Source: Rhodopirellula islandica (GTDB taxonomy: Bacteria; Planctomycetota; Planctomycetia; Pirellulales; Pirellulaceae). Taken from it: 64,000 nt of DNA. Position 1 is the stretch's first letter. Every line of letters starts with the position of its first letter. Below, piece after piece: positions 1-64,000 of this stretch. The stretch is taken from positions 415,537 to 479,536 of the forward strand of contig NZ_LECT01000017.1 of assembly GCF_001027925.1 (NCBI RefSeq), in the 5' to 3' direction. The position numbers were made by a program, and so were the translations under genes. The notes under the pieces were generated by a model. It had not been told where the DNA came from. It worked only from the letters and a program-made list of their open reading frames with translations, and did no database searches.

Positions 1-141
1 CCACAACCCGAAATAGCTGGTGAAGATAAACAGAACCACAACAATCCCGGCGAAAATCACCAGTGCACCAATCAACAGTGCAGAGGTGACCTTGGGCATC
101 TGAGCCAACGGCAGGGTGTCCAGCAACAACGATGCGATCAT
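1..141 (-). CDS. Probable flotillin-like protein FloA, N-terminal 47 residues (runs off the window)
   Basis: Only the first 47 codons are present, read leftwards from an ATG at 141 and open to the window edge. They encode a short N-terminal stretch, then one strong hydrophobic segment at about residues 20-42, then FTSYFGLW. A single N-terminal membrane anchor followed by a YFGLW-type sequence suits the FloA/YqfA family of bacterial flotillin-like proteins, which scaffold membrane microdomains; the diagnostic repeat region lies outside the window. Any other single-span membrane protein would fit nearly as well. The gene is codirectional with the membrane-protein gene that ends at 331. Confidence 0.45.
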   Translation of the reverse strand, partial: MIASLLLDTLPLAQMPKVTSALLIGALVIFAGIVVVLFIFTSYFGLW

Positions 142-330
142 GGGGCGTCTCAAGAGGGCGGCACATTTCAATCCAGGCGAAGCTGCCAGATCGGAAGAGG
201 CCCTGAAAGGATGCGAGGAAGGCGATTTTTCCTTCGGAAAGGCTTTCGAAGGCCGCTCTCATCGTCCTGGCCCCGTCATCCAGTGTCAAGCGCAGCGACC
301 CCGCCACAACCTCCGTTCAGGCAACTTCAC

Positions 331-2145
331 TCAGCCAGACACGTTGCCATTCTCGCCGGCCTCGGAAACAACCGGGACGGCGGAAGGATCGCCCGCTGAG
401 GCTGGTGGATCCCCGCCCATCCACTCCGCCAGCGAACGCGTTCCCGCGGCCACACACTCGGCTTCCTTCAGCTCCGCCAAAGTCTTCCAAGCCGGGTGGT
501 TGCTCGCCGGGCGGAACCGATGAGCCAGTCGCATCACTTCGGCCAACAGAATCGTCTTGGCGGGGCGAGCGAGTGTGAGCTGATTCTCCTGCCCCGGCCC
601 CGTCACAACACGCCGCAGAAAGTTGCCTTCAATGAGTCGCGTTTCCATCTCGTGCACCACTCGACTGGAAAGCCCCAAGCGATCAGACAATTCCTGACGC
701 CCCACCGCCTCTCCGCCGGCAAAAGCGATGGCAACTTCCGTCATGATCGGCAGCATCCAGTCCGGATCGCCCGCCGGCAGATCCTCTTGTTGTTCGCTGC
801 GTCGGCGGAACTCTTTGCCACGGACGGTTTGCAGGGTGTAAGTCAGAATCAAACCGAACAACACGATCAACCAAGTCAAATAGATCCAGAGCAGGAACAA
901 CGGGATCACACCGATCGACCCGTACAGTTCCAAGTAAGGCACCGCCGTGGTCACGTAGATTTGAAAACCGTACTTGGCGAATTCCCACAGCACCGCACTC
1001 ACCGCCGATCCCATCACAGCGGCGCGCACGGAAACATGGGTGTTGGGCATCAACGCGTACAACAGGAACAACAACACCCAAGCGGCCAGCAGCGACAACG
1101 CATGCTGCAAAATCCAAACCGGCCCCGACCCTGCTCCCAAATCCCCAAACCAATCGATGACCTGCGCTGACATGTAAAGACTGAGTGCAAGCAGCCCGCT
1201 GCCCAGCGTGATGATCGACCAGTGAACCGCCACTCGCAAATGAATCGGACGCTGCGTCGGTGCGTCGAAGATTCGATTGAACAGATATTCCGTCGCATCC
1301 GCCAACGCAACGGCCGCGTAGATGAACAGCAGCAATCCAAAAACTCCAATCGAAGCAAAATCCAGCGAAGCAATCTTGGACGTCGCACCATGCAACGTCT
1401 GGCGAATGATTTCGCGTGCCTGATCGTCGGCCTCCGCTTTTCCCACCAGTTCTTCTGCATCGACAACTTCCCCGGCCGCGTCTTCCGCCGTGGGTGGATA
1501 ACCGTCGATCGCTGGGACTGTCACGTTGCCTTGCAACTGGCCATCCGATCCGCCCCCCAGTCCTCCGGCTTCCATCGCAGCATCTGCCAACTTGTCTGGG
1601 TCTTCCCGTTCAGCCTCCACGACGGTTTCAATCACGGCGTCGTCCGGATCACCGAAGTCCGGCGTGTTCACTTCCGACGCATCCACCGCGAGCTCGATCG
1701 GCAACGCCCCCGGATCCGGTTCTGGAACCGGGATGTATTCGGCGGGAATCTGCGGCACGCCAAAGAACGAATACAACTGGTTCTCCACTCGCAGTTGCAC
1801 GTCGTCGAGCCCACCGAAGACGCGAAACATCACCAGCCCCAACACCACGACGGGGATCAACGAGAAGATCGTTCGATAGGTCAACTCCGCCGCCATTCCT
1901 TCGGCTCGATGGCGGTGCAATTGTTCGCCACAGTGAATGACAAGGTCCCAGGCGGTGCGCAGTTGATGCTGGCGTCGGGACAGCTCATCCCTGGGTCGCT
2001 CAATCGTTTCGACGAGATAGTTCCACCAGTGACGCACGGTGTTTTCCTTGGAAGGGTGGTCGGTGGGAGGAGAAATCGAAACGAGGGTCTCAATGGGAAA
2101 GCGTTGTGAGTTGGCACGCTGCGATCCAATCGGTTTGGCAGGCAC
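331..2145 (-). CDS. YihY/BrkB-family (RNase BN-like) inner-membrane protein with C-terminal winged-helix region
   Basis: A 604-residue membrane protein of the YihY/UPF0761 family, historically mislabelled ribonuclease BN; its function is unknown. Hydrophobic segments begin near residue 88 (AELTYRTIFSLIPVVVLGLV) and continue in a cluster from about residue 260 to 440, ending in the family-typical GSIGVIPLFLLWIYLTW. Between first and second spans sits an unusual insertion of about 150 residues rich in Asp, Glu, Pro and Gly. The soluble tail (about 460-570) resembles a winged helix (QELSDRLGLSSRVVHEMETR), as in longer members. The start lies 11 bases after the dehydrogenase stop, so the two are probably cotranscribed. 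An internal start in the first 40 codons cannot be excluded. Confidence 0.85.
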   Translation of the reverse strand: MPAKPIGSQRANSQRFPIETLVSISPPTDHPSKENTVRHWWNYLVETIERPRDELSRRQHQLRTAWDLVIHCGEQLHRHRAEGMAAELTYRTIFSLIPVVVLGLVMFRVFGGLDDVQLRVENQLYSFFGVPQIPAEYIPVPEPDPGALPIELAVDASEVNTPDFGDPDDAVIETVVEAEREDPDKLADAAMEAGGLGGGSDGQLQGNVTVPAIDGYPPTAEDAAGEVVDAEELVGKAEADDQAREIIRQTLHGATSKIASLDFASIGVFGLLLFIYAAVALADATEYLFNRIFDAPTQRPIHLRVAVHWSIITLGSGLLALSLYMSAQVIDWFGDLGAGSGPVWILQHALSLLAAWVLLFLLYALMPNTHVSVRAAVMGSAVSAVLWEFAKYGFQIYVTTAVPYLELYGSIGVIPLFLLWIYLTWLIVLFGLILTYTLQTVRGKEFRRRSEQQEDLPAGDPDWMLPIMTEVAIAFAGGEAVGRQELSDRLGLSSRVVHEMETRLIEGNFLRRVVTGPGQENQLTLARPAKTILLAEVMRLAHRFRPASNHPAWKTLAELKEAECVAAGTRSLAEWMGGDPPASAGDPSAVPVVSEAGENGNVSG

Positions 2146-2156
2146 TCACCAATGCA

Positions 2157-3143
2157 TCACGTCACCGAGCATCGAAGCGGTCGACCGGACAAGCCCGCGA
2201 TCAAGTTGTCGACCGCAATCTCAGCCATCGCATTTCGACTGGTGTGAGTCGCGCTGCCGATGTGCGGCAAAATCACACAATGAGCGGACTTCACCAACGG
2301 GTGCTCGGCCGACAGAGGCTCAGGCGTCGTGACATCCAATCCCGCCCCGAAAATCGACCGGTTTTCCAAAGCCTCGACCAGCGCGTCTTGATCCACAATC
2401 TCACCGCGTGCCGTGTTCACCAACACCGAGGTGGACTTCATTTTCGAAATCGCCTCCGCGTCGATCAGGTTGCGAGTCTCGTCGGTCAGAGCGACGTGCA
2501 CCGAAACGAAGTCGCTTTCGGCCAACAAAGTGTCGAGTTCGACGCGGCGGCCACCCAATTCTTTTTCCACCTCGGCTTGGTCACTGCGTGAGGTGTACAG
2601 CAGGTTCATGCCCCATCCGCCGACCAATCGCCGTGCGGTTGCCCGACCAATGCGTCCCATGCCGACGATCCCCAGCGTTTTGCCGGCCGGTTCGACACCC
2701 AGCCAGCCCGTTGGCTCCCAGGTTTTCCACTCGCCCTCACGAACTTGATTGCCCGCCGGCAGGACGTGCCGTGAAGCGGCAAACAACAACGCGACGGCCA
2801 AATCAGCGGTGGCATCGGTCAACACGTCTGGCGTGTTCCCGACCGCAATGCCTCGCGTCTTGGCCGCATCGACGTCAATGTTATTGAATCCGACGGCGTA
2901 GTTGCTGATCACCGCCAACTGGTCCCCGGCGATCTCCATCATCTCCCCGTCGATCCGGTCGCTGAGCATCGTCAGCAATCCGTGGCGGCCTTTCACCAAC
3001 CGGCACAGTTCCTCGCGACTGGGCGGCATCGTTTCCGGCCAAACCTCGACCTCACAAACCTCCCGCAAACGCTGCAAAGACTCACCAGGGGTCTGCCGCG
3101 TGACCAAAACACGGGGCCGTTTGACTGCTTCGTGGCTCTCCAT
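2157..3143 (-). CDS. D-isomer-specific 2-hydroxyacid dehydrogenase (glyoxylate/hydroxypyruvate reductase type)
   Basis: A 328-residue NAD(P)-dependent cytosolic oxidoreductase interconverting a 2-oxoacid and a D-2-hydroxyacid; glyoxylate or hydroxypyruvate is the likeliest substrate. The Rossmann motif GMGRIGRATARR is near residue 160. The family catalytic triad is visible: Arg in VNTARGEIVD, Glu in TTPEPL and His in LPHIGSATHTS. SNYAVGFNNIDVDAAKTRGI is the usual catalytic-domain signature. Length is normal. It precedes the YihY-type gene by 11 bases. Substrate specificity cannot be read from sequence alone. Confidence 0.9.
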   Translation of the reverse strand: MESHEAVKRPRVLVTRQTPGESLQRLREVCEVEVWPETMPPSREELCRLVKGRHGLLTMLSDRIDGEMMEIAGDQLAVISNYAVGFNNIDVDAAKTRGIAVGNTPDVLTDATADLAVALLFAASRHVLPAGNQVREGEWKTWEPTGWLGVEPAGKTLGIVGMGRIGRATARRLVGGWGMNLLYTSRSDQAEVEKELGGRRVELDTLLAESDFVSVHVALTDETRNLIDAEAISKMKSTSVLVNTARGEIVDQDALVEALENRSIFGAGLDVTTPEPLSAEHPLVKSAHCVILPHIGSATHTSRNAMAEIAVDNLIAGLSGRPLRCSVT

Positions 3144-3506
3144 CTTCTCAATTCCCCTTCGCGGCTTTCTTCGAAACCGGCATAATGGATCCTAGTCCCG
3201 CGACCAGGGCTTCTCGTGACCTAAAAATGATACGATGGAGTCCGCCTGCGAGACACGGGGTTCAAAATCGCGTCTGGATTCAAAATGGCATCTGGGTTCC
3301 AGATCAATTGGGTACCGGATCAGCGAATGGAAACAGTGATCCTTTCCTGAACCCGCGTGCCTTGCGATGCGAACAGATTTGCAAGCCGAACAGCCCCAGC
3401 AAGTCCGGTTCCGAAGACGGACCCTGACCCCACCCTTCCAATTTGACCCTTTCCCCTTCGACGAGACTTCTGGATGAATCATCGACGCAGCGGCCAGCGT
3501 TCACTC
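3144..3506. other. Intergenic region between divergent genes
   Basis: No gene is supported here. The region separates the minus-strand dehydrogenase from the plus-strand TPR gene and should hold both promoters; no clear -35/-10 pair stands out. Two imperfect 18-bp tandem units (3261-3278 and 3279-3296, both beginning TTCAAAAT) are the only visible structure. Confidence 0.5.
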
Positions 3507-5318
3507 ATGAACCTCTACCGTCCCTTCGCCGACACACTCGGCCACCCTCGCGTCTTGGCGGGCGTCGCGGTCCTTTGTTTCTCTGCGTTGCCCGTTGACT
3601 CGGTCCAGGGCCAAGAATCCGTCACCGAACAGGCTCCGGCGCCTCCGGTCACGCCCGTGCCCCCCGGCGCCCCCCCGTTGCTGCCCTCGCAAATGAAGCA
3701 GTCGACGGATCCCGGCCAAGCGGATTTGGACGAAGCGGTGCTGAAACGCATTGATGCCGAATCCAATGAAGACCTGGAAGCGGTCGCCTCGTTGATCGAA
3801 TCAGCCTTGGCCAAAGGCCTCGATGACGAAAATCAGTCCTTTGCGAAAAAGATGCTCGGCAGCATCCAACTTCAGCGAGGCCAAGGCATGGCCGGCGCAA
3901 TGACTCGCATGAGAGGTCGCCGCGCGTTGCAAATGCGTGACGAAGCCCTGCGGGTTCTCGACCAAGCGATCGAAAACGATCCGGAATTGGCCGAAGCCCA
4001 CATGCTGATCGCGCGTTTGAACTTGCTTCCCGACGGGGACGAAGAACGGATCGCCAAAGCCACCTCCGCCGCCATCGAATTGCTCCAAGACGATCCCAAG
4101 GAACTCAGCACGGCTTACTTGCTCCGTGCGATGACCCAAGACAAAACCGAGGATCAACTGGCCGACCTTTCCAAAGCCATTGAACTGGACCCCTCCAACG
4201 CGGATGCCGTTCGTCAGCGGGCTGGTCTGCGAATGCAAGCGGGCAAGATCAACGAAGCCGTCGAAGATTTGCAAAAGGTGCTGGAACTCGACCCCACCAA
4301 CGAACAAATCGCCGCTGCCACGGTTCAGCAACTGGTCGAACTCGATCGAACCGACGACGCGTTGGAACTGCTGAGCAAGACCATTCAGGCTCGCCCCAGC
4401 GAAGGGCTGTATCGTCTGCGGGCGTTGCTGTACACCAACATGGATCGTGAAGGCGATGCATTGGCCGATTTGAACAAGGCCCTCGCGATGCAGCCCAAGG
4501 ACCCAATCGCCCTGCTGCAACGAGCTGAGATTTCTCTGCGACGCAACGATGTGAAGGACGCCAAACGTGACCTGGACGCCGCCATCGACCTGGCACCGCA
4601 AGTCGAACAACTTGATCAAGCGATCGTGGTTCGTTGCTTCATCGCGGTGGAAGAGGGTCGCATGGCGGACGCGATCAACGACATGAAAATCTTGATTGAC
4701 CGCAGCCCAGACGATGTTTATCGCCAATTGCAATTGGCGACCTTGTACTTGCAAGACGACCGGCCTCGGCAAGCCATCGAGATGCTCAGCGGTGTGCTCG
4801 ATCGCGATCCGAAAAACGCTTCGGTCCTGCGTTCTCGTGGCGACGCCTACTTGGCGGTTGGCGATCATGCCGAAGCCATCGCGGACTACGAAAAAGCGCT
4901 GACCAACCTCGATGCCGAGAAAGAAGCCGACTCGATCATTCTGCCCAGTGTTCTCAACAACCTGGCTTGGGTGCTTGCGACTTCGCCGAAAGATGAAGTT
5001 CGAAACGGTGCGCGTTCACTCGAACTTGGACTGCGAGCCGTCGAAATGACGGAGGAAGCCGAAGGGCACATCCTCAGCACGTTGGCAGCGGGATACGCCG
5101 AAGCGGGTGACTTCGAAAACGCGATCAAATGGAGCGAAAAGGCGGTGGAAGCTGCCAAGAAAGAAATCGCAGACGGCGCCGATGAAGAATCAGTTCAACT
5201 TGAACAACTTCAAGAAGAGCTGGAATCCTATCGCGCCAACGAACCCTGGCGTGAGAAACAGGACACCGAAGAAAATGAGATCCCATTGCTGTCCCCTGAT
5301 GACTTGATTGACACCTGA
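3507..5318 (+). CDS. Exported tetratricopeptide-repeat protein
   Basis: About 603 residues. After an N-terminal hydrophobic export signal (VLAGVAVLCFSALPVDSVQG) and a Pro-rich linker comes a long array of TPR units, for example NPL-like helices such as AIENDPELAEAHMLIARLNL, AIELDPSNADAVRQRAGLRM and VLELDPTNEQIAA, covering most of the chain up to about residue 560. TPRs are helical protein-binding scaffolds; no catalytic domain is visible. The ATG at 3507 places the signal peptide at the extreme N-terminus; an in-frame ATG at 3474 would add 11 polar residues. The next two plus-strand genes are also exported proteins. Confidence 0.85.
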   Translation: MNLYRPFADTLGHPRVLAGVAVLCFSALPVDSVQGQESVTEQAPAPPVTPVPPGAPPLLPSQMKQSTDPGQADLDEAVLKRIDAESNEDLEAVASLIESALAKGLDDENQSFAKKMLGSIQLQRGQGMAGAMTRMRGRRALQMRDEALRVLDQAIENDPELAEAHMLIARLNLLPDGDEERIAKATSAAIELLQDDPKELSTAYLLRAMTQDKTEDQLADLSKAIELDPSNADAVRQRAGLRMQAGKINEAVEDLQKVLELDPTNEQIAAATVQQLVELDRTDDALELLSKTIQARPSEGLYRLRALLYTNMDREGDALADLNKALAMQPKDPIALLQRAEISLRRNDVKDAKRDLDAAIDLAPQVEQLDQAIVVRCFIAVEEGRMADAINDMKILIDRSPDDVYRQLQLATLYLQDDRPRQAIEMLSGVLDRDPKNASVLRSRGDAYLAVGDHAEAIADYEKALTNLDAEKEADSIILPSVLNNLAWVLATSPKDEVRNGARSLELGLRAVEMTEEAEGHILSTLAAGYAEAGDFENAIKWSEKAVEAAKKEIADGADEESVQLEQLQEELESYRANEPWREKQDTEENEIPLLSPDDLIDT

Positions 5319-5437
5319 GAGCAGGTCCTCGGAGCCGGTCGCCGACAACCGCACTCTCGGAAGTGCGGTAGGATGAGCCAAGTCAACTTCGCTCACTTCT
5401 GAGCGGGATTCGTCCCGCTTCCCTTCCGAGTGCTCCC

Positions 5438-6709
5438 ATGCCGCTGCATCGATTCCCGCCACGGACCGCACGTCCGTGCCTCTCTTGGTTGGTAGCCAGC
5501 GTGTGGCTAACCGCAATGGCGTCGGCCCACGGCATCGTCTTCGCAGCCCCGCCGAGCGCCACTGAGACCATCGCCAACCGCTTGGTGAAAACACTCAACG
5601 GCGTCGAAGCAGAAGGAGTCGGTCACGCGGCCGCGATGGAGTTGATGTCAGAGTCCCTGCAGGCGACTCCTGTCACAACGCCGCAACTTTTCGCGACGCT
5701 GAATTCGATGGCGGAGGCCAACCCGCGAGCCAAGAACTGGCTACGTTTGCTGGCCTCGCAACAAATCGAGCTGGCCGATTCCAAAGCGAAAACGGGTTCA
5801 ACAGAGCGGTCCTTTGACGCTGACTTGCTGACGTTCTTCAATGATCGGACGCACGATGGCGATGCCCGGTACCTGGTTTATCGCCACCTCATCGACCGCG
5901 ATCCCGAACGACTCGAAACGTTGCTCGAGCAAGCCGTTGACGACCCGTTCATCCCGCTTCGGTACTTGGCAATTCAACGAAAACTGAAGCTGGCGGACGA
6001 TTTGGAAGGGGAGAACGCCATCGAGGCCTATCTTGAACTGCTCCCCTTGGCCCGACATCCAGACCACCTCCGAGACATCACCGGTTCCCTGAAAAAACTC
6101 GACCGCCCGGTTCAGCTCGCCAAACAGCTTGCGATGATCATGCGTTGGCACGTGATCGCTCCCTTCGACAACCAAGACAGCGAGGGTTTCGACCAGGTCA
6201 CCGATGTGGAAACCCAGTACGTCGACTCACCGCTCGACGTCGAACTGCTGGATCAATCGTTTGCCGCAAAGCCGTCGTCGGGAAACGATCCCACGCCAGC
6301 AGACGAAATGCTCGATTGGCAACCGCTTGCCACGGACGACAACGCCGGGATGGTGGATTTGAATCCAACCTACAACAACGCCAAAGAGGCAATCGCCTAC
6401 GCGGTGTGTTATTTCGAATTGCCCGAGGACGAAACGACGGACGCCCAAGCACGCCTGGGTTCCATCAACGCCAACAAGGTTTGGGTCAACGGGGAACCAG
6501 TCCTGAGCAACGAGGTGTACCACTCCGGTTCGAGCATCGATCAGTATGTCTCGAACTGCCGACTTCACCCTGGGCTGAATTCGGTCCTGTTGAAAATTTG
6601 CCAGAACAACCAAACCGACCCCTGGGCTCAGGATTGGCACTTTCAGTTTCGGTTGACGGATTCAACTGGCCGCGGGATTCCCGTGACCGTGGTCAACGCC
6701 GCTCGCTGA
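5438..6709 (+). CDS. Exported protein of unknown function
   Basis: A 423-residue protein I do not recognise. It starts with a basic region and hydrophobic core (LSWLVASVWLTAMASAHG), a plausible Sec signal. The first half is largely helical and Leu-rich (LETLLEQAVDDPFIPLRYLA, HEAT-like in feel). The last 100 residues contain KVWVNGEPVLSNEVYHSG and LHPGLNSVLLKICQNN, which resembles the beta-sandwich phrase 'vwvNGk ... l..G.N.ilvKv' of secreted carbohydrate-active and planctomycete proteins. It sits 119 bases after the TPR gene and 39 bases before the PQQ gene, so cotranscription is likely. Confidence 0.75.
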   Translation: MPLHRFPPRTARPCLSWLVASVWLTAMASAHGIVFAAPPSATETIANRLVKTLNGVEAEGVGHAAAMELMSESLQATPVTTPQLFATLNSMAEANPRAKNWLRLLASQQIELADSKAKTGSTERSFDADLLTFFNDRTHDGDARYLVYRHLIDRDPERLETLLEQAVDDPFIPLRYLAIQRKLKLADDLEGENAIEAYLELLPLARHPDHLRDITGSLKKLDRPVQLAKQLAMIMRWHVIAPFDNQDSEGFDQVTDVETQYVDSPLDVELLDQSFAAKPSSGNDPTPADEMLDWQPLATDDNAGMVDLNPTYNNAKEAIAYAVCYFELPEDETTDAQARLGSINANKVWVNGEPVLSNEVYHSGSSIDQYVSNCRLHPGLNSVLLKICQNNQTDPWAQDWHFQFRLTDSTGRGIPVTVVNAAR

Positions 6710-6748
6710 GTCTTTTCTCACCAACGACTTCCTCAGGACCTGACTGTC

Positions 6749-8032
6749 ATGCCTCTCTCCTCTCGCTCCATCCGCCTCGGACTGTTCGCAGCGAGCATTG
6801 CCGGACTTGGAGTGTTTTCTCCCCATGCATCGGCCCTGGATTGGCTGCAATTTCGCGGGTCGGACACCACATCCTCGTCCAGTGAGATCACACCTCTTCC
6901 GGTCGACAATTCCCTCCCGGCGACTTGGGAAGTCCCCACGGCAGCCCGGGGCATCAGCAGCCCCATCGTGATTGGTGATTCCGTCGTGGTCACCAGCAGC
7001 GGAGGAGAAGACGAACGGGACCTGTACATCGAAGCGTTTGACGCCGAAGACGGATCACGCCGATGGCTCCGCACTCTGCATGCTTTGGGACGACCCTACA
7101 CCCATCCAACCAGCGCCAATGCCTCGCCATCTCCAGCCAGCGATGGCGAAAAGATCGTCGCTCTGTTCAGTTCGTGCGATTTGGTTTGCTTGAAAACGGA
7201 CGGCACGCCGCTTTGGTATCGAGCCCTCGCGGTGGATCACCCACGCACTGGCAACGATGTCTCCATGAGCAGTTCCCCTGTGATCCTGGACGACGTGGTT
7301 GCTGTTCAGTTGGAGAACCAAGGCGACTCCTTTTCCAGCGGCGTCGATCTTGAAACCGGCGAAACTCTTTGGACGCGGTCGCGACCACGGCGTTCTGGCT
7401 GGGCCACTCCCGTCGCAGTTCGATTGCCCGATCCCGCGTTCGTGTTTCAGAATTCCGATGGCATCGAAATCGTGGCAGCTCGCTCCGGTGAACTCATCGC
7501 AACGCTCGCGATCTCCGGCAGCATCACATCGTCCCCCACCTGGGCTCCTCCCCTGTTGCTGGTCCCAGGCAACGGCATCACCGCTTTCAACCTTCGCGAA
7601 CCGTCGTTCCCAATCGCGTGGGAAAACACTCGTCTGAATTGCAGGAGTGCTTCGCCCGTCGTCCACCATGGGCAGGTGATCGTGAACCAAGGATCAGTCC
7701 TCGCTGCCGCGGACTTTTCGACCGGCGAATCGACCTGGAAGACTCGCATGCGAGATGTCAAATCCGTCTGGGCCACCCCCATCGCCACTGCCTCGGGGAT
7801 TTATGTGGTCGACCAATCCGGAACCATCACGGTGGTCGGCGAAGTCGACGCCAGTGAGAACGAGGGAGATTCCGGCACCACCAAAGTAGAAGTCCTCGGC
7901 ATTGCGGAATTCACCGGTCCAATGCTTGCCACCCCCGCGGTCTCGGATGGTTCGCTGTTCCTTCGCAGCGATTCGTCGCTGATCAAGCTCGCTCAACCGA
8001 CTGGCACGGAATCCAAGCCCGCCCCGGAATGA
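6749..8032 (+). CDS. Exported PQQ-like beta-propeller protein
   Basis: A 427-residue protein with signal peptide (LGLFAASIAGLGVFSPHASA) followed by LDWLQFRGSD and propeller blades of the PQQ/BamB type, such as YIEAFDAEDGSRRWLRTLHA, LVCLKTDGTPLWYR and GVDLETGETLWTR. Planctomycetes encode many such exported outer-membrane-protein-like propellers; their roles are mostly undefined and this fold need not bind PQQ. It lies 39 bases after the preceding exported protein and is followed by a strong hairpin at 8060-8109. Confidence 0.88.
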   Translation: MPLSSRSIRLGLFAASIAGLGVFSPHASALDWLQFRGSDTTSSSSEITPLPVDNSLPATWEVPTAARGISSPIVIGDSVVVTSSGGEDERDLYIEAFDAEDGSRRWLRTLHALGRPYTHPTSANASPSPASDGEKIVALFSSCDLVCLKTDGTPLWYRALAVDHPRTGNDVSMSSSPVILDDVVAVQLENQGDSFSSGVDLETGETLWTRSRPRRSGWATPVAVRLPDPAFVFQNSDGIEIVAARSGELIATLAISGSITSSPTWAPPLLLVPGNGITAFNLREPSFPIAWENTRLNCRSASPVVHHGQVIVNQGSVLAAADFSTGESTWKTRMRDVKSVWATPIATASGIYVVDQSGTITVVGEVDASENEGDSGTTKVEVLGIAEFTGPMLATPAVSDGSLFLRSDSSLIKLAQPTGTESKPAPE

Positions 8033-8059
8033 TTTTATTGAACTGGTCGTCTTAAACTC

Positions 8060-8109
8060 GGCCGCTCCGGCGACCTGGGTTCAAAAACCGCAGGTCGCCA
8101 GGAGCGGCC
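8060..8109. repeat. GC-rich inverted repeat downstream of the PQQ gene
   Basis: Arms 8060-8077 and 8091-8109 are complementary over about 18 bp with one unpaired base (left arm GGCCGCTCCGGCGACCTG). There is no T-run after it, so it is either a weak terminator for the PQQ gene or one of the intergenic palindromic repeats also seen at 29.8 and 42.1 kb. Confidence 0.65.
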
Positions 8110-8260
8110 TCGCCCCATAAGTCATATCGACGTCACGTGGCCGTCACTCCATGAGCGAATTCGCTCAATTGGCACAGCACTTGCCTCTGGTGTCCTTGAG
8201 GCGGCACCGCGAACGTTCGCGTTTGTCGTTCCCAACAACGTGAATCCATCCGAGGAAGCC

Positions 8261-8956
8261 ATGCGCACCGAACTAAAATCGATCGATTGGTTGAAAGTGT
8301 TTGACCAAGAACCGGACGTTGGCCTGACGGTCGTCGGGGAGAATGGCCAGATCATTCATTACAATCACGCCGCCCTCCGTTTGTTCGGAGTCGACGACGA
8401 GGACTTGCTCGACAAAAACCTTCACGATGTCTTTTCGGAGGAATACGTCCGTGAACGAATGTCCTGGGTCCAAGAGGTCATCGACACGAACAAGCCACTT
8501 CGAGCCACACACATCTACTGCGGTCGGATGCTGGTTTCGTCGTTCTACCCTCACCATGATGACGATCAGCATTTTGCAGTGATTCTGACCCGGCTGGATG
8601 GCGTGATCCCAGAAGGGAACATCAAGGAAACGCAAAGTCAGTTCATCGACTTAGGACCGCTCTCGGTCCTCAGCCCTCGCGAATTGGAGGTGCTCGTGTT
8701 GCTGGGACAAGGCAACAGCGTTCCCGAAGTCTCGCGACTCCTGTACCGCAGTCCCCGGACGATCGAGCGGCACAAAACGGAGATTGGTCACAAGCTTGGT
8801 GTCTCATCGATCTCACAACTCACGCGGTTGGTTGCCCAAGCGGGCCTTCGTCCGGAACACCTGCCGTTGCAACGCTTTGACGCCGTCAGAAAACCGCACG
8901 ATTGCACGCCTGACTTGTTGCCAGTGAACACAGAAGCATCCTCTTCAACCGTTTAA
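8261..8956 (+). CDS. PAS-domain transcriptional regulator with LuxR-type HTH
   Basis: About 231 residues. An N-terminal PAS domain (about residues 8-105; VVGENGQIIHYNHAALRLFG, EDLLDKNLHDVF) is followed by a LuxR/FixJ-type helix-turn-helix (about 135-195; LSPRELEVLVLLGQGNSVPE, RSPRTIERHKTEIGHKLGV). There is no receiver domain, so it probably senses a small ligand or partner through PAS rather than phosphorylation. The ATG at 8261 is preferred because GAGGAA lies just upstream; a GTG at 8240 is in frame but has no ribosome-binding site. Targets unknown. Confidence 0.88.
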   Translation: MRTELKSIDWLKVFDQEPDVGLTVVGENGQIIHYNHAALRLFGVDDEDLLDKNLHDVFSEEYVRERMSWVQEVIDTNKPLRATHIYCGRMLVSSFYPHHDDDQHFAVILTRLDGVIPEGNIKETQSQFIDLGPLSVLSPRELEVLVLLGQGNSVPEVSRLLYRSPRTIERHKTEIGHKLGVSSISQLTRLVAQAGLRPEHLPLQRFDAVRKPHDCTPDLLPVNTEASSSTV

Positions 8957-9401
8957 CCGAGCTCGGCGGCTCGGTTGCCCAACATCACTCTCCACTTAGC
9001 TCCATTCTGGTGACTGTTGGACGTCTGCACTGGATGCTGCACCAGGTGACGATCAAGTGAATCGTTCCGTTCAACGATTCAACAACGCGCCATGAATCGG
9101 TGTCAGTGTTCTGGGGCCGCGAGATCATTTCATTCGGGCAGACCGGCGTCGATCAGGTGGCAACCAAACTCTCCAGCGACGGAAATGGTTCCTGTGCCAT
9201 CTGAACCTCCCTCGCCTCCATGAATTGCTCCTTTGAAAACACTGGCTTTCAGGGGCAATCACGCTCGGCTGGTGGTCCCAAACGTCTTCCATGTGACCAC
9301 ACAGGGACTTGACACGGCATCCCAACGGCTCAGACTGCACCCCCCGCACATTTTACGGCCGCGATATCCCTGTTGCGGAGTTTGCTTCTGCGTCGAATTC
9401 T
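8957..9401. other. Intergenic region before the ECF sigma gene
   Basis: Roughly 445 bp with no convincing coding sequence on either strand; short open frames here lack ribosome-binding sites and protein-like composition. It should contain the promoter of the sigma-factor gene at 9402. Confidence 0.45.
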
Positions 9402-10007
9402 ATGTCAACTCACGAAGACACTTCCCGCAGCTTGATCGTTCGACTTCGCAACCGCGAATCGGATGCTTGGTCTCGATTTTCGATGATCTATTGCCCTTTG
9501 GTTTACCGTTGGGCACGCCGATCGAAGTTGCAGCAAGTTGACGCCGACGACTTGGTTCAAGAAGTATTCCGTAGCGTCTCGACCAGCATTGATTCCTATC
9601 GTGAGAGCATCGAGACAGGGAGTTTTCGTCGCTGGTTGTGGGGAATCACCCACCACAAGTTGATGGATCACTTTCGTCGATTGACAGCCAATCCCCGAGC
9701 CGAGGGTGGATCGGGTGCCCACGAGAAAATGAAACAGGTTCTCGATTCTTGCTCCGATGAATCGAGCATTGATTCTTCGTTTGATGCGGACACCTGGATC
9801 ATTCACCGAGCCCTGGGCTTGATGAAGTCTGATTTTGAAGAGCGCACTTGGCAAGCTTTTTGGAGGATGACTGTCGACAACCGCTCAGCCCAGGAAGTTG
9901 CTGATGAGTTGGGGATGAACAAAAAGGCGGTTCGTCAGGCCAAGTATCGAGTGCTGAAACAACTCCGCACAGAGCTGCGTGACGAGTTCCCTCTCGAAAG
10001 CGGTTAA
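9402..10007 (+). CDS. ECF-subfamily RNA polymerase sigma factor
   Basis: About 201 residues with the two ECF domains: sigma-70 region 2 (LIVRLRNRESDAWSRFSMIY, QQVDADDLVQEVFRSVSTSI, FRRWLWGITHHKLMDHFRR) and region 4 (RSAQEVADELGMNKKAVRQA). It redirects core RNA polymerase to a specific regulon. The ATG at 9402 places region 2 at the usual distance; an upstream in-frame start at 9309 would add 31 residues unlike the family. The zinc-finger/kinase gene starts 112 bases downstream on the same strand. This ECF plus kinase pairing is known from planctomycetes, so the kinase protein is the likely regulator. Confidence 0.93.
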   Translation: MSTHEDTSRSLIVRLRNRESDAWSRFSMIYCPLVYRWARRSKLQQVDADDLVQEVFRSVSTSIDSYRESIETGSFRRWLWGITHHKLMDHFRRLTANPRAEGGSGAHEKMKQVLDSCSDESSIDSSFDADTWIIHRALGLMKSDFEERTWQAFWRMTVDNRSAQEVADELGMNKKAVRQAKYRVLKQLRTELRDEFPLESG

Positions 10008-10119
10008 CCTTCCATTTCTGTGTGGCGCCCTCACGAATGTTTAGCAGAGACATCTTGGTCGTCGGAAATCAATGTCATCGATGTATCAAGTATTCAGTGC
10101 AGCCCCTTGAGGTGAAGTG

Positions 10120-13100
10120 ATGGCCTCCGATGATTGTCCACCCGCAGAAAAACTGAGCGACTACGCGAGTGGGACACTCAGCGAAGACTTGTCGCTCGAC
10201 ATCTCCAACCACGTCGAGGCCTGCCCCGAGTGTGAAGACACACTCATCAGTTTGGAATCGAATGCGGACACACTGATCGGCAAAATTCGGCTCCCGCAAC
10301 CCGAGGATTCGTACGCCAAGGAAGCCGGGCATGAACGAGCGATCGAACTCGTTCAAGCGATTCGTTTGGAGAGCCCCAGCGACGAAGACGCCACTTTCCC
10401 GCCTGACACCGCGACGGTGCAGTCAGAGCCCAATGCGGAGATCCCTGCCCAAATGACGGGGCGATTGGCACAATATGTTTTGCTGGAGAAATTGGGTCAG
10501 GGCGGCATGGGAGCTGTCTATCGAGCGAAGCACACGCGGCTACGGAGAATGGTGGCTCTGAAAGTTTTGCCGCCGAATTTGCTCAAGAATGCATCGGCGG
10601 TTGCACGCTTCGATCGAGAGATGCACGCCGTGGGGCAACTGGATCACCCCAACATTGTCCGCGCCAGCGACGCGGGTGAATTCGAGGGCATCCACTACCT
10701 CGTCATGGAATTGGTCGACGGCGATGACGTCGCCGTGATTGCAAGTCGCCATGGCCCGCTCCCAACGGCCGACGCTTGTGAAATCATTCGGCAAGCAGCG
10801 GTGGGGCTGTCCCATGCCAACGACAATGGATTGGTTCATCGAGATATCAAGCCATCCAATCTGATGCTGACCCAATCAGGGCAAGTCAAACTCCTGGACA
10901 TGGGACTCGCTCTTCTGGAGACACCACTGGATGCTGACGACGGCCTGACTTCGGCGGGGCAAGTCATGGGGACGCTCGACTACATTGCTCCCGAGCAAGT
11001 CACCAACAGTCACGCCGTGGATATTCGAGCGGATATCTATTCGCTGGGATGCACGCTGTATCGGTTGCTCTGCGGTCATGCCCCATTTCAAGATGCCAAG
11101 TACCAAAATGCAATCTACAAGGCGATGGCACATGTGGATACCACGCCGCCCCCGCTTGCAAAGCAACGCGCGGGCTTGCCCGCCGGCCTGATTGCGATCG
11201 TCGACAAGATGCTGGCCAAAAGTCCCGACGACCGTTTCCAAACCCCCGACGAATTGGCTGCGGCATTGGCACCGCTGACCGCAGGCCATGACTTGCAAAG
11301 CCTATTGGTCGATCCATCTGCGGATGCTGCGTCACCGAGTTTCTTCGCAGGCGCAGCCGATGCAGAAACTGCGACGACGAGTTTCGTATCGTTGGCGGGG
11401 CAACCGAATACCAACGAACCGAGCGCCAGCAAGACTGTCGCGAAGCCAGTCTTGCAAACCGGTTCATCCATGAGCGGTGGCCGCCGTGTCTGGCCGCTGG
11501 TCGCTGGACTCGGCGGTGCCGCAATGATGCTGTTTGCCGCCGGCGTTTTTTTCCTCCTGACGCCCCAGGGAATGTTGCGAGTTGAAATCAACGATCCCGA
11601 CATCGAGGTCCGCGTCAAAGGTGATCGCATTGTCTTGCACAGGGATGACAAAGATCCGATTTCCATGGCAGCGGGTGAGCACACACTCACGGTCACCCAG
11701 GGAGATCTCAGCTTTGACACGAAGCAATTCACGTTGAAAAGAGGTGAGACGACGACCGTCAAAGTCGAGCTGATGGACGGCGTGCTGCAAGCCACAACGT
11801 CAGATGGATCGATGCTTGGTCAAAAACAAACTCGTGTTCCTACGCCAGCTCGCAAGCCACTGCCGAAGTCAACATCGCCAGCGTTAGCGAGCGGCACTGA
11901 ACAGCCCACCACCTCCCCCCTCAATGAAGACATTCGATGGGCGCATGAAGAGTTGAGAGCAGTCATCACGTTACGTAGTGAGACAGGCCATGATTCAACG
12001 ATCGGTCCCGGTCAGCCGCTTCCGGAACCTCCAGGAAAGCTGATCGGGCTCACTTTGACGAAACAGAGACCAGCAACCGATTTGGATATGCGACGAGTGG
12101 GCTCCCTCACCGATCTGGAGTCATTCCATTTTGGCAGCACGACGAAATCTTCCCCGACGTTCATTGGGACCGCTCAGGGGATGCTTGAACTGGGGCGACT
12201 TTCGAAGTTGCGGTCTCTCGATCTGGGGGTTTTGCGGGAGGGAGCGGGCGGTGAGAAGGTGCTTGCAAATTTGGCCCTTGAGTATCTGCATCTTCCTTAC
12301 GCCGGCGTCAATGAATGGGCAGCAGCGGCCGCGGGACACCCGACCATCACCCGCTTAAGCTGTTACCGTGCGCACATCTCCGACGCGGCATTGAAGGGGC
12401 TGGAACAGGGCCAGAGGTTGAAGATGCTCGATCTTGGAGACTCCCCAGTCGCAAGCCCTGCAGCGATTGAGCACTTCACCGCTGCCGTGCCGGGATGCAG
12501 CATCCGACTACCAAATTTTGAGGTCATTGACCCTCGCGGAAATCAGTTTGGCAGCGTGCGGCGAAATGTGTCATGGAAACAAGCGATCGGTGGAGAACCG
12601 CGGATGAGTCCTCCATTGCCAACCGCAGTCACAGACAGCGGCAAAAGCCCAACCCCCGAGGAAGACATTCGCTGGGCTCATGAAGTCTTGAAAGCAGGCA
12701 TCACCCTCCGCAGTGATACAGGAAAGGAGTCCACAGTCACCCCGGAGCAGCCGCTGCCAGAAAATCCAGGGACACTGGTAGGCATCACCTTGGCGGGACA
12801 AAAATCAGCAACCGATTTGGATCTGCAACGCGTGGCAGGCTTCGCCGATTTGGAAACACTTGTTTTTGCCCATTCGCCTAATTCCAGCCCCAACTTTGTA
12901 GGCAGCCATCAAGGAATCCTTGAGCTAGCGAGGCTTCCCAAGTTGCGGTCGCTTTCCGTCCACTATCTGCCGGGAGTAGGTGGAGAAGAAGTACTCAAGG
13001 ACCTGCGTCTTGATTCTTTAAGCCTGCCTTGGGCCGACGTCAACGAGTGGGCGGCCGCAGCGGCAGGGCATCCAACACTTACCACGATCAGCGCCTACGG

Positions 13101-14742
13101 GACACAACTTTCCGATGCGGCACTGAAGGGTCTGGATGAGAATAAAGGACTGAAGTTGCTCGATCTCTCTGGAGCTGGAAGTCTAAGCCCCGAAGCGATT
13201 CAACATTTCGCGGACTCCGTCCCCGGATGCCGCATCAGATTGTCGAAATCGGAATTCATCGAACCGCGTGAAAAAGAGTCAGGTGCCGTGAATCGCAACG
13301 TGTCGTCGACTGAAACGATCGGTGGAGAACCGCGGATGAGTCCTGCATTGCCAACCGCAGTCAAAGACAGCGGCAAAAGCCCAACCCCCGAGGAAGACAT
13401 TCGTTGGGCTCATGACGTTTTAAAAGCAATCATTACCCTGCGTCGTGATACCGGTAGCATGTCCACCATCACTGCGGATGAACCGCTCCCTGAGGATCCC
13501 GGGACACTGGTTGGTATCAAACTAACACCACTTCGCACAGCGACCGATTCCGACCTGCAACGGATCGGATCATTCACCGATCTGGAGTCCTTTTCAACCG
13601 GTAAAGCGCTGACGGGAGCTCCCACGATTCAGGGGACCGCTCAAGGGATCCTCGAACTGGGACGCCTTCCAAATTTGCGAACGCTTGACCTACATTCCTG
13701 GACTGGACTGGGTGGCAAGGAGCTTCTGGAGAATTTGCAAATCAGCAGTTTGCGTCTCCCTTCCGATCGCGTCAATGAATGGGCGGCTGCGGCAGTGGGA
13801 CATCCCACGATTACCAGTCTCAGCGCCTTCGTGACGCATCTCACGGACACGTCGCTCATGAACTTAGAACAGAACTCGGCGTTGAAGCATATCGATCTCC
13901 GATACAATCCAAAACTGACTCGCGCTGCGGTCAACCATTTTGCTGCTGCCTTACCGGGATGCCAGATTCAGTTGCCGGACTATGACTCTCTGGAAGCTCG
14001 CGAACGAATGTGGGCCGGTCTCGCGCCCCGAGAGGGTTCGACAGATGGAGCGACGCCAGTTCAAAACGATGAAGGTGAAACGGGCGGCTTCAGCCCAACC
14101 CCTGGCGAGGACATTCATTGGGCAATCCATGAACTCAAGGCGGTGGTTACCCTGCGTTCTGAGATCGGCACAATCGCCACCGTCATCCTCGGTCAACCAC
14201 TCCCAAAACTTCCCAGCATGGTGGTCGCGATCGAATTTTCAGAACGGACGGTCGCAACGGATAACGATCTTCGCCGCGTGGCAAGCTTCAGCCACTTAGA
14301 ATCTCTCTCCTTTGGTTATCGGGATAGTGAGGGAGCGAAGTACATAGGAAGCGACCGGGGTATCCTTGAGCTGGCAAGGCTACAACACCTGCAGGTGCTG
14401 AACGTTCACGCTGTGCCGGAGGTGGGCGGTCAAGAGATTCTCCGAAAACTACACCTGGAGCATTTGTATCTCCCCCACGAAGGCACGGATGCGTGGGCAA
14501 CAGCGGTTGCAGGGCATCCCACATTCACCAGCCTCAACGCCTTCCGAACCGGCCTTTCAGATGAGGCTCTGAAAGGATTGGAACAGAACAAGGGTTTGAA
14601 GGTGCTCAATGTTTCAGGAGCCGCAAACCTAAGCCCTGAAGCCATTCAACATTTTGCGGAAGCTGTTCCGGCGTGTCGAATCAAGCTGGATCACCTCCAG
14701 TTCATCGAACCTCGCCATACGGAACCGACGCTCCAGGAGTGA
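10120..14742 (+). CDS. Zinc-finger/Ser-Thr protein kinase, transmembrane, with four C-terminal LRR-like repeats
   Basis: About 1,540 residues. The N-terminus has a zf-HC2-like anti-sigma motif (H31, C35, C38 in HVEACPEC). A Hanks-type kinase follows at about 119-395: glycine loop LGQGGMGAVY, VHRDIKPSN, and LLDMGLAL where DMG replaces canonical DFG, then APEQ. One membrane span lies near 457-480 (VAGLGGAAMMLFAAGVFFLL), followed by a PEGA-like segment. From about 603 to 1532 come four tandem units of roughly 240 residues, each opening with EDIxWAxxxL and ending in LRR-like helices. ATG 10120 is preferred over the adjacent GTG at 10117. It probably senses an extracytoplasmic signal and controls the upstream ECF factor by sequestration and/or phosphorylation (inference). 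Confidence 0.93.
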   Translation: MASDDCPPAEKLSDYASGTLSEDLSLDISNHVEACPECEDTLISLESNADTLIGKIRLPQPEDSYAKEAGHERAIELVQAIRLESPSDEDATFPPDTATVQSEPNAEIPAQMTGRLAQYVLLEKLGQGGMGAVYRAKHTRLRRMVALKVLPPNLLKNASAVARFDREMHAVGQLDHPNIVRASDAGEFEGIHYLVMELVDGDDVAVIASRHGPLPTADACEIIRQAAVGLSHANDNGLVHRDIKPSNLMLTQSGQVKLLDMGLALLETPLDADDGLTSAGQVMGTLDYIAPEQVTNSHAVDIRADIYSLGCTLYRLLCGHAPFQDAKYQNAIYKAMAHVDTTPPPLAKQRAGLPAGLIAIVDKMLAKSPDDRFQTPDELAAALAPLTAGHDLQSLLVDPSADAASPSFFAGAADAETATTSFVSLAGQPNTNEPSASKTVAKPVLQTGSSMSGGRRVWPLVAGLGGAAMMLFAAGVFFLLTPQGMLRVEINDPDIEVRVKGDRIVLHRDDKDPISMAAGEHTLTVTQGDLSFDTKQFTLKRGETTTVKVELMDGVLQATTSDGSMLGQKQTRVPTPARKPLPKSTSPALASGTEQPTTSPLNEDIRWAHEELRAVITLRSETGHDSTIGPGQPLPEPPGKLIGLTLTKQRPATDLDMRRVGSLTDLESFHFGSTTKSSPTFIGTAQGMLELGRLSKLRSLDLGVLREGAGGEKVLANLALEYLHLPYAGVNEWAAAAAGHPTITRLSCYRAHISDAALKGLEQGQRLKMLDLGDSPVASPAAIEHFTAAVPGCSIRLPNFEVIDPRGNQFGSVRRNVSWKQAIGGEPRMSPPLPTAVTDSGKSPTPEEDIRWAHEVLKAGITLRSDTGKESTVTPEQPLPENPGTLVGITLAGQKSATDLDLQRVAGFADLETLVFAHSPNSSPNFVGSHQGILELARLPKLRSLSVHYLPGVGGEEVLKDLRLDSLSLPWADVNEWAAAAAGHPTLTTISAYGTQLSDAALKGLDENKGLKLLDLSGAGSLSPEAIQHFADSVPGCRIRLSKSEFIEPREKESGAVNRNVSSTETIGGEPRMSPALPTAVKDSGKSPTPEEDIRWAHDVLKAIITLRRDTGSMSTITADEPLPEDPGTLVGIKLTPLRTATDSDLQRIGSFTDLESFSTGKALTGAPTIQGTAQGILELGRLPNLRTLDLHSWTGLGGKELLENLQISSLRLPSDRVNEWAAAAVGHPTITSLSAFVTHLTDTSLMNLEQNSALKHIDLRYNPKLTRAAVNHFAAALPGCQIQLPDYDSLEARERMWAGLAPREGSTDGATPVQNDEGETGGFSPTPGEDIHWAIHELKAVVTLRSEIGTIATVILGQPLPKLPSMVVAIEFSERTVATDNDLRRVASFSHLESLSFGYRDSEGAKYIGSDRGILELARLQHLQVLNVHAVPEVGGQEILRKLHLEHLYLPHEGTDAWATAVAGHPTFTSLNAFRTGLSDEALKGLEQNKGLKVLNVSGAANLSPEAIQHFAEAVPACRIKLDHLQFIEPRHTEPTLQE
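11926..14715 (+). repeat. Four tandem coding repeats in the kinase gene
   Basis: Copies start near 11926, 12658, 13390 and 14101, period about 730 bp. Each encodes EDIxWAxxxLKAxxTLR, an ATDxDLxRV segment and a C-terminal LSPEAIQHFAxxVPxCRI-type helix. The DNA linking copies 1/2 (12584-12682) and copies 2/3 (13316-13414) is almost identical (three differences in about 98 bp), while the repeat bodies have diverged. Confidence 0.85.
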
Positions 14743-14901
14743 ACTTGCGTTCCCTCCAGCGAAGTCGGTTCGCAAATTTTCTTGTGGCGCCTTTTCGAAA
14801 GACTTTTCAGACGGGGAGTGATCGATGCTTCAAAACATCGTTTTCGAAATCTGAGACGGCAGAAACAGTCGCAATACCAAGGGAACGAGGCGAACCACAC
14901 C

Positions 14902-17900
14902 ATGTCCACACGGACCTTCCGCGACCGATTTCTGCGCCGCAAACCAGCCCGCCCCAACCCAGGCAGGCGCCGCTCGTTTCGGCTGGAACAACTCGAAAAA
15001 CGCAACCTGCTCGCGACTTACATCGTCGACAGCCTCACTGACGATGGCTCGGGCGGTACGACGCTGCGTGAAGCAGTCGAAGCGGCGTCCTTCAATGAAG
15101 CCCGTCACGGTTTGCCAGCGGGTGAAAGCAGCGACGTCATCCGCTTTGCTGATTCCCTCTTCTTCGATGGGCCAGCGACACTGACGATGCGGCCCGAGTT
15201 GTATACGACGAAACCCTACCCACGAGCAAGCTACTTTGTGCCTGGTGCGATGCACGTATTCGCCGACACGGCAGCGGATACTCAGGCGGTTTTCCCCGCG
15301 TTCGTGGAAGGAACCATCACCATCATTGGGCCTGGTGCAGACCTGCTGTCGATCGACGCAAATGGTAGCCAAAGTATCTTCGTCATTGATGATCAGGTCA
15401 AACTGAGCGGGATGCAATTGACTGGAAGCTCCGGCAGAGCCATCACCAATGCAACTTACACCAACGCAGCTACCAGCGCTGTCGAGACCGCTACCATTGA
15501 TCTTGAAATCAATGACATGATCGTTCGTGGCAACCCCGGCGGGGCCGCTGCGTTGTCAAGAGGCGTGATCACGATTCGAAATAGCGTGATTGAGAACAAT
15601 GGCTTCGCGGACGAGATGACCAGGGTCGAAAGTGGTGGTGCCCTGTTCGTGACCTCCTTGGGATACCAAGAGGTTTCGTCGCTCATCGTGGAAGATTCTG
15701 TGATCCGAGGGAACCAGGCTCTCAATGGTGGTGGCATTGGCGTTGACGAAGGGAGCGTGGTTGTCTCTCGAAGCACCATTGAGATGAACTCCGCTATCGG
15801 CAATTCCGACCAGCAATCCAGTGGCGGAGGGATCTACCTTGATCCCGTCAGCAAGCAAGCCGATGTCTCAATCTACGAGTCGGAAATTCGTTCCAACACC
15901 GCGTCGCAGGGCGGAGGAATCTACTTGAGCGACGGAAGTACGCGGGGTAGTTCCAAAGAGTCTGTCGTCCGTGTTCGCGACAGCAACATCATCGGCAATC
16001 AGGCAACCGTATCAGGCGGAGGTGTTTCGGTGTTCGCTGGAAGCAACGCTAGCGAGTCTCCCAAATTGGTGCTTAGCAACAGCTCTGTCACTCTGAATTC
16101 GGCTCCGATCGGTGGCGGAGTTGACAACGTCGGTGGCGTACTTGAAATCACTGGCAGCAGTTTCACCGACAATGAAGCCTCCGAGAACGGAGGCGCGATT
16201 GCTTCACGGCAATCCGACACTCCACTCGCGTCCGATCATCCCACAGCGACTATCAGTAATTCAACGATCTCCGGGAACCGATCCTCGGGCGTTGGCGGCG
16301 GAATCTTTTACGACCCCCGACCCGAATCTGCGGACGATGCAAAACTCACTTTGATCAACACGACGATCACGCTGAACCAGGCGGGAACGGGTGGCGGTCT
16401 CGCGATCAACGAAGCCGATGGGCTTCCGACCTCCAAGCTGGTCAATACGATCGTCGCTGGAAACACGCTGGCTGGAGATTCCACTGCGAGCGATATCCAT
16501 CTGGTGTCGTCAGCACCCATTTTAGTGGCCCAGAGTCGGTTCAATCTGATTGGTGATCCCGCCACGGCGGGCGGTCTTGTCGATGATCGCAATGAAGCAA
16601 CGGGAAACGGAAACATCGTTGGCGATCTGCTTGGACAACCTCTGAATCTCGACGCGATTCTGTTTCGAAACTTAGCCGACAATCTGGGCGGACCAGCGTT
16701 GCCGCCGCTATTTGGAACCGGAAGACAAATTCAACGTCCGGCGATGCACTCGCTGAAACTGGATAGCCCGGCCATGGATGCAGGGACTCCTTTCCTGCCG
16801 TCGGCTGTGGACGGGATTCGCTTTGACGACAATGGCGATCCAATCGTCCCGGTCGACGCTCCCTATTCCGATGCCTTGCACGCCGATGGGCGTGGCTATC
16901 CGTTCTTGCGCCGAGACAGTTTTCTAGGCGGTGGTGGAATCGTCGCCGGGGCCGTGGATATCGGAGCCTACGAAAATCAAATCAGACCGATCTTCACGGG
17001 TAGCGAACTGGTCGTCTCGACATTGGATGACGAAAATGATGGCGACTATTCATATGGTGAGCTCTCGCTTCGCGAAGCGGTTGCAATTGCAAATCTTTCT
17101 CCGGATGACAACGGAATCCGATTCGCTCCCTCGCTGATCGAAACCGACGCAGGCGAGATTTCGACGATCTATCTGACCAGTCCGATTGAAATTCTGTTCA
17201 ACGTGACGGTTTCAGGACCGGGCAGCGATCTCTTGCAGATCAGCGGCGGTCATGGAACACGAATGCTTGAAATCGGACCACTCGCTACAACATCGATTTC
17301 TGGATTGGCGTTTGTCGATGGTCTCGGCGAAAGCCCCCGCTTTGATCAAACTCAATTTGACGGGGCGTCCATCACAGCACAGGGTGGCGCGATCTTCAAC
17401 GCCGGAAAAACGACGATCGAGGATGCACTGTTTGCGAGAAACACGAGCCTGGCAACAGAAAAAGTTGGATTCGAGGCGGCAGCCGCCGATGGCGGCGGCG
17501 CGATCTCCAACGCGGGTGTCATGACGATCAAAGACACGGTCTTTCGTGACAATTCCTCCGAGTCCAACGGGGGCGCAATTACCAATCACGCACTACCTTT
17601 CGGGGCGTTTGACCTTCAAATTGGGTTGACGAACAGCCCCACACTTGCAATTGGCCCCAATGTTCAATTTGAGAACAATCATGCCGACACCGATGGCGGT
17701 GCGATTCAGACATGGCAACCCATTTCCATTGTCGATTCGACATTCACCGGTAACTCGGCAGGTCGCGATGGTGGTGCCATCGCTTTTGGCATCGAGTACC
17801 GAGGGGTGGGTCTTTACGTGTACGACTCGCCGGGGCAAGACCTGGTTCAACGATCCGAATTCCGCAACAACCAGGCAGCCAATTACGGCGGAGCAATCAC

Positions 17901-20900
17901 AGTCAATGACAAAGCATCCGTTCGAGTCGTCGACTCAATCGTTGATCAAAACAACTCATCATACGGTGGGGGAATCGAAGCAGTCGGATACCTCGAACTA
18001 GAACGCACCACCGTTTCGCGAAATGTTGCAACGGTGAGTGGGGGTGGACTCGCGTTTTTTGGCCAGGGGATCTTCACGATCAACAGCAGTACGATTTCAG
18101 GAAATCGTGTTCAAGGAGTTGTCCCCGGTTACGGCGGTGGCATTTCCATTCAGAAGAACGCCAGAGAAAGCGCAACCATTTATCAACCGACGTCACAGTC
18201 TCAACAGATCAATGACAGCACCATTTCCGGGAACCAAGTCATTTCCGCCTTGGGACTCAATGCATTGGGTTCTGGACTTTGGACGAACGATCAAATCACA
18301 CTCACCAACAGCATCGTCAGTGGCAACTTCCAAGACAATGGTATCGGCCCTCAAGTCTTTATCAGAGAGACTGGTAGCATCCATGCACCACTTCCAAATA
18401 TCATTCCCAACTACAACTCGACAATCTCTGGCGTCAACGATCTAAGTAGATTTTCAGGCGCAACAACGATCACCGTCGACCCGAACTTGCAGTCGCTCGC
18501 CGACAACGGCGGTCGAGCGGAAACGAACGCGATTGGACCGACCAGCGTCGCAATCGACAATGGACAACGCCAAGGACTGCTCGATCAACGCGGATACCCG
18601 GTCACCGATCAATTGGATCCGTTCTTTGATTTACGGGATGATGATGGTGAAGTTGGTGACATCGGCGCCTATGAATCGAGCCAAGTTCATATCGTCGACT
18701 TCACATCCGAAACACGCAACGCAAGTCAATATGGAACCGCTGAGGCCGTCAGTTTTGGACTGGGAATTGACGACGGGAAACCGAACAGCACCATCCCGAA
18801 GGATCCTGGTTTCCTGGGGATCGAATTCAACAAGACTTTCAATGTTGGCCCCGGCATCTACGAGGATCCGCTCTTCGGTTCCGAGTGGGGTGCCAATGCC
18901 AACGCCAATGTCCAAGGCAAGTTGGGATTGGAATACGGTTATTTTATCAACTCAGGCAGCGTCGATACGTTTTACGATGGTCAATTCGCTTACCGAGTGG
19001 ACCAACTGCCCAACACGGATGACTTCGTCATCAACACCAGTTCGACGCTGACCGATGGCAAGCTGTTCACGACGTCACCACGGGTCAGCGCGTACGCGGA
19101 CTTGGTGCTTCAGTTCAACGCCTCCATTGCGGGTACCGCATGTGTGATTTCATGCGTGAGCGGATCGGTTCCGATCGGTATTGACACCAAGGTGCCGCTG
19201 TTTTCCATCAACCGTCAAGAGGAAGACGACAACGGCAACAAACTCTTTCTCGGCGCGAACGGTCTCACGACCGATAGCGCTGGTGGCACGAACCCGCCTG
19301 CCTTTGATGGTGACATTGTGGTCGCCGGTTTGGATTTGCAATCGGCGCTGGACATCGACTTGTCCGATGGGGATGACAGCCAAACCGACAAACTGGGGAG
19401 CATCCGAACGGAGCGACGCCAAGCAGAGATTGACAAGGCTGCCGGCAAACCAGGCGACCATGACGCCATCATTCGCAACGCGGTTGCCGCCGAAAAAAGT
19501 GCGACGCAGAAAAAGAAGGGGAGTGTGGAGGTTTCTAGCCCCGCCTTCACTTTGTCGTTCGGGCAAGCGGAGGACTTGCTTGGTGTCGAAGTTGGTTTGA
19601 GTGTGGGTGCCAGTGCCAAAGCGGGGCCAGTGAGTGCAGAGATAACGAAGAACCTTGGGAAAATTGCCTTGACGGTTCCCGAAATTGATCTTTCGGACAC
19701 CACCTTCGACACCCCGCAGGGCAAGCTATCCGCGACAACCGACGATTTTGCGATCGGATCCAATGTGGATGCCAAACGACAAATCGCTGCACTATCGGTC
19801 GACGTCGGTGCCTTGGGGCCGTTCGGTGTCTACAACCTTTCGGCGGGGCCGATTGATATTGAAGCCACCACCGTCTCCTACGTGATCTCGCCGCGACTGG
19901 CAATCTCTCAAGATGTTTCCGTCGAACCGTTTTTTGATGAGTCACATCAAGCCGGTTTTGATTTTGTTTTTACTGGTGGTGGCACGATCAACGTTTCCAT
20001 TGGGGACGCTTCGCCTGTCGCACTTTCTTCCGGTGGCAGCATCAGCTTCATGCCGGGCAGTGAAGTTCGCATCGATGCAAATGGTAACAGCGACATTCAG
20101 GTCAATCCGTCCATCACGGTTGGCAATCGATTCTCCAATGACATCGGATTGGAGTTTGATGTTCTCGGCGTGCTGGAAGTCTTGAGGCTGAAACTGAACG
20201 CGTTTGGAGAGCAGCTGTTTGACATTGGGCCGCTGTATGAAACCTCGCATTCGCTGCTCGATGCGATCGGCGTCGATGCGCTCGATTTTGGCTCGATCTT
20301 TGCTTCCACGTTCAACTTGCCCGCATCCACAACGCAAATCGAATCCTTCTCGCTCAACTCGGCGGAAGAGGGCGCCGCTCGTGATGGGAAAAGTCCCGGC
20401 GCCGCATTCCTGTTGCAATCCGGTGTGCCGACTCAAATCGATCCGGTCAATGGACAGACCACCTACTTATCAGTGCCGTTGTTGGGACCTGACAATGTGC
20501 TGCACAACGACGTGCTGTTTGAAACCCAAAGCCAAGACACGGTGCTGATTCGGCCGCCGTATGGCGGCTTGACGCTGGAATTGCTCGATAGTTCCGGTCA
20601 AGTTCGAAGTAGTTTTGAACTGGACGTGAAAGGAACAACGTTCACCAGCGGCAACGGTCCCGAGACCTGGCGTTTAAAGGGTTTTGAGAACCTGCTCGGC
20701 AGCCAAGCTTTGTTCGGCGTCCAGTTCAGTGGCGATGCGACTCGCGAGGTCACCGTCACGGTCGAGGGTGGATCTGCTCTGTCGCTGCCCGGTGTCCATA
20801 CCGATCGATTGTTAACGGCGGAGAAGCAGGAAGCACTCAACCGGGCATCGACCCTATTCGTGCGCAACTCGGATCTTGCGCTGGACATCGATGGTGATGG

Positions 20901-23900
20901 TCGCCTGTCCCCCACCACCGACGGGACGTTGATTGCCCGCTTCATGGATGGGCAGCGTGGGGCAACCTTGATTGCCGGAATCACATCGGACGACGTTGTT
21001 TCTGATGCAGCAACCCGAACGGATGCTGCGGAGATCGAAATGGTTTTGCAAAACCTGTTGATGCAAGGTCGTTTGGATGTGGACGACAATGACACGGTGG
21101 ATCCGAAGATCGATGGCGTGCTGATCCTACGGTACATGTCGGCCATCGGTGGCTCATCGACGACTCAGCAGGCCTTGACCGATGGTTTGGATTTGAATGC
21201 CCTGGGTGGACGGCGAACACTGCCCGCGGACATTCGAGCGTTCATGGAGGGAGGGGAAAGCCCTCCGCTAAATCAAACCTTTGCCGACGATGTGCTGTCG
21301 CTGTCAGACCGATCCGGTATTCCTCGGTTTCGTGTTTCCAGCAGCGCCGTAACGGGTTCGTCGCCTTTTGCCCCCGTCCTAACACCGTTTGTTAGCGGCA
21401 CAGGCATTTTCACACTTGACACGTTGGGCAGCACCGTGACGTTTGACGAGACCTACTTGGTCGATGCAAATGATCCGAGTACCCGCACACTCGTACGCAG
21501 CCGCGCCGAGGGCACTCCAGCTCGCACGATCGATCTTCCCGAAGAGTTTCAAAAGTACCTCGGCGATCCGCTGTCACCTGAGATCGATACTTTGCTCGGC
21601 CGGTTTGAAACACCGACCCCGGCTCGAACACAGATACTGGGTCTCGAGGAACCGATCTTTGTGCGGGTCCCGGATGCATCGGGATACGAATTCACTTTGC
21701 CAGCGGGCCTGACCGCGAAGGAAATTCATTTTGATCCGAATGTTGGTGGGAACCTGTTCTTGCAACACACCGAAGCAAATTCGGGAACAAACATTGACTT
21801 TGACCTGTTCATTGCGTCGACCGGGGAGTGGCGAGAAGTGTCAATGAGCACCCCGTTTACTTTGCCGGCGGGAGTTTCCACTTTCGAACTCTATCCGAGA
21901 CCGATCGTGACTTCGCGACTGCTAGACCCGAACGATGATGGCGACGTGAACTTGGATTTGACGGTAGGTTTGGTTCTTGAGGGGAATCAAACGTCCTCAC
22001 CCGCACTGACGGTCAACGTGCTCGCTGATCGACAAGAGCTCATCAACCTGTATGAAATCCAAGTTGGAGTCGGATCGGATTCAGCCGCTTTCGAAACCCG
22101 GATCGCGCGTGACGGTGCCTACGTGGCAATTAGCACGAATGAGGTTCAGTCGAGCCTGTCGAGCCAACGCATTGATCTTGATGTCGATGTTTCCAATGAC
22201 TACCCAAGAATGTTGGTGAAGTTTAGCAGAGGTACGCTCGAAGACTTGCCGTCAGGCCTCTATCGCGTTTGGGCGAATTGGGCAGCCGACCCCAATGTGG
22301 GGACCTATTTTGGAGGGATTGAATACACCGCTTCCACGAGTGAGGATGGGCTATCCACTGTCAAGAAATTCGAAGTGGATCCACGGCGGTTTCCAAACCA
22401 AGATTTGGTTGTCAACGGACTCGTCTATCAGGAATTGTTTGATATTCGTGTGGGTGGAAACGCACTCAGCATCGGTGCTATCGATTTGAACCGAATCAGG
22501 CGAGACATCTATGTCCAACGCATTGATGATACCGTAAACGTTGATGTGACTCAGAATCCCTCCAGCGGCATTCCCCTTGCTCTCGCTCCATCGTACGCAC
22601 AGGAGTTTCCTGGCCGCTCAGCGGTCTCGGTCACGGCGACCGCTGCAGGTTTCAAGCCGATGACGGATACCTACAGCGTGACACTGACGGATCAACCGTT
22701 TGGTTCGGTTCCCACTCACGGCATCGCCGATCAGATTGTGCCACTGGGAACGACTCAACACATGATCGATCTTTCTAGTGTCTTTGATGCGCCGGATCTG
22801 ATTCTTTCGGTTGAGTCAAACAACTCGTTGGTGACCGTGGCGATCGACGGCGACAACTTAAGCATTGGGTTCACTGAAAACGCATCCGCAAAGGTCTTCC
22901 TGACAGCCCAAAATGCTTCCGGCATGTTGATGGGGACCGACACATTCGTGATTTCAACCGGAGATTCAAGTGTCCGTCGGACGACCGTTCTGGATCCTAT
23001 TTCAGACAAAATTGTTCCGGTGACGCTGCCCGCCGTTTATCGATATCGGTTTAACGACGAGTCGCTCAATGAAGATTCAGGCGGCCCTTCACTCGTGGCG
23101 GTGGGGGGGGCGTTCAGCGATTTCGGATACAGGTTTGGTGAAAACGAAGGCCTCAATCTTTCATCGGTGCTCTCCGACCCAGGTGAATACAGAATCGAGT
23201 TCGACTTTGCATTTGATGAGTATTTTGGATTCCAAAAGATCATCGACTTCAAGGGCCTCACCAGTGACAACGGACTCTACACCAATGGGCATCAACTCGC
23301 GTTCTATCCGATCGCCGATTCAACGTTCAACCTCCCGTACGGTCTCACCACGGGAGGACGGTATCGCCTTCAAATCACACGCGATGCTGAAACTTCCCAA
23401 GTCACCGTCTCAATAGCAAACGAAGAAGTAATCAAGTTCATCGATGATTCAGGAATCGCTATTTTCAGCGGCCCAAACAATACGATTCGTCTGTTTCAAG
23501 ATGACCAGTCAACAGGTTCATGGGAGGCCGGAAGCGGATGGGTGGACAACCTTCAAGTCCGTGACGGGCTGATTGATCCGTTCAAGTTGGCGTCCGTGAC
23601 CGATTTCAGTACTCGGTATAGCGATCGCGAGTTCGTCACCTATTCCTCGCTCGATGCAGGGAACTCTGGGCCGCTACCCGACCAATTGGGGCCCGATCGA
23701 GCTGTGGTGGTGACGGGCAAGCCAGACGCGGAAGACACTCTGATCTTGGATGCGCGGACCGGGCCACTCTATCAGCCATTCCGGTTTCACGCAGAGCCAG
23801 GTGAAGTTGCGCCCGCCACCGGCTGGACGGACGAGATCGTCATTCAAGGCGAGGGCGTTCAGATTGACCTTCGTGAATCAGAAATCCAAGGCATCGGCCG

Positions 23901-26505
23901 CATCGATCTTCGTGGATCAGGGCCAAACACGTTGATCGTGACCGCCGATGCATTGTTCAACAATGATCCCGGATTGCATCCGTTGATTGTGATTGCGGAG
24001 GCCGACGATACCGTGATCCGCGCGGGCGACACCGCTTGGATAAAACTTCCTGCTCGTCAACTCGATCCCACTTCGGGTTTGAACTTCGATGTTTACCAAA
24101 GTGGGGCGGCGGTGCTTTGGGTGTCTGCCCCGTCAGCGACCCTGCCTCCCACGGCTCCGGCCGAAGGCCCCGATTTCGATTTCCCTCAGTCGACACTTTC
24201 AGCCGAGTTGACCAACGAATTGGAAGTCCCTGGGCAGATCGTCTTGGTTCCTCCCTCCGATGCAAACTTGATGGCGGGCGAGAGGTTCACGATTGACGTG
24301 CTGTACAACATTGATGATGCAAGCGGATTGATCCCGCCAGCGATCTTGGTGGAAGTTCACTATGATTCGACAAAAATTGCGTTTTCAGACCTGCCTTTCC
24401 TGCTTGCCAACGGCTTGGTCAATGACATCGATTCGGAAAGCCCCGAATTCGAAACTGTCGACGACGGCAATGTGCGAACGAATCGAACGCTGATCTTTTC
24501 GTTCACCGATTTCCTGGGTGCTTGGCCAGCGGAAGCAACCCAATCCACCAAGCTTGCCACAATTGAGTTTCAAGGCGGAGACGCGACCGGAATCACGGAC
24601 ATCCGGCTGACCGGACTGTCCTCCAATGGGTTCATCTTTGATGCCGAGGATTTCGCGTTGTTATCTGTCGATACCAACACACCGACGATCACATTGACCA
24701 CTGACACTGTCACACTTGCTGCTGGCCAAACACTCAGTGACGCCTTGGCGATTATCAATCCGCAAGCCACCGACTTGGTCGACGAGCTTCCTACCATCAC
24801 CAACGACGCACCATCGGTGCTGCCCACCGGGATGACGACCATCCTGTTCTCGGCAACGGACAAAGCGGGCAACACCAGCACTGCCTCCGCAACAGTCAAC
24901 GTGCTCGGCCGTTCAATGGATTTCGGTGATGCTCCTTCGCTAACGCAGTCTGGATTTGCGTCGGACTACCCGGTCACCAAAGCTCAGGATGGAGCGAGCC
25001 ATTCCGTGGGCAGCCTGTTCTTGGGGACATCCGTCGATGTTGAAACTGATGGCGTCCCAAGTCCGAATGCGGAAGGCGACACGGACGACGATGGCGTCGA
25101 TTTCTTGGTCGATCCCGTCGCAACGATGGACAGGCTAAGCGTTTCCAGTGTTCGCGTGCATAGCTCGGGGGGGGGGATCGTGGATGCCTGGTTGGATTTC
25201 AATCGCGACGGTGACTGGAATGATCCTGGCGAGAGAATCATCAGTGGTGCTGCCGTTGATTCGGGTGACACGCTGCTCAGCTATCAGGTTCCAGCCGGAG
25301 CTTCATCGGGGACTTCCTATGCTCGGTTCCGCCTCTCGTCCCTCGGCAGTGAACTGCCCACCGGTGCCGCCGCGGATGGGGAAGTCGAAGACTATTCCGT
25401 CGAGTTGATCAGCGGTGCGACCTCTCCGACAGTCGTGGTGCAACCCGGTGCGTCAGACACTTCGCTGTTCCTGGATCCGGATCTTGTCAGATTGGTTTCC
25501 GGAGCACTGACCGTGTTCGAGGCTCCAAGCGACCAAGTGGGGACGATCGACTACCGCCCACTCGTGACGCCCGAAGCAATCAATTTGATGTTGGCAGCGG
25601 AACATACAGTGGCTGCCAATCAGATTCAGTTTGGCGTCTTCGCGGATGGTTCCAGTGTGAACGTCAGCGGTATTGGTGGATCGATCGACCTGACCAACGT
25701 GGCCACGCAGGCCGCCCAGGGCCGCGTGACGCTGGACCTGACCCACGGCGACCCCAGTTCCGCGACCATTGATGCGATCTTGGCACGAAAGTGGTCCATG
25801 GACTCATTGCCAATGCAAGTCATGATTGGCGTGGAGGATCGAGTGCTGTTCGCCGACGCGGATGAGTGGCGGATGACCGATCCAGTCATGACGAGTGGCG
25901 TCTTCCAACTGACAGCAGCAAACCAGAGTGGAAACGCATCCATCGTTGTCAGTTCGGCGCGGCCTTGGCAGAATTTCATTCGCCTCAACGACGTGACAAA
26001 CGACGGAGTCGTGCGTGCGTCCGACGCATTGCGAATCATCAACGAGTTGAACTCACAGGACTTCTCCAGTTCCGACGGACGATTGATTGATCCGGCTTCC
26101 TTGTCAGAAAGCATGGTCTCTTACTATGACACCAGCGGCGATGGCGTTGTATCCGCACTCGATGCTCTGCGAGTCATCAACGAACTCAACGCGGTCTCAG
26201 CCGGTGGAGAGCCCCTTGAGAATGCCAGCCAGGGATCTCAACTCGCAGTCCCGATGGGACCTGCCGAACAACTTCCCCTCGCTTCCATTCCTCCAGAGGA
26301 GCCGATGCTCGCGTTCGACGCATGGAAACAGAAGCCGCGATTTGCTGCCGCCGACCTGCTGAGCACGGATCTTGTCATTCGCCAACGACTCTCGACAACA
26401 ACTCCATCCGATTCTTCGGTCGAAGAATCGGTCTCCGACGAAAACTGGCGAGCGGTCGACGAACTGTTTTCGCAGAGCAATCCGCTGGAACAAAATATCT
26501 TGTGA
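14902..26505 (+). CDS. Giant secreted surface protein (LEPR-xLLA-type motif, beta-helix, cohesin-like and dockerin-like modules)
   Basis: About 3,867 residues. The basic N-terminus leads into RLEQLEKRNLLA (about 28-38), a variant of the planctomycete LEPR-xLLA export motif. Two right-handed beta-helix regions follow (about 39-690 and 697-1266), each opening with a CSLREA-like phrase (TTLREAVEAASF, LSLREAVAIANL) and rich in GGAI/GGGI turns. Later modules: a dockerin-like EF-hand pair (about 1993-2086; DIDGDGRLSPTTDGTLIARF), a LamG-like sandwich (about 2712-2890), a cohesin-like domain (about 3110-3258), a GEVED-type domain (about 3339-3506; WLDFNRDGDWNDPGERI) and a C-terminal dockerin (about 3693-3766; DTSGDGVVSALDALRVINEL). 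ATG 14902 is preferred; an upstream start at 14782 would put 40 residues before the usual basic N-terminus. Probably adhesion or glycan binding. Confidence 0.9.
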   Translation: MSTRTFRDRFLRRKPARPNPGRRRSFRLEQLEKRNLLATYIVDSLTDDGSGGTTLREAVEAASFNEARHGLPAGESSDVIRFADSLFFDGPATLTMRPELYTTKPYPRASYFVPGAMHVFADTAADTQAVFPAFVEGTITIIGPGADLLSIDANGSQSIFVIDDQVKLSGMQLTGSSGRAITNATYTNAATSAVETATIDLEINDMIVRGNPGGAAALSRGVITIRNSVIENNGFADEMTRVESGGALFVTSLGYQEVSSLIVEDSVIRGNQALNGGGIGVDEGSVVVSRSTIEMNSAIGNSDQQSSGGGIYLDPVSKQADVSIYESEIRSNTASQGGGIYLSDGSTRGSSKESVVRVRDSNIIGNQATVSGGGVSVFAGSNASESPKLVLSNSSVTLNSAPIGGGVDNVGGVLEITGSSFTDNEASENGGAIASRQSDTPLASDHPTATISNSTISGNRSSGVGGGIFYDPRPESADDAKLTLINTTITLNQAGTGGGLAINEADGLPTSKLVNTIVAGNTLAGDSTASDIHLVSSAPILVAQSRFNLIGDPATAGGLVDDRNEATGNGNIVGDLLGQPLNLDAILFRNLADNLGGPALPPLFGTGRQIQRPAMHSLKLDSPAMDAGTPFLPSAVDGIRFDDNGDPIVPVDAPYSDALHADGRGYPFLRRDSFLGGGGIVAGAVDIGAYENQIRPIFTGSELVVSTLDDENDGDYSYGELSLREAVAIANLSPDDNGIRFAPSLIETDAGEISTIYLTSPIEILFNVTVSGPGSDLLQISGGHGTRMLEIGPLATTSISGLAFVDGLGESPRFDQTQFDGASITAQGGAIFNAGKTTIEDALFARNTSLATEKVGFEAAAADGGGAISNAGVMTIKDTVFRDNSSESNGGAITNHALPFGAFDLQIGLTNSPTLAIGPNVQFENNHADTDGGAIQTWQPISIVDSTFTGNSAGRDGGAIAFGIEYRGVGLYVYDSPGQDLVQRSEFRNNQAANYGGAITVNDKASVRVVDSIVDQNNSSYGGGIEAVGYLELERTTVSRNVATVSGGGLAFFGQGIFTINSSTISGNRVQGVVPGYGGGISIQKNARESATIYQPTSQSQQINDSTISGNQVISALGLNALGSGLWTNDQITLTNSIVSGNFQDNGIGPQVFIRETGSIHAPLPNIIPNYNSTISGVNDLSRFSGATTITVDPNLQSLADNGGRAETNAIGPTSVAIDNGQRQGLLDQRGYPVTDQLDPFFDLRDDDGEVGDIGAYESSQVHIVDFTSETRNASQYGTAEAVSFGLGIDDGKPNSTIPKDPGFLGIEFNKTFNVGPGIYEDPLFGSEWGANANANVQGKLGLEYGYFINSGSVDTFYDGQFAYRVDQLPNTDDFVINTSSTLTDGKLFTTSPRVSAYADLVLQFNASIAGTACVISCVSGSVPIGIDTKVPLFSINRQEEDDNGNKLFLGANGLTTDSAGGTNPPAFDGDIVVAGLDLQSALDIDLSDGDDSQTDKLGSIRTERRQAEIDKAAGKPGDHDAIIRNAVAAEKSATQKKKGSVEVSSPAFTLSFGQAEDLLGVEVGLSVGASAKAGPVSAEITKNLGKIALTVPEIDLSDTTFDTPQGKLSATTDDFAIGSNVDAKRQIAALSVDVGALGPFGVYNLSAGPIDIEATTVSYVISPRLAISQDVSVEPFFDESHQAGFDFVFTGGGTINVSIGDASPVALSSGGSISFMPGSEVRIDANGNSDIQVNPSITVGNRFSNDIGLEFDVLGVLEVLRLKLNAFGEQLFDIGPLYETSHSLLDAIGVDALDFGSIFASTFNLPASTTQIESFSLNSAEEGAARDGKSPGAAFLLQSGVPTQIDPVNGQTTYLSVPLLGPDNVLHNDVLFETQSQDTVLIRPPYGGLTLELLDSSGQVRSSFELDVKGTTFTSGNGPETWRLKGFENLLGSQALFGVQFSGDATREVTVTVEGGSALSLPGVHTDRLLTAEKQEALNRASTLFVRNSDLALDIDGDGRLSPTTDGTLIARFMDGQRGATLIAGITSDDVVSDAATRTDAAEIEMVLQNLLMQGRLDVDDNDTVDPKIDGVLILRYMSAIGGSSTTQQALTDGLDLNALGGRRTLPADIRAFMEGGESPPLNQTFADDVLSLSDRSGIPRFRVSSSAVTGSSPFAPVLTPFVSGTGIFTLDTLGSTVTFDETYLVDANDPSTRTLVRSRAEGTPARTIDLPEEFQKYLGDPLSPEIDTLLGRFETPTPARTQILGLEEPIFVRVPDASGYEFTLPAGLTAKEIHFDPNVGGNLFLQHTEANSGTNIDFDLFIASTGEWREVSMSTPFTLPAGVSTFELYPRPIVTSRLLDPNDDGDVNLDLTVGLVLEGNQTSSPALTVNVLADRQELINLYEIQVGVGSDSAAFETRIARDGAYVAISTNEVQSSLSSQRIDLDVDVSNDYPRMLVKFSRGTLEDLPSGLYRVWANWAADPNVGTYFGGIEYTASTSEDGLSTVKKFEVDPRRFPNQDLVVNGLVYQELFDIRVGGNALSIGAIDLNRIRRDIYVQRIDDTVNVDVTQNPSSGIPLALAPSYAQEFPGRSAVSVTATAAGFKPMTDTYSVTLTDQPFGSVPTHGIADQIVPLGTTQHMIDLSSVFDAPDLILSVESNNSLVTVAIDGDNLSIGFTENASAKVFLTAQNASGMLMGTDTFVISTGDSSVRRTTVLDPISDKIVPVTLPAVYRYRFNDESLNEDSGGPSLVAVGGAFSDFGYRFGENEGLNLSSVLSDPGEYRIEFDFAFDEYFGFQKIIDFKGLTSDNGLYTNGHQLAFYPIADSTFNLPYGLTTGGRYRLQITRDAETSQVTVSIANEEVIKFIDDSGIAIFSGPNNTIRLFQDDQSTGSWEAGSGWVDNLQVRDGLIDPFKLASVTDFSTRYSDREFVTYSSLDAGNSGPLPDQLGPDRAVVVTGKPDAEDTLILDARTGPLYQPFRFHAEPGEVAPATGWTDEIVIQGEGVQIDLRESEIQGIGRIDLRGSGPNTLIVTADALFNNDPGLHPLIVIAEADDTVIRAGDTAWIKLPARQLDPTSGLNFDVYQSGAAVLWVSAPSATLPPTAPAEGPDFDFPQSTLSAELTNELEVPGQIVLVPPSDANLMAGERFTIDVLYNIDDASGLIPPAILVEVHYDSTKIAFSDLPFLLANGLVNDIDSESPEFETVDDGNVRTNRTLIFSFTDFLGAWPAEATQSTKLATIEFQGGDATGITDIRLTGLSSNGFIFDAEDFALLSVDTNTPTITLTTDTVTLAAGQTLSDALAIINPQATDLVDELPTITNDAPSVLPTGMTTILFSATDKAGNTSTASATVNVLGRSMDFGDAPSLTQSGFASDYPVTKAQDGASHSVGSLFLGTSVDVETDGVPSPNAEGDTDDDGVDFLVDPVATMDRLSVSSVRVHSSGGGIVDAWLDFNRDGDWNDPGERIISGAAVDSGDTLLSYQVPAGASSGTSYARFRLSSLGSELPTGAAADGEVEDYSVELISGATSPTVVVQPGASDTSLFLDPDLVRLVSGALTVFEAPSDQVGTIDYRPLVTPEAINLMLAAEHTVAANQIQFGVFADGSSVNVSGIGGSIDLTNVATQAAQGRVTLDLTHGDPSSATIDAILARKWSMDSLPMQVMIGVEDRVLFADADEWRMTDPVMTSGVFQLTAANQSGNASIVVSSARPWQNFIRLNDVTNDGVVRASDALRIINELNSQDFSSSDGRLIDPASLSESMVSYYDTSGDGVVSALDALRVINELNAVSAGGEPLENASQGSQLAVPMGPAEQLPLASIPPEEPMLAFDAWKQKPRFAAADLLSTDLVIRQRLSTTTPSDSSVEESVSDENWRAVDELFSQSNPLEQNIL

Positions 26506-26534
26506 TGATTCATTGACCAGCGATGCGATCGCAC

Positions 26535-28289
26535 TCAATCCACGGTTGGCGAACCGACGACCAAGGGAAGCGTGAACTGGTGCTCAGGGTCGGTGTTGTA
26601 CTGGTCAAACACTGGCGAGTAAGTGCGGACTTGGATGGACTTGCCATCGGGAAGCAGTTCGATCAGTCGCATCCAACCGTCACCACCTTCGTGCAGCATT
26701 TGATAATTCGCCAGCATCTGGTGAACGAGGTTGCCCTGTGGCGCCTTCTCACTCAGCAACCCCGCGCCGTCGTTGAGCACATGACCTGAAAGCACCATCA
26801 TGACATTGGGATGGTCGCTGATCAGCTTCGTCCAAAGATCGCCTGCGTCATTGATTCCTTCTGGACTGTCAGCAACGCCGTACTTGTACGGACTCCAGGT
26901 TTGCGACTGCGTGCGTTTCCAGTCGTACTTGGTTTCGTCGTAGTACATGTAAGCATGCGTCACGATCACGGCCAATCGATCAGGGTGTTCATTCAACAAC
27001 TGATCGGCCCATTTCACAGCGCGATCACGAGGTGCCCATTCCAACGCAATCCCAATCCACTTGGCATGGTCCGTTTCAAACAAGCTGTAGTTGTTCTCCG
27101 TCTTCCCCGGGTCCATGGTGCCCTGGAAGGAAGGATGAAGTGCAAACCGTGGCTCGTCCAAGTAATCACTCATCAAGGATTCGTGCGTCGCTCCGTTTCC
27201 GCCTGGACCCATGTCATGGTTGCCAGGGGCTGCGATCACCGGAACATGGCCGAACAACTCGTCCATCGCTTGCTGTGCGTTTTCCCATTGGTCGGGCGTG
27301 TTGCGGTTGGTGATGTCACCCTCATGAAAAACCGCGACGATGTTGCGGTCTTTCAGGTGCTGGCGAATCCAACGGGTTTGAGCCAGAAAGTGCTGCGGAT
27401 AGTGTTGGCTGTAAATCTGGGTGTCGGGCAGAGCAACAATGGTTGCGGACCCCTCCACGAACGGCAACGGTTCCGGCACTTGGTACGAAGGGCTGGGGTC
27501 CACCGCGGGAGCACGTTGATCCTGAACCATCCGAACGTAGTCCTGCAGTCCACGGAAGAAGCTCTTCGAGGCATCCACAAAACGGGCTGGTGCAACGGTC
27601 GTTCCGTCGGGCGATTGCCATTTATCGAAAAACAGGGATGTCAAAACAATGCGTCCCTCACCATGAGACGCTTCCAACAGCACGGGGTCGCGAGTGGATT
27701 TCCCAATCGCCGCCAACACCGCAAAACCTTGCTGATTACGAAGCGTTTCCCACGATCCAGCCCGATGATGGTTCGGCAACAACAGACGATCCTCCGCCGA
27801 TGAATCGCGAGGCAATCGCTGCAGCAGCGGATGCTGCGGAGCATGCACGATCACAGGGTTGCCATCCCGATCAGTGCGTGAAGCGGAAAGGGAATCTGGC
27901 AAGAAAGCGATCGATGATTCGGTTTGGTCAGCCTGCGTTAGCTCCAACAAGACAGCTCCCGCCGCGACACGTTCGCCCAACAACTTGCGGTTGTTTTCCA
28001 GCCACTTTCGGACCGCGGCTTCCTCGCTGGCGAACGACCCGACGGCGATCAAATCAGCCACCGGCAAGGTGTCCTGTTGCAAGTCGATCGTCGCAACTTC
28101 AAACCCTGCCGCTTCCAAACCAGCCTGCAGCCCAACTTGTCCGGTCCAAGGATCCGCAACCTCAATCACAACCGCCGTCAGCACCGGTTGCTCGGCCCCC
28201 TTGGTGTCCGCCGAAAGGAACGAAGTGATGCAGCAATTGAAAACAATTGCCGAGAAAAACAAACGGTTTGAGATCGTTGGAGAAATCAT
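26535..28289 (-). CDS. Exported metallophosphoesterase
   Basis: About 584 residues. The signal peptide follows ATG 28289 (SNRLFFSAIVFNCCITSFLS). The first half (about 30-290) is a glutamine-amidotransferase/ThuA-like region with no clear catalytic residues. The second half is a calcineurin-like phosphoesterase: VALPDTQIYS (D-x-Q in place of D-x-H), AVFHEGDITN (GD), APGNHDMGPG (GNHD), IVTHAYMYY and VLSGHV. These residues bind two metal ions and hydrolyse phosphoesters; the substrate is unknown. It is divergent from the PQQ gene at 28434, with a 144-base shared upstream region, and nearly convergent with the giant-protein gene. Confidence 0.88.
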   Translation of the reverse strand: MISPTISNRLFFSAIVFNCCITSFLSADTKGAEQPVLTAVVIEVADPWTGQVGLQAGLEAAGFEVATIDLQQDTLPVADLIAVGSFASEEAAVRKWLENNRKLLGERVAAGAVLLELTQADQTESSIAFLPDSLSASRTDRDGNPVIVHAPQHPLLQRLPRDSSAEDRLLLPNHHRAGSWETLRNQQGFAVLAAIGKSTRDPVLLEASHGEGRIVLTSLFFDKWQSPDGTTVAPARFVDASKSFFRGLQDYVRMVQDQRAPAVDPSPSYQVPEPLPFVEGSATIVALPDTQIYSQHYPQHFLAQTRWIRQHLKDRNIVAVFHEGDITNRNTPDQWENAQQAMDELFGHVPVIAAPGNHDMGPGGNGATHESLMSDYLDEPRFALHPSFQGTMDPGKTENNYSLFETDHAKWIGIALEWAPRDRAVKWADQLLNEHPDRLAVIVTHAYMYYDETKYDWKRTQSQTWSPYKYGVADSPEGINDAGDLWTKLISDHPNVMMVLSGHVLNDGAGLLSEKAPQGNLVHQMLANYQMLHEGGDGWMRLIELLPDGKSIQVRTYSPVFDQYNTDPEHQFTLPLVVGSPTVD

Positions 28290-28433
28290 GAGGTGATTCT
28301 GCAAGACAGTGAGAGAGGAAGGCAACCAATTCGCCCCCCGGTGAACGGAGCAAGGGAACGCATGGCCTCGCCCTCCGGGTAAGTTATAGTGCCTCCGCCC
28401 CCATTCACATGTGACCACCTGACCACCAGTGAC

Positions 28434-29759
28434 ATGAAAATCCTGCGAATATTCACGACCATCACGATCGGCCTTGCCATTGCCTCGACGGGGAACAGTG
28501 GCGATCTCAATTGGCCGCAATGGCGAGGCCCGGACGGGTCCGGAAAAACGTCCGCCACCCAAAGCGTGGCGCAGTGGGGCCCTGACACCAACGTGAAGTG
28601 GCGAACCGAATTGCCCGAGCCCGGCAACTCAACACCGATCTTGTGGGAAGACCTGGTGTTCGTCACCCAACCACTCACGGAATCGAATCAGCGCGCCATC
28701 CTTTGCTTCGATCGAGAGACTGGAAAGGAAAAGTGGCGACGCGGCGTCACCTACACCGAGAGCGAAGCCAGCCATCAAACCAATCCGTATTGCTCCGCTT
28801 CTCCTGTCACCGATGGCGAGCGCGTGATCGCTTGGTTCGGTTCCGCTGGGCTGGTCTGCTGGGACCTCGATGGCAATCAGCTATGGCATCGTGACCTGGG
28901 ACGACAAGAGCACATGTGGGGATACGGTTCCTCTCCGATTCTGCATGAAGACTTATGCATCCTGAACTTCGGCCCCGGCAATCGTGAATTCCTGGTCGCC
29001 GTTGACAAGCGCACGGGGGAAACTCGCTGGCAGCGTGACTCGCTCGACGATGAATCCGAACGCCAACTCAGCGGCCCAGAGAATGATGGCAATGCCAACG
29101 ACTTCCAAAGCGACAAAGCACGCAGCGAACGCCTCCGCGGTTCCTGGAACACGCCCATCATGGTGCAAGCAAACGGCCACTGGGAACTGGTCGCAGTGCT
29201 GCCGAGACGTGTCAGTGGATATGATCCCGAGACCGGCCAGTTGCTGTGGACCTGCGGTGATGCGGCCCCCCTTGCCTACGCGTCGCCTGTGCTCTCCGAA
29301 GGAGCCATTGTGGCATTGGGCGGATACGGCGGCGCGTCCCTCGCCGTCACGACCGGCGGCCGAGGCGATGTCACCCCGACGCATCGGCTCTGGCACAAGC
29401 CCAAAGACAGCGGGTGGCTCGGCACCGGCGTTGCGCACGACGGGCTGATCTACGTCTGTGGGCTAGGCGGCGTGCTGAGTTGCTTGGACAGTGCGACCGG
29501 CGAAGAACTTTGGAAAGCTCGCGTTGGCAGCGGGGGGACTTGGTCCAGCATCACTCAAACGGAAGACGGGTTGATGTACTTGCTCACCAAATCGGGCACC
29601 ACCACCGTCTTCCGCCCTGACCGCGAGCGTTTGCAACTGGTAGCGGAAAACGAACTGGACGAACCCAGCAACGCTTCCGTGGTCATCACCGATCGCGAAG
29701 TGCTCATCCGCACCGACAAAGCACTCTGGGCATTCGCGGAGCCCACCGCAAACGAATGA
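28434..29759 (+). CDS. Exported PQQ-like beta-propeller protein
   Basis: About 441 residues from ATG 28434, with an N-terminal signal (ILRIFTTITIGLAIASTG) directly followed by LNWPQWRGPDGSGKT, the hallmark N-terminus of planctomycete PQQ-repeat proteins. Propeller blades include ILCFDRETGKEKWRRGV, LVCWDLDGNQLWHRDLG, LVAVDKRTGETRWQRD and LSCLDSATGEELWKARV. Likely an extracytoplasmic binding or scaffolding protein; enzymatic activity is not indicated. It is a distant paralogue of the 6749-8032 product. Confidence 0.9.
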   Translation: MKILRIFTTITIGLAIASTGNSGDLNWPQWRGPDGSGKTSATQSVAQWGPDTNVKWRTELPEPGNSTPILWEDLVFVTQPLTESNQRAILCFDRETGKEKWRRGVTYTESEASHQTNPYCSASPVTDGERVIAWFGSAGLVCWDLDGNQLWHRDLGRQEHMWGYGSSPILHEDLCILNFGPGNREFLVAVDKRTGETRWQRDSLDDESERQLSGPENDGNANDFQSDKARSERLRGSWNTPIMVQANGHWELVAVLPRRVSGYDPETGQLLWTCGDAAPLAYASPVLSEGAIVALGGYGGASLAVTTGGRGDVTPTHRLWHKPKDSGWLGTGVAHDGLIYVCGLGGVLSCLDSATGEELWKARVGSGGTWSSITQTEDGLMYLLTKSGTTTVFRPDRERLQLVAENELDEPSNASVVITDREVLIRTDKALWAFAEPTANE

Positions 29760-29805
29760 GTGGCCTGTCCCAGCATCACAAGGCGCCTGAAACCAGCTTT
29801 GGCAG

Positions 29806-29936
29806 CTAGTGGTCTGTCAGGACTTGTTTTTAGGGTAGTGGACGAGGCCACGAGTCCTGAACTGGCGTCAAATCCAAGGACTCGTGGCCTCGTCCACTAC
29901 GATCAACCCTCACTTTTAGCTGTGAGAGACCACTAG
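29806..29936. repeat. Nested palindromic element (MITE-like)
   Basis: Outer 10-bp perfect arms CTAGTGGTCT (29806-29815) and AGACCACTAG (29927-29936) enclose an inner perfect 24-bp inverted repeat (29835-29858 and 29877-29900) with an 18-base loop. Between arms the two sides keep partial complementarity. It encodes nothing. The design, terminal inverted repeats around a long stem, resembles a miniature inverted-repeat element. Confidence 0.75.
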
Positions 29937-30102
29937 CACTTCCTGCACCTGTTCCCTGGTCAGATCCCAGATGTTCCGGCTACAATCGCCGCGAGATTGG
30001 CCGGCACTGTCACGCGATCAATGCATCCCGCGTCAGCCTCGTTGAGTGGGAAAAGCACAGTGACAACCGGCCCAAGCACGAAGGCACTGAAGAACAGCAC
30101 CT

Positions 30103-30187
30103 GCCCAGGTGGTGGAATTGGCAGACACAGGGGACTTAAAATCCCCCGGACGTTTAGTCCTTGCGGGTTCGAGTCCCGCCCTGGGTA
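30103..30187 (+). tRNA. tRNA-Leu (anticodon TAA)
   Basis: An 85-nt cloverleaf with the long variable arm of leucine tRNA. Acceptor GCCCAGG pairs with CCTGGGT, the D-loop contains TTGGCAGAC, the anticodon stem-loop is GGGGA-CTTAAAA-TCCCC giving anticodon TAA, and the T-arm is GCGGG-TTCGAGT-CCCGC. CCA is not encoded. Confidence 0.96.
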
Positions 30188-30269
30188 CTTCTCTGCGACG
30201 TCGCGGAACCGATTGTGAGACGCTCTGTTTGGCAGCGTTCAGTCGGAGATGGGCCCGGCTCAAACTTCT

Positions 30270-30321
30270 ACGAAAAAAGCCGCTCCGGCGTGAGCGGTGA
30301 GCGCTGACGCCAGAACGGCTT
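30270..30321 (-). terminator. Rho-independent terminator of the DUF3500 gene
   Basis: Arms 30277-30291 and 30307-30321 pair over 15 bp with two mismatches. Read on the minus strand the stem is followed by TTTTTTCG, a proper U-tract, 76 bases after the DUF3500 stop. It also lies downstream of tRNA-Leu on the other strand, where no U-tract follows. Confidence 0.7.
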
Positions 30322-30396
30322 GAGTTGATTCGCTGACCCAGACAGGATCCTAGCGAGCCCATTGACGGAACGAGCTCTCTGGGTGCCTGAGTTCGC

Positions 30397-31443
30397 TCAG
30401 GGAGCGATGGGCAGATCAAAGTCGCCCGACAAGTCTCGGTAAACACAGTGGATGTGGTTGGCGGGGTTGCCAGCCGGGTCGGCTTGCGTGTTCACGAATT
30501 CGATCAAGAACCGCTTGCCGCGCACTCGGTAGTAGTGGCCGATGCCAGGTTCGAGAGCACCCGCCCAGGCGAAGTGAACGTTGTTCCAACCGTCCGTTTC
30601 GATTTGCTGCGTTCGTTCAGCAGCGACTTTTTCCGGTGCGACACTGACATACAAATCCACCACGTCACGCAGTTGTTTTTGTTGGTCAGGATTCAAACTG
30701 GAATAGGCGATCCCTTCCGGTTCTCCCACCGTCGGTTGTGGTTCACCGGCAAAGCGAATCTCAGCGAGAGCTTCTTCTGCGATGAGTGCGACTTTGAGCT
30801 GCTTGGAATCCAGTGACTTGACCAGTTTGAACGCGAGCTGTTCCTCTTGGTTCAGAACGGCAGTTCCCTTGCCCAACGTCACACTGGTTTCGTTCTTCAC
30901 CACGGCTGGATTGGTCGCCATGAACTGAGGCGTGGAATCAACGACCTTCCCGCCCCGACAAACGAAGTTCAGCGACAGGTGGTGCCCTTCAAAGGACAAG
31001 CCCCAACTCGCGTCTTCGCCTTTTTCTGTGACGTCACCGAACAACGTCACGTAGTAACGTTGCGGGTTGCGTTCCCAAGCCCCTTTGCCGGCTTCCATTT
31101 CGTTGAGGACTTCTTCCAGCAACATGATCCGGTTGGCTTTGCTGTAGCCAGCTTCACTGAGTGCCGAACGGAGAAGACGCAGCGCGGCGGTTCGCTGTGC
31201 ATCGTTCATCTGCTCGAGCATCAGCCCCTTGCGTTCCTTCATCGGAATGAAGTGCCAGCCAACTCGCTTGGGCGAATCAAACGCCATCACAGCATTTGCT
31301 TTTTGATCCGGCGTCAGCGTTTCCACGAACGCGACAGCGAACGTCTGCATTTGTTCAGCGGGCGAGGCGGCCAATTTCCAACCCGCCAGCCCCAAAGCAG
31401 CAACGGCGGTAAGGGACAGCAAAGCAAAACGAATCTTGTTCAT
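30397..31443 (-). CDS. DUF3500-family exported protein
   Basis: About 348 residues beginning at ATG 31443 with a signal peptide (LLSLTAVAALGLAGWKLAA). The body has the features I associate with DUF3500: RVGWHFIPMKERKGL near residue 65, then ALRLLRSALSEAGYSKA, ERNPQRYYVTLFG, WGLSFEGHHLSLNF and a late GIGHYYRVRGKRFLIEF. The family is conserved in planctomycetes and other bacteria but has no assigned function; Trp/His/Glu-rich motifs suggest a ligand- or metal-binding site. It lies 76 bases after truB on the same strand, so it may be cotranscribed with it. Confidence 0.85.
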   Translation of the reverse strand: MNKIRFALLSLTAVAALGLAGWKLAASPAEQMQTFAVAFVETLTPDQKANAVMAFDSPKRVGWHFIPMKERKGLMLEQMNDAQRTAALRLLRSALSEAGYSKANRIMLLEEVLNEMEAGKGAWERNPQRYYVTLFGDVTEKGEDASWGLSFEGHHLSLNFVCRGGKVVDSTPQFMATNPAVVKNETSVTLGKGTAVLNQEEQLAFKLVKSLDSKQLKVALIAEEALAEIRFAGEPQPTVGEPEGIAYSSLNPDQQKQLRDVVDLYVSVAPEKVAAERTQQIETDGWNNVHFAWAGALEPGIGHYYRVRGKRFLIEFVNTQADPAGNPANHIHCVYRDLSGDFDLPIAP

Positions 31444-31519
31444 GGCGGGTCGATGACAGAGGGAGGGAATCGCCGAGCAATGGTTGCTCGGAGAGGAGGG
31501 AATCCGGCAAGGCGGGCTT

Positions 31520-32566
31520 TCAGCCACGTAGGGTAATTGATTCTGCCGACGGAAACACTCTCAACGGGTGCCACAATTTTCCATGCGGCCGAAGAATCGC
31601 GACCAATTCCCCCCATGGGCCGGACGAATCGGACGAGCGATCGACTCCGATGCAATCGGAAACGCTGGTGTTTCGATCGAAGGTGTCGACCTGGTCGATG
31701 CAGCGAGTCCATTCCTCCGGCAACGGTTCGGCCGGTGCCTGCGGGGTGCCTGCGATCCGAATCCCTGCGTGCAGCATTCCGATTTGCTGGGCGTCCAAAT
31801 CGATGGCTGGGAGGTGGGTCAGGCCTTCCACAGAGGGACGCATGAACTCCAGCATGGGCTGGGGAGATGCTTTTTCGCGGTCTGTGTCGTCGAACATGAA
31901 CTCGCAATCGAGTGTGTCGCTCAAGCTGAAACGCCCGACCTCGGTGCGAACCAACTTCGTCATCACCGCGGCACATCCGCAGGCCGCCGCGACATCCATC
32001 CCAAGTGTCCGCAGGTAAGTTCCCGAGCCACAACGAACATCCAAACGCATCATCGGCGGTTCGTACGAGACCAGCTTCACCGAATCGATCAGGATCCGAC
32101 GCTTAGGCATTTCAAAGTTTTCCCCGCGACGAACTCGCTTGTGCGCCCGTTCCCCATCGACCTTGATGGCCGAATGAGCCGGCGGGGTCTGCTCCACCAC
32201 ACCATGGAAATCTTCCAGCACTCGCTCGATTTCAACGGCACTTGGCAACGTTGCATCTGCTTGCGTGACCAATTCCGATTCCAAGTCACCGGACTCGCTG
32301 GACACCCCCAGCTGAAAATCAGCAAGGTATCGCTTGCCGTGTTGAAGTACCCAAGGGGTCAAACGTGTGGCCGATCCAATCGCCAGCAGCACCAACCCTT
32401 CCGCCAACGGATCCAGCGTTCCCGTGTGCCCGACTTTCAATTTGCGAAGACCGAATTCGGCGCGCAGCCGACGCTGAGCACGGTTGACCAGGTCTCGAGA
32501 GGTGGCCCCCGGCGGTTTGTAGCAAGGCAAAAAACCAAGCGGGGAATGCTCACCATTGGGGTCCAT
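31520..32566 (-). CDS. truB: tRNA pseudouridine(55) synthase TruB
   Basis: About 348 residues. TruB isomerises U55 of the tRNA T-loop to pseudouridine. The family core is complete: GFLPCYKPPGATSRDLVN at the N-terminus, KVGHTGTLDPLAEGLVLLAI with the catalytic Asp in GTLDP, the KRYLADFQLG strand, QTPPAHSAIKVDGERAH, and RCGSGTYLRTLGMDVAAACG. ATG 32566 gives the standard N-terminus; a longer in-frame start at 32677 would add 37 atypical residues. The C-terminal 90 residues are longer and more variable than in short TruB proteins, consistent with a degenerate PUA-like end. Confidence 0.95.
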   Translation of the reverse strand: MDPNGEHSPLGFLPCYKPPGATSRDLVNRAQRRLRAEFGLRKLKVGHTGTLDPLAEGLVLLAIGSATRLTPWVLQHGKRYLADFQLGVSSESGDLESELVTQADATLPSAVEIERVLEDFHGVVEQTPPAHSAIKVDGERAHKRVRRGENFEMPKRRILIDSVKLVSYEPPMMRLDVRCGSGTYLRTLGMDVAAACGCAAVMTKLVRTEVGRFSLSDTLDCEFMFDDTDREKASPQPMLEFMRPSVEGLTHLPAIDLDAQQIGMLHAGIRIAGTPQAPAEPLPEEWTRCIDQVDTFDRNTSVSDCIGVDRSSDSSGPWGELVAILRPHGKLWHPLRVFPSAESITLRG

Positions 32567-32680
32567 GGAAAAACGTCCATTCAAGGAATGAAAACAAAAA
32601 AGGGGATGAAGGAGCGACCACCTTCCCGCAACAGAACCTCGGAGCGATCTGGCGGCACACCCATCACACCGAGTCACCCG

Positions 32681-33904
32681 TCACACCGAAATGGTTCGCA
32701 AATAAAGATGACTGATCAGTGCCAAGAGGCTTTCGACCACGATGAACAACAACCGGGCGGTGATCACGCACAGCAGCGCATGGGTCGGATCAGTCACGGT
32801 GCCCAAAACGACCAACGTCACCCACTCGCGAACGCCCGCCCCACCGGGCAGCAACGAAGCGAACCCCAACACCATGCCGAGGCTGATCGCGGCGGTGGCA
32901 ACCGTCAACAACTCGTGGCCGGCAGGCAAACCATTGTAAGCCGGAATCGCTTTCATCACGCAGGCAAATGACAGCCCGATCAAACACCAAGACAACAGCG
33001 ACCATCCCCAACCTGAGATCAATCGCGGCCACGTGATCGCGGATGAAACCTCCGCCACCGCGGTGGACTGATTGGCGGAATCATCCGGCTGCGTCCGAGC
33101 CCGTCGTTTGCTGACCAGTTCGATCACACGCCGCATGACGGGCGGCAGCGTGGGAAGGCAAGCGACCACCGCCATCAATGATGCAGCCCATTTGACCCAT
33201 GGAGGAAGCGGCGTCGACCACATCAGACACCCCGCCAGAGCACCGCCAACGGACATCATCAACAACGTTTCAAAGAACACGCACGTGGTCGCTCGACCGA
33301 TCAAAGGTTGCCGGGAAGGAACGTCTCGCATCACGGCAGGCAAACTGCCCGCCCGAGACGTGGACACCACCGCAGAAACACGAAGCACCACCACCATCGC
33401 TTTGCCAGGGATGTATTTCCCTGCATGGCCAAGCAACTGCGCCGCGGTGGCTCGAGGCAATGAGCACGGAACATGGAATCCACGCAGGGCTCCATGCAAC
33501 ACACAAGCGGGCGGCAGCAGGCCGGCCGCGTAAAACATCGCCGCGAGCAGGATCGATCCGAGCGAAACGTTTTGCCAAGTCGGCAGGGACCCCAGCAATC
33601 GAGTCCGTTCTTCGATCAGCGATTGTCGTTCGCCGGTCGAGACGTGGCCCTGCGGATCACCGGCAGTGCCCTCCGCAGACGCCTGGATCTGCCCGTCAAG
33701 GACCTCGAGTTCCTGGTCAATGACTTGGACACGAGCCTGAACGTCAGCGACTTCGGCGCGCCAACGTTCGACCGCATCCTTGGCCGCGAGGGCCAAACCC
33801 AGCACGACCAAGACAGCGATGACTCGTTTGGCCCAGCGCATCCAGCCAGCCTTCCGCCGCGCGGGAGCAGGCTCCCGCGTTTCGGATTCGGTGGTGTCAA
33901 CCAC
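32681..33904 (-). CDS. Flippase-like/LPG-synthase transmembrane-domain (UPF0104) protein
   Basis: A 407-residue integral membrane protein. After one N-terminal span (RVIAVLVVLGLALAAKDAV) comes a coiled-coil-like stretch (about 45-105, VQARVQVIDQELEVLDGQIQ), then a multi-span domain with signatures of the LPG_synthase_TM/AglD family: LGHAGKYIPGKAMVVVLRV near residue 155 and LPGGAGVREWVTLVVLG near 360. Relatives transfer or flip lipid-linked substrates; no catalytic synthase domain is attached. It lies 114 bases upstream of truB on the same strand, so it may be cotranscribed. Confidence 0.82.
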   Translation of the reverse strand: MVDTTESETREPAPARRKAGWMRWAKRVIAVLVVLGLALAAKDAVERWRAEVADVQARVQVIDQELEVLDGQIQASAEGTAGDPQGHVSTGERQSLIEERTRLLGSLPTWQNVSLGSILLAAMFYAAGLLPPACVLHGALRGFHVPCSLPRATAAQLLGHAGKYIPGKAMVVVLRVSAVVSTSRAGSLPAVMRDVPSRQPLIGRATTCVFFETLLMMSVGGALAGCLMWSTPLPPWVKWAASLMAVVACLPTLPPVMRRVIELVSKRRARTQPDDSANQSTAVAEVSSAITWPRLISGWGWSLLSWCLIGLSFACVMKAIPAYNGLPAGHELLTVATAAISLGMVLGFASLLPGGAGVREWVTLVVLGTVTDPTHALLCVITARLLFIVVESLLALISHLYLRTISV

Positions 33905-33939
33905 AGAATGTCAGCTCGGATCGTTGTGCCATCGGCCGA

Positions 33940-34215
33940 TCAGTTGTCAGCGAGAGGTTCTTTTTTCTCGGTGATCACTTCGGTCTTTTCCGACATTTCG
34001 GCGTTCAATTCGATGTAGCTGTTCCATTCTTCCGGCAGATTGTCTTCATGGAAAATCGCTTCCACGGGACATTCCGGCACACAGGCTTCGCAGTCGATGC
34101 ACTCTTCCGGGTGGATATACAACATCTGTTCGCCTTCGTAGAAACACTCCACAGGGCAAACGACGACGCAATCGGTGTACTTGCATCCCGAGCAGGGTTC
34201 AGCAACGACGTGCAT
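33940..34215 (-). CDS. Seven-iron ferredoxin (FdxA type)
   Basis: A 91-residue electron carrier. [19 protein letters not shown] gives the CxxCxxxxCxxxCP arrangement and [16 protein letters not shown] the CxxCxxCxxxCP arrangement of the 3Fe-4S/4Fe-4S ferredoxins of the Azotobacter FdI/FdxA class. The acidic C-terminal tail ([21 protein letters not shown]) also matches that class, and length is typical. It lies alone, 35 bases upstream of the flippase-like gene on the same strand. Partner enzymes cannot be inferred from context. Confidence 0.95.
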
Positions 34216-34412
34216 GGTCTAACCTTCCAGTTTGATTGAGAAATGGAACGACCCAACCAGATCGTTCTCGCACTATATCGGTTCAAGCAAGGCCGTAACT
34301 TCGATCAAAACAAACCTGCTCTGATCGACTATCCTCGCAGTTCCCCTATTTTGCCACTTCCGCCGTCTCCGGCAAACCCGCCTCCATCGACAATTTGGTC
34401 ACTTTCAACCTG

Positions 34413-35813
34413 ATGCAAGCTTCTTCCACCCGTTGGCAAATTCGCACTCGCCCCAATCGCCACTACCCATTTCTCTCGCGGCACCCTTGGGTCATGGCCA
34501 ATGCACTGGCGCACAACACGCTCCGGGAAGTGCCCTCCGAGGGCAATTTCAATGAAATTGCCCCGCTGCCGGTGGATTCTTCGTCCGTGGATTCTTTGCC
34601 CAATGAATCGGTGCCTGCGGATCCCGACTCCGTCTCGGATGCCCCCTCGGAAGAATCGGTGGATTCCGGGCCGGGTGACCACCAACGACGGCTTCCGGCT
34701 TGCGGCGACGTGATCGATTTGCTCGATCACGACGGCAACTGGGTCGCTCGCGGCTTGATCAATCCAGGCAGTCGGCTTCGGATTCGGCTGTATGCCTTTT
34801 CATCCGAAGAACAAATCGACGACGCATTGTGGGCGGAGCGAATCGAACAGGCGGTTGCACGGCGACGATTGGCCGGCTCCCCCAACCCACAGGGCGGCGA
34901 GCGTTTGATTTTCAGTGAATCCGACCGAATGAGCGGGCTGATCGTCGATCGTTACGCGGATTGCTTGAGCGTCCAAATCACTGGCGGCGTGCTGATCCCT
35001 CGTGCCGCGATGCTGATCCGCGAAGTCACCGCGGCGGCGGCCCGTCATCAGACGCCGTGCCAAAGAATCTTGGTTCGCATGGACGACGCCACCGTCAAAC
35101 ACGAAGGCGTCTCCGCCGAAACGTTGGCTGACCTGCAAGCGCTCACGACGCTGGACAGTCAAGCCGACCCGACCGTTTGGTACCAACACAACGGCCTGGA
35201 GATGGCCATCGATTTGCAGGACGGCCAGAAGACCGGCGGCTACCTTGACCAACAACTCAACCATGCCGCTGCGGCGAGTTACATGACCAACCGCCGCGTG
35301 CTGGATGTTTGCACCTACACCGGCGGCTTTGCGTTGGCGGCTGCCCGTGCCGGCGCCCAACAAGTCGTTGCGCTCGACAGCAGCGAACGGGCACTTGAGA
35401 TCGCCAAGCGGAATGCCGAACGCAACCAGCTCGGCAACATTCAATTCGATCAAGGCGATTGCTTCGACGACTTGAAAGAACGCCGCGAACGGGGTGAGAA
35501 GTTTGACGCGATCATCCTGGACCCCCCGAGGTTCGCTGGTTCTCGCAATCAAACCAATGCGGCGTTGCGGGCTTACACGCGGCTGAATGCGTCGGCGGTT
35601 GACCTGCTGCCCCCGGGCGGAATTTTGGTGACCTGCAGCTGCTCAGGACGTGTGTCTCGAGCCGACTTTCTCAACATGCTCGTTGATGTGGGACGCAAGC
35701 GTGGTCGTGACCTCGTGGTGCTAGAAAGTCGCGGCCCCTCCCCCGACCACGTCTTCGCTGTCTCGTGCCCCGAGAGTGATTACCTAAAGTGCATCATTGT
35801 TCAGGTGATGTGA
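34413..35813 (+). CDS. RlmI-type SAM-dependent rRNA (cytosine-C5) methyltransferase
   Basis: About 466 residues. An N-terminal PUA-like region (RHYPFLSRHPWVMANAL ... DVIDLLDHDGNWVARGLINP) is interrupted by an insertion of about 60 acidic/Ser-rich residues, then an EEHEE-like middle region and a Rossmann methyltransferase: VLDVCTYTGGFALAAARAGA (motif I), ALDSSERALEIAKRNAERN, FDAIILDPPRFAGSRNQ (motif IV) and LVTCSCSG carrying the catalytic Cys. This organisation is that of RlmI (23S rRNA m5C1962). ATG 34413 is preferred; a TTG at 34395 would add six residues. Confidence 0.88.
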   Translation: MQASSTRWQIRTRPNRHYPFLSRHPWVMANALAHNTLREVPSEGNFNEIAPLPVDSSSVDSLPNESVPADPDSVSDAPSEESVDSGPGDHQRRLPACGDVIDLLDHDGNWVARGLINPGSRLRIRLYAFSSEEQIDDALWAERIEQAVARRRLAGSPNPQGGERLIFSESDRMSGLIVDRYADCLSVQITGGVLIPRAAMLIREVTAAAARHQTPCQRILVRMDDATVKHEGVSAETLADLQALTTLDSQADPTVWYQHNGLEMAIDLQDGQKTGGYLDQQLNHAAAASYMTNRRVLDVCTYTGGFALAAARAGAQQVVALDSSERALEIAKRNAERNQLGNIQFDQGDCFDDLKERRERGEKFDAIILDPPRFAGSRNQTNAALRAYTRLNASAVDLLPPGGILVTCSCSGRVSRADFLNMLVDVGRKRGRDLVVLESRGPSPDHVFAVSCPESDYLKCIIVQVM

Positions 35814-36009
35814 TACGATTGCGAATTCGCAATCTTTCCTGAAGGAAAGTTGCGGTTTTTTGCTGCGGGGTAGGATCGCGGTTCACGCATTTGAACTATA
35901 ACGGACGTGTACTTGTGACGGCTTGGAAGTCAGCTTTTCTACTCTGCGTTTGGCTTGTTTTTCTTCAACGCCCATCAATCGTAAGCATCACTCCAGATCG
36001 AGGCCCGCG

Positions 36010-36672
36010 GTGTCCAGCGTAACGATCAAAGTCCTGCACGGTGCCGACCGTGGAAAGGTCTTCGAGGGGATCGAGCCTCCCCTGACCATTGGACGAGAGG
36101 AGGGCAACGACATCCAGCTCAATGACGAGCGGGTCAGTCGCTGCCATCTCAAGATTCAAAGGGACAACGAACGGTTGGTGTTGACCGATTTGGATAGTAC
36201 CAACGGTACCAAGGTCAACGGAGCGGAATGCCAGCTGAAGATTCTGCGGCACGGCGATTTGGTTGCGGTCGGCCGCAGCCTGCTGTTGCTGGGATCCGAG
36301 GAGCAGATCGCGGCGCGACTGCAGGCGATCGGCGGAGGAAGCAAGGGTGCGATCCAGCGCGACGTGAAGTCGTCCGACGAATCCATGGCGGTGGATCTTC
36401 GCCAGGACCCAAAGTCACCGCTTCCGGTCGATGCGTTGCATGTGGAAGATCTGCCGGCAATCCCGGACGATTTGACCCCTGGCCAGAAAGCCCAGCTCTG
36501 TGAGATTTTGGATTACCTACAATCACGACTGGAAAGATTGATCGAATCGGCGACCACGCAGGAAGAATCGGAACAGGTTCTGCTGCAACAAGCCGCCTGG
36601 CAACGCCTGCTCGACGTCCAATCGCGACTGGCGACCCTGAACCGAAAAATCACCGATCCGCAGTGGCCCTGA
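36010..36672 (+). CDS. FHA-domain protein
   Basis: About 220 residues. A forkhead-associated domain at about 3-100 is complete: PLTIGREEGNDIQLNDERVS, RCHLKIQRDN and LTDLDSTNGTKVNG contain the Arg, Ser, His and Asn residues that bind phosphothreonine peptides. The C-terminal half (about 150-215) is helical, EEILDYLQSRLERL-like. It probably reads the phosphorylation state set by Ser/Thr kinases such as the one at 10.1 kb. The GTG at 36010 starts just before the FHA fold; an in-frame TTG at 35923 would add 29 residues unlike the domain. Confidence 0.87.
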   Translation: MSSVTIKVLHGADRGKVFEGIEPPLTIGREEGNDIQLNDERVSRCHLKIQRDNERLVLTDLDSTNGTKVNGAECQLKILRHGDLVAVGRSLLLLGSEEQIAARLQAIGGGSKGAIQRDVKSSDESMAVDLRQDPKSPLPVDALHVEDLPAIPDDLTPGQKAQLCEILDYLQSRLERLIESATTQEESEQVLLQQAAWQRLLDVQSRLATLNRKITDPQWP

Positions 36673-36738
36673 GCATCCAGTTCTCCCGGGCCGACTGCCG
36701 GAATCGCTTCCGAGTCATCGACCCACGAAAGAACACCG

Positions 36739-38514
36739 TTGAGCTCCTCCCAATCCAACCTCGCCCCGTCTGTTCAAACCGCCACTTCGTTGACCGCGAA
36801 CTCACGGAAGACAGAAGCCGAACCAACAGAAGCCCGAGAACCACTCGTGAGTGAATACCGCGAACTGAGGGCTCCCACGCAATCGCTGGGAACCCTGATC
36901 GACCCGCCACTGTGCGATGCGGAATTGCTGCTAAAAAACAACCTCGCGACGGCTCACGCTGAGATGCCTGCCGGAGCATTTTGGGCCGACTTGCGAAACG
37001 AGGCGAGGGAGCAACTGGTCAACGACGCTCGTCGCTACACGTCGTCTTACCGCGATGTCGCGTCCTTCTGTGCCGAGCAACCCAACCACACAGGCGAGAA
37101 CAATTCCCGCCCCATCGTGATGGCCGGGCACCAACCCACCCTGTTTCATCCGGGGGTGTGGTTCAAGAACCACACCCTGCAGAAAATCGCGAATGACTGC
37201 TGTGCGCTTCCAATCAACCTGGTGATCGACAACGACGTCGCCACCACGCGATCGATTCGTGTGCCACAGTTGCAACCACTCGCAAACCTTGCCGGCGATG
37301 ATTCGCACGAGCAGCGGCAGGGCTCCTGGCAATCCATTCCCTACGATGCAGGTGGTGAGACCCTTCCGTTCGAACAAGCACAAATCCGCGACACCGAACT
37401 CTTCAACCACTTTGACGCGGGCGTTCGTCGCTTGATCGCTCCACTGGTGAAAAACCCCTGCGTCACAGAGCTATGGAAACACGCCCGGGAAGCAATCGCC
37501 CGTTGCGGCATCGCAGGCTGTGCATTGGCTCAAGCCCGCCACGCGCTCGAAGCGGAGATGAACTGGCAAACCCTGGAAATCCCTCTCGGCGTCGCCGTTC
37601 GCGGCCGACCCTTCGCTCGATTTGTGATGGAGATCATCGACCAAATTGAACGCTTCCGAACGGTCTACAACGACTCCGCCGACCACTACCGAGCCTGGCA
37701 CGGGATCCGCAGCTCAGCTCATCCCGTCCCCAATCTCGGGCTCCAAAATGGATGGTTTGAAATGCCTCTGTGGGTCTATGGCAACAGCCACCCGCAGCGC
37801 CGTGGCATCTGGGTGAGGCGAGAAGGCGACCAGTGGCGGATCAGCGACGCTCCATCCGGTTCCTCCCAATCAGGGTCCGGCGGAGGAGGGGCGATCTCCC
37901 TGACCGTCTCAGCAAACGACCGCGATTTGGCGGCCACTCAACTGATGGAAGCCGCCTCGCCCGAATTCAAACTTCGGCCGCGAGCCTTGATGACGACCAT
38001 GTTCGCCAGACTGGTTCTCAGCGACCTGTTTCTGCACGGAATCGGTGGCGGCAAATACGATCAACTGGCCGACCGAATCATCTCCCAATTTTTGGGGGTC
38101 ACCCCGCCAGGGCTGCAAGTCGTCTCCGGAACGATTCGTTTACCGGGCCAAGAAATCGATGAATCCCGCGAGGGACGTCGGCGCGACCTCCAACGAAAAG
38201 AACGAGAACTTCAATTCCAAGGCGAAAAATGGCTGGACGATGGCAACTCCACCCAGCGAGATCTCCAAGCTCAAAAGCTGGACCTGCTCGACAAAATGCC
38301 CACCTCGGGAAGCCGCCGCAGTTGGCACCATGAAGTGTCACGCTTGAACTCGCTGATCGCACTGCAACTCACCGACCAGCGGCGTGAAACTCAGCAACAG
38401 CTTGCTCATCTGGAACGGGAAGCGGCAACGGAAAAGATTCTCTGCAGCCGCGAACTTTCGTTTTGCCTGTTTCCCTTGGAATTCCTTCAAGAATCCTTTG
38501 CCAAAATGGCATGA
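36739..38514 (+). CDS. Unknown conserved-looking protein with C-terminal coiled coil
   Basis: A 591-residue protein I do not recognise by name. Near residue 130 it has PIVMAGHQPTLFHPGVWFKN followed by IANDCCALPINLVIDND, which faintly recalls the Rossmann start of BshC-type enzymes (G-Q-x-P ... K ... D). The last 130 residues are strongly charged and heptad-like (DLQRKERELQFQGEKWLDDG, QQQLAHLEREAATEKIL), a likely coiled coil, also present in BshC. The similarity is too weak to assign a reaction. The start is TTG 36739; GTG 36847 is an alternative that removes a Ser/Thr-rich leader. Confidence 0.75.
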   Translation: MSSSQSNLAPSVQTATSLTANSRKTEAEPTEAREPLVSEYRELRAPTQSLGTLIDPPLCDAELLLKNNLATAHAEMPAGAFWADLRNEAREQLVNDARRYTSSYRDVASFCAEQPNHTGENNSRPIVMAGHQPTLFHPGVWFKNHTLQKIANDCCALPINLVIDNDVATTRSIRVPQLQPLANLAGDDSHEQRQGSWQSIPYDAGGETLPFEQAQIRDTELFNHFDAGVRRLIAPLVKNPCVTELWKHAREAIARCGIAGCALAQARHALEAEMNWQTLEIPLGVAVRGRPFARFVMEIIDQIERFRTVYNDSADHYRAWHGIRSSAHPVPNLGLQNGWFEMPLWVYGNSHPQRRGIWVRREGDQWRISDAPSGSSQSGSGGGGAISLTVSANDRDLAATQLMEAASPEFKLRPRALMTTMFARLVLSDLFLHGIGGGKYDQLADRIISQFLGVTPPGLQVVSGTIRLPGQEIDESREGRRRDLQRKERELQFQGEKWLDDGNSTQRDLQAQKLDLLDKMPTSGSRRSWHHEVSRLNSLIALQLTDQRRETQQQLAHLEREAATEKILCSRELSFCLFPLEFLQESFAKMA

Positions 38515-38621
38515 GCGTGACGATTGGAGTTGTCGAGCGCTAATTTTACGCTATTCTCTGCCGTTTGCCGACGAACAAAGTTGGTTTTTGGCATCATCAT
38601 TTAACCCGCGAGTAGCATCGG

Positions 38622-38774
38622 ATGAAGGTCGTTAGTAGCATTGGGGCGTTGAAGTACCGCCACCCAGATTGCCAGGTGGTCAAACGCCGAGGCCGTATTT
38701 ACGTGATTTGCAAAAGCAATCCAAAATTCAAGGTCCGTCAGGGCGGTGCAAAGAGCAAGAAAGCCCGGCGTTAG
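38622..38774 (+). CDS. rpmJ: 50S ribosomal protein bL36, type B
   Basis: A 50-residue gene. The product reads [20 protein letters not shown] then [20 protein letters not shown] and a basic tail [10 protein letters not shown]. The [17 protein letters not shown] core is bL36; [10 protein letters not shown] instead of a CxxC...C..H zinc site marks the zinc-independent B type (YkgO-like). bL36 is the smallest large-subunit protein and stabilises 23S rRNA. It stands apart from the usual ribosomal operon, between two unrelated genes. No second copy is in this window. Confidence 0.95.
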
Positions 38775-38825
38775 ATCAATCCGTCTTGTCGAAGACAGGG
38801 TGATCTGACTTGGGGTCCCCTTTCG

Positions 38826-40151
38826 ATGAGACCGGCATTGTCACCCCCTGTATCTCCTATGACTCCCCCGCCTTCAACGCCCAGTGATTCACTGGCAAAT
38901 GGTTCGGGTGAGCGATCAAATGGTGATTCCGACCCCGCTTGGCGACGCCAATTGCCGGTGCAAACAGCGGGTCGCATTCTGGACGGAGATTCAGCCATCA
39001 CCAGGGCGAACAGGCCTGACGTGCACCGAATCGACGTCGTTGCATTCTCCGAACTGACCGCCGACGACCTCGATCGTTGGGAACAGATTCGAGCACTGAC
39101 GGATGATTTCAGGCCGCCCTTTTTCGCGGCTCGTTTTGCGGCCGCCGTTGACGCCGTCCGAAAAGACGTGCTCACAGCAGTCTTGCGAGCCAAAGACGGT
39201 ACGCCACAGGGTTTCTTTCCCTTTCACCGCGTGGGCGGTGTCGGTGTGCCGGCCGGGCGTTTTCTCAACGACGCACAAAACGTCATCGCTGTTCCAGGAC
39301 TCAACATCGACTGGACCGAACTGGCTCGCGCAGCCAAGGTTCGAGCATTCAACCTGCACGCCATCGTCGGATGTGACCCCACCTGGGTCACAAGGTATCA
39401 CCTGCAATCCGTCCAAGCGTTTCGTGCGGACCTGGGCCATGATTCCGAGGACTACCTCGACCGGCTCGAACATGAACATCGCACGATCGGAAAACAAGGG
39501 CAAAAGACTCGAAAGTTAGGGCGAGAAATTGGACCGGTTCGACTGGAAATGGACTGCCGCTGCCCTGAGATCCTGAAGCAAACGATTGCGTGGAAACGGG
39601 CACAGTACCAGCGCACGCACATCTTGGACCTGTTCCTTCCGGACTGGACCCGGGATCTGATCGAGACACTGCATGCCAACTCCCTGGAGCAACCTGGACG
39701 GCAAGCCGATCTTCCCTTTGCACACGAGGGGTTCTCAAACGACTCACTGCGTGGAATTTGCTCGGTGCTCTGGGCTGGCGACCAGCCAGTCGCCACCCAC
39801 ATCGGCATGATTGAACAAGGACGTTTGCACTACTGGTTCCCTGCCTATGACCCGGCTTACTCACGCTATTCGCCGGGGACCGCCCTGTTCACTGAGATCA
39901 TCCGTGCGGCAACGTCACACGGAATCCAGTGCGTCGACATGGGATACGGCGAGCAACCGTACAAAAAGAAGCAGACGGGCACGACGACACAAGTGGTCCA
40001 CGGCACCATCACCGACTCCCGTTGGCACCGGATGGCATTCGCAGCGGAAGCCCGCATGGTCCAGGCACTCAAACGGGTGCCGATGAAGGAAGCCGTCAAG
40101 CGTGCGATCCGAACGATCAAGCCTTCCGCGGGGATCAAGAAACTAAAATAG
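38826..40151 (+). CDS. CelD/BcsL-like GNAT acyltransferase
   Basis: A 441-residue cytosolic protein. The first 60 residues are Pro/Ser-rich and probably disordered. The remainder fits the CelD/FemAB-like GNAT fold used in exopolysaccharide and lipid modification: LDRLEHEHRTIGKQGQKTRK (cf. family S-K-x-R-x-x-x-R), RGICSVLWAGDQPVATHIGM, LHYWFPAYDPAYSRYSPGTA with the acyl-CoA-binding SPG loop, and VDMGYGEQPYKKKQT. Such enzymes transfer an acyl or aminoacyl group; the acceptor here is unknown. It follows rpmJ by 51 bases but is functionally unrelated to it. Confidence 0.82.
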   Translation: MRPALSPPVSPMTPPPSTPSDSLANGSGERSNGDSDPAWRRQLPVQTAGRILDGDSAITRANRPDVHRIDVVAFSELTADDLDRWEQIRALTDDFRPPFFAARFAAAVDAVRKDVLTAVLRAKDGTPQGFFPFHRVGGVGVPAGRFLNDAQNVIAVPGLNIDWTELARAAKVRAFNLHAIVGCDPTWVTRYHLQSVQAFRADLGHDSEDYLDRLEHEHRTIGKQGQKTRKLGREIGPVRLEMDCRCPEILKQTIAWKRAQYQRTHILDLFLPDWTRDLIETLHANSLEQPGRQADLPFAHEGFSNDSLRGICSVLWAGDQPVATHIGMIEQGRLHYWFPAYDPAYSRYSPGTALFTEIIRAATSHGIQCVDMGYGEQPYKKKQTGTTTQVVHGTITDSRWHRMAFAAEARMVQALKRVPMKEAVKRAIRTIKPSAGIKKLK

Positions 40152-40219
40152 CCCGCCATTTCGGACGAGCTATTTCGTAGTTCAGGTTGCAGCCAACGAC
40201 TGCGAGGATCGTCTTTTGC

Positions 40220-40714
40220 TTACTTGCTCGGTGGCAGCAGAACCGAATCGATCACGTGAATGATGCCGTTGCTGGCCATCACATCGGTCTTCACGACCTT
40301 CACCTTGTCGTTCAACATCACGGTTCCGTCCTGCACTTCGATGCTGACTTCGCCACCCAAGGTCTTCGCGGAGTCCAAAGTGACAACGGTCTTGGCGGGC
40401 ACTTTCCCGGCAACGACGTGGTACTTCAAAATCGCGACCAATTGATCCTTGTTCTCGGGCTTCAGAAGACTTTGCAGGGTGCCTTCGGGCAACTTCTCGA
40501 ACGCCTCATCCGTTGGTGCGAAGACCGTGAAGGGGCCTTCACCGCTGAGAGTTTCCACCAAACCGCCGGCCTTGACGGCGGCCACCAAGGTGTTGAACTT
40601 TGCCGCCACCGCGGTTTCGACAATGTTCTTTTTCGCGGCTTCGTTGTGGTGATCCGCTTGGACGGTGGCGGGCAAAACGAACAGTGCCAATGCAGCCAAA
40701 ATGATTTTCTTCAT
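40220..40714 (-). CDS. Exported fasciclin (FAS1) domain protein
   Basis: A 164-residue protein with signal peptide (KKIILAALALFVLPATVQA) and one FAS1 domain: FNTLVAAVKAGGLVETLSGE, GPFTVFAPTDEAFEKLPEG (H1-like motif), LKYHVVAGKV and the H2-like motif ASNGIIHVIDSVLLPP. FAS1 domains mediate adhesion in many bacteria and eukaryotes. ATG 40714 is chosen because it begins the signal peptide; longer starts reach 40909. Single-domain secreted length is typical. Confidence 0.94.
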   Translation of the reverse strand: MKKIILAALALFVLPATVQADHHNEAAKKNIVETAVAAKFNTLVAAVKAGGLVETLSGEGPFTVFAPTDEAFEKLPEGTLQSLLKPENKDQLVAILKYHVVAGKVPAKTVVTLDSAKTLGGEVSIEVQDGTVMLNDKVKVVKTDVMASNGIIHVIDSVLLPPSK

Positions 40715-41056
40715 CGTTGATTCCGTGGGTCTGAAACGTGTGGAGATGAACTCGAGCTTGAAAGAGGCTGTCCTGCAGCGGCCGCTACCGGACTGCCTCA
40801 CTCGATCGGCTGATTCGCGAATCGCTGGACTGTACAACCCAGACAAGCGGAACCTCCCAAAAAACCTCCTGCCGCCGCCGCTGGGGAGCCAAAGTAACTT
40901 TGAAACCAAATTGCAATTGCCGCGAAACCTCCAAGGAAATGAAGGGTTAGAACGGATGAAACAACTTTGGTTTCAGTTTGTACGGCTCGGCATTTCCGCC
41001 GCTGCGTTGACTGAATCCCCTCCCCTCATCTGACCATTTCAAAGGGTTGTCTAAAA
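40715..41056. other. Divergent intergenic region
   Basis: About 340 bp between the minus-strand fasciclin gene and the plus-strand Gly/Arg-rich gene. No coding sequence is supported. It should contain both promoters, but I see no clear consensus elements or strong hairpin. Confidence 0.4.
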
Positions 41057-41935
41057 ATGAGCCGTTTGTCCCGAGCCCAATTCGCTCCAAGTCTGCGTTT
41101 GTTTGCCATGCTGACGATGGTCGCTGGCCTGACGCTTCAGTCAATCTCCATCGCGAACGCCCAAGGTCGTGGTGGCCGGGGTGGATTCCAAGGAGGCGGT
41201 GGCGCTGGCGGCGGTGGCGCCATGATGGGTGGCCGCGGCGGAGGCGGTGGCTCCCTCCTCGGTTTGCTCCGTGCCGAAAAAGTTCGCGAAGAACTTGCCA
41301 TCGACGAACCACAGGCAGAAGCTCTCAAGAAGCTGGAAGAACAAGCCCGCGAGCAAGCTCGTCCTGACTTCGACTTCCGCAACGCGTCGGAAGAAGAACG
41401 CAGCACGTTCTTTGAAAAAATGCAAGCACAACGAGAAGAGCAGGCCAAAGAAACCCGCATGCAACTGGAGACCGTTCTGACGCTGGAGCAAATGGAACGC
41501 CTGGATGAAATCGGTATCCAAGCTCAAGGCCTGATGGCACTGTCATCTCCTGAAGTTCAAACCGAATTGACCATGACGGAAGACCAAAAGAAGAAGCTCA
41601 CCGAAATCCGTTCGGGCATGGAAACCAAAATGCGGGAAGAAATGCGTGAGATCATGCAGAGCCGCGATCGCGAAAAAATGCAGACCGCAATGGAATCCAT
41701 GCGTGAGGACATGGAAAAAGAAGTGATGGCTGTCCTGACCTCCGAACAGAAAACGAAGTTCGAAGAAATGAAGGGCGACCCATTCGACCTGGAAGCCCTG
41801 CGTGGTGGCGGACGCGGTGGAGCTGGCGGTGAACGCGGTGAACGCGGTGCTCGTGGCGGCCGCGGTGGAGAAGGTGGCGGCGAACGCGGTGAGCGTGGCG
41901 GCCGAGGTGGACGTGGCGGTCGCGGTGGTGAGTGA
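41057..41935 (+). CDS. Exported Gly/Arg-rich protein with Spy-like helical core
   Basis: A 292-residue protein with a signal peptide (LTMVAGLTLQSISIANAQ), then a Gly/Arg low-complexity stretch (GRGGRGGFQGGGGAGGGG), a charged helical core (about 80-245) and a second Gly-Arg-Glu tail. The core contains paired long helices with EEAxKLTE-like spacing (LTLEQMERLDEIGIQAQGLM, TMTEDQKKKLTEIRSGMETK, LTSEQKTKFEEMKGDPFDLE). The LTxEQ repeats resemble the LTxxQ helices of Spy/CpxP-type periplasmic proteins. A role as an exported stress or chaperone-like protein is plausible only; no catalytic motif is visible. Confidence 0.75.
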   Translation: MSRLSRAQFAPSLRLFAMLTMVAGLTLQSISIANAQGRGGRGGFQGGGGAGGGGAMMGGRGGGGGSLLGLLRAEKVREELAIDEPQAEALKKLEEQAREQARPDFDFRNASEEERSTFFEKMQAQREEQAKETRMQLETVLTLEQMERLDEIGIQAQGLMALSSPEVQTELTMTEDQKKKLTEIRSGMETKMREEMREIMQSRDREKMQTAMESMREDMEKEVMAVLTSEQKTKFEEMKGDPFDLEALRGGGRGGAGGERGERGARGGRGGEGGGERGERGGRGGRGGRGGE

Positions 41936-42022
41936 ACCAGCGTTCCAGCTGCACATTCATTCGCCCAACATCCTGCTCACGATTAAATGGTGAGCGTTGA
42001 CGTTGCTCGAAAACAAACGACT

Positions 42023-42051
42023 CAAGCCGCATGCGTTTCGCATGCGGCTTG
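42023..42051 (+). terminator. Perfect 13-bp hairpin after the Gly/Arg-rich gene
   Basis: CAAGCCGCATGCG (42023-42035) and CGCATGCGGCTTG (42039-42051) are perfect complements separated by TTT. The tail is only TTTCG, so termination strength is uncertain. It lies 87 bases after the stop of the upstream gene. Confidence 0.7.
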
Positions 42052-42107
42052 TTTCGTATCCTGACCAACTCCCGACCGACGAAGCAGGCACGCAGGTGTC
42101 ATCGGGT

Positions 42108-42174
42108 ATGTGAGCCGTTGGCGTTAGCCACGGTTTTCACGCACAACCGGGGCTAACGCCCAAACGGCTCACAT
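42108..42174. repeat. Intergenic palindromic repeat
   Basis: Arms 42108-42129 and 42151-42174 are complementary over 22 bp with two extra bases on the right (core GTGAGCCGTTGGCGTTAGCC), and the stem continues inward through ACGGTT/AACCGG. It has no coding content and looks like a dispersed genome repeat. Confidence 0.7.
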
Positions 42175-42212
42175 GATTGTGCTTGATCATTCCTGCCGAC
42201 CTGCTTCGTGTT

Positions 42213-42283
42213 CGATCAGCGGAGATTAGTGTTCCCTTGGCCGCTCTGGCGGAACACTAATCCACTCTGATCGGACACTAATC
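42213..42283. repeat. Second intergenic palindromic repeat with a third half-copy
   Basis: Arms 42213-42235 and 42251-42273 share GATTAGTGTTCC and its complement exactly and extend outward to CGATCAG/CTGATCG. A further half-site GGACACTAATC follows at 42273-42283. It lies directly at the edge of the accessory segment. Confidence 0.6.
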
Positions 42284-42329
42284 TTTGGTGTTTCGAGTTG
42301 TGGGGTATAAAAAGGCAAGAGTGCCCGTC

Positions 42330-42806
42330 CTACAAGCGTTCAAACATGAATACGGTATCCGGCGATATGTTTGCTTGCCCGCCGGAGCTGTTAGCTTGAG
42401 TAATCAACGCAAGCTGTGTGTCCCAGGACGACAGGTGGTAGGCGAGAAAATCGACATCGACGATTTCTTCTTTCGCTCTAAGTGCACTCACTCGCTGATT
42501 GAGAAGGAATCTGCCTGGAACTCGAAACTTGGCGGCTTTGCCAACCCAACTCTCAGGTGAGCCGTCAGCACGGTTCCCTGACATGGTGAGTAGTATTTCA
42601 TCGCTCTGTATCTCGTGCTTTGCAGTGGATTCCGCAACCTCCTCCGAAACATAGCTCAAATTGTCGAGATTAATCCGATTGGGCTTCACATTCTTGATCT
42701 TGATAATTGGCACACCATGCTCAACAAAATCACTGCTTTTGAATGCGTATCCATTTCGGAGCGTCGCGATGTCTCCCAAAACTACTGTTTGCCACTCACT
42801 CATCAT
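42330..42806 (-). pseudogene. 3'-truncated type I restriction specificity subunit (HsdS fragment)
   Basis: A 158-residue frame. MSEWQTVVLGDIATLRNGYA, GVPIIKIKNVKPNRINLDN, LLTMSGNRADGSPESWVGKA and QANISPDTVFMF are the sequence and order of a first HsdS target-recognition domain, but normal HsdS proteins have about 400 residues with two such domains and helical spacers. The frame ends in ERL-stop just where the first spacer (LPPLxEQ...) should start. Its start overlaps the stop of an upstream DUF1016-gene remnant, as in operons that carry both genes. It cannot make a working specificity subunit alone. Confidence 0.85.
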
Positions 42807-42920
42807 TCACATCCCCCAACTCCGCTTCAATTTGCTCGATCGTTGGCAATGACGATCGCAGGTCGTCAGGCAGGTGTTCGGTGACTTGATACTCGCTGAC
42901 GCCGATGGGTTTGGTGAGGT
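42796..42920 (-). pseudogene. 3' remnant of a DUF1016/PDDEXK nuclease gene
   Basis: Reading leftwards from about 42920, the frame gives DLTKPIGVSEYQVTEHLPDD then RSSLPTIEQIEAELGDVNDE and a TGA at 42796-42798. This matches the last 40 residues of the nuclease encoded at 45643-46746 at nearly every position. Everything upstream is missing: similarity stops at 42920, where the parA-like frame begins on the other strand. The stop overlaps the ATG of the hsdS fragment. Confidence 0.82.
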
Positions 42921-43424
42921 CCGCAGGGCAGCTCGCTAGGGTCGCACCACCGCGAGACGCCCGACTTCACTGTCGTCGGGATGGCCAAAGCAACCATCCA
43001 CAAAGAGATCGAGAGTCTGGCTCAAGACTACGACGACGTTGTCATCGACGGTCCACCTCGAGTCACCGAGCTGGTCAGATCGATCATTCTCGCTGCAGAT
43101 ATCGTGATCATTCCGCTCCAACCATCACCGATGGATGTTTGGGCTGCAGCTGAAACGGTTGACCTGGTTCGCGAAGCACAGATGTTCAATTCCGAGATCA
43201 AATGTTGCTTGGCTTTGAATCGAAAGACCGCCAACACGGCAATTGGAAGGGATGTACGGGAGGCGTTAAAGGAATTTGAAGTGCCAATTCTCAAAAGCGA
43301 CATCGGGCAACGGGTGGCCTTTGCCGAGAGTGCCGCAAGCGGAACAGCGGTTCTGCATCAAAAACGATCGAAAGCCGCGAAGGAAATCACGAAATTTGTC
43401 AATGAATTGAGAAGGATCCAATGA
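42921..43424 (+). pseudogene. 5'-truncated ParA-family partition ATPase
   Basis: The frame is open from 42921 and reads PQGSSLGSHHRETPDFTVVG then MAKATIHKEIESLAQDYDDV and VIDGPPRVTELVRSIILAAD. The opening PQGS is the end of the ParA Walker A' motif (DxDPQGS), and VIDGPP is Walker B. About 35-40 N-terminal residues with the KGGVGKTT loop are absent, so ATP binding is impossible. The ATG at 42981 would give a 147-residue product, also without Walker A. It overlaps the next gene by ATGA. Confidence 0.85.
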
Positions 43425-43675
43425 ACAAGAAAATCACGATGACAGCTCGCCCCAAACCAAAAGCCGAACTCGACAAGTGGGTCGAGACGCGAGAGCCGGT
43501 CGACGCGGTAAAGCCAGCCGTCAAACCGAAGCGACTAACTATCGATATCGATCCAGCATTGCACAAAAAACTCAAAATGAACTGCGTGAAACGGGACATC
43601 CAGATCGCAGACTTGCTTCGGACGCTGATCGAGAGTGAGCTTGATCGGAAAATCCTATCGAATTCAGACCAATAA
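43421..43675 (+). CDS. Small ParA-partner protein (ribbon-helix-helix-like)
   Basis: An 84-residue basic protein whose ATG overlaps the parA-like stop (ATGA), the arrangement of plasmid-type partition pairs. The C-terminal half, KRLTIDIDPALHKKLKMNCV then KRDIQIADLLRTLIESEL, looks like a ribbon-helix-helix fold (strand, helix, turn, helix); the first 35 residues are a Lys/Pro-rich flexible arm. It probably bound a centromere-like site and its own promoter. With its ParA partner broken it is likely a relic, though the frame is intact. Confidence 0.7.
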   Translation: MNKKITMTARPKPKAELDKWVETREPVDAVKPAVKPKRLTIDIDPALHKKLKMNCVKRDIQIADLLRTLIESELDRKILSNSDQ

Positions 43676-44050
43676 GCTGAAAACGTTTCCATGGCGCTAG
43701 TCATTCCCGTCCTATCGACGTTCAGTGCTTCCGGCGTCGGCCACCGGAGTAGATCTACGCCCTCTCCGTCGTCATGATTAGTTGGCGGGATAGGTACCTT
43801 TGGCCACTCGCACGTTATGTAGACCGATGCGATCTGGAGAGCTGGCCTGCTGATCGAGGTTGGACAAGCCTCCGATTCTAACGAAATGCTACAATCATGG
43901 TCGGTCCCAAGAACCGAAGCGAATCAGGCAACAGGCCGCAACGGTAACCTGGCCGAAGCGACTCTCGAGCGAGCCGAATGCGTTCAACGAATGCTTTCAA
44001 AGAAAGAACTCAGTTTCCGTTTTCCGTTCTGAACAAAAGACTTGTCAGAG
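43676..44050. other. Non-coding stretch before the Mrr-like gene
   Basis: About 375 bp with no supported gene. It contains one copy (43731-43749, minus orientation) of the 19-bp repeat CTCCGGTGGCCGACGCCGG and a GAGGTTGGACAAGCC motif near 43857 that recurs, with one change, near 45290. Confidence 0.5.
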
Positions 44051-45073
44051 ATGGCGATCATCAATTCACGCCAGTATTTTATCGATACAACCACTGAACT
44101 TGTCGGGATCAAGAGCGGTCTGGCGATAGCTGATTCAGCGGTCATCGATTTGCTTAGCACCTCAGAATCAATTGAATGCTGGTGGCGTGGCGATTCATCC
44201 GAGGGGCTGAGACTTCATGCTGAAGACTTAGAGTTTGCGCACACTTGGCTTCTCTTCTGTATCGGAGCAACTCCAGATCCACGCTGTACCGTGCAGCTTG
44301 TAGGTGACTACTGCAAGCAAACTGAGGTCCCCATAATTTGGAAAGATATCTACGGTATCGAAGATGAAGATGAAGAATCAAATATGCAACTGGATTCTGA
44401 TTTCCCGCCTCAGCTCCAACGAATGATGTTCTTACGGACGGTGTTGAGTGACTTCTGCTTGAACAAGATTGAGCTACCTGACTCTCTGAACTCGCTTCCA
44501 GGTTTCGGCCAGCTAGTCGAACAGTATCGGCGAAGAAATATTTTCGACAACAACATTCCTGAGGGTCGGGCGTGGGACGGACTAGTACAGCTGTCTGACC
44601 TGTTCAACTGCGAGGATTCACCGAAGAACTGCGAATCGTATTTGGACCAACGTTTTATTGATTATTTGAATGCGCAGTCGGGTGACATTTCGAAAATGCA
44701 TTGGCGTCAATTCGAGCGACTTTGCGCCGAATATTTTCGGCGTCACGGGTATACGGTTAAACTAGGGCCAGGTCGCAACGATGGGGGCAAAGACGTGGTT
44801 GCGACGAAAGACGGCAAGGTCGTGGGGCCCGATCTTGTTTACGTGCAATGCAAGCGTCTAAATCATGATTATGAAGTCGATATAGATACGGTCAAAGCGT
44901 TTTGGACGACCATGAATGACGACTACGCCACGCGAGGTCTGATCGCTACAACAAGTCGCCTTGCTGCGGGGGCAAAGAAATATTGCAATGCAAGGAAATA
45001 CCGATTGAGTGCTGTTGAGTCTGGACAGATAAGATCTTGGATCCGTGATCTAGCGAAAAGCAGCGTTGCATAG
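44051..45073 (+). CDS. Mrr-like restriction endonuclease (PD-(D/E)XK) with unknown N-terminal domain
   Basis: About 340 residues. The C-terminal 125 residues are an Mrr_cat-type nuclease: MHWRQFERLCAEYFRRHGYT, then GRNDGGKDVVATKD and DLVYVQCKRLNHDYEV. The Asp in GGKD and Gln-x-Lys in VQCK form the D...QxK active site of type IV/Mrr nucleases that cut modified DNA. The first 215 residues, acidic with no motif I know, probably sense a target or trigger. ATG 44051 is preferred over the TTG nine bases upstream. It lies between degraded partition genes and a DUF1016 nuclease, in an accessory region full of restriction genes. Confidence 0.82.
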   Translation: MAIINSRQYFIDTTTELVGIKSGLAIADSAVIDLLSTSESIECWWRGDSSEGLRLHAEDLEFAHTWLLFCIGATPDPRCTVQLVGDYCKQTEVPIIWKDIYGIEDEDEESNMQLDSDFPPQLQRMMFLRTVLSDFCLNKIELPDSLNSLPGFGQLVEQYRRRNIFDNNIPEGRAWDGLVQLSDLFNCEDSPKNCESYLDQRFIDYLNAQSGDISKMHWRQFERLCAEYFRRHGYTVKLGPGRNDGGKDVVATKDGKVVGPDLVYVQCKRLNHDYEVDIDTVKAFWTTMNDDYATRGLIATTSRLAAGAKKYCNARKYRLSAVESGQIRSWIRDLAKSSVA

Positions 45074-45642
45074 ACGCTACCGGCGATCCGGTTCACGATG
45101 TTGCAGCATGCAGGATCACAGAGGACGCTCCTGATTACTCGCTACGCCGGACTCATCGAGTCGAACAAGCGAAGGAACACGTCGGAATCCGCCGGGGCTG
45201 ACAATTCGAGTGCAATGAATTCATAGCGAACCGCTAGTGGTTCAAACGAAGGCACCGATGCGGCTTACAGCCCCTCAGAACTGAGTGAGGTTGGACAAAC
45301 CGCAGCTGATCGCCGAAGCTCTTTATTCGCGTCGGTCCCGACCACCGACACTGCTCCGGTGGCCGACGCCGGGGCATTTTCCTCCAGGCGATGGAGCACG
45401 ACGAGCAAACTTAGTTCGGTTCTTCGCTCACAGCTAGATCCGGACGAAGGCAGAATCGTCCTGATTTTCCGTAAGATACATTATCACACTGGGTTCATTC
45501 TTGGAGAAGCCGCTCACTGCGATTCCGACCATGCGATCTTCCAATATTTGATTTTGGTGCCCCAGTGTGCCGGCCGGTCGCTTGAGGATCGTGGTCTTGC
45601 CTGGTGCTACGTTCTACTCGGGCAAACCTGGTTAAATCGGCG
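45074..45642. other. Non-coding stretch between Mrr-like and DUF1016 genes
   Basis: About 570 bp without a supported gene. A plus-strand open frame runs from 45359 into the DUF1016 gene antisense but has no protein-like features. It contains the second copy of the 19-bp repeat (45354-45372), inverted relative to the copy at 43731. Confidence 0.5.
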
Positions 45643-46746
45643 TCAGTCGTTAGCGTTGCCGAATTCTGCTTCGATTTGCTCGATCGTTGGCAGCGATGTC
45701 TGTAGATCGGCCGGTAGGTGTTCGGTGATTTGGTATTCGCTGACGCCGATTGGTTTCGTGAGGTCGCGGAGTGAGTATTCGACTTTGATGTCACTCTTGC
45801 TTTTGCAGATCAGGATCCCAAGTGTGGGGCCGTCGGCTTCGGTGCGGATCTGGCTGTCGACGGCCGAGATGTAGAAATTCATTTTGCCCGCGAACTCGGG
45901 CTGGAACTTGACGACCTTCAAGTCGATCACGACATAGCAATGCAACTGCAGGTGATAAAACAGCAAATCGATGCTGTAGTCATCGCCGTCAACGTTGATC
46001 TTGTACTGCCGACTCACGAAAGCGAAACCCGCGCCGAGTTCGAGCAGGAACTTGGTCAGATGTTCTAGCAAGCCGTCTTCGAGTTCCCGTTCGTTGTGCC
46101 GCTCGGTGAGCGTCAGGAAGTCGAAGTTGTACGGGTCGCGGAGCAATTGCTGGGCGAGGTCGCTTTCGGGCTGCGGCAACGTGGCTTCGAAGTTGTCGAT
46201 TGCCTTGCCTTCTCGCAGGTGCAGGCCGGATTCGATCTGATGGGTCAGCACGGCTCGCGACCAGTTATTTTCGATCGTCTTTTGGACGTAAAACAGGGCG
46301 TCGGCGGGGTCGTCTAACCTCTGCATCAGCAAGATGTTATGCCCCCAAGGAATTTGCGACACAAGTTGTGGCGTATTTGGCAGTTCCGTTTGGGAAACAA
46401 CTTGTTTCCCAATTGGGGCAAATGGGGCAACAGCTTGTTTCCCAATTGCTTGCTCGGACGCCCAGAATCGATACCACTGACGAATCGACTTCAAATTACG
46501 GTGTGAAAAACCCTTTATTTCCGGAAATTGGCTGATTAAATCCTTGCTCATCTGTTTCAAAAAACCGTCGCCCCACTTGGCCGTTTCCTGCCTCTCGATG
46601 ATCTGCTCGCCCAAGAACCAATAAAGCTCCAGCATCGCGCAATTGATTGCGACGGCGGCTTTGATCTGGGGCCCGAGCCAGATGGTGCCACCCACCAAAC
46701 CTTGACTCTTCAGAGTCGCCCAAGCAGCGATGCGACACGGCAGCAC
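45643..46746 (-). CDS. DUF1016/YhcG-type PDDEXK nuclease, N-terminus lost at a junction
   Basis: The 367-residue frame matches the DUF1016 family from about residue 26 (PQIKAAVAINCAMLELYWFL) to the end. The N-terminal domain includes FPEIKGFSHRNLKSIRQWYR; the C-terminal nuclease domain shows YSIDLLFYHLQLHCYVVIDL followed by KV, the D...D-x-K active site, and QPEFAGKMNFYISAVD. These proteins often accompany type I restriction systems. The first 20-25 residues are unlike the family: that DNA is the antisense of the integrase remnant at 46715. The native start has therefore been removed and the gene may not be expressed. Confidence 0.78.
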   Translation of the reverse strand: MLPCRIAAWATLKSQGLVGGTIWLGPQIKAAVAINCAMLELYWFLGEQIIERQETAKWGDGFLKQMSKDLISQFPEIKGFSHRNLKSIRQWYRFWASEQAIGKQAVAPFAPIGKQVVSQTELPNTPQLVSQIPWGHNILLMQRLDDPADALFYVQKTIENNWSRAVLTHQIESGLHLREGKAIDNFEATLPQPESDLAQQLLRDPYNFDFLTLTERHNERELEDGLLEHLTKFLLELGAGFAFVSRQYKINVDGDDYSIDLLFYHLQLHCYVVIDLKVVKFQPEFAGKMNFYISAVDSQIRTEADGPTLGILICKSKSDIKVEYSLRDLTKPIGVSEYQITEHLPADLQTSLPTIEQIEAEFGNAND

Positions 46747-46980
46747 TCGACTGAAGATGGGCGTCGACCGACGCGAGCCCGCTCAACACAACCGCAGCAC
46801 CGAGACGCTTTCGATGTTCCGCGACTCTTCGGTTGCACCAATGCTTGCACCAAATTCAGTCCAGGACAGCAAATTGAGTCCTTCTGAGTCCCTTTCTGAC
46901 CCAACCGACGACGACGCTGAAAACGGTGCGGACACGAAAAAACCCCGCAAAACACTGGGTTTTGCGGGGTTCTTGGGAGT
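46715..46980 (+). pseudogene. Degenerate 3' end of a tyrosine integrase gene
   Basis: The plus strand begins with codons for QAAMRHGSTRLKMGV, matching AAMRHSNISLTMGTYTD of the intact integrase at 60899, but the codon for the catalytic Tyr is lost and the frame is broken. Further on VAPMLAPNSVQD matches VAPLVAPDAVQE, and after another frame change HEKTPQNTGFCGVLGSGRY matches the intact HEKTPQNTGLCGVFDDGRY up to the 44-bp repeat. It is the tail of a related older integrase that ended at the same tRNA site. Confidence 0.8.
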
Positions 46981-47024
46981 GGGCGATACAGAACTCGAAT
47001 CTGTGACCTCCACGATGTCAACGT
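46981..47024. repeat. Left attachment-site repeat
   Basis: The 44 bases are identical to 62507-62550, the tRNA-Val 3' portion from acceptor through anticodon loop. Just to the left lies a copy of the tRNA's terminator hairpin (around 46938-46972), slightly diverged. To the right the sequences part: CTGGCACCTG here, GGCGCTCTAA in the tRNA. Confidence 0.95.
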
Positions 47025-47238
47025 CCTGGCACCTGATAAAAACACCGCAAATTACGGGGCGAAACAGGTCGATGCCGAACGGTTGCACCACTGGTTGCAC
47101 CAGATTCAAGAATTGGATGAATCGACGGTGGTCGCGACCTTGCTCAAGTTGCTGGCGAGGACTCTCGGAAACGCAGCTGTCGATGACTTGATCAATGCGA
47201 TTTCGACGGCATCCGTCTCGAAACAGCAACGGACTTAG
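47025..47238 (+). other. Alternative integrase C-terminus encoded at the island's left end
   Basis: In the reading frame that the integrase uses across the 44-bp core, the left end stays open for 70 codons after the shared Val: LAPDKNTANYGAKQVDAERL then HHWLHQIQELDESTVVATLL, ending KQQRT and TAG at 47236-47238. The composition is protein-like (amphipathic helices, TTG/GAT/GTC codons as in neighbours). On its own it has no start codon near the core. It becomes the 3' end of the integrase gene when the island circularises (inference). Confidence 0.6.
47076..47101 (+). repeat. Candidate arm-type integrase site, left
   Basis: A 26-bp sequence identical to 62351-62376. It contains two GGTTGCACC units in tandem, 12 bases apart. 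It lies 52 bases inside the left core. A diverged version (GGTTGCACCAATGCTTGCACC) is present in the older integrase remnant near 46830. Confidence 0.6.
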
Positions 47239-47828
47239 TAGCCGGCCGGAACGAGGCTGCACGAACTCGTCTTGCTGATAACCAGGAGCACGGCATCGCA
47301 CCTGAACAAACGCCTTGAACGAATGAGTACTTGGGTCGGCGGTTCGAAACCGCGGGACTTGTCTGGCGATGGAGTGCCCCACGCGCCCAGACGTGCTGCC
47401 CAGATTGCTCGCTGGCGACAACCCGACCTGCGAGCGGCAACCATCCATTGAAACCATCCGGGCCGGTGGATTGACCGTTTTTGTTGAGACGATGGCAGCG
47501 GCACGCTTGCGATCGGATGATTGGCGGCGTTCGCCTTGCCGGTGTCGCGGACAGATTGCGGGTGCACCTCCTTCAGGCAGGTGGACTCAACGCTGAACAG
47601 TCACCAATACCAGTGACGGCCACTCCTTGCCGTGACCACCGCGACAAAGGGGATTCCGGTCTCAAAAATTCTTGCCCCGGACCCCGGTCATCCCTCCTCC
47701 AGGTACCTAGTTGTCTCGCATGTGCAGATTTGCCGCCAATTGCAACATTGGTTGCGGAACCAGGAACTCGTTACATCAGCCTCCACTTCATCCATTCGCC
47801 GTCAATGATGGCATCGTTCCCATTGATG
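47239..47828. other. Non-coding stretch at the island's left end
   Basis: About 590 bp with no supported gene. Open frames on both strands exist but have Arg/Ser/Pro-rich compositions typical of chance frames in GC-rich DNA, and none has a good ribosome-binding site. Confidence 0.45.
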
Positions 47829-48098
47829 TTAGGCAGAAAATTCCGAAGCGCTGGTGTGGTCCAACAGCTTCATGATCTTGTCGCAGAGTTTACGTCCAGC
47901 CTCCGTGGCGAGACATCCGCGAAATACGGCATCTATCCAACTACGCCCACCTCTCTCAAAATGCCAAGCGTCTGCGACGCCAATCCGAAAGCGCGGCTGG
48001 TCACACGTAAACGAGCTCCTCTGCTGCCTGATCTTCTCAAAGTCCCACACCGGCGGCACGTTGTCTAGAAGGAAGCAGAGGTGAAGCACCAACGTCAT
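47829..48098 (-). CDS. Small hypothetical protein
   Basis: An 89-residue frame I do not recognise. The final residues DKIMKLLD...SA-stop resemble the end of the HsdR protein at 49689 (DKIMQLLD...AA-stop), and the DNA around both stop codons is alike (18 of 21 bases). The rest (WDFEKIRQQRSSFTCDQPRF, WHFERGGRSWIDAVFRG) is protein-like and unrelated to HsdR. It may be a real small gene or a fragment. Confidence 0.4.
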   Translation of the reverse strand: MTLVLHLCFLLDNVPPVWDFEKIRQQRSSFTCDQPRFRIGVADAWHFERGGRSWIDAVFRGCLATEAGRKLCDKIMKLLDHTSASEFSA

Positions 48099-48136
48099 GA
48101 CAAACAGAATTTAGAAAAGCGTTTCGATCATGGGCT

Positions 48137-48655
48137 TTACTGTGAGTGTAGCCGACGGTACGACTTGATCTCATTCTTGATGACGTAAAGCTGCGTGCTG
48201 TATTCCGTTCGGTGGTCCTGATACGCTTTGCCAGCGATAGCCCGTAACGCCGAATTGGGAACATCCGTTGGCCAATCGAACGAATCGAGTTCTCTGTACG
48301 CTTTGATCTGGTTGCCGATCACGTAAAGCTGAGTTGAGTAGTCGTCGCGGTGATCTTCCTTGGCATCTTTTCGGATGCCATTGTGAATCTTCTGTGGAAT
48401 GTCATTTGGTCTTTCGTGGATTTGAAGCGACTGCCACGCCTTAGACTGATTCCTGATGACGTACAACTGCGTTGAGAAATTGTCGGGGTGATCGGTCTTG
48501 GCTTGCTTCTTAATCTTGGCGAGAACGTCAGCGGGAACCGGTGGCGGTGCCTTTGCTTCCTTGTCCGACGCGATGAGATCCTGAATTGCAGATTGCCCGG
48601 ATGCCGATGAGGTGAGAACAACAGACAACAAGATCAGGGTCAAAAAGTATTTCAT
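48137..48655 (-). CDS. Exported protein with three internal repeats
   Basis: A 172-residue protein from ATG 48655 with a signal peptide (KYFLTLILLSVVLTSSASG). The mature part has three copies of one unit: DHPDNFSTQLYVIRNQSKAW, DHRDDYSTQLYVIGNQIKAY and DHRTEYSTQLYVIKNEIKSY, each about 45 residues apart and preceded by an Ile/Ala-rich helix. The STQLYVI-x-N core is invariant. I know no named domain with this motif. It is divergent from the lipoprotein gene at 48766, sharing a 110-base upstream region. Confidence 0.75.
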   Translation of the reverse strand: MKYFLTLILLSVVLTSSASGQSAIQDLIASDKEAKAPPPVPADVLAKIKKQAKTDHPDNFSTQLYVIRNQSKAWQSLQIHERPNDIPQKIHNGIRKDAKEDHRDDYSTQLYVIGNQIKAYRELDSFDWPTDVPNSALRAIAGKAYQDHRTEYSTQLYVIKNEIKSYRRLHSQ

Positions 48656-48765
48656 GGAGTACCTCGGTGCGGGGAGTTGGTCTCCAAACCCTATGTCACT
48701 CGCACGCATCAAATCGCAAGCTACTAGTTTGGGAAACGTTTTCACTTCGTTCCCCAGGAATTGCA

Positions 48766-49185
48766 ATGAACATTAAGTCGGTTGTATCGGTTTCTTTGGT
48801 TGTGCTGTCGGTCGGTTGTTCGCCAAATGGAAGTAGCTCGTATCGCCCAAGCGGCGTCACCCGTACCTCACATTCGACGGCTGAGGATACGTGGGAATAC
48901 AAACTGGCGTTGCTGAACAAGGGTGAATACGTGTCGCCCAACGATCCGACGGTACGTCGGTTTCGGGGGCTGTTGGATCGTATCGCGAAGAAATCAGGAC
49001 TCTCTGATAAGAGAATCGCCGAGACAACCTACGGTCACCACGACCTAGTTAAGAAAGCCGGGGATTCGATCAGCCTGCTACGGTTCATGGATGAGTCTTG
49101 CCGAACCTACGAAACAGGCGAGCAACTCGGAGTCTCGTACGAGGAAATTTTGACGACGGTTGTCCTAATGGTTGAGAATGGCTGA
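48766..49185 (+). CDS. Putative lipoprotein
   Basis: A 139-residue protein. The N-terminus KSVVSVSLVVLSVGCSPNG is a lipoprotein signal with Cys about 18. The rest is unrecognised: a Ser/Thr/Arg linker, TWEYKLALLNKGEYVSPNDP then TVRRFRGLLDRIAKKSGLSD and a helical end YEEILTTVVLMVENG. ATG 48766 starts the signal; an upstream frame reaches 48667. It is divergent from the exported repeat protein, and both are cargo of the island. Partnership between the two is a guess from layout. Confidence 0.7.
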   Translation: MNIKSVVSVSLVVLSVGCSPNGSSSYRPSGVTRTSHSTAEDTWEYKLALLNKGEYVSPNDPTVRRFRGLLDRIAKKSGLSDKRIAETTYGHHDLVKKAGDSISLLRFMDESCRTYETGEQLGVSYEEILTTVVLMVENG

Positions 49186-49688
49186 GCCCGATTCTGTCAG
49201 TGAGAGGGGCCGCCCGTATGACCGAGACGACCGTTGTAATCTCCGCGATCGTCACATCCCCTTCCGCCCGCACCACCGGTGCCGTCGTCTCGATCACTGC
49301 AACGCACACAACTAGCACGACCGGCCAATCGCTGTAACTCGTGCAACGCTCACCACCGGTTCAACTCTTGGTGCGGGTGCGAACAGTAGACCGTAGTGAC
49401 CAGCCAAACAGTACAACCGGGCGGCGAGCGTACATTTAGGGTCGGTGTCGATTCAGATAGGAAATCGTTTACTTGTCCCACGAAAACGTCAAGACGTTCG
49501 TTGTTCTTCTGGGGTATGCCCGATCTTTCGCGTTCCCGAGCGCAAGTGGGTTTCGGTCTGCCGCCATTGCACTCCGGTGGCCGACGGCGGATGCCCCGAT
49601 TGTCCTTTGGTAGGCGAATACAATCGGTTTGGTGTCACTGGCTGATTGTTTCAGGAACTAGCCGACGCTAGCACAGTTCCCATGCGTG
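49186..49688. other. Mostly non-coding stretch with one Cys-rich open frame
   Basis: About 500 bp. The only frame with protein-like features is plus-strand 49445-49645 (66 codons, GTG start), whose product has Cys pairs VRCSSGVCP, VCRHC and CPDCP, as in a zinc ribbon. It has no strong ribosome-binding site. The third copy of the 19-bp repeat (one change) lies within it at 49572-49590. Confidence 0.4.
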
Positions 49689-52600
49689 TTAGGCAGCGAT
49701 CGCAGTTGCGCGAATGTCGTCTAGCAGTTGCATGATCTTGTCGACCTCTTCGCTGGTGAAGATTGCATCCGGTCCCTGGGGCGAGATGTCGGTGAAAGGT
49801 GATTCGTACAAGAGCGACGCATCGACGATCCCGTGATCCACCAATTGATTCACAATCAAGTTGATGAATTCGATTTGGTTCGCGTTGTAGACGCTGCCCT
49901 GCAAAAACTCGCCGAACAACCGCTTGGCTACCTCGCGATCGATTCCAACCAGCGAGCGCACGAAGACTCCGAAGCCTTCGCTTTCTTGCTTTGCCTGTTC
50001 AATGTATTCGTGATTGCCAATTTCGTTGTCGAGGAGGATTCGCTCCAGATCGTCGAGATCGGCTTTTGTCAGCGTTTCGTTCGTGCGTAGTTTGCGAACC
50101 GCGTCGATGCCCAGATGCTCGCGCAGGAACGCTTGAGCCTTGCTTCGGAAACGCTCAAACGTGTCGGCGCCAACAAACTCATCCAGGCCGACCTCGACCT
50201 CGTCCCCAAGCATGTCGTCAAAGTTGGTGTACACCGGCTTGCGTTTTGCCTTCTCGATGAACTGCACCAAATCACGCAATCGACGACGAATGACCTCCAG
50301 CATTGGAAGGGTGACATCTGCCCACCACTCCTCCGTTTGGACTGCCTCGATGTGGATCATTTGCTGATTCACCATGGGTATGGTGTGCTTCTCTTCCAGC
50401 AGTCCGGCGATGGCGACGACTTGCTGACGAAGCCGTTCGTAGGCAGGCTCTTTGTTGAGAAGCGACAGCTGCAAATTCAGCAACAACAGATCAAAACGCT
50501 TCGCCTCTTCCGATTCTCGCTCCATCTGTGTTGGAAGCGGGGCGACCTCGTCGGCAAGTTCCTGGATTTCGGCTTCCTTGAGCTGTTCCCATGCTTCCTT
50601 CTGGGCAAACTTCTCAACCGAACGGCGATGAGCGCGAACGAGGAAGTTTTCGAGGTTCATCGATGCGACCTGCCTATGCAGGAATCGTGCCGCCAATGCC
50701 CGCACCTGAGTCTCTGAAGTCGGATCGACTTCGTATCCGGCATCCGCTTCGCTGATCGCTTCGGTAGTTACAGGTAACTCTTTTCCGTCCAGAAAACGGA
50801 TCAACTCCAATCGCCGCTTGAACAACCGCGTCGACAGCGATTCCGCGGTTGAGCCAGCCGAGCCGGCCGGATTCTGGCTGAAGTATTCGAGGTTTTGGCA
50901 GTAGTCGAAGATGTAGAAGAACTCTTTGTGCTGCCCCGGTCCGAACAGATCGGGACACAACCGCGTTCCCCGACCGACCATCTGCCAGAACTTGGTCTTG
51001 GACCGGACCAGCTTGAAGAACACCAGATTCACAACCTCGGGAACGTCGATGCCCGTGTCCAGCATGTCCACCGAGATCGCAATTTGCGGCAGCTTGTCCT
51101 TGTTCGAGAAACTGTTGATTACGTTTTGGGCGTACTCGGTCTTGAACGTGATGATCCGCGCGAACTCGCCCTTGTAGTGTGGGTAGTTGATGTCGAAGCG
51201 TTCTTTGATGAAATCGGCGTGATCCTGATTTTTGGCGAAGATGATCGTCTTGCCCAGCAAATCTCCGCCAGCCACGTACTGGCCGCGTGTCATCAGGTGT
51301 TCCAGCACCTTGTCGACCGTGTCGATGTTGAACAGCCACTTGTTGACCGCTGCCGCTTCGACCTTGTCGGGGATGTTTCCTTCTTCGTCCCACTCCTTCG
51401 CATCCCACTCGTCCTTGTCTTCTTCCGACAAGTCGTCGTACTTGATTCCCTCGCGCTCAAACTTCAGCGGCACCGAAACCGCTTTCGGAGGCACCAGAAA
51501 CTTATCGTCGACCGCTTCGTCCAGATCGTAGGCATCGGTGGGCACGCCGGTTTCCAGATCGAACAACCCGTACGTGTTCTTGTCGATCTCGTCTTTCGGG
51601 GTAGCGGTCAGTCCAACCAGCAGCGAATCGAAGTAATCGAAGATCGCCCCGTACTTCTGGTACACGCTTCGGTGGGCTTCGTCGATCACGACCAAATCAA
51701 AGTGCCCGACGCCGAACCGCTTTTGACCGTCCTTGCCCCCATCCTGTTTCGCTGTGTCGATCAAGCCCATCATGGTCGGGTAAGTCGAAAGGTAGACCCG
51801 TCCCTCGGAATCCTTTTCCGTCACCAGATTCACCGGTGACGAATCCGGCAAGAACGCCTTGAACGCATTGGTCGCTTGATTGACCAGCGCCACGCGGTCG
51901 GCCAGAAACAGGACACGCTTCGCCCAATTGCAACGGATCAGCAAATCGCACAGAGCGATTACCGTTCGGGTCTTTCCGCTGCCCGTCGCCATCACCAGCA
52001 GCGACTTCCGTTCGTTGTCCTTTTCAAACGACTCGCCGATTCGGCGGATCGCTCGGGTCTGGTAGTAGCGACCGGCGATCTCCTCGTCGATCGTCGCCGA
52101 AGCCAAATCCCGGCGACTACTCCGCCTGAGGATCAGCAGTTCCAACTCCGCTTTCTTGTAGAAGCCCTGAACTCGGCGCGGAGCGTACATTGCATCATCC
52201 CAGATCCAATGTTCGTACCCGTTGGAGTAGAAAATGATCGGTCGCTGTCCATAGATCGCTTCCAGACAATCGGCATACAGCTTTGCCTGCTGTTCCCCGA
52301 CTCGTGGGTCGCGTCGTGTCCGTTTGGCCTCGACCACCGCCAGCGGCTTGCCATCGTCGCCCCACAGCACGTAGTCGACTTTGCCTTCGCCCTTGGTGTT
52401 GGGCATCCCCGTCACGGGGAACTCGCGATCACGCTTTTGATCCAGCGGCCAGCCGGATTCTTTCAGCAGTTCGTCGATCCAGCGATCTCTGGTTTCGTCT
52501 TCGTTGTAATCGTGATCGTCCTGAATCTTCTCGGCAGCCTTTTTCGCCTTGGCCACTTCCGTGCGAAGCAGCTTGATCTCGGCATCCAGCTTGTCCTTAT

Positions 52601-53117
52601 CGGCCAACAAGACGGAGAGTTTCTCGTCCTTTTCCTTCAGTTGGGACTCAAGCAATTTCAGTTGGTTGAGCGTTTGCTTGGGGATCGCGGTCGTCGGCAA
52701 GAGTGCCGGATCGAACGTCAGCGAGGGGTCAGGCCGATTGCGTCGGGCGTAAAGTCGGGCGAACCAGTAGCAAAAGTGGAACAGTTCCTGGACCGTCGAA
52801 ACCGCGTCCGCTTGGGAAACGTCTCGGTGACTGTGAACCGCATCATTGCCCCGCTTGTTGATCAGCTTCGCTTTGTTGAAGACCGCATCGCCAGCGGTGT
52901 GCTTGAACGTGGGTTCGTGGATCAGTGCCGACAAGTTGTCTTGGTACGGCAGTTTCAAAGCGCGGTCGAACTTGTAAGCCCACCGTGCGGCAAGCTCCAA
53001 CGTACGGCGAGCGTAGAAGCAGGAGGTGCGTGGATCGGGGATCGCCGCCGACTCGGCTTTGCTGGCCGCTTCGTGGATGTCCTTCCATTCGGAGGTGAGG
53101 AAGTCAAAGTTGCTCAT
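49689..53117 (-). CDS. hsdR: Type I restriction enzyme, endonuclease/translocase subunit HsdR
   Basis: A 1,142-residue motor-nuclease that cuts DNA lacking the HsdM/S methylation mark. Order: N-terminal DUF4145-like helical domain (TSCFYARRTLELAARWAYKF), a coiled coil (about 160-205), the PD-(D/E)XK nuclease (about 246-268; VDYVLWGDDGKPLAVVEAKR), then SF2 translocase with MATGSGKTRT (about 375) and DEAHRS (about 480), motif SVDMLDTGIDVPEVVNLVFF and QMVGRGTRLCPDLFG, and an EcoEI-type C-terminal domain. ATG 53117 begins MSNFDFLTSEW as expected. It lies 19 bases after hsdS and is the last gene of the hsdM-hsdS-hsdR operon. All motifs are intact. Confidence 0.96.
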   Translation of the reverse strand: MSNFDFLTSEWKDIHEAASKAESAAIPDPRTSCFYARRTLELAARWAYKFDRALKLPYQDNLSALIHEPTFKHTAGDAVFNKAKLINKRGNDAVHSHRDVSQADAVSTVQELFHFCYWFARLYARRNRPDPSLTFDPALLPTTAIPKQTLNQLKLLESQLKEKDEKLSVLLADKDKLDAEIKLLRTEVAKAKKAAEKIQDDHDYNEDETRDRWIDELLKESGWPLDQKRDREFPVTGMPNTKGEGKVDYVLWGDDGKPLAVVEAKRTRRDPRVGEQQAKLYADCLEAIYGQRPIIFYSNGYEHWIWDDAMYAPRRVQGFYKKAELELLILRRSSRRDLASATIDEEIAGRYYQTRAIRRIGESFEKDNERKSLLVMATGSGKTRTVIALCDLLIRCNWAKRVLFLADRVALVNQATNAFKAFLPDSSPVNLVTEKDSEGRVYLSTYPTMMGLIDTAKQDGGKDGQKRFGVGHFDLVVIDEAHRSVYQKYGAIFDYFDSLLVGLTATPKDEIDKNTYGLFDLETGVPTDAYDLDEAVDDKFLVPPKAVSVPLKFEREGIKYDDLSEEDKDEWDAKEWDEEGNIPDKVEAAAVNKWLFNIDTVDKVLEHLMTRGQYVAGGDLLGKTIIFAKNQDHADFIKERFDINYPHYKGEFARIITFKTEYAQNVINSFSNKDKLPQIAISVDMLDTGIDVPEVVNLVFFKLVRSKTKFWQMVGRGTRLCPDLFGPGQHKEFFYIFDYCQNLEYFSQNPAGSAGSTAESLSTRLFKRRLELIRFLDGKELPVTTEAISEADAGYEVDPTSETQVRALAARFLHRQVASMNLENFLVRAHRRSVEKFAQKEAWEQLKEAEIQELADEVAPLPTQMERESEEAKRFDLLLLNLQLSLLNKEPAYERLRQQVVAIAGLLEEKHTIPMVNQQMIHIEAVQTEEWWADVTLPMLEVIRRRLRDLVQFIEKAKRKPVYTNFDDMLGDEVEVGLDEFVGADTFERFRSKAQAFLREHLGIDAVRKLRTNETLTKADLDDLERILLDNEIGNHEYIEQAKQESEGFGVFVRSLVGIDREVAKRLFGEFLQGSVYNANQIEFINLIVNQLVDHGIVDASLLYESPFTDISPQGPDAIFTSEEVDKIMQLLDDIRATAIAA

Positions 53118-53136
53118 CGCGTGCCCTCGTTTTCCG

Positions 53137-54321
53137 TCATGACAGTTCCCCTCGAAACGCCCGGTGTTGGAGGGAAGCGAAGAGTTGGTCGAGCTCACCA
53201 AGTGAAGTCTCGTGCTTCGCAATTAGCTCTTCCGATGAATGCAGTCGCTCGCAGAATGCCTTTTGCAAATCAACAGGTGGCAACGCGAACACCAGCTTAG
53301 AAAGCTGTGTTGCAGTTAGCTGCGGCACTGCTCCGCCATGCCCAATTCGCTTGAACTGATCTTTGGCTTGCTTTGTGGTCAACATCGCATGGAGAAACCT
53401 TGGGAGCGCAGATTCACGAGGGCGGATAATCATCATTTGCGCGTTGATAAAGCCAGTGTCGTAGTCGGAATCAAAAAGGCAACAACTTCCCAGCGTTCCT
53501 CGCAACGTTATTATCAAGTCCATCGGCTTCAGCTTCCCACGCGAAAGTGACTTGAATTTCTCATGAGTTATGAACACTGCATCACGCAATTCGAGTTGCC
53601 TATCAACAATGTTTTTGGTGCTTAGAAAAAGCACTCCTTCCGTCTTGATGTCATCGCCGCTGGGGTAATTGCTGGAACGATCGCCGTTCTCGAACTGCGC
53701 AATCTCAGCCAATGTTGCGCACTGCCAACCCTTTTCGTTGTGAATCGGATCGCCGAACATGTCGAGGAAGATGGATTGGGTGAGTTCGTCGAGGAGGGCG
53801 AGGGCGGCGCGACGCTTGGCTCGCAACGCCTCCGCCCGATCCAAGATCTCCGCGATCCGCTTCTGCTCCGAAAGCGGCGGAAGGGGAACTTGAATCTGAC
53901 GAAGCGATTCAGTTGGAATGTTGTCCGCCGTTGTTCCGCGAACGTTTGTAAGCAAGTTCCGGGCGTTCGATTGAAGAAACCGAGCAAGATACGTTGCATC
54001 TACTTGGTCACTGCAAGTCAGGGCTTTCAAATCCTGATTGATTGCAACAGGAACCTTGTTGATTCCAATTGGGAATGAATGCTTCAAAACCCCAGAACGA
54101 ATTACGACGAGAATAGCTCCCGGTGCAATAAGTTTCGCGGTGCTGTTTTTGATTGCTTCCTCGGTAATGTGATCTTGGGAATCAACAATGTCCCAAAATT
54201 TCATGTCCTTCGGAGAAACCCACGGAATCTTTCCTGTGAAGTATTCCGGTTTCGCTTTGCTTGGGGTACCGCCACCGCTAATCGTGACAATGTCATCGAG
54301 TGGGACTTTAGTGATCGTCAC
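53137..54321 (-). CDS. hsdS: Type I restriction enzyme, specificity subunit HsdS
   Basis: A 394-residue DNA-recognition subunit with two target-recognition domains. The first (about 1-145) opens with VPLDDIVTISGGGTPSKAKP and GKIPWVSPKDM; the conserved helical spacer PLPPLSEQKRIAEILDRAEA with its long helix leads into the second domain (about 196-360; CATLAEIAQFENGDRSSNYP), closed by a second spacer ALPPVDLQKAFCERL. Length is normal. Its ATG overlaps the hsdM stop by four bases. The site it recognises cannot be predicted. It is unrelated at the recognition-domain level to the truncated copy at 42330. Confidence 0.94.
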   Translation of the reverse strand: MTITKVPLDDIVTISGGGTPSKAKPEYFTGKIPWVSPKDMKFWDIVDSQDHITEEAIKNSTAKLIAPGAILVVIRSGVLKHSFPIGINKVPVAINQDLKALTCSDQVDATYLARFLQSNARNLLTNVRGTTADNIPTESLRQIQVPLPPLSEQKRIAEILDRAEALRAKRRAALALLDELTQSIFLDMFGDPIHNEKGWQCATLAEIAQFENGDRSSNYPSGDDIKTEGVLFLSTKNIVDRQLELRDAVFITHEKFKSLSRGKLKPMDLIITLRGTLGSCCLFDSDYDTGFINAQMMIIRPRESALPRFLHAMLTTKQAKDQFKRIGHGGAVPQLTATQLSKLVFALPPVDLQKAFCERLHSSEELIAKHETSLGELDQLFASLQHRAFRGELS

Positions 54322-55856
54322 TTCAGCATCCCCCGCAGTTGCTTCATGCCTTGGGTGATCTCTTTCTCGATGCTTTCCAACTCATCCAGAATCACTTGCG
54401 GTGGGCGATGGTCGACTTCTTCGTGGACGACTTCCTTGTAACGGTTGATCGACAAGTCGTAACCTTGCTCGACAATGTCCGACTTCGGCACGCAAAAGCT
54501 CTGCGCCGTCCGCTCGTTCTTTCTCTCGGATTTGTCCCGCTTGCTCCATCGCTGCAAAATATCGGGCAAGTTGTTCTTGGCGTGCTCGTCCCCGGTCAGC
54601 TTCGCCGTCGGCGCTGGGCCTTGCTTCTCCGGTGGTAACAACTCGGTACGCTTGTCGTCCAGCGACTTGCCATCAGCCTGCATGTCGTAGAACCAAACGT
54701 GCTCGGTGCCGCCCGAGTTGGTTTTGGTGAACAACACGATCGCCGTCGAGACGCCCGCGTACGGCTTGAACACGCCGCCGGGCATCGAGATGATCCCGTC
54801 CAGCTTCTGATCCTCGACCAACATCTTCCGCAGCGTCTTGTGGGCCTTCGACGAACCGAACAACACGCCGTCGGGGACGATGATCGCCGCGCGGCCACCG
54901 GGCTTGAGCAACCGCAGGAACAGCGTCAGAAACAGCAACTCGGTCTTCTTCGTCTTGACGATTTGCAACAAGTCCTTGGCACAGCTCTCGTAATCCAGCG
55001 AGCCAGCGAACGGAGGATTGGCCAGCACCAGCGAGTAGCGTTCTTCCTCCGCTCCGTGTTCCTGAGCCAACGAGTCGCGGTAGACGATGTCGGGATTCTC
55101 CACGCCGTGCAGCAGCATGTTCATGCTGCCGATCCGCAGCATCGTGCTGTCGAAGTCGAAGCCGTGGAACATGTCGCCATGGAAGTGCTTTTTCAGCTTG
55201 GCATCGCGGAGGACTTCGGGATGTTTTTCCCGCAGGTACTCACCCGCCACGACCAAGAACCCAGCCGTTCCGCAAGCCGGATCGCAGATCACGTCCTTCG
55301 GCGTCGGCACGGTCAGTTCCACCATCAATTCGATGATGTGACGCGGCGTTCGGAATTGCCCGTTCTGTCCCGCTGAAGCGATCTTGCCGAGCATGTATTC
55401 GTACAGATCGCCCTTGGTGTCCCGATCCTCCATCGGCACTTGGTCGATCATGTCCACGACTCGGGCCAGTAGCGCGGGTGTCGGAATCGTGAACCGAGCG
55501 TCTTTCATGTGCTTGGTGTACGTCGATCCGTCACCGCCGAGGTTCCGAAGAAACGGAAAGACGTGTTCGTTGACGACGTCAAACATTTCCTTGGGCTCGA
55601 AATGCTTGAACCGCGACCAACGCAGATCGTCGTACGAGCGTTTCTTTTCGTCCTTGCCCTCGGGGAAGATCCGATTCGCCATCGGCTTCTTGGTGCGGTT
55701 CGCTTTGTTCTCTTCCAGCGTGTGCAGATCGTCCAGTCGTTTGATGAACAGCAGATACGTGATCTGCTCCATCACCTCCAGTGGATTCGAGATTCCACCC
55801 GTCCAAAACGCGTCCCAGAGCCTGTCGACCTTGCTCTTGATTTCACCCGTGATCAA
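54318..55856 (-). CDS. hsdM: Type I restriction enzyme, N6-adenine methyltransferase subunit HsdM
   Basis: A 512-residue methyltransferase that protects host DNA. N-terminal HsdM_N domain: ITGEIKSKVDRLWDAFWTGG, ISNPLEVMEQITYLLFIKRL. SAM motif I is DPACGTAGFLVVAGEYLREK, and the catalytic motif IV is LANPPFAGSL. The start is TTG 55856, because the family begins at this point and GGAGA sits six bases upstream; the frame is open to 56114, but that extension is unlike HsdM and crosses the promoter region. First gene of the hsdMSR operon; it overlaps hsdS by four bases. Confidence 0.95.
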   Translation of the reverse strand: MITGEIKSKVDRLWDAFWTGGISNPLEVMEQITYLLFIKRLDDLHTLEENKANRTKKPMANRIFPEGKDEKKRSYDDLRWSRFKHFEPKEMFDVVNEHVFPFLRNLGGDGSTYTKHMKDARFTIPTPALLARVVDMIDQVPMEDRDTKGDLYEYMLGKIASAGQNGQFRTPRHIIELMVELTVPTPKDVICDPACGTAGFLVVAGEYLREKHPEVLRDAKLKKHFHGDMFHGFDFDSTMLRIGSMNMLLHGVENPDIVYRDSLAQEHGAEEERYSLVLANPPFAGSLDYESCAKDLLQIVKTKKTELLFLTLFLRLLKPGGRAAIIVPDGVLFGSSKAHKTLRKMLVEDQKLDGIISMPGGVFKPYAGVSTAIVLFTKTNSGGTEHVWFYDMQADGKSLDDKRTELLPPEKQGPAPTAKLTGDEHAKNNLPDILQRWSKRDKSERKNERTAQSFCVPKSDIVEQGYDLSINRYKEVVHEEVDHRPPQVILDELESIEKEITQGMKQLRGMLK

Positions 55857-56382
55857 TTCGCTTCTCCATGCGGAACTGGTTGTTGTCTCTTCGACGGTCC
55901 CGCACCGTAGCGGATCCCCCCAACCTGGACGCAGAGGTACCCAAAACGCGGCGAAGGGGCGAGAGCCTATCAAACTTCGGCCCCCCGCAATATGAAGGGA
56001 TCCGACACCAAAAAAAAGGGACGGGGACACAACTACTAAACACATGTCCACAACGAGTGAAGCAACAAACACCTCCGTGACCGTGTTGTTGGAATCCGAA
56101 ACTGCTTGAAGCACTGCGTTTTATGGCTAAGTGATGCCGGAAAGAACGTGACAAACGTTCACCTATCGTAGCTGAGCGCTAGTTAATTCTCGAAATCCGA
56201 GCGAGAGATGGGTCATTTACTCTCAACCCTGCCTGGTGAGATCGATTCGCAATCTTAAATTCGAGTGTTTCATCTCGCAGTGTTGGTAGACGGTTCGCTC
56301 TCGCAACGGGGTAGCGGAGCCTGGCTTGATAATTGATTTCGCTTCTATCAACGCTGCAGACCAATCGGTTGGAAAGCCCCCC
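55857..56382. other. Divergent intergenic region upstream of hsdM
   Basis: About 525 bp between the hsdM TTG and the plus-strand gene at 56383. Frames on both strands are chance extensions. It should contain the operon promoter and any control site for the restriction system; I find no dedicated controller gene or clear operator. Confidence 0.5.
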
Positions 56383-57258
56383 ATGACCCGCCCTGACTCG
56401 CCCATGGCTTCGTTGGCAAATGACCTGTACCAGTTGTTCAAGAACGAACCGCTGAGGGCACACATCCTGGAGCTTGCCGAGAAGGCACACCGTACACCGC
56501 TCATCTACCGACCGATTGAGCCTGCTCTACCTGAGAGTGCAAAAGAAGGGCTTGAAGGTGCGGAGGATGCCTCATCCAAATTGGTTCCCATTTCAATTGA
56601 AAACGCATTGGCCGACGCGGCGATCACGACGGAGGAGCGTGCGGCGGCTTGGACGGTGGCCTTCTGGCAAGCACACCGACCCGATTATGTCGCCGGCAAG
56701 CTAGGTCCCCAGGAAGGTGGTGCGAACAAACTTGTTCAAGGAGATCCACTCGATGAGGTCGCCATTTCAGCGAGCGTTTTGCGAATCTATGCCGAACAGT
56801 ATCTCGAAATCCCAACTGATTCCGGCCAGAGCATGGATGAGGCCAAGCAAGAAGCCTTGAAAGACTGGATGGAACGTTGGAAGGCGGATCCAACCTATTC
56901 CGCTGTTGATATAGACCCTGGAGCCGAAAGCGGATCTCTATCAAACACCCAGACGCAACACCAGTGTGGCACTTCGGAAAACGGTGTAGATGCGGATCGC
57001 AAGGTTGCGTTCGACGCGTGCTACCCCTCAGAACAAAAAGCCTATCTCTCCTACAGGCTGGCTATAGCCAAGAAAGGCCGCCCATTAGAAGACCGCGATG
57101 CTTGGGAAGCACTGAGGGAAAACGACTGGTCGGAAGACTTCACTGGCCCTCTCGATGGCTACGAAATTCCGGACGACTTTGAAACTTGGTCGAGGCAACT
57201 GAGAGTTGCTCGGAAAGCACTACACGAGCAAAAGTACACCTCTCGCTCTCGTAAATAA
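56383..57258 (+). CDS. Unknown island protein
   Basis: A 291-residue soluble protein I do not recognise. ATG 56383 follows GGAAAG by eight bases; a TTG at 56326 is also in frame. The N-terminal third is helical (MASLANDLYQLFKNEPLRAH, ILELAEKAHRTPLIYRP), the middle acidic, and the C-terminal third contains CYPSEQKAYLSYRLAIAKKG, RPLEDRDAWEALREN and DDFETWSRQLRVARKALHEQ, which has the look of a small HTH-like or helical DNA-binding end. It lies between the restriction operon and the AlpA-like gene, and could belong to either module. Confidence 0.6.
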   Translation: MTRPDSPMASLANDLYQLFKNEPLRAHILELAEKAHRTPLIYRPIEPALPESAKEGLEGAEDASSKLVPISIENALADAAITTEERAAAWTVAFWQAHRPDYVAGKLGPQEGGANKLVQGDPLDEVAISASVLRIYAEQYLEIPTDSGQSMDEAKQEALKDWMERWKADPTYSAVDIDPGAESGSLSNTQTQHQCGTSENGVDADRKVAFDACYPSEQKAYLSYRLAIAKKGRPLEDRDAWEALRENDWSEDFTGPLDGYEIPDDFETWSRQLRVARKALHEQKYTSRSRK

Positions 57259-57368
57259 GCTGATGTTCGAACCGGAGAGAACCGGAGAAATGAAAAATTT
57301 ATCCTGTAGCTGTTTAGGCGTCTTTCCCAGGCATTCACCGACGTAGACCGGAGAATTTCGCTGTCCGG

Positions 57369-57439
57369 TTCCTGGGTTGTAGAGGCGAACATTGGCAATC
57401 GCAGTCCGCGATAGTGTTCGCCTGACCAACAACCAGGAA
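57369..57439 (+). promoter_or_regulatory. Long hairpin covering the ribosome-binding site of the HTH gene
   Basis: Three nested stems: TTCCTGGGTTGT (57369-57380) with ACAACCAGGAA (57429-57439), AGGCGAACA (57383-57391) with TGTTCGCCT (57415-57423), and ATCGC (57398-57402) with GCGAT (57408-57412). The right outer arm contains AGGAA, the likely ribosome-binding site of the ATG at 57448, so the folded RNA should hide it. As DNA it could equally be an operator. Confidence 0.65.
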
Positions 57440-57447
57440 TTCATCAG

Positions 57448-57696
57448 ATGGTCGAAAAAACCAGCCTGGGCGAATCAATCGAAGATGGACATGGGCGTTC
57501 GCTGCTGTCCGTTACAGATGTCGCCGAAAACTACTTGAATTGCTCTCCGCGACACATCCGTCGCCTCGTTGATTCAGGCCGCATGCCCCGCCCAATCAAG
57601 CTTGGGGCACTTAGTCGCTTTCAACGCTCAGTGATCGAAAAGTGGATCGAAGATGGATGTCCCGATGTCCGTCGCAAAAAATGGAGTGCTCGCTAA
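57448..57696 (+). CDS. AlpA/excisionase-like helix-turn-helix protein
   Basis: An 82-residue protein of the AlpA/HTH_17 type. LSVTDVAENYLNCSPRHIRR then LVDSGRMPRPIKLGALSRFQ and RSVIEKWIEDGCP match the family scheme of helix-turn-helix, wing and terminal helix with a Trp. Such proteins act as excision factors or activators of integrase or primase genes in P4-like elements. Its TAA overlaps the primase ATG (TAATG), so translation is coupled. Its own ribosome-binding site is buried in the 57369-57439 hairpin. Confidence 0.82.
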   Translation: MVEKTSLGESIEDGHGRSLLSVTDVAENYLNCSPRHIRRLVDSGRMPRPIKLGALSRFQRSVIEKWIEDGCPDVRRKKWSAR

Positions 57697-60473
57697 TGAT
57701 CATTCCACCAAACGGTTCGAAGCCTCGCCGGAAGCAGGCTGTCAACAAACCGAAGTCTCGCTTGCCGTTGTCCCGAGACATCGTGTCCGCCGGTAGTGGC
57801 CAATGGGTCTCCTTGCTTCAAAAAGCGGGGATGCCTGCTGAATGCCTCAATGGTCGTCAACAACCCTGCCCAAAGTGCGGCGGTGAAGATCGATTCAATG
57901 CTTCCAAAGACGTGAACGTCACGGGCGCCGTGTTCTGTCGCCATTGTTTCAAGGACAAGTCAACCAAACCGATCCGCCCAGGCAACGGAATTGCAACCGT
58001 CGCGTGGTTGCAAGGAATCGAGTATCTGGACGCGAAGAAATGGGTGGCAACTCAGCTTGGGATGACCATTGAAGGACCGATCCAACAAGTTGACATCATC
58101 ACCGCGACGGCTCGTGACAAACGGATGCCAGTCGAAGCGTTCAAGCAATTCGGCGTGAAGAAAGCCAAACGGGGCCGCGGTTGCATCGAAGTTTGCCGGA
58201 TCGACGTGTACGACGAAACCGGCCAAGTTCATTCGTATTTTGACCTGCGCCCGGGCGAAAAAGGCTGGGTCAAGAAGGGCAAGGGCTCAAGCGGTTTGTT
58301 CTTTCCCGGTCGCTTGCCCAAACCCGGTGAAAAATGGTTGGCAGTCGAAGGCGTGAAAGATGCCGCTGCGTTGGTTAGCATGGGTTTCAATGCCTTCGGT
58401 TACGTCGGCAATCGCATGGACCCGAAATACGCTCGATTGTTCGAGGGTGTGGATGTGATTGTCGTTCCCGATTTGGACACCGCCGGTATCACAGGAGCCG
58501 ATCTCACAGCCGGCAATCTACTGGGCATTGCGACATCTGTCGCTGTCGCTCGCTTGCCGGGCACAGTGAAGGACAAAGCCGGGGAGGATGTTCGTGACGT
58601 CCTTCAGAAACCAGATGGTGAAAAGCAAGTTCGTGAAGCGATTGAAGCGGCAAAGCCGTGGAGCCCCAGCGATGCCGACGAAGCCGATGATCAACGGCCG
58701 AAAGTCATCGTCACAATGAATGAAGCCGAAGTCACCGATGAAGTGATTTGCCGTCTCGGAAAGCTCGGCTTGGAAACACCTTGGATCGAACCAAAAGACT
58801 CTCAAGCGATTTCGGTTTTCGTTCGTGGGGGCATGTTGGTTCAACTCGTCAAATCCGACGACGTGAATCTGCAAGGGTGTTTGACTATCCGTGATCTGCC
58901 GCCGTGCTTGGTTCGTGAACGAATCACGCAGGCGGTTCAATTGGTGACGGAGAAAGAGATCGGAGACGAAGCAGAACTCAAACCGACACGCCCGCCTGGC
59001 TGGTTGGTCGACGCGATCGTGCGACGCGGAAGCTTTGGCGGTGCGGTGCGTCCGTTGTCGGGCATCATCGAATCGCCCACGATTCGCGTCGACGGCTCGA
59101 TCCTGCAAACACCGGGTTACGATCAGCAAACCGGCTTGCTCTTTCACCCGTCAGCTAACTTCCCTGCGGTGCCGGAGAATCCAACGAAGGCTGATGCAGC
59201 GAAGGCGATGACGGCTCTGCTGGACGTGCTGGCAGACTTCCCGATGTTCGAGGATGCCGACCGCTCGGCTTGGGTTTCGATGGTGCTGTCGATGATCGGT
59301 CGTGCCTGCGTCGCTGGTTATGTTCCGTTGTTCGCTGTGACTGCCAACACTCGCGGTGCGGGCAAGTCACTGCTGGTCGACGCTGCAACGCTGATTGCCT
59401 ATGGCCACCGTGCGGCTCGTAAGGCCTTCACCCGCGATGACGATGAAATGCGGAAGACGATCACGGCGGTTGCTATTGGTGCTGTGCCGTCGGTGCTGTT
59501 CGACAACCTGGATATTCAGTTGGGTGGTGCGTCGCTCGATGCCGCGATCACGTCGTCAACGTGGTCGGATCGCGTGCTGGGGCAATCTCGCATGACGGGT
59601 GACCTGCCAATGCGGACGGTTTGGGCCGCGACCGGTAACAACATGGCTTTCGGATCGGATGTTGGCCGACGGGTTCTTCCTATCCGGTTGCAATCGCCGT
59701 TGGAAACACCGGAGGACCGAACCGGGTTCGCGCACCCTGATCTGCTTTCGTGGATTGAAGCCGATCGCCCGCGATTGGCGGTCGCTGCGTTGACGATCCT
59801 GCGGGCCTATTTCGTCGCCGGTTGTCCTATGCAACCCAACGGGGACTGGGGTTCGTTCGAAAACTGGTCAGCAACGATTCGCGGGGCAATTGTTTGGGCC
59901 GGTGGGGCGGATCCTTTGCCGACTCGGGCGACTGCTCTTGCCTCAGATGATACGGCTGCGTTGCTCGGCAAATTGATCGCCGGCATTGAAACTGCCGAGC
60001 CTTCGGGAATTGGTTTGACGGTGAAGGAGATTCAAGTCAAGACGTTCGGAAGCCAAGCAGACTACCAACAACACGAAGTGTTGGCTGAGGCGGTGTTCGA
60101 GATTTGCGGCGAACACTTCAACGCCCACAAACTTGGTCGCCGGATTCGCGGCATGAAGGGTCGTGTTCACAACGGAAAGTTCATCGACGACGATTCGGCC
60201 GGCGGTGGCGTGAAGCGTTGGCGAGTTCGCAGTGCCGAAAGTGGGTTCGGTGGGTTTGGTGGGTCTAACTCGACTCGCTCGGAATTGGAATCCGAGTTGT
60301 CGCACAGCGGTGCCGCTGATCTTCCTTGCGACAACCAACAAATAAACCGCAACCAACCCGAAACAAACCCCTCTAACCCACCAGACCCACCCGACAATGA
60401 TTCTACATCGTCGACGGGCGGCCTTTTTGAGCAAGAGACTTCCTCCGGAACCGAATCGGAGTGGGAATTTTGA
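57696..60473 (+). CDS. Primase-helicase (zinc ribbon, Toprim, ATPase) of the island
   Basis: A 925-residue replication protein. Residues about 55-84 are a primase zinc ribbon (CPKCGGEDRFNASK ... FCRHC). A Toprim domain follows: WLAVEGVKDAAALVSMGFNA near 212-230 and DVIVVPDLDTAG near 255. The C-terminal half is a P-loop ATPase: AVTANTRGAGKSLLVDAATL (Walker A about 555), SVLFDNLDIQLGG (Walker B about 600) and TVWAATGNNMAFGSDVGRRV, which fits a sensor-1 Asn and arginine-finger region. This combination replicates satellites and plasmids. The last 80 residues are low-complexity Asn/Pro/Ser. ATG 57696 overlaps the HTH stop. Confidence 0.88.
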   Translation: MIIPPNGSKPRRKQAVNKPKSRLPLSRDIVSAGSGQWVSLLQKAGMPAECLNGRQQPCPKCGGEDRFNASKDVNVTGAVFCRHCFKDKSTKPIRPGNGIATVAWLQGIEYLDAKKWVATQLGMTIEGPIQQVDIITATARDKRMPVEAFKQFGVKKAKRGRGCIEVCRIDVYDETGQVHSYFDLRPGEKGWVKKGKGSSGLFFPGRLPKPGEKWLAVEGVKDAAALVSMGFNAFGYVGNRMDPKYARLFEGVDVIVVPDLDTAGITGADLTAGNLLGIATSVAVARLPGTVKDKAGEDVRDVLQKPDGEKQVREAIEAAKPWSPSDADEADDQRPKVIVTMNEAEVTDEVICRLGKLGLETPWIEPKDSQAISVFVRGGMLVQLVKSDDVNLQGCLTIRDLPPCLVRERITQAVQLVTEKEIGDEAELKPTRPPGWLVDAIVRRGSFGGAVRPLSGIIESPTIRVDGSILQTPGYDQQTGLLFHPSANFPAVPENPTKADAAKAMTALLDVLADFPMFEDADRSAWVSMVLSMIGRACVAGYVPLFAVTANTRGAGKSLLVDAATLIAYGHRAARKAFTRDDDEMRKTITAVAIGAVPSVLFDNLDIQLGGASLDAAITSSTWSDRVLGQSRMTGDLPMRTVWAATGNNMAFGSDVGRRVLPIRLQSPLETPEDRTGFAHPDLLSWIEADRPRLAVAALTILRAYFVAGCPMQPNGDWGSFENWSATIRGAIVWAGGADPLPTRATALASDDTAALLGKLIAGIETAEPSGIGLTVKEIQVKTFGSQADYQQHEVLAEAVFEICGEHFNAHKLGRRIRGMKGRVHNGKFIDDDSAGGGVKRWRVRSAESGFGGFGGSNSTRSELESELSHSGAADLPCDNQQINRNQPETNPSNPPDPPDNDSTSSTGGLFEQETSSGTESEWEF

Positions 60474-60763
60474 CCGCCGCCACTGTCATCGCGGAATTAT
60501 CCTCGATAGGCGTTAGGGTGGCTTATTCGGGTCCAGGCAAGCTTCGTTTGATCGTGGACTCCGGCGAAGTGCCGGACGAAGCAAAGGCGATTGCCAGCAA
60601 TCACAAGCCCGAATTGCTCGAACACCTGCGTCCCAACTGTCGGCCGCACAACAATCCCGACAACTACATCGACACGCCGGCACAAGGCCGGCCGGGCTGG
60701 ATTCGATCGACATGCCGCGTTTGCGGTTGCTTCATCGGATACCGCCCAATCGCAGGCCGATAG
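60461..60763 (+). CDS. Small TubC-docking-like protein with Cys-rich end
   Basis: A 100-residue protein overlapping the primase 3' end. TAATVIAELSSIGVRVAYSG then PGKLRLIVDSGEVPDEAKAI and IASNHKPELLEHLRP match the shape of the TubC N-terminal docking domain (helix, two strands, helix, helix). The C-terminus has HNNPDNYIDTP and TCRVCGCFIGYRP, a likely zinc or DNA-contact knob. Genes of this type often follow primases in mobile elements, where their role is unknown. GTG 60461 and TTG 60470 are both possible starts; GGAG lies nine bases before the TTG. Confidence 0.7.
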   Translation: MGILTAATVIAELSSIGVRVAYSGPGKLRLIVDSGEVPDEAKAIASNHKPELLEHLRPNCRPHNNPDNYIDTPAQGRPGWIRSTCRVCGCFIGYRPIAGR

Positions 60764-60898
60764 CATCGGTCGCGTCCAAACAAATAGAAACGGTATGATG
60801 CATATTGCGACGGCTAGGGTAGCTCCCGAAAAGTTGGCATCACCACCGATCTGCCGTCGCTCTTTAATTCAATGGTGAATGTGAAAAGGTGAAACACA

Positions 60899-62560
60899 AT
60901 GGGATTTCTATTTAAAAAGGTCGTTACGCGTCCGATGCCGGCGGGCGCAACGCTGGTCACCCGCAAGGGTAAACCGGTTGCCCAATGGACCGACCGACGT
61001 GGCAAGAAGCGGTCGGCGGAAGTGACAAACGGCAAGGATGGCAAGCCACGAATCAAGACCGAAGCGGGCAAGTGGATTGCCAAGTACCGCGACGGTGAGG
61101 GATGCGTCCAAGAGATCACGACCGGATGCAGCGACAAGCAAGCCGCAATGGCGGTGCTCAACGAACTGACGACGCGGGCTGAACACGTCAAGTCGAAGAT
61201 TCTGTCGCCGGACCAAGACCGGATCGCCGATCACGCTGGCACACCGATTGGCGAACACATCGAAGCGTTCTTGGAATACCAGCGACAAAAGGGGACCCAC
61301 CCTGATCGGGTGAAGGGCTACAAAACCAAACTCTATGAAACGGCCGGCGACTGCAACTTCCGAACGCTCCCGGAATTGTCGGTCGATCGACTCGAACGTT
61401 GGTTGTCGGAACAATGCAATGGTGATCGCGATATGTCGGCATCTCTCTACAACAGCTATCGCGAAGCGTGGTTGGCGTTCGGAAACTGGTGCATCGGCAA
61501 GCGTCAAAACCGAAAGCAAACCCACTTCAACGGTGACAAGCGTTTGATCGCAAACCCGTTCGAAGGCATGACCAAGCTCAACGACAGGGCTGATCGCCGC
61601 CGGGAAGCTCGAGCGCTGACCGAAGCCGAGTTGGTTAAATTGCTGGAAGCTGCACGGACACGCCCGCTCATTCACGCTCAGACAATCTACCGAGGCAAGA
61701 ACAAAGGCAAGTTGCTCGCCAAGGTTTCCGATGGACGCCGGCGAGAATTGAAACGCCTCGGGCGAGAACGAGCGTTGATCTACAAGACACTGGTCCTGAC
61801 TGGGTTGCGAGCCAACGAACTCCGGACGCTGACGGTTGGCGACTTGCTGTTCAATGAAGTGCCCAGCATCAAGTTGAAGCACGACAACGAAAAGAACCGG
61901 GCAGGATCCGAAATCGCGCTGCGTTTGGATTTGGCCGCCGACCTGCGAAAATGGACCCAAGGCCGCGACCGATCCGAACGGGTGTTCACGGTGCCCGATG
62001 GAATCCTGAAGATTCTCAATCGCGACTTGGAAGCCGCAGGCATCGAAAAGACGGTGGACGATCGCGTCGTCCACGTTCATGCGTTGCGACACAGTTTTGG
62101 GACCCACCTGTCGCTTGCGGGCGTGGCACCCCGCGTTGCCCAAGCTGCGATGCGACACAGCAATATTAGCCTGACGATGGGCACCTACACCGACGCCAAA
62201 TTGCTCGACACCGCGACTGCAGTTGAAGCGTTGCCATCACTGCCGATCGCCGATGACGACACCGATACGGCCGAAGAACCGAAAAGCGTGAACGCTTCCG
62301 GTGCCGACCGATCCGGCAAAACAGGGGAAACGAAAGCGGAAACACCTCCGCGAACGGTTGCACCACTGGTTGCACCTGATGCAGTCCAAGAGGGTCAAAA
62401 CATGCCGTTTCTGTCCCTTCCTGACCAAACGGGTGACGGCCGAACGGAGCAGTCAGAACACGAAAAAACCCCGCAAAACACGGGGCTTTGCGGGGTTTTT
62501 GATGATGGGCGATACAGAACTCGAATCTGTGACCTCCACGATGTCAACGTGGCGCTCTAA
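60899..62560 (+). CDS. Tyrosine integrase of the island
   Basis: A 553-residue site-specific recombinase. N-terminal part (about 1-230): arm- and core-binding domains, including YRDGEGCVQEITTGCSDKQA and a SAM-like domain. Catalytic domain: LTGLRANELRTL (Arg near 303), HALRHSFGTHL (His/Arg near 395), MRHSNISLTMGTYTD with the nucleophilic Tyr near 429. The last 120 residues are low-complexity and continue through the tRNA terminator and 44-bp core. The final codons AL-stop come from tRNA-Val. Across the left core copy the same frame continues 70 codons, so the circular form would encode 621 residues. The ATG follows AAAGGTG. Confidence 0.94.
   Translation: MGFLFKKVVTRPMPAGATLVTRKGKPVAQWTDRRGKKRSAEVTNGKDGKPRIKTEAGKWIAKYRDGEGCVQEITTGCSDKQAAMAVLNELTTRAEHVKSKILSPDQDRIADHAGTPIGEHIEAFLEYQRQKGTHPDRVKGYKTKLYETAGDCNFRTLPELSVDRLERWLSEQCNGDRDMSASLYNSYREAWLAFGNWCIGKRQNRKQTHFNGDKRLIANPFEGMTKLNDRADRRREARALTEAELVKLLEAARTRPLIHAQTIYRGKNKGKLLAKVSDGRRRELKRLGRERALIYKTLVLTGLRANELRTLTVGDLLFNEVPSIKLKHDNEKNRAGSEIALRLDLAADLRKWTQGRDRSERVFTVPDGILKILNRDLEAAGIEKTVDDRVVHVHALRHSFGTHLSLAGVAPRVAQAAMRHSNISLTMGTYTDAKLLDTATAVEALPSLPIADDDTDTAEEPKSVNASGADRSGKTGETKAETPPRTVAPLVAPDAVQEGQNMPFLSLPDQTGDGRTEQSEHEKTPQNTGLCGVFDDGRYRTRICDLHDVNVAL
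62351..62376 (+). repeat. Candidate arm-type integrase site, right
   Basis: This is the second copy of the 26-bp sequence at 47076-47101, with tandem GGTTGCACC units. It lies 130 bases inside the right core, within the integrase coding sequence, where it encodes part of VAPLVAP. Confidence 0.6.
62464..62500 (-). terminator. Rho-independent terminator of tRNA-Val
   Basis: AAAAACCCCGCAAA (62464-62477) pairs perfectly with TTTGCGGGGTTTTT (62487-62500), loop of nine. On the minus strand it follows the tRNA 3' end by five bases and ends GGGGTTTTTTCG. The integrase reading frame crosses it on the other strand. Confidence 0.85.
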
Positions 62561-62579
62561 CCAACTGAGCTAATCGCCC
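62506..62579 (-). tRNA. tRNA-Val (anticodon GAC)
   Basis: Read on the minus strand from 62579: acceptor GGGCGAT, D-arm AGCTCAGTTGGTTAGAGC, anticodon stem-loop CCACG-TTGACAT-CGTGG with anticodon GAC, T-arm CACAG-ATTCGAG-TTCTG-like ending ATCGCCC with discriminator A. CCA is not encoded. Its 3' portion is the island attachment core, and the gene is intact after integration. Confidence 0.95.
62507..62550. repeat. Right attachment-site repeat (in tRNA-Val)
   Basis: Identical over 44 bp to 46981-47024. It covers the acceptor 3' strand, T-arm, variable loop and the 3' side of the anticodon arm of tRNA-Val, and also codons 537-551 of the integrase. Confidence 0.95.
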
Positions 62580-63100
62580 GTCGGGGTCTGGTTCGGATGA
62601 TCTCCGGACGTTTGACCCGAGGGGGTCCCGCCTGTCTCGCGGGCACTTTGCTAGGAAATCGGCTGTCTGGCGGACAAAATCCAGTCCCGGTGTTCCCCAA
62701 GCGGTCGCACAGTTTGCGTCGACCCTGACGGTTCGTCAAGCCTCCCCCATCACGCAAAATCCGATCCCTGGCCGTTTGCCCGCACTCGGACTGATTTCGA
62801 CCCACCCTCGGAGCCGAAATGCCTTCCAGACCGCAACGGATTGGCGAAAACACAAAGATTTCGCCATTTCGCTGTTGACGGCTGCCGACCCACCCCTGGA
62901 TACTTTGGGGAAATTGGGGTTGACGCGGTTGGAGCGATTTTCAGGAATCCCTCCCCCACTGGTCAGGCTGACTAACCTATGTTTGGGCAGCGGCTTTGAT
63001 CGGACGGCACGTCCGCCCGCTGCGGTGAGCACACATTCGTTCTCATCGACTTGATTTCCACTTGCGCCGGAACGCCTCCCGGCCGGAGAAGATTGCTTTA
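62580..63100. other. Intergenic region between tRNA-Val and infC
   Basis: About 520 bp with no supported gene. It should hold the minus-strand tRNA-Val promoter and the plus-strand infC promoter and leader. No clear regulatory hairpin for infC autoregulation could be assigned by eye. Confidence 0.45.
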
Positions 63101-63631
63101 GTGGCATTGGCACGCAGAAACGTACAACCGGAAAATCGCGATTCAACTCGCATCAACTCCCAAATCCGCATCACTCCAGTGCGAGTCGTCAGCGAAGAGG
63201 GGGAACAGCTTGGAATCATTCCCACCGAACAAGCGCTCGAACGCGCTCGCGACGCGGGGCTGGATTTGGTTGAAGTGGCCCCCGGAGAGCGCCCACCGGT
63301 TTGTCGAATCATGGATTACGGCAAATTCAAGTACGACAAAAACAAGAAAAAGAACAGCGGCTCGTCTCACACCAAGACCAAAGAAATCCGCTTGCGACCC
63401 AAAACCGGTGACGAAGACATTCGCACCAAGGTTCGCCAAGCCGAGAAGTTCTTGGAACACAAGGACAAGGTCCAAGTCAGCGTGCTGTTCCGCGGTCGTG
63501 AAATGGCCCACATCGAAGAAGGCCGCAAAGTCATGGAACAGGTCATCGAGATCCTGAGCGAAGTGGGCAAGGTCGAAACCAAGCCCCAACAGCACGGTCG
63601 TCGAATGATCTGCATGATCGCTCCGAAGTAA
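63101..63631 (+). CDS. infC: Translation initiation factor IF-3
   Basis: About 176 residues. IF-3 binds the 30S subunit and checks start-codon and initiator-tRNA pairing. N-domain: [40 protein letters not shown] then [12 protein letters not shown]-domain: [34 protein letters not shown] and [11 protein letters not shown]. Length is typical. GTG 63101 is preferred because GGAGAAG lies nine bases upstream; an ATT at 63092 and TTG at 63107 are alternatives, and infC genes are known for rare starts. purC follows on the same strand. Confidence 0.96.
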
Positions 63632-63849
63632 TTTCGGACGCGGGTCTGGTTCTTCCCTCCTCTCGCCACGCCGATTCTGATCGGCGTTGGATGGTGCTGG
63701 CGCAGTCCCGGGAAACACGTTTGGACTTGCCGAAAGCCTTGGCGACTTCCGCTACAGCTTGGCGACTTCCGTTCCGGATGGAACGCGAGAGCGAAACTGG
63801 CAGCGGCTGATGCTTGTCGACGTCCGGTCGGTGTGCGAACATCTGCGGC

Positions 63850-64000
63850 ATGAACGACCACTATCAATTCGATGCCGCAGGTGCCTTGCTCAGCACCGAA
63901 CTGCCATTCCCTCGCCGACAAGGCAAGGTTCGGGACGTGTACGACCTGGGCGATCGGTTGCTGATCGTCAGCAGCGATCGGATCAGCGCATTCGACTACA
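63850..64000 (+). CDS. purC: SAICAR synthetase PurC, N-terminus (runs off the window)
   Basis: The first 50 codons encode [20 protein letters not shown] then [20 protein letters not shown] and [21 protein letters not shown]...[13 protein letters not shown] is the invariant start of phosphoribosylaminoimidazole-succinocarboxamide synthase, which joins aspartate to CAIR in purine synthesis. The frame is open to the window end. It begins 218 bases after infC. Confidence 0.96.

Follow-up and report, generated by a model that had tools for sequence, protein, structure and literature searches.

A candidate two-partner linker: a cohesin-like module and a dockerin in one giant planctomycete chain

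A giant gene of Rhodopirellula islandica encodes a chain of 3867 residues that holds both a cohesin-like module and a type I dockerin. The dockerin, as plug, and the cohesin, as socket, are the parts that join proteins in cellulosomes. We give an even chance to the reading that the giant is a secreted, adaptor-scaffoldin-like surface protein and a candidate linker of two partners. It is described as being like an adaptor scaffoldin rather than as one of them because its cohesin-like module fails the Pfam Cohesin model. What appears to be new is a divergent cohesin-like family, an uncatalogued dockerin-like pair and a conserved unit of an ECF sigma factor, a kinase and the giant. No earlier description of the giant, the repeat pair or the tail motif was found in the titles and abstract openings searched, in which few subscription journals were covered.

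Module layout of the giant protein

The gene lies in a window of 64,000 nucleotides, the whole stretch of DNA analyzed, from a genome of 7.43 Mb in 55 contigs. The features discussed below, with positions counted from the first letter of the window, are as follows.

9309..10007, + strand: ECF sigma factor gene, 232 aa, first of the unit (Pfam Sigma70_r2, E 6.5e-13)
10117..14742, + strand: Ser/Thr protein kinase, 1541 aa (Pfam Pkinase, E 1.1e-48)
14774..14828, + strand: 55-bp block kept in both orthologous kinase-giant spacers (ungapped local alignment, score 40)
14902..26505, + strand: giant protein gene, 3867 aa (ATG at 14902, stop at 26505)
14965..15015, + strand: LEPR-XLL-like motif FRLEQLEKRNLLA at the giant N-terminus (Planc_extracel, 17.1 bits, below the Pfam cut-off of 25.5)
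15022..18687, + strand: two PMP/choice-of-anchor-Q repeat regions, residues 41-1262 (Chlam_PMP, choice_anch_Q)
20863..21261, + strand: extended calcium-loop repeat pair, residues 1988-2120 (dockerin-like, uncatalogued)
24235..24666, + strand: cohesin-like module, residues 3112-3255 (6-row profile, AlphaFold2 model, Foldseek, VIA)
24667..24903, + strand: HYR-like domain, residues 3256-3334 (Pfam HYR, 16.7 bits, below the cut-off of 21.7)
25180..25401, + strand: GEVED domain, residues 3427-3500 (Pfam, E 1.1e-15)
25987..26190, + strand: type I dockerin, residues 3696-3763 (Pfam Dockerin_1, E 9.3e-11)
26455..26469, + strand: VDELF motif in the C-terminal tail, residues 3852-3856 (kept in the orthologue)

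The reading frame runs from ATG to stop on the strand and at the coordinates given in the original prediction, and an alternative TTG start 120 bp upstream of the ATG would extend the product to 3907 aa. Along the chain, the LEPR-like N-terminus is followed by the two PMP-type regions, the calcium-loop pair, the cohesin-like module, the HYR-like domain (72.2% identical to that of the orthologue), the GEVED domain, the dockerin and the tail. Residues 1-40 are 77.5% identical to the orthologue. An export-linked role of the LEPR-XLL-like motif is likely, and the giant is probably secreted, export being read from an N-terminus that scores below Pfam's cut-off. In the repeat regions, Pfam Chlam_PMP (E 8.7e-7) and NCBIfam choice_anch_Q (E 4.2e-12) match, POMP repeats also exceed their cut-off, and an NCBIfam CSLREA match at residues 704-731 stays below it. 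Parallel β-helices are the probable fold of these regions. A single-sequence search of the PDB with the whole giant gave one match, to a putative transmembrane protein, at residues 233-399.

Predicted fold and distribution of the cohesin-like module

The cohesin-like module is placed at residues 3112-3255 by a 6-row profile that includes the giant's own sequence, in agreement with the sandwich at about 3110-3258 proposed originally. It has no Pfam or NCBIfam cohesin match when the whole protein is scanned, and the segment scanned alone against Pfam likewise has no match over the PF00963 cut-off. The 6-row profile found no match in 25 other ORFs and none in 26 reversed sequences. It is narrow, since two of those 25 ORFs hold a Pfam cohesin and were not matched. 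An AlphaFold2 model built from 7 input sequences is all-β, with a pLDDT of 69.9 and a pTM of 0.65. In a Foldseek search with this model, each of the top 31 rows belongs to an entry of the cohesin, cohesin-dockerin or scaffoldin type (E from 2.2e-6 to 2.5e-4), with TM-scores by query length of 0.39-0.56 and large rmsd values. VIA-align gave 2vo8 as the best row (Z 14.4, 2.3 Å over 129 residues) and Z 11.8 for the best row outside cohesin entries; adhesin, pilin, integrin and macroglobulin domains also score Z 10-12. Because solved cohesins rank first in both comparisons, the module is predicted to have the cohesin β-sandwich fold. It did not model as another Ig-like fold, the outcome set beforehand as speaking against the assignment. 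A cohesin fold alone does not prove dockerin binding. When the PDB was searched with a profile of the cohesin-like family, a scaffoldin cohesin ranked first, but at E 0.021, and this match is therefore not taken as proof.

Relatives of the module place it at the margin of the catalogued family. A protein encoded at locus L022, on JAGFJK010000327.1 of a Pirellulaceae MAG, carries four cohesin-like modules and a dockerin. Scanned whole, it passes the Pfam Cohesin model with 50 bits (cut-off 24.1, E 4.4e-13), and the two single modules that were scored reach 23.9 and 16.2 bits. The module of a Rubripirellula fragment, L023, scores 13.6 bits against the same cut-off of 24.1, and the C-terminal order of this fragment is that of the giant, with cohesin-like module, GEVED, dockerin and tail. 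The modules of the orthologue and of two relatives from genome G412, L016 and L019, have no Pfam cohesin match.

The module looks rare among the planctomycete genomes sampled. Its own sequence, used as query, matches in 3 of 196 genomes of the order, and the 6-row profile in at least 4 of 392 genomes of the phylum, own genome included in both counts; the latter is a lower bound, as the survey scored about 10 candidates per genome. Within the class of G412, 2 of 150 genomes match the profile, and a single scan of genome contigs returned 3 loci only. No relative of the module or of the repeat pair was found in viral contigs by tblastn. The module is thus too rare to be the general receptor of the genome's dockerins.

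The C-terminal dockerin and its counterparts in the genome

Two dockerin-type pairs had been proposed for the giant, at about residues 1993-2086 and 3693-3766. The C-terminal one stands: Pfam Dockerin_1 matches residues 3696-3763 with 42.2 bits (cut-off 22.9), and the same residues contain the duplicated calcium loop of a type I dockerin. Its halves, DVTNDGVVRASDALRIINELN and DTSGDGVVSALDALRVINELN, are near-symmetric, with D at positions 1, 5 and 12 and a helix-like stretch after the loop, and residues 3693-3766 are 70.3% identical to the orthologue. The more N-terminal one does not hold as a standard dockerin, as described in the next section.

Dockerin_1 gives 24 matches in 23 ORFs of the source genome, the largest of 9526 aa; two of these ORFs are cut off by the end of a contig. 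For 15 of them, the distance from the last dockerin loop found to the C-terminus is at most about 135 residues. A loop pattern that fixes positions 1, 3, 5, 12-14, 16-18, 20 and 21 and leaves the others free collected 31 loops from 18 of the 20 ORFs given (23 in all). Position 10 is A in 27 of these 31 loops and position 11 is L in 27 of 31; the giant's own first loop has A-S rather than A-L. In cellulosome dockerins, loop positions 10 and 11 decide the choice of cohesin. The near-uniform A/L at these positions suggests that the genome's dockerins may share one kind of receptor. A profile of ten dockerins of this type, searched against the PDB at E ≤0.01, returned nothing but two EF-hand proteins; cellulosomal dockerins were absent from the matches.

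Only two Pfam cohesins of the source genome pass the cut-off, and they are neighbors on contig C54. The first is in a 424-aa protein (L055:14707-15981, E 1.2e-14). The second is in a chain of 1999 aa (L055:8343-14342) that also has 14 cadherin matches; its cohesin segment scanned alone gives E 5.2e-14, and with the chain scanned whole, cohesin is not among the matches listed. Two dockerin-like loops, seen by eye, lie just after this cohesin, in a chain with no Pfam Dockerin match. The idea that a cohesin and a dockerin in one chain are unique to the giant was rejected, as the 1999-aa chain joins a cohesin to dockerin-like loops and the L022 protein has four cohesin-like modules and a dockerin. 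The dockerins in the 22 ORFs besides the giant and the two C54 cohesins are the candidate partners. Many giant dockerin proteins are found in genomes of Pirellulaceae. Cohesins number 1, 1, 1 and 0 in four Stieleria genomes (Pirellulaceae) according to the CAZyme count in PMC9692418, and many dockerins are reported for kelp-associated Planctomycetes in PMC5264255.

The C-terminal tails of dockerin proteins repeatedly contain a VDxLF-like motif. The VDELF of the giant is kept in the orthologue though the tail is only 36.6% identical, and similar motifs are present in 11 of 15 tails of the source genome, the same 15 tails from which the motif was derived. In the same-genus genome G695 it is found in 5 of 9 tails, a count reached by 2 of 5000 shuffles, and in three genomes of other genera (G121, G078, G088) 6 of the 11 tails between 30 and 160 residues long have it; of the 30 loci, 8 were set aside because their flank contains no stop, and 2 tails because their length fell outside this range. 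An altered form, VDLLA or IDLLA, occurs in 6 of the 8 G412 tails examined.

The extended calcium-loop pair

The segment at residues 1988-2120 matches no Pfam family even at E 10, and the reading of the giant as holding two standard dockerins was rejected on this ground. Its two Asp-rich loops, DIDGDGRLSPTTD and DVDDNDTVDPKID, start at residues 1995 and 2059 and are both kept in the orthologue. They are one residue longer than a dockerin loop and lie about 50 residues apart. The pair is 35-40% identical to the repeat pairs of L022 and L016. A profile-profile comparison with dockerins by hhalign aligned both loops (P 89%, E 2.4e-6), and in a PDB profile search dockerins lead without significance (E 0.38 and 0.69). 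The AlphaFold2 model, built from 3 sequences only, is poor (pLDDT 64.7): the best Foldseek row has E 3.9, and none of 30 chains reaches Z ≥2 in VIA. This failed structure match is weak evidence either way.

A profile of the repeat pair matched at least 4 of the 392 phylum genomes, a lower bound from scoring about 10 candidates per genome. One of the matches, in G374, is spurious, with two stop codons inside and E 3.7e-4; credible pairs are found in G000, G032 and G412. G412 has 10 repeat pairs vs 1 standard dockerin match, and 8 of the 10 sit 70-121 residues before the stop; of the remaining two, one (L031) has no stop within the flank and the other (L038) was not resolved by the script. The 4 pairs of G032 lie 82-212 residues before the stop, vs 2 dockerin matches, and the source genome has 1 pair vs 24 dockerin matches. 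L022 has two cohesin-like modules with a repeat pair immediately behind them, and L016 has one. From positions and counts we infer that the pair may be a distant relative of the dockerin that stands in for it in some lineages.

The ECF-kinase-giant unit

The giant directly follows an ECF/kinase pair, as had been noted originally, and this order is kept in one same-genus genome, G699, where ECF, kinase and giant are arranged identically on one strand (locus L066). The ECF scores 71.1 bits with NCBIfam sigma70-ECF (cut-off 42.9) and is identical to that of the orthologous unit at 156 of 209 aligned residues. The kinase begins with a zinc-finger anti-sigma-like segment (zf-HC2, 20.3 bits, below the cut-off of 22.2) and ends with leucine-rich-like repeats (LRR_4, 26.7 bits, just under the cut-off of 27). 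This repeat region is matched in 2 of 60 relatives when the source genome is counted; 13 of the 60 belong to the same genus.

The L066 giant is a 4420-aa ORF, compared over 4391 aa from its ATG, and shares 57.7% identity with the source giant over 3318 aligned residues. Identity is 63.6% in the repeat pair, 57.6% in the cohesin-like module and 72.8% in the GEVED region. In every giant segment pN is below pS, by a wide margin except in the tail (0.42 vs 0.56), with pS near saturation in several segments. In the alignment, the orthologue carries an insertion of 660 columns behind the cohesin-like module and another of 232 behind the HYR-like domain, and it lacks giant residues 2423-2596 and 2608-2911. 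Its 660-column insertion contains, by eye, HELTHLFGF, which resembles a metallopeptidase site; the insertion has no Pfam peptidase match.

Kinase and giant are separated by 159 bp. The 55-bp block kept in this gap is a possible regulatory element, and no match to it scoring ≥30 was found in the other loci compared. In the stretch upstream of the ECF, the alignment of source and orthologue scores no higher than that of shuffled sequence. The kinase-giant gap has one terminator-like site on the + strand, and over the 601 bp scanned on both strands there are 2 such sites vs 0.9 expected. Beside five other ECF relatives of the source genome, no giant gene was seen in the stretches examined, the neighboring genes being named by eye; the relative on contig C46, examined to the contig end, is followed by a kinase and then a 234-aa ORF. 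The proposal that ECF units generally govern giants was rejected on this basis. For the unit described here, co-transcription and ECF control of the giant are plausible from the gene arrangement.

Possible roles of the giant and alternative explanations

If the giant acts as an adaptor-like linker, its N-terminus would send it out of the cell and calcium would fold its C-terminal dockerin. The folded dockerin would then plug into a cohesin that the remaining dockerin proteins of the genome also use, with the products of the C54 cohesin genes as candidate receptors. The giant's own cohesin-like module would be a socket for a dockerin-type partner, and with socket and plug together the chain would link two partners. 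The long repeat part would offer a surface for adhesion or substrate binding. Adjacency and its conservation suggest the ECF-kinase pair as the switch that would turn the unit on.

The main competitor, to which we give a smaller but substantial share of belief, is that the giant is an ordinary adhesin, with the cohesin-like module serving as a β-sandwich spacer that binds no dockerin and the dockerin merely anchoring the chain to a receptor, as in the other dockerin ORFs. The apparent rarity of the module, its lack of a Pfam cohesin match, the other sandwich-type modules that flank it, the VIA scores of adhesin and pilin domains, and the position of the dockerin near the C-terminus in most of the dockerin ORFs all agree with such a protein. 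The module's profile also matches none of the 22 other dockerin ORFs, and with only two Pfam cohesin places in the genome, a dockerin is normally found with no cohesin in the same chain. However, cohesin entries outrank all other folds in the model comparison, and a plain spacer would not be expected to have homologues placed immediately ahead of calcium-loop pairs, as seen in L022 and L016.

The same adjacency would be explained if the pair at 1988-2120 folded onto the cohesin-like module of its own chain as a clasp, stiffening it, the two being a cis pair inherited from proteins where they stand next to each other. All three genomes with credible pairs also hold the cohesin-like module, a co-occurrence biased by the fact that some seeds of the pair profile came from module neighbors. 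We consider such a clasp unlikely: in the giant about 1000 residues separate pair and module, and the spacing is not kept, the two stretches missing from the orthologue lying in between. Moreover, most G412 pairs are near the C-terminus, and just 1 of the 10 G412 pair ORFs also matches the cohesin-like profile. Still less credence is given to a self-polymer, one of the uses proposed originally, in which the dockerin would plug into the cohesin-like module of the next chain and build fibers. In its favor, the chain carries both halves, and the orthologue has preserved the two. However, the dockerin shares its recognition positions with most of the genome's dockerin loops examined and would hardly be reserved for such a rare module, and cellulosomal adaptor scaffoldins usually pair cohesins and dockerins of different specificity. 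Self-binding is one of several possible pairings. The other use proposed, docking of further planctomycete surface proteins, fits the numbers of potential parts, 23 dockerin ORFs vs two Pfam cohesins and the module.

A bolder extension of the adaptor-like reading, which we hold as doubtful, is that Planctomycetes have two calcium-plug systems: the standard dockerin, and the longer DGxLxxRYLxGF pair with the rare cohesin-like family as its socket. If true, the giant would hold the plugs of both systems together with the socket of the second, and would bridge two distinct coupling codes at the surface of a single cell. More generally, no description of the partners or purpose of the giant dockerin proteins of Pirellulaceae was found in the literature. 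If the parts pair, giant surface proteins would be components that assemble into a coat or a capture machine with a role other than cellulose breakdown. The candidate set is small, consisting of one divergent cohesin-like module, one dockerin, one plug-like pair and the two C54 cohesins, and the repeat pair and the tail motif would supply annotators with two new models.

Comparison with known systems

ECFs controlled by kinases are a named class (PMC8103513), and the unit of the giant is like these regulatory pairs in that the ECF adjoins a Ser/Thr kinase. Unlike the phospho-switched ECFs outlined there, the ECF of the giant's unit has an intact acidic motif in sigma-2 (DADD, by eye). Since this motif is intact, sequestration of the ECF by the zinc-finger segment of the kinase is more likely than a phospho-switch. 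In Rhodopirellula baltica, a regulator adjoining a giant gene has been suggested to control it (PMC2754498).

The closest solved folds are cohesin-like modules of Clostridium perfringens (2vo8, 2w1n and 2jh2, Z 13.9-14.4), with only 9-12% sequence identity to the module of the giant. The C. perfringens modules sit on glycoside hydrolases, whereas that of the giant sits on a giant repeat protein. A 'planctosome' has been proposed for freshwater Planctomycetes (PMC6461901), in which a secreted adaptor chain holds a dockerin, an HYR domain and a cohesin. The giant, probably secreted too, likewise has a dockerin, an HYR-like domain and a cohesin-like module in one planctomycete chain; unlike it, the proposed adaptor serves peptidases and belongs to Nemodlikiaceae. 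Adaptor scaffoldins with cohesin and dockerin in one chain are established in cellulosomes, and those of Acetivibrio and Pseudobacteroides, as presented in PMC11557425, resemble the giant in this respect. The giant differs from them in its single divergent cohesin-like module with no Pfam match, its giant repeat part and its planctomycete host. Two-ended linkers are already known, and the candidate linker described here uses parts that domain libraries miss.

C-terminal tail motif

A short motif, [VIL]Dx[AVILF][FMLW], recurs in C-terminal tails downstream of dockerins, and one instance of it lies in the tail of the 3867-aa giant protein:

Window 26455-26469: VDELF, C-terminal tail of the giant

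The motif is present in 11 of the 15 tails from the R. islandica genome, which are the same set from which it was derived, versus 28 of 827 body windows. For three other genera, the corresponding counts are 6/11 tails and 3/76 body windows. The tail counts were matched by none of 5000 shuffles for the R. islandica genome and by none of 5000 for the other genera. Outside this genome, the motif is carried by tails at the following loci:

L095, L102, L104, L105, L107, L109: tails with [VIL]Dx[AVILF][FMLW]

In the R. islandica genome, a cohesin protein encoded on contig C54 terminates in AAVDEVFASNLF. An altered pattern, VDLLA or IDLLA, was found in 6 of the 8 tails read from another planctomycete (G412). 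The tail motif is possibly a sorting or anchoring signal.

Conserved spacer block and other dockerin proteins

The spacer between the kinase gene and the giant gene has a block that is kept in the spacer of the orthologous unit (L066, same genus):

Window 14774-14828: 55-bp block, kinase-giant spacer

Upstream of the ECF gene, alignment of the two units is no better than that of shuffled sequence. It is noted that the L066 orthologue has an extra stretch after the cohesin-like module, bearing the zinc-site-like motif HELTHLFGF, which is absent from the window protein.

Other large dockerin proteins were found in the R. islandica genome and in a Pirellulaceae MAG:

G000:C16:31500-73800 (L076-L078), R. 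islandica: tandem giant dockerin ORFs, 6162 and 7524 aa
L022:1953-7997, MAG: dockerin protein, 2014 aa

The same-genus genome G695 has a comparable tandem, with ORFs of 6161 and 7568 aa. Besides a trypsin domain and a C-terminal dockerin, the MAG protein has four cohesin-like modules, among which two extended calcium-loop pairs are interspersed.

Candidate receptors

L055:8343-17047, R. islandica, contig C54: three-gene cluster, all products with LEPR-like N-termini

The 1999-aa product, a cadherin-rich chain, carries a cohesin as well as dockerin-like loops, and the 424-aa product is a cohesin protein. The 225-aa product appears cohesin-like by eye, and a Pfam search with it returned no match. 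The cluster proteins are candidate receptors for the dockerins of their own genome.
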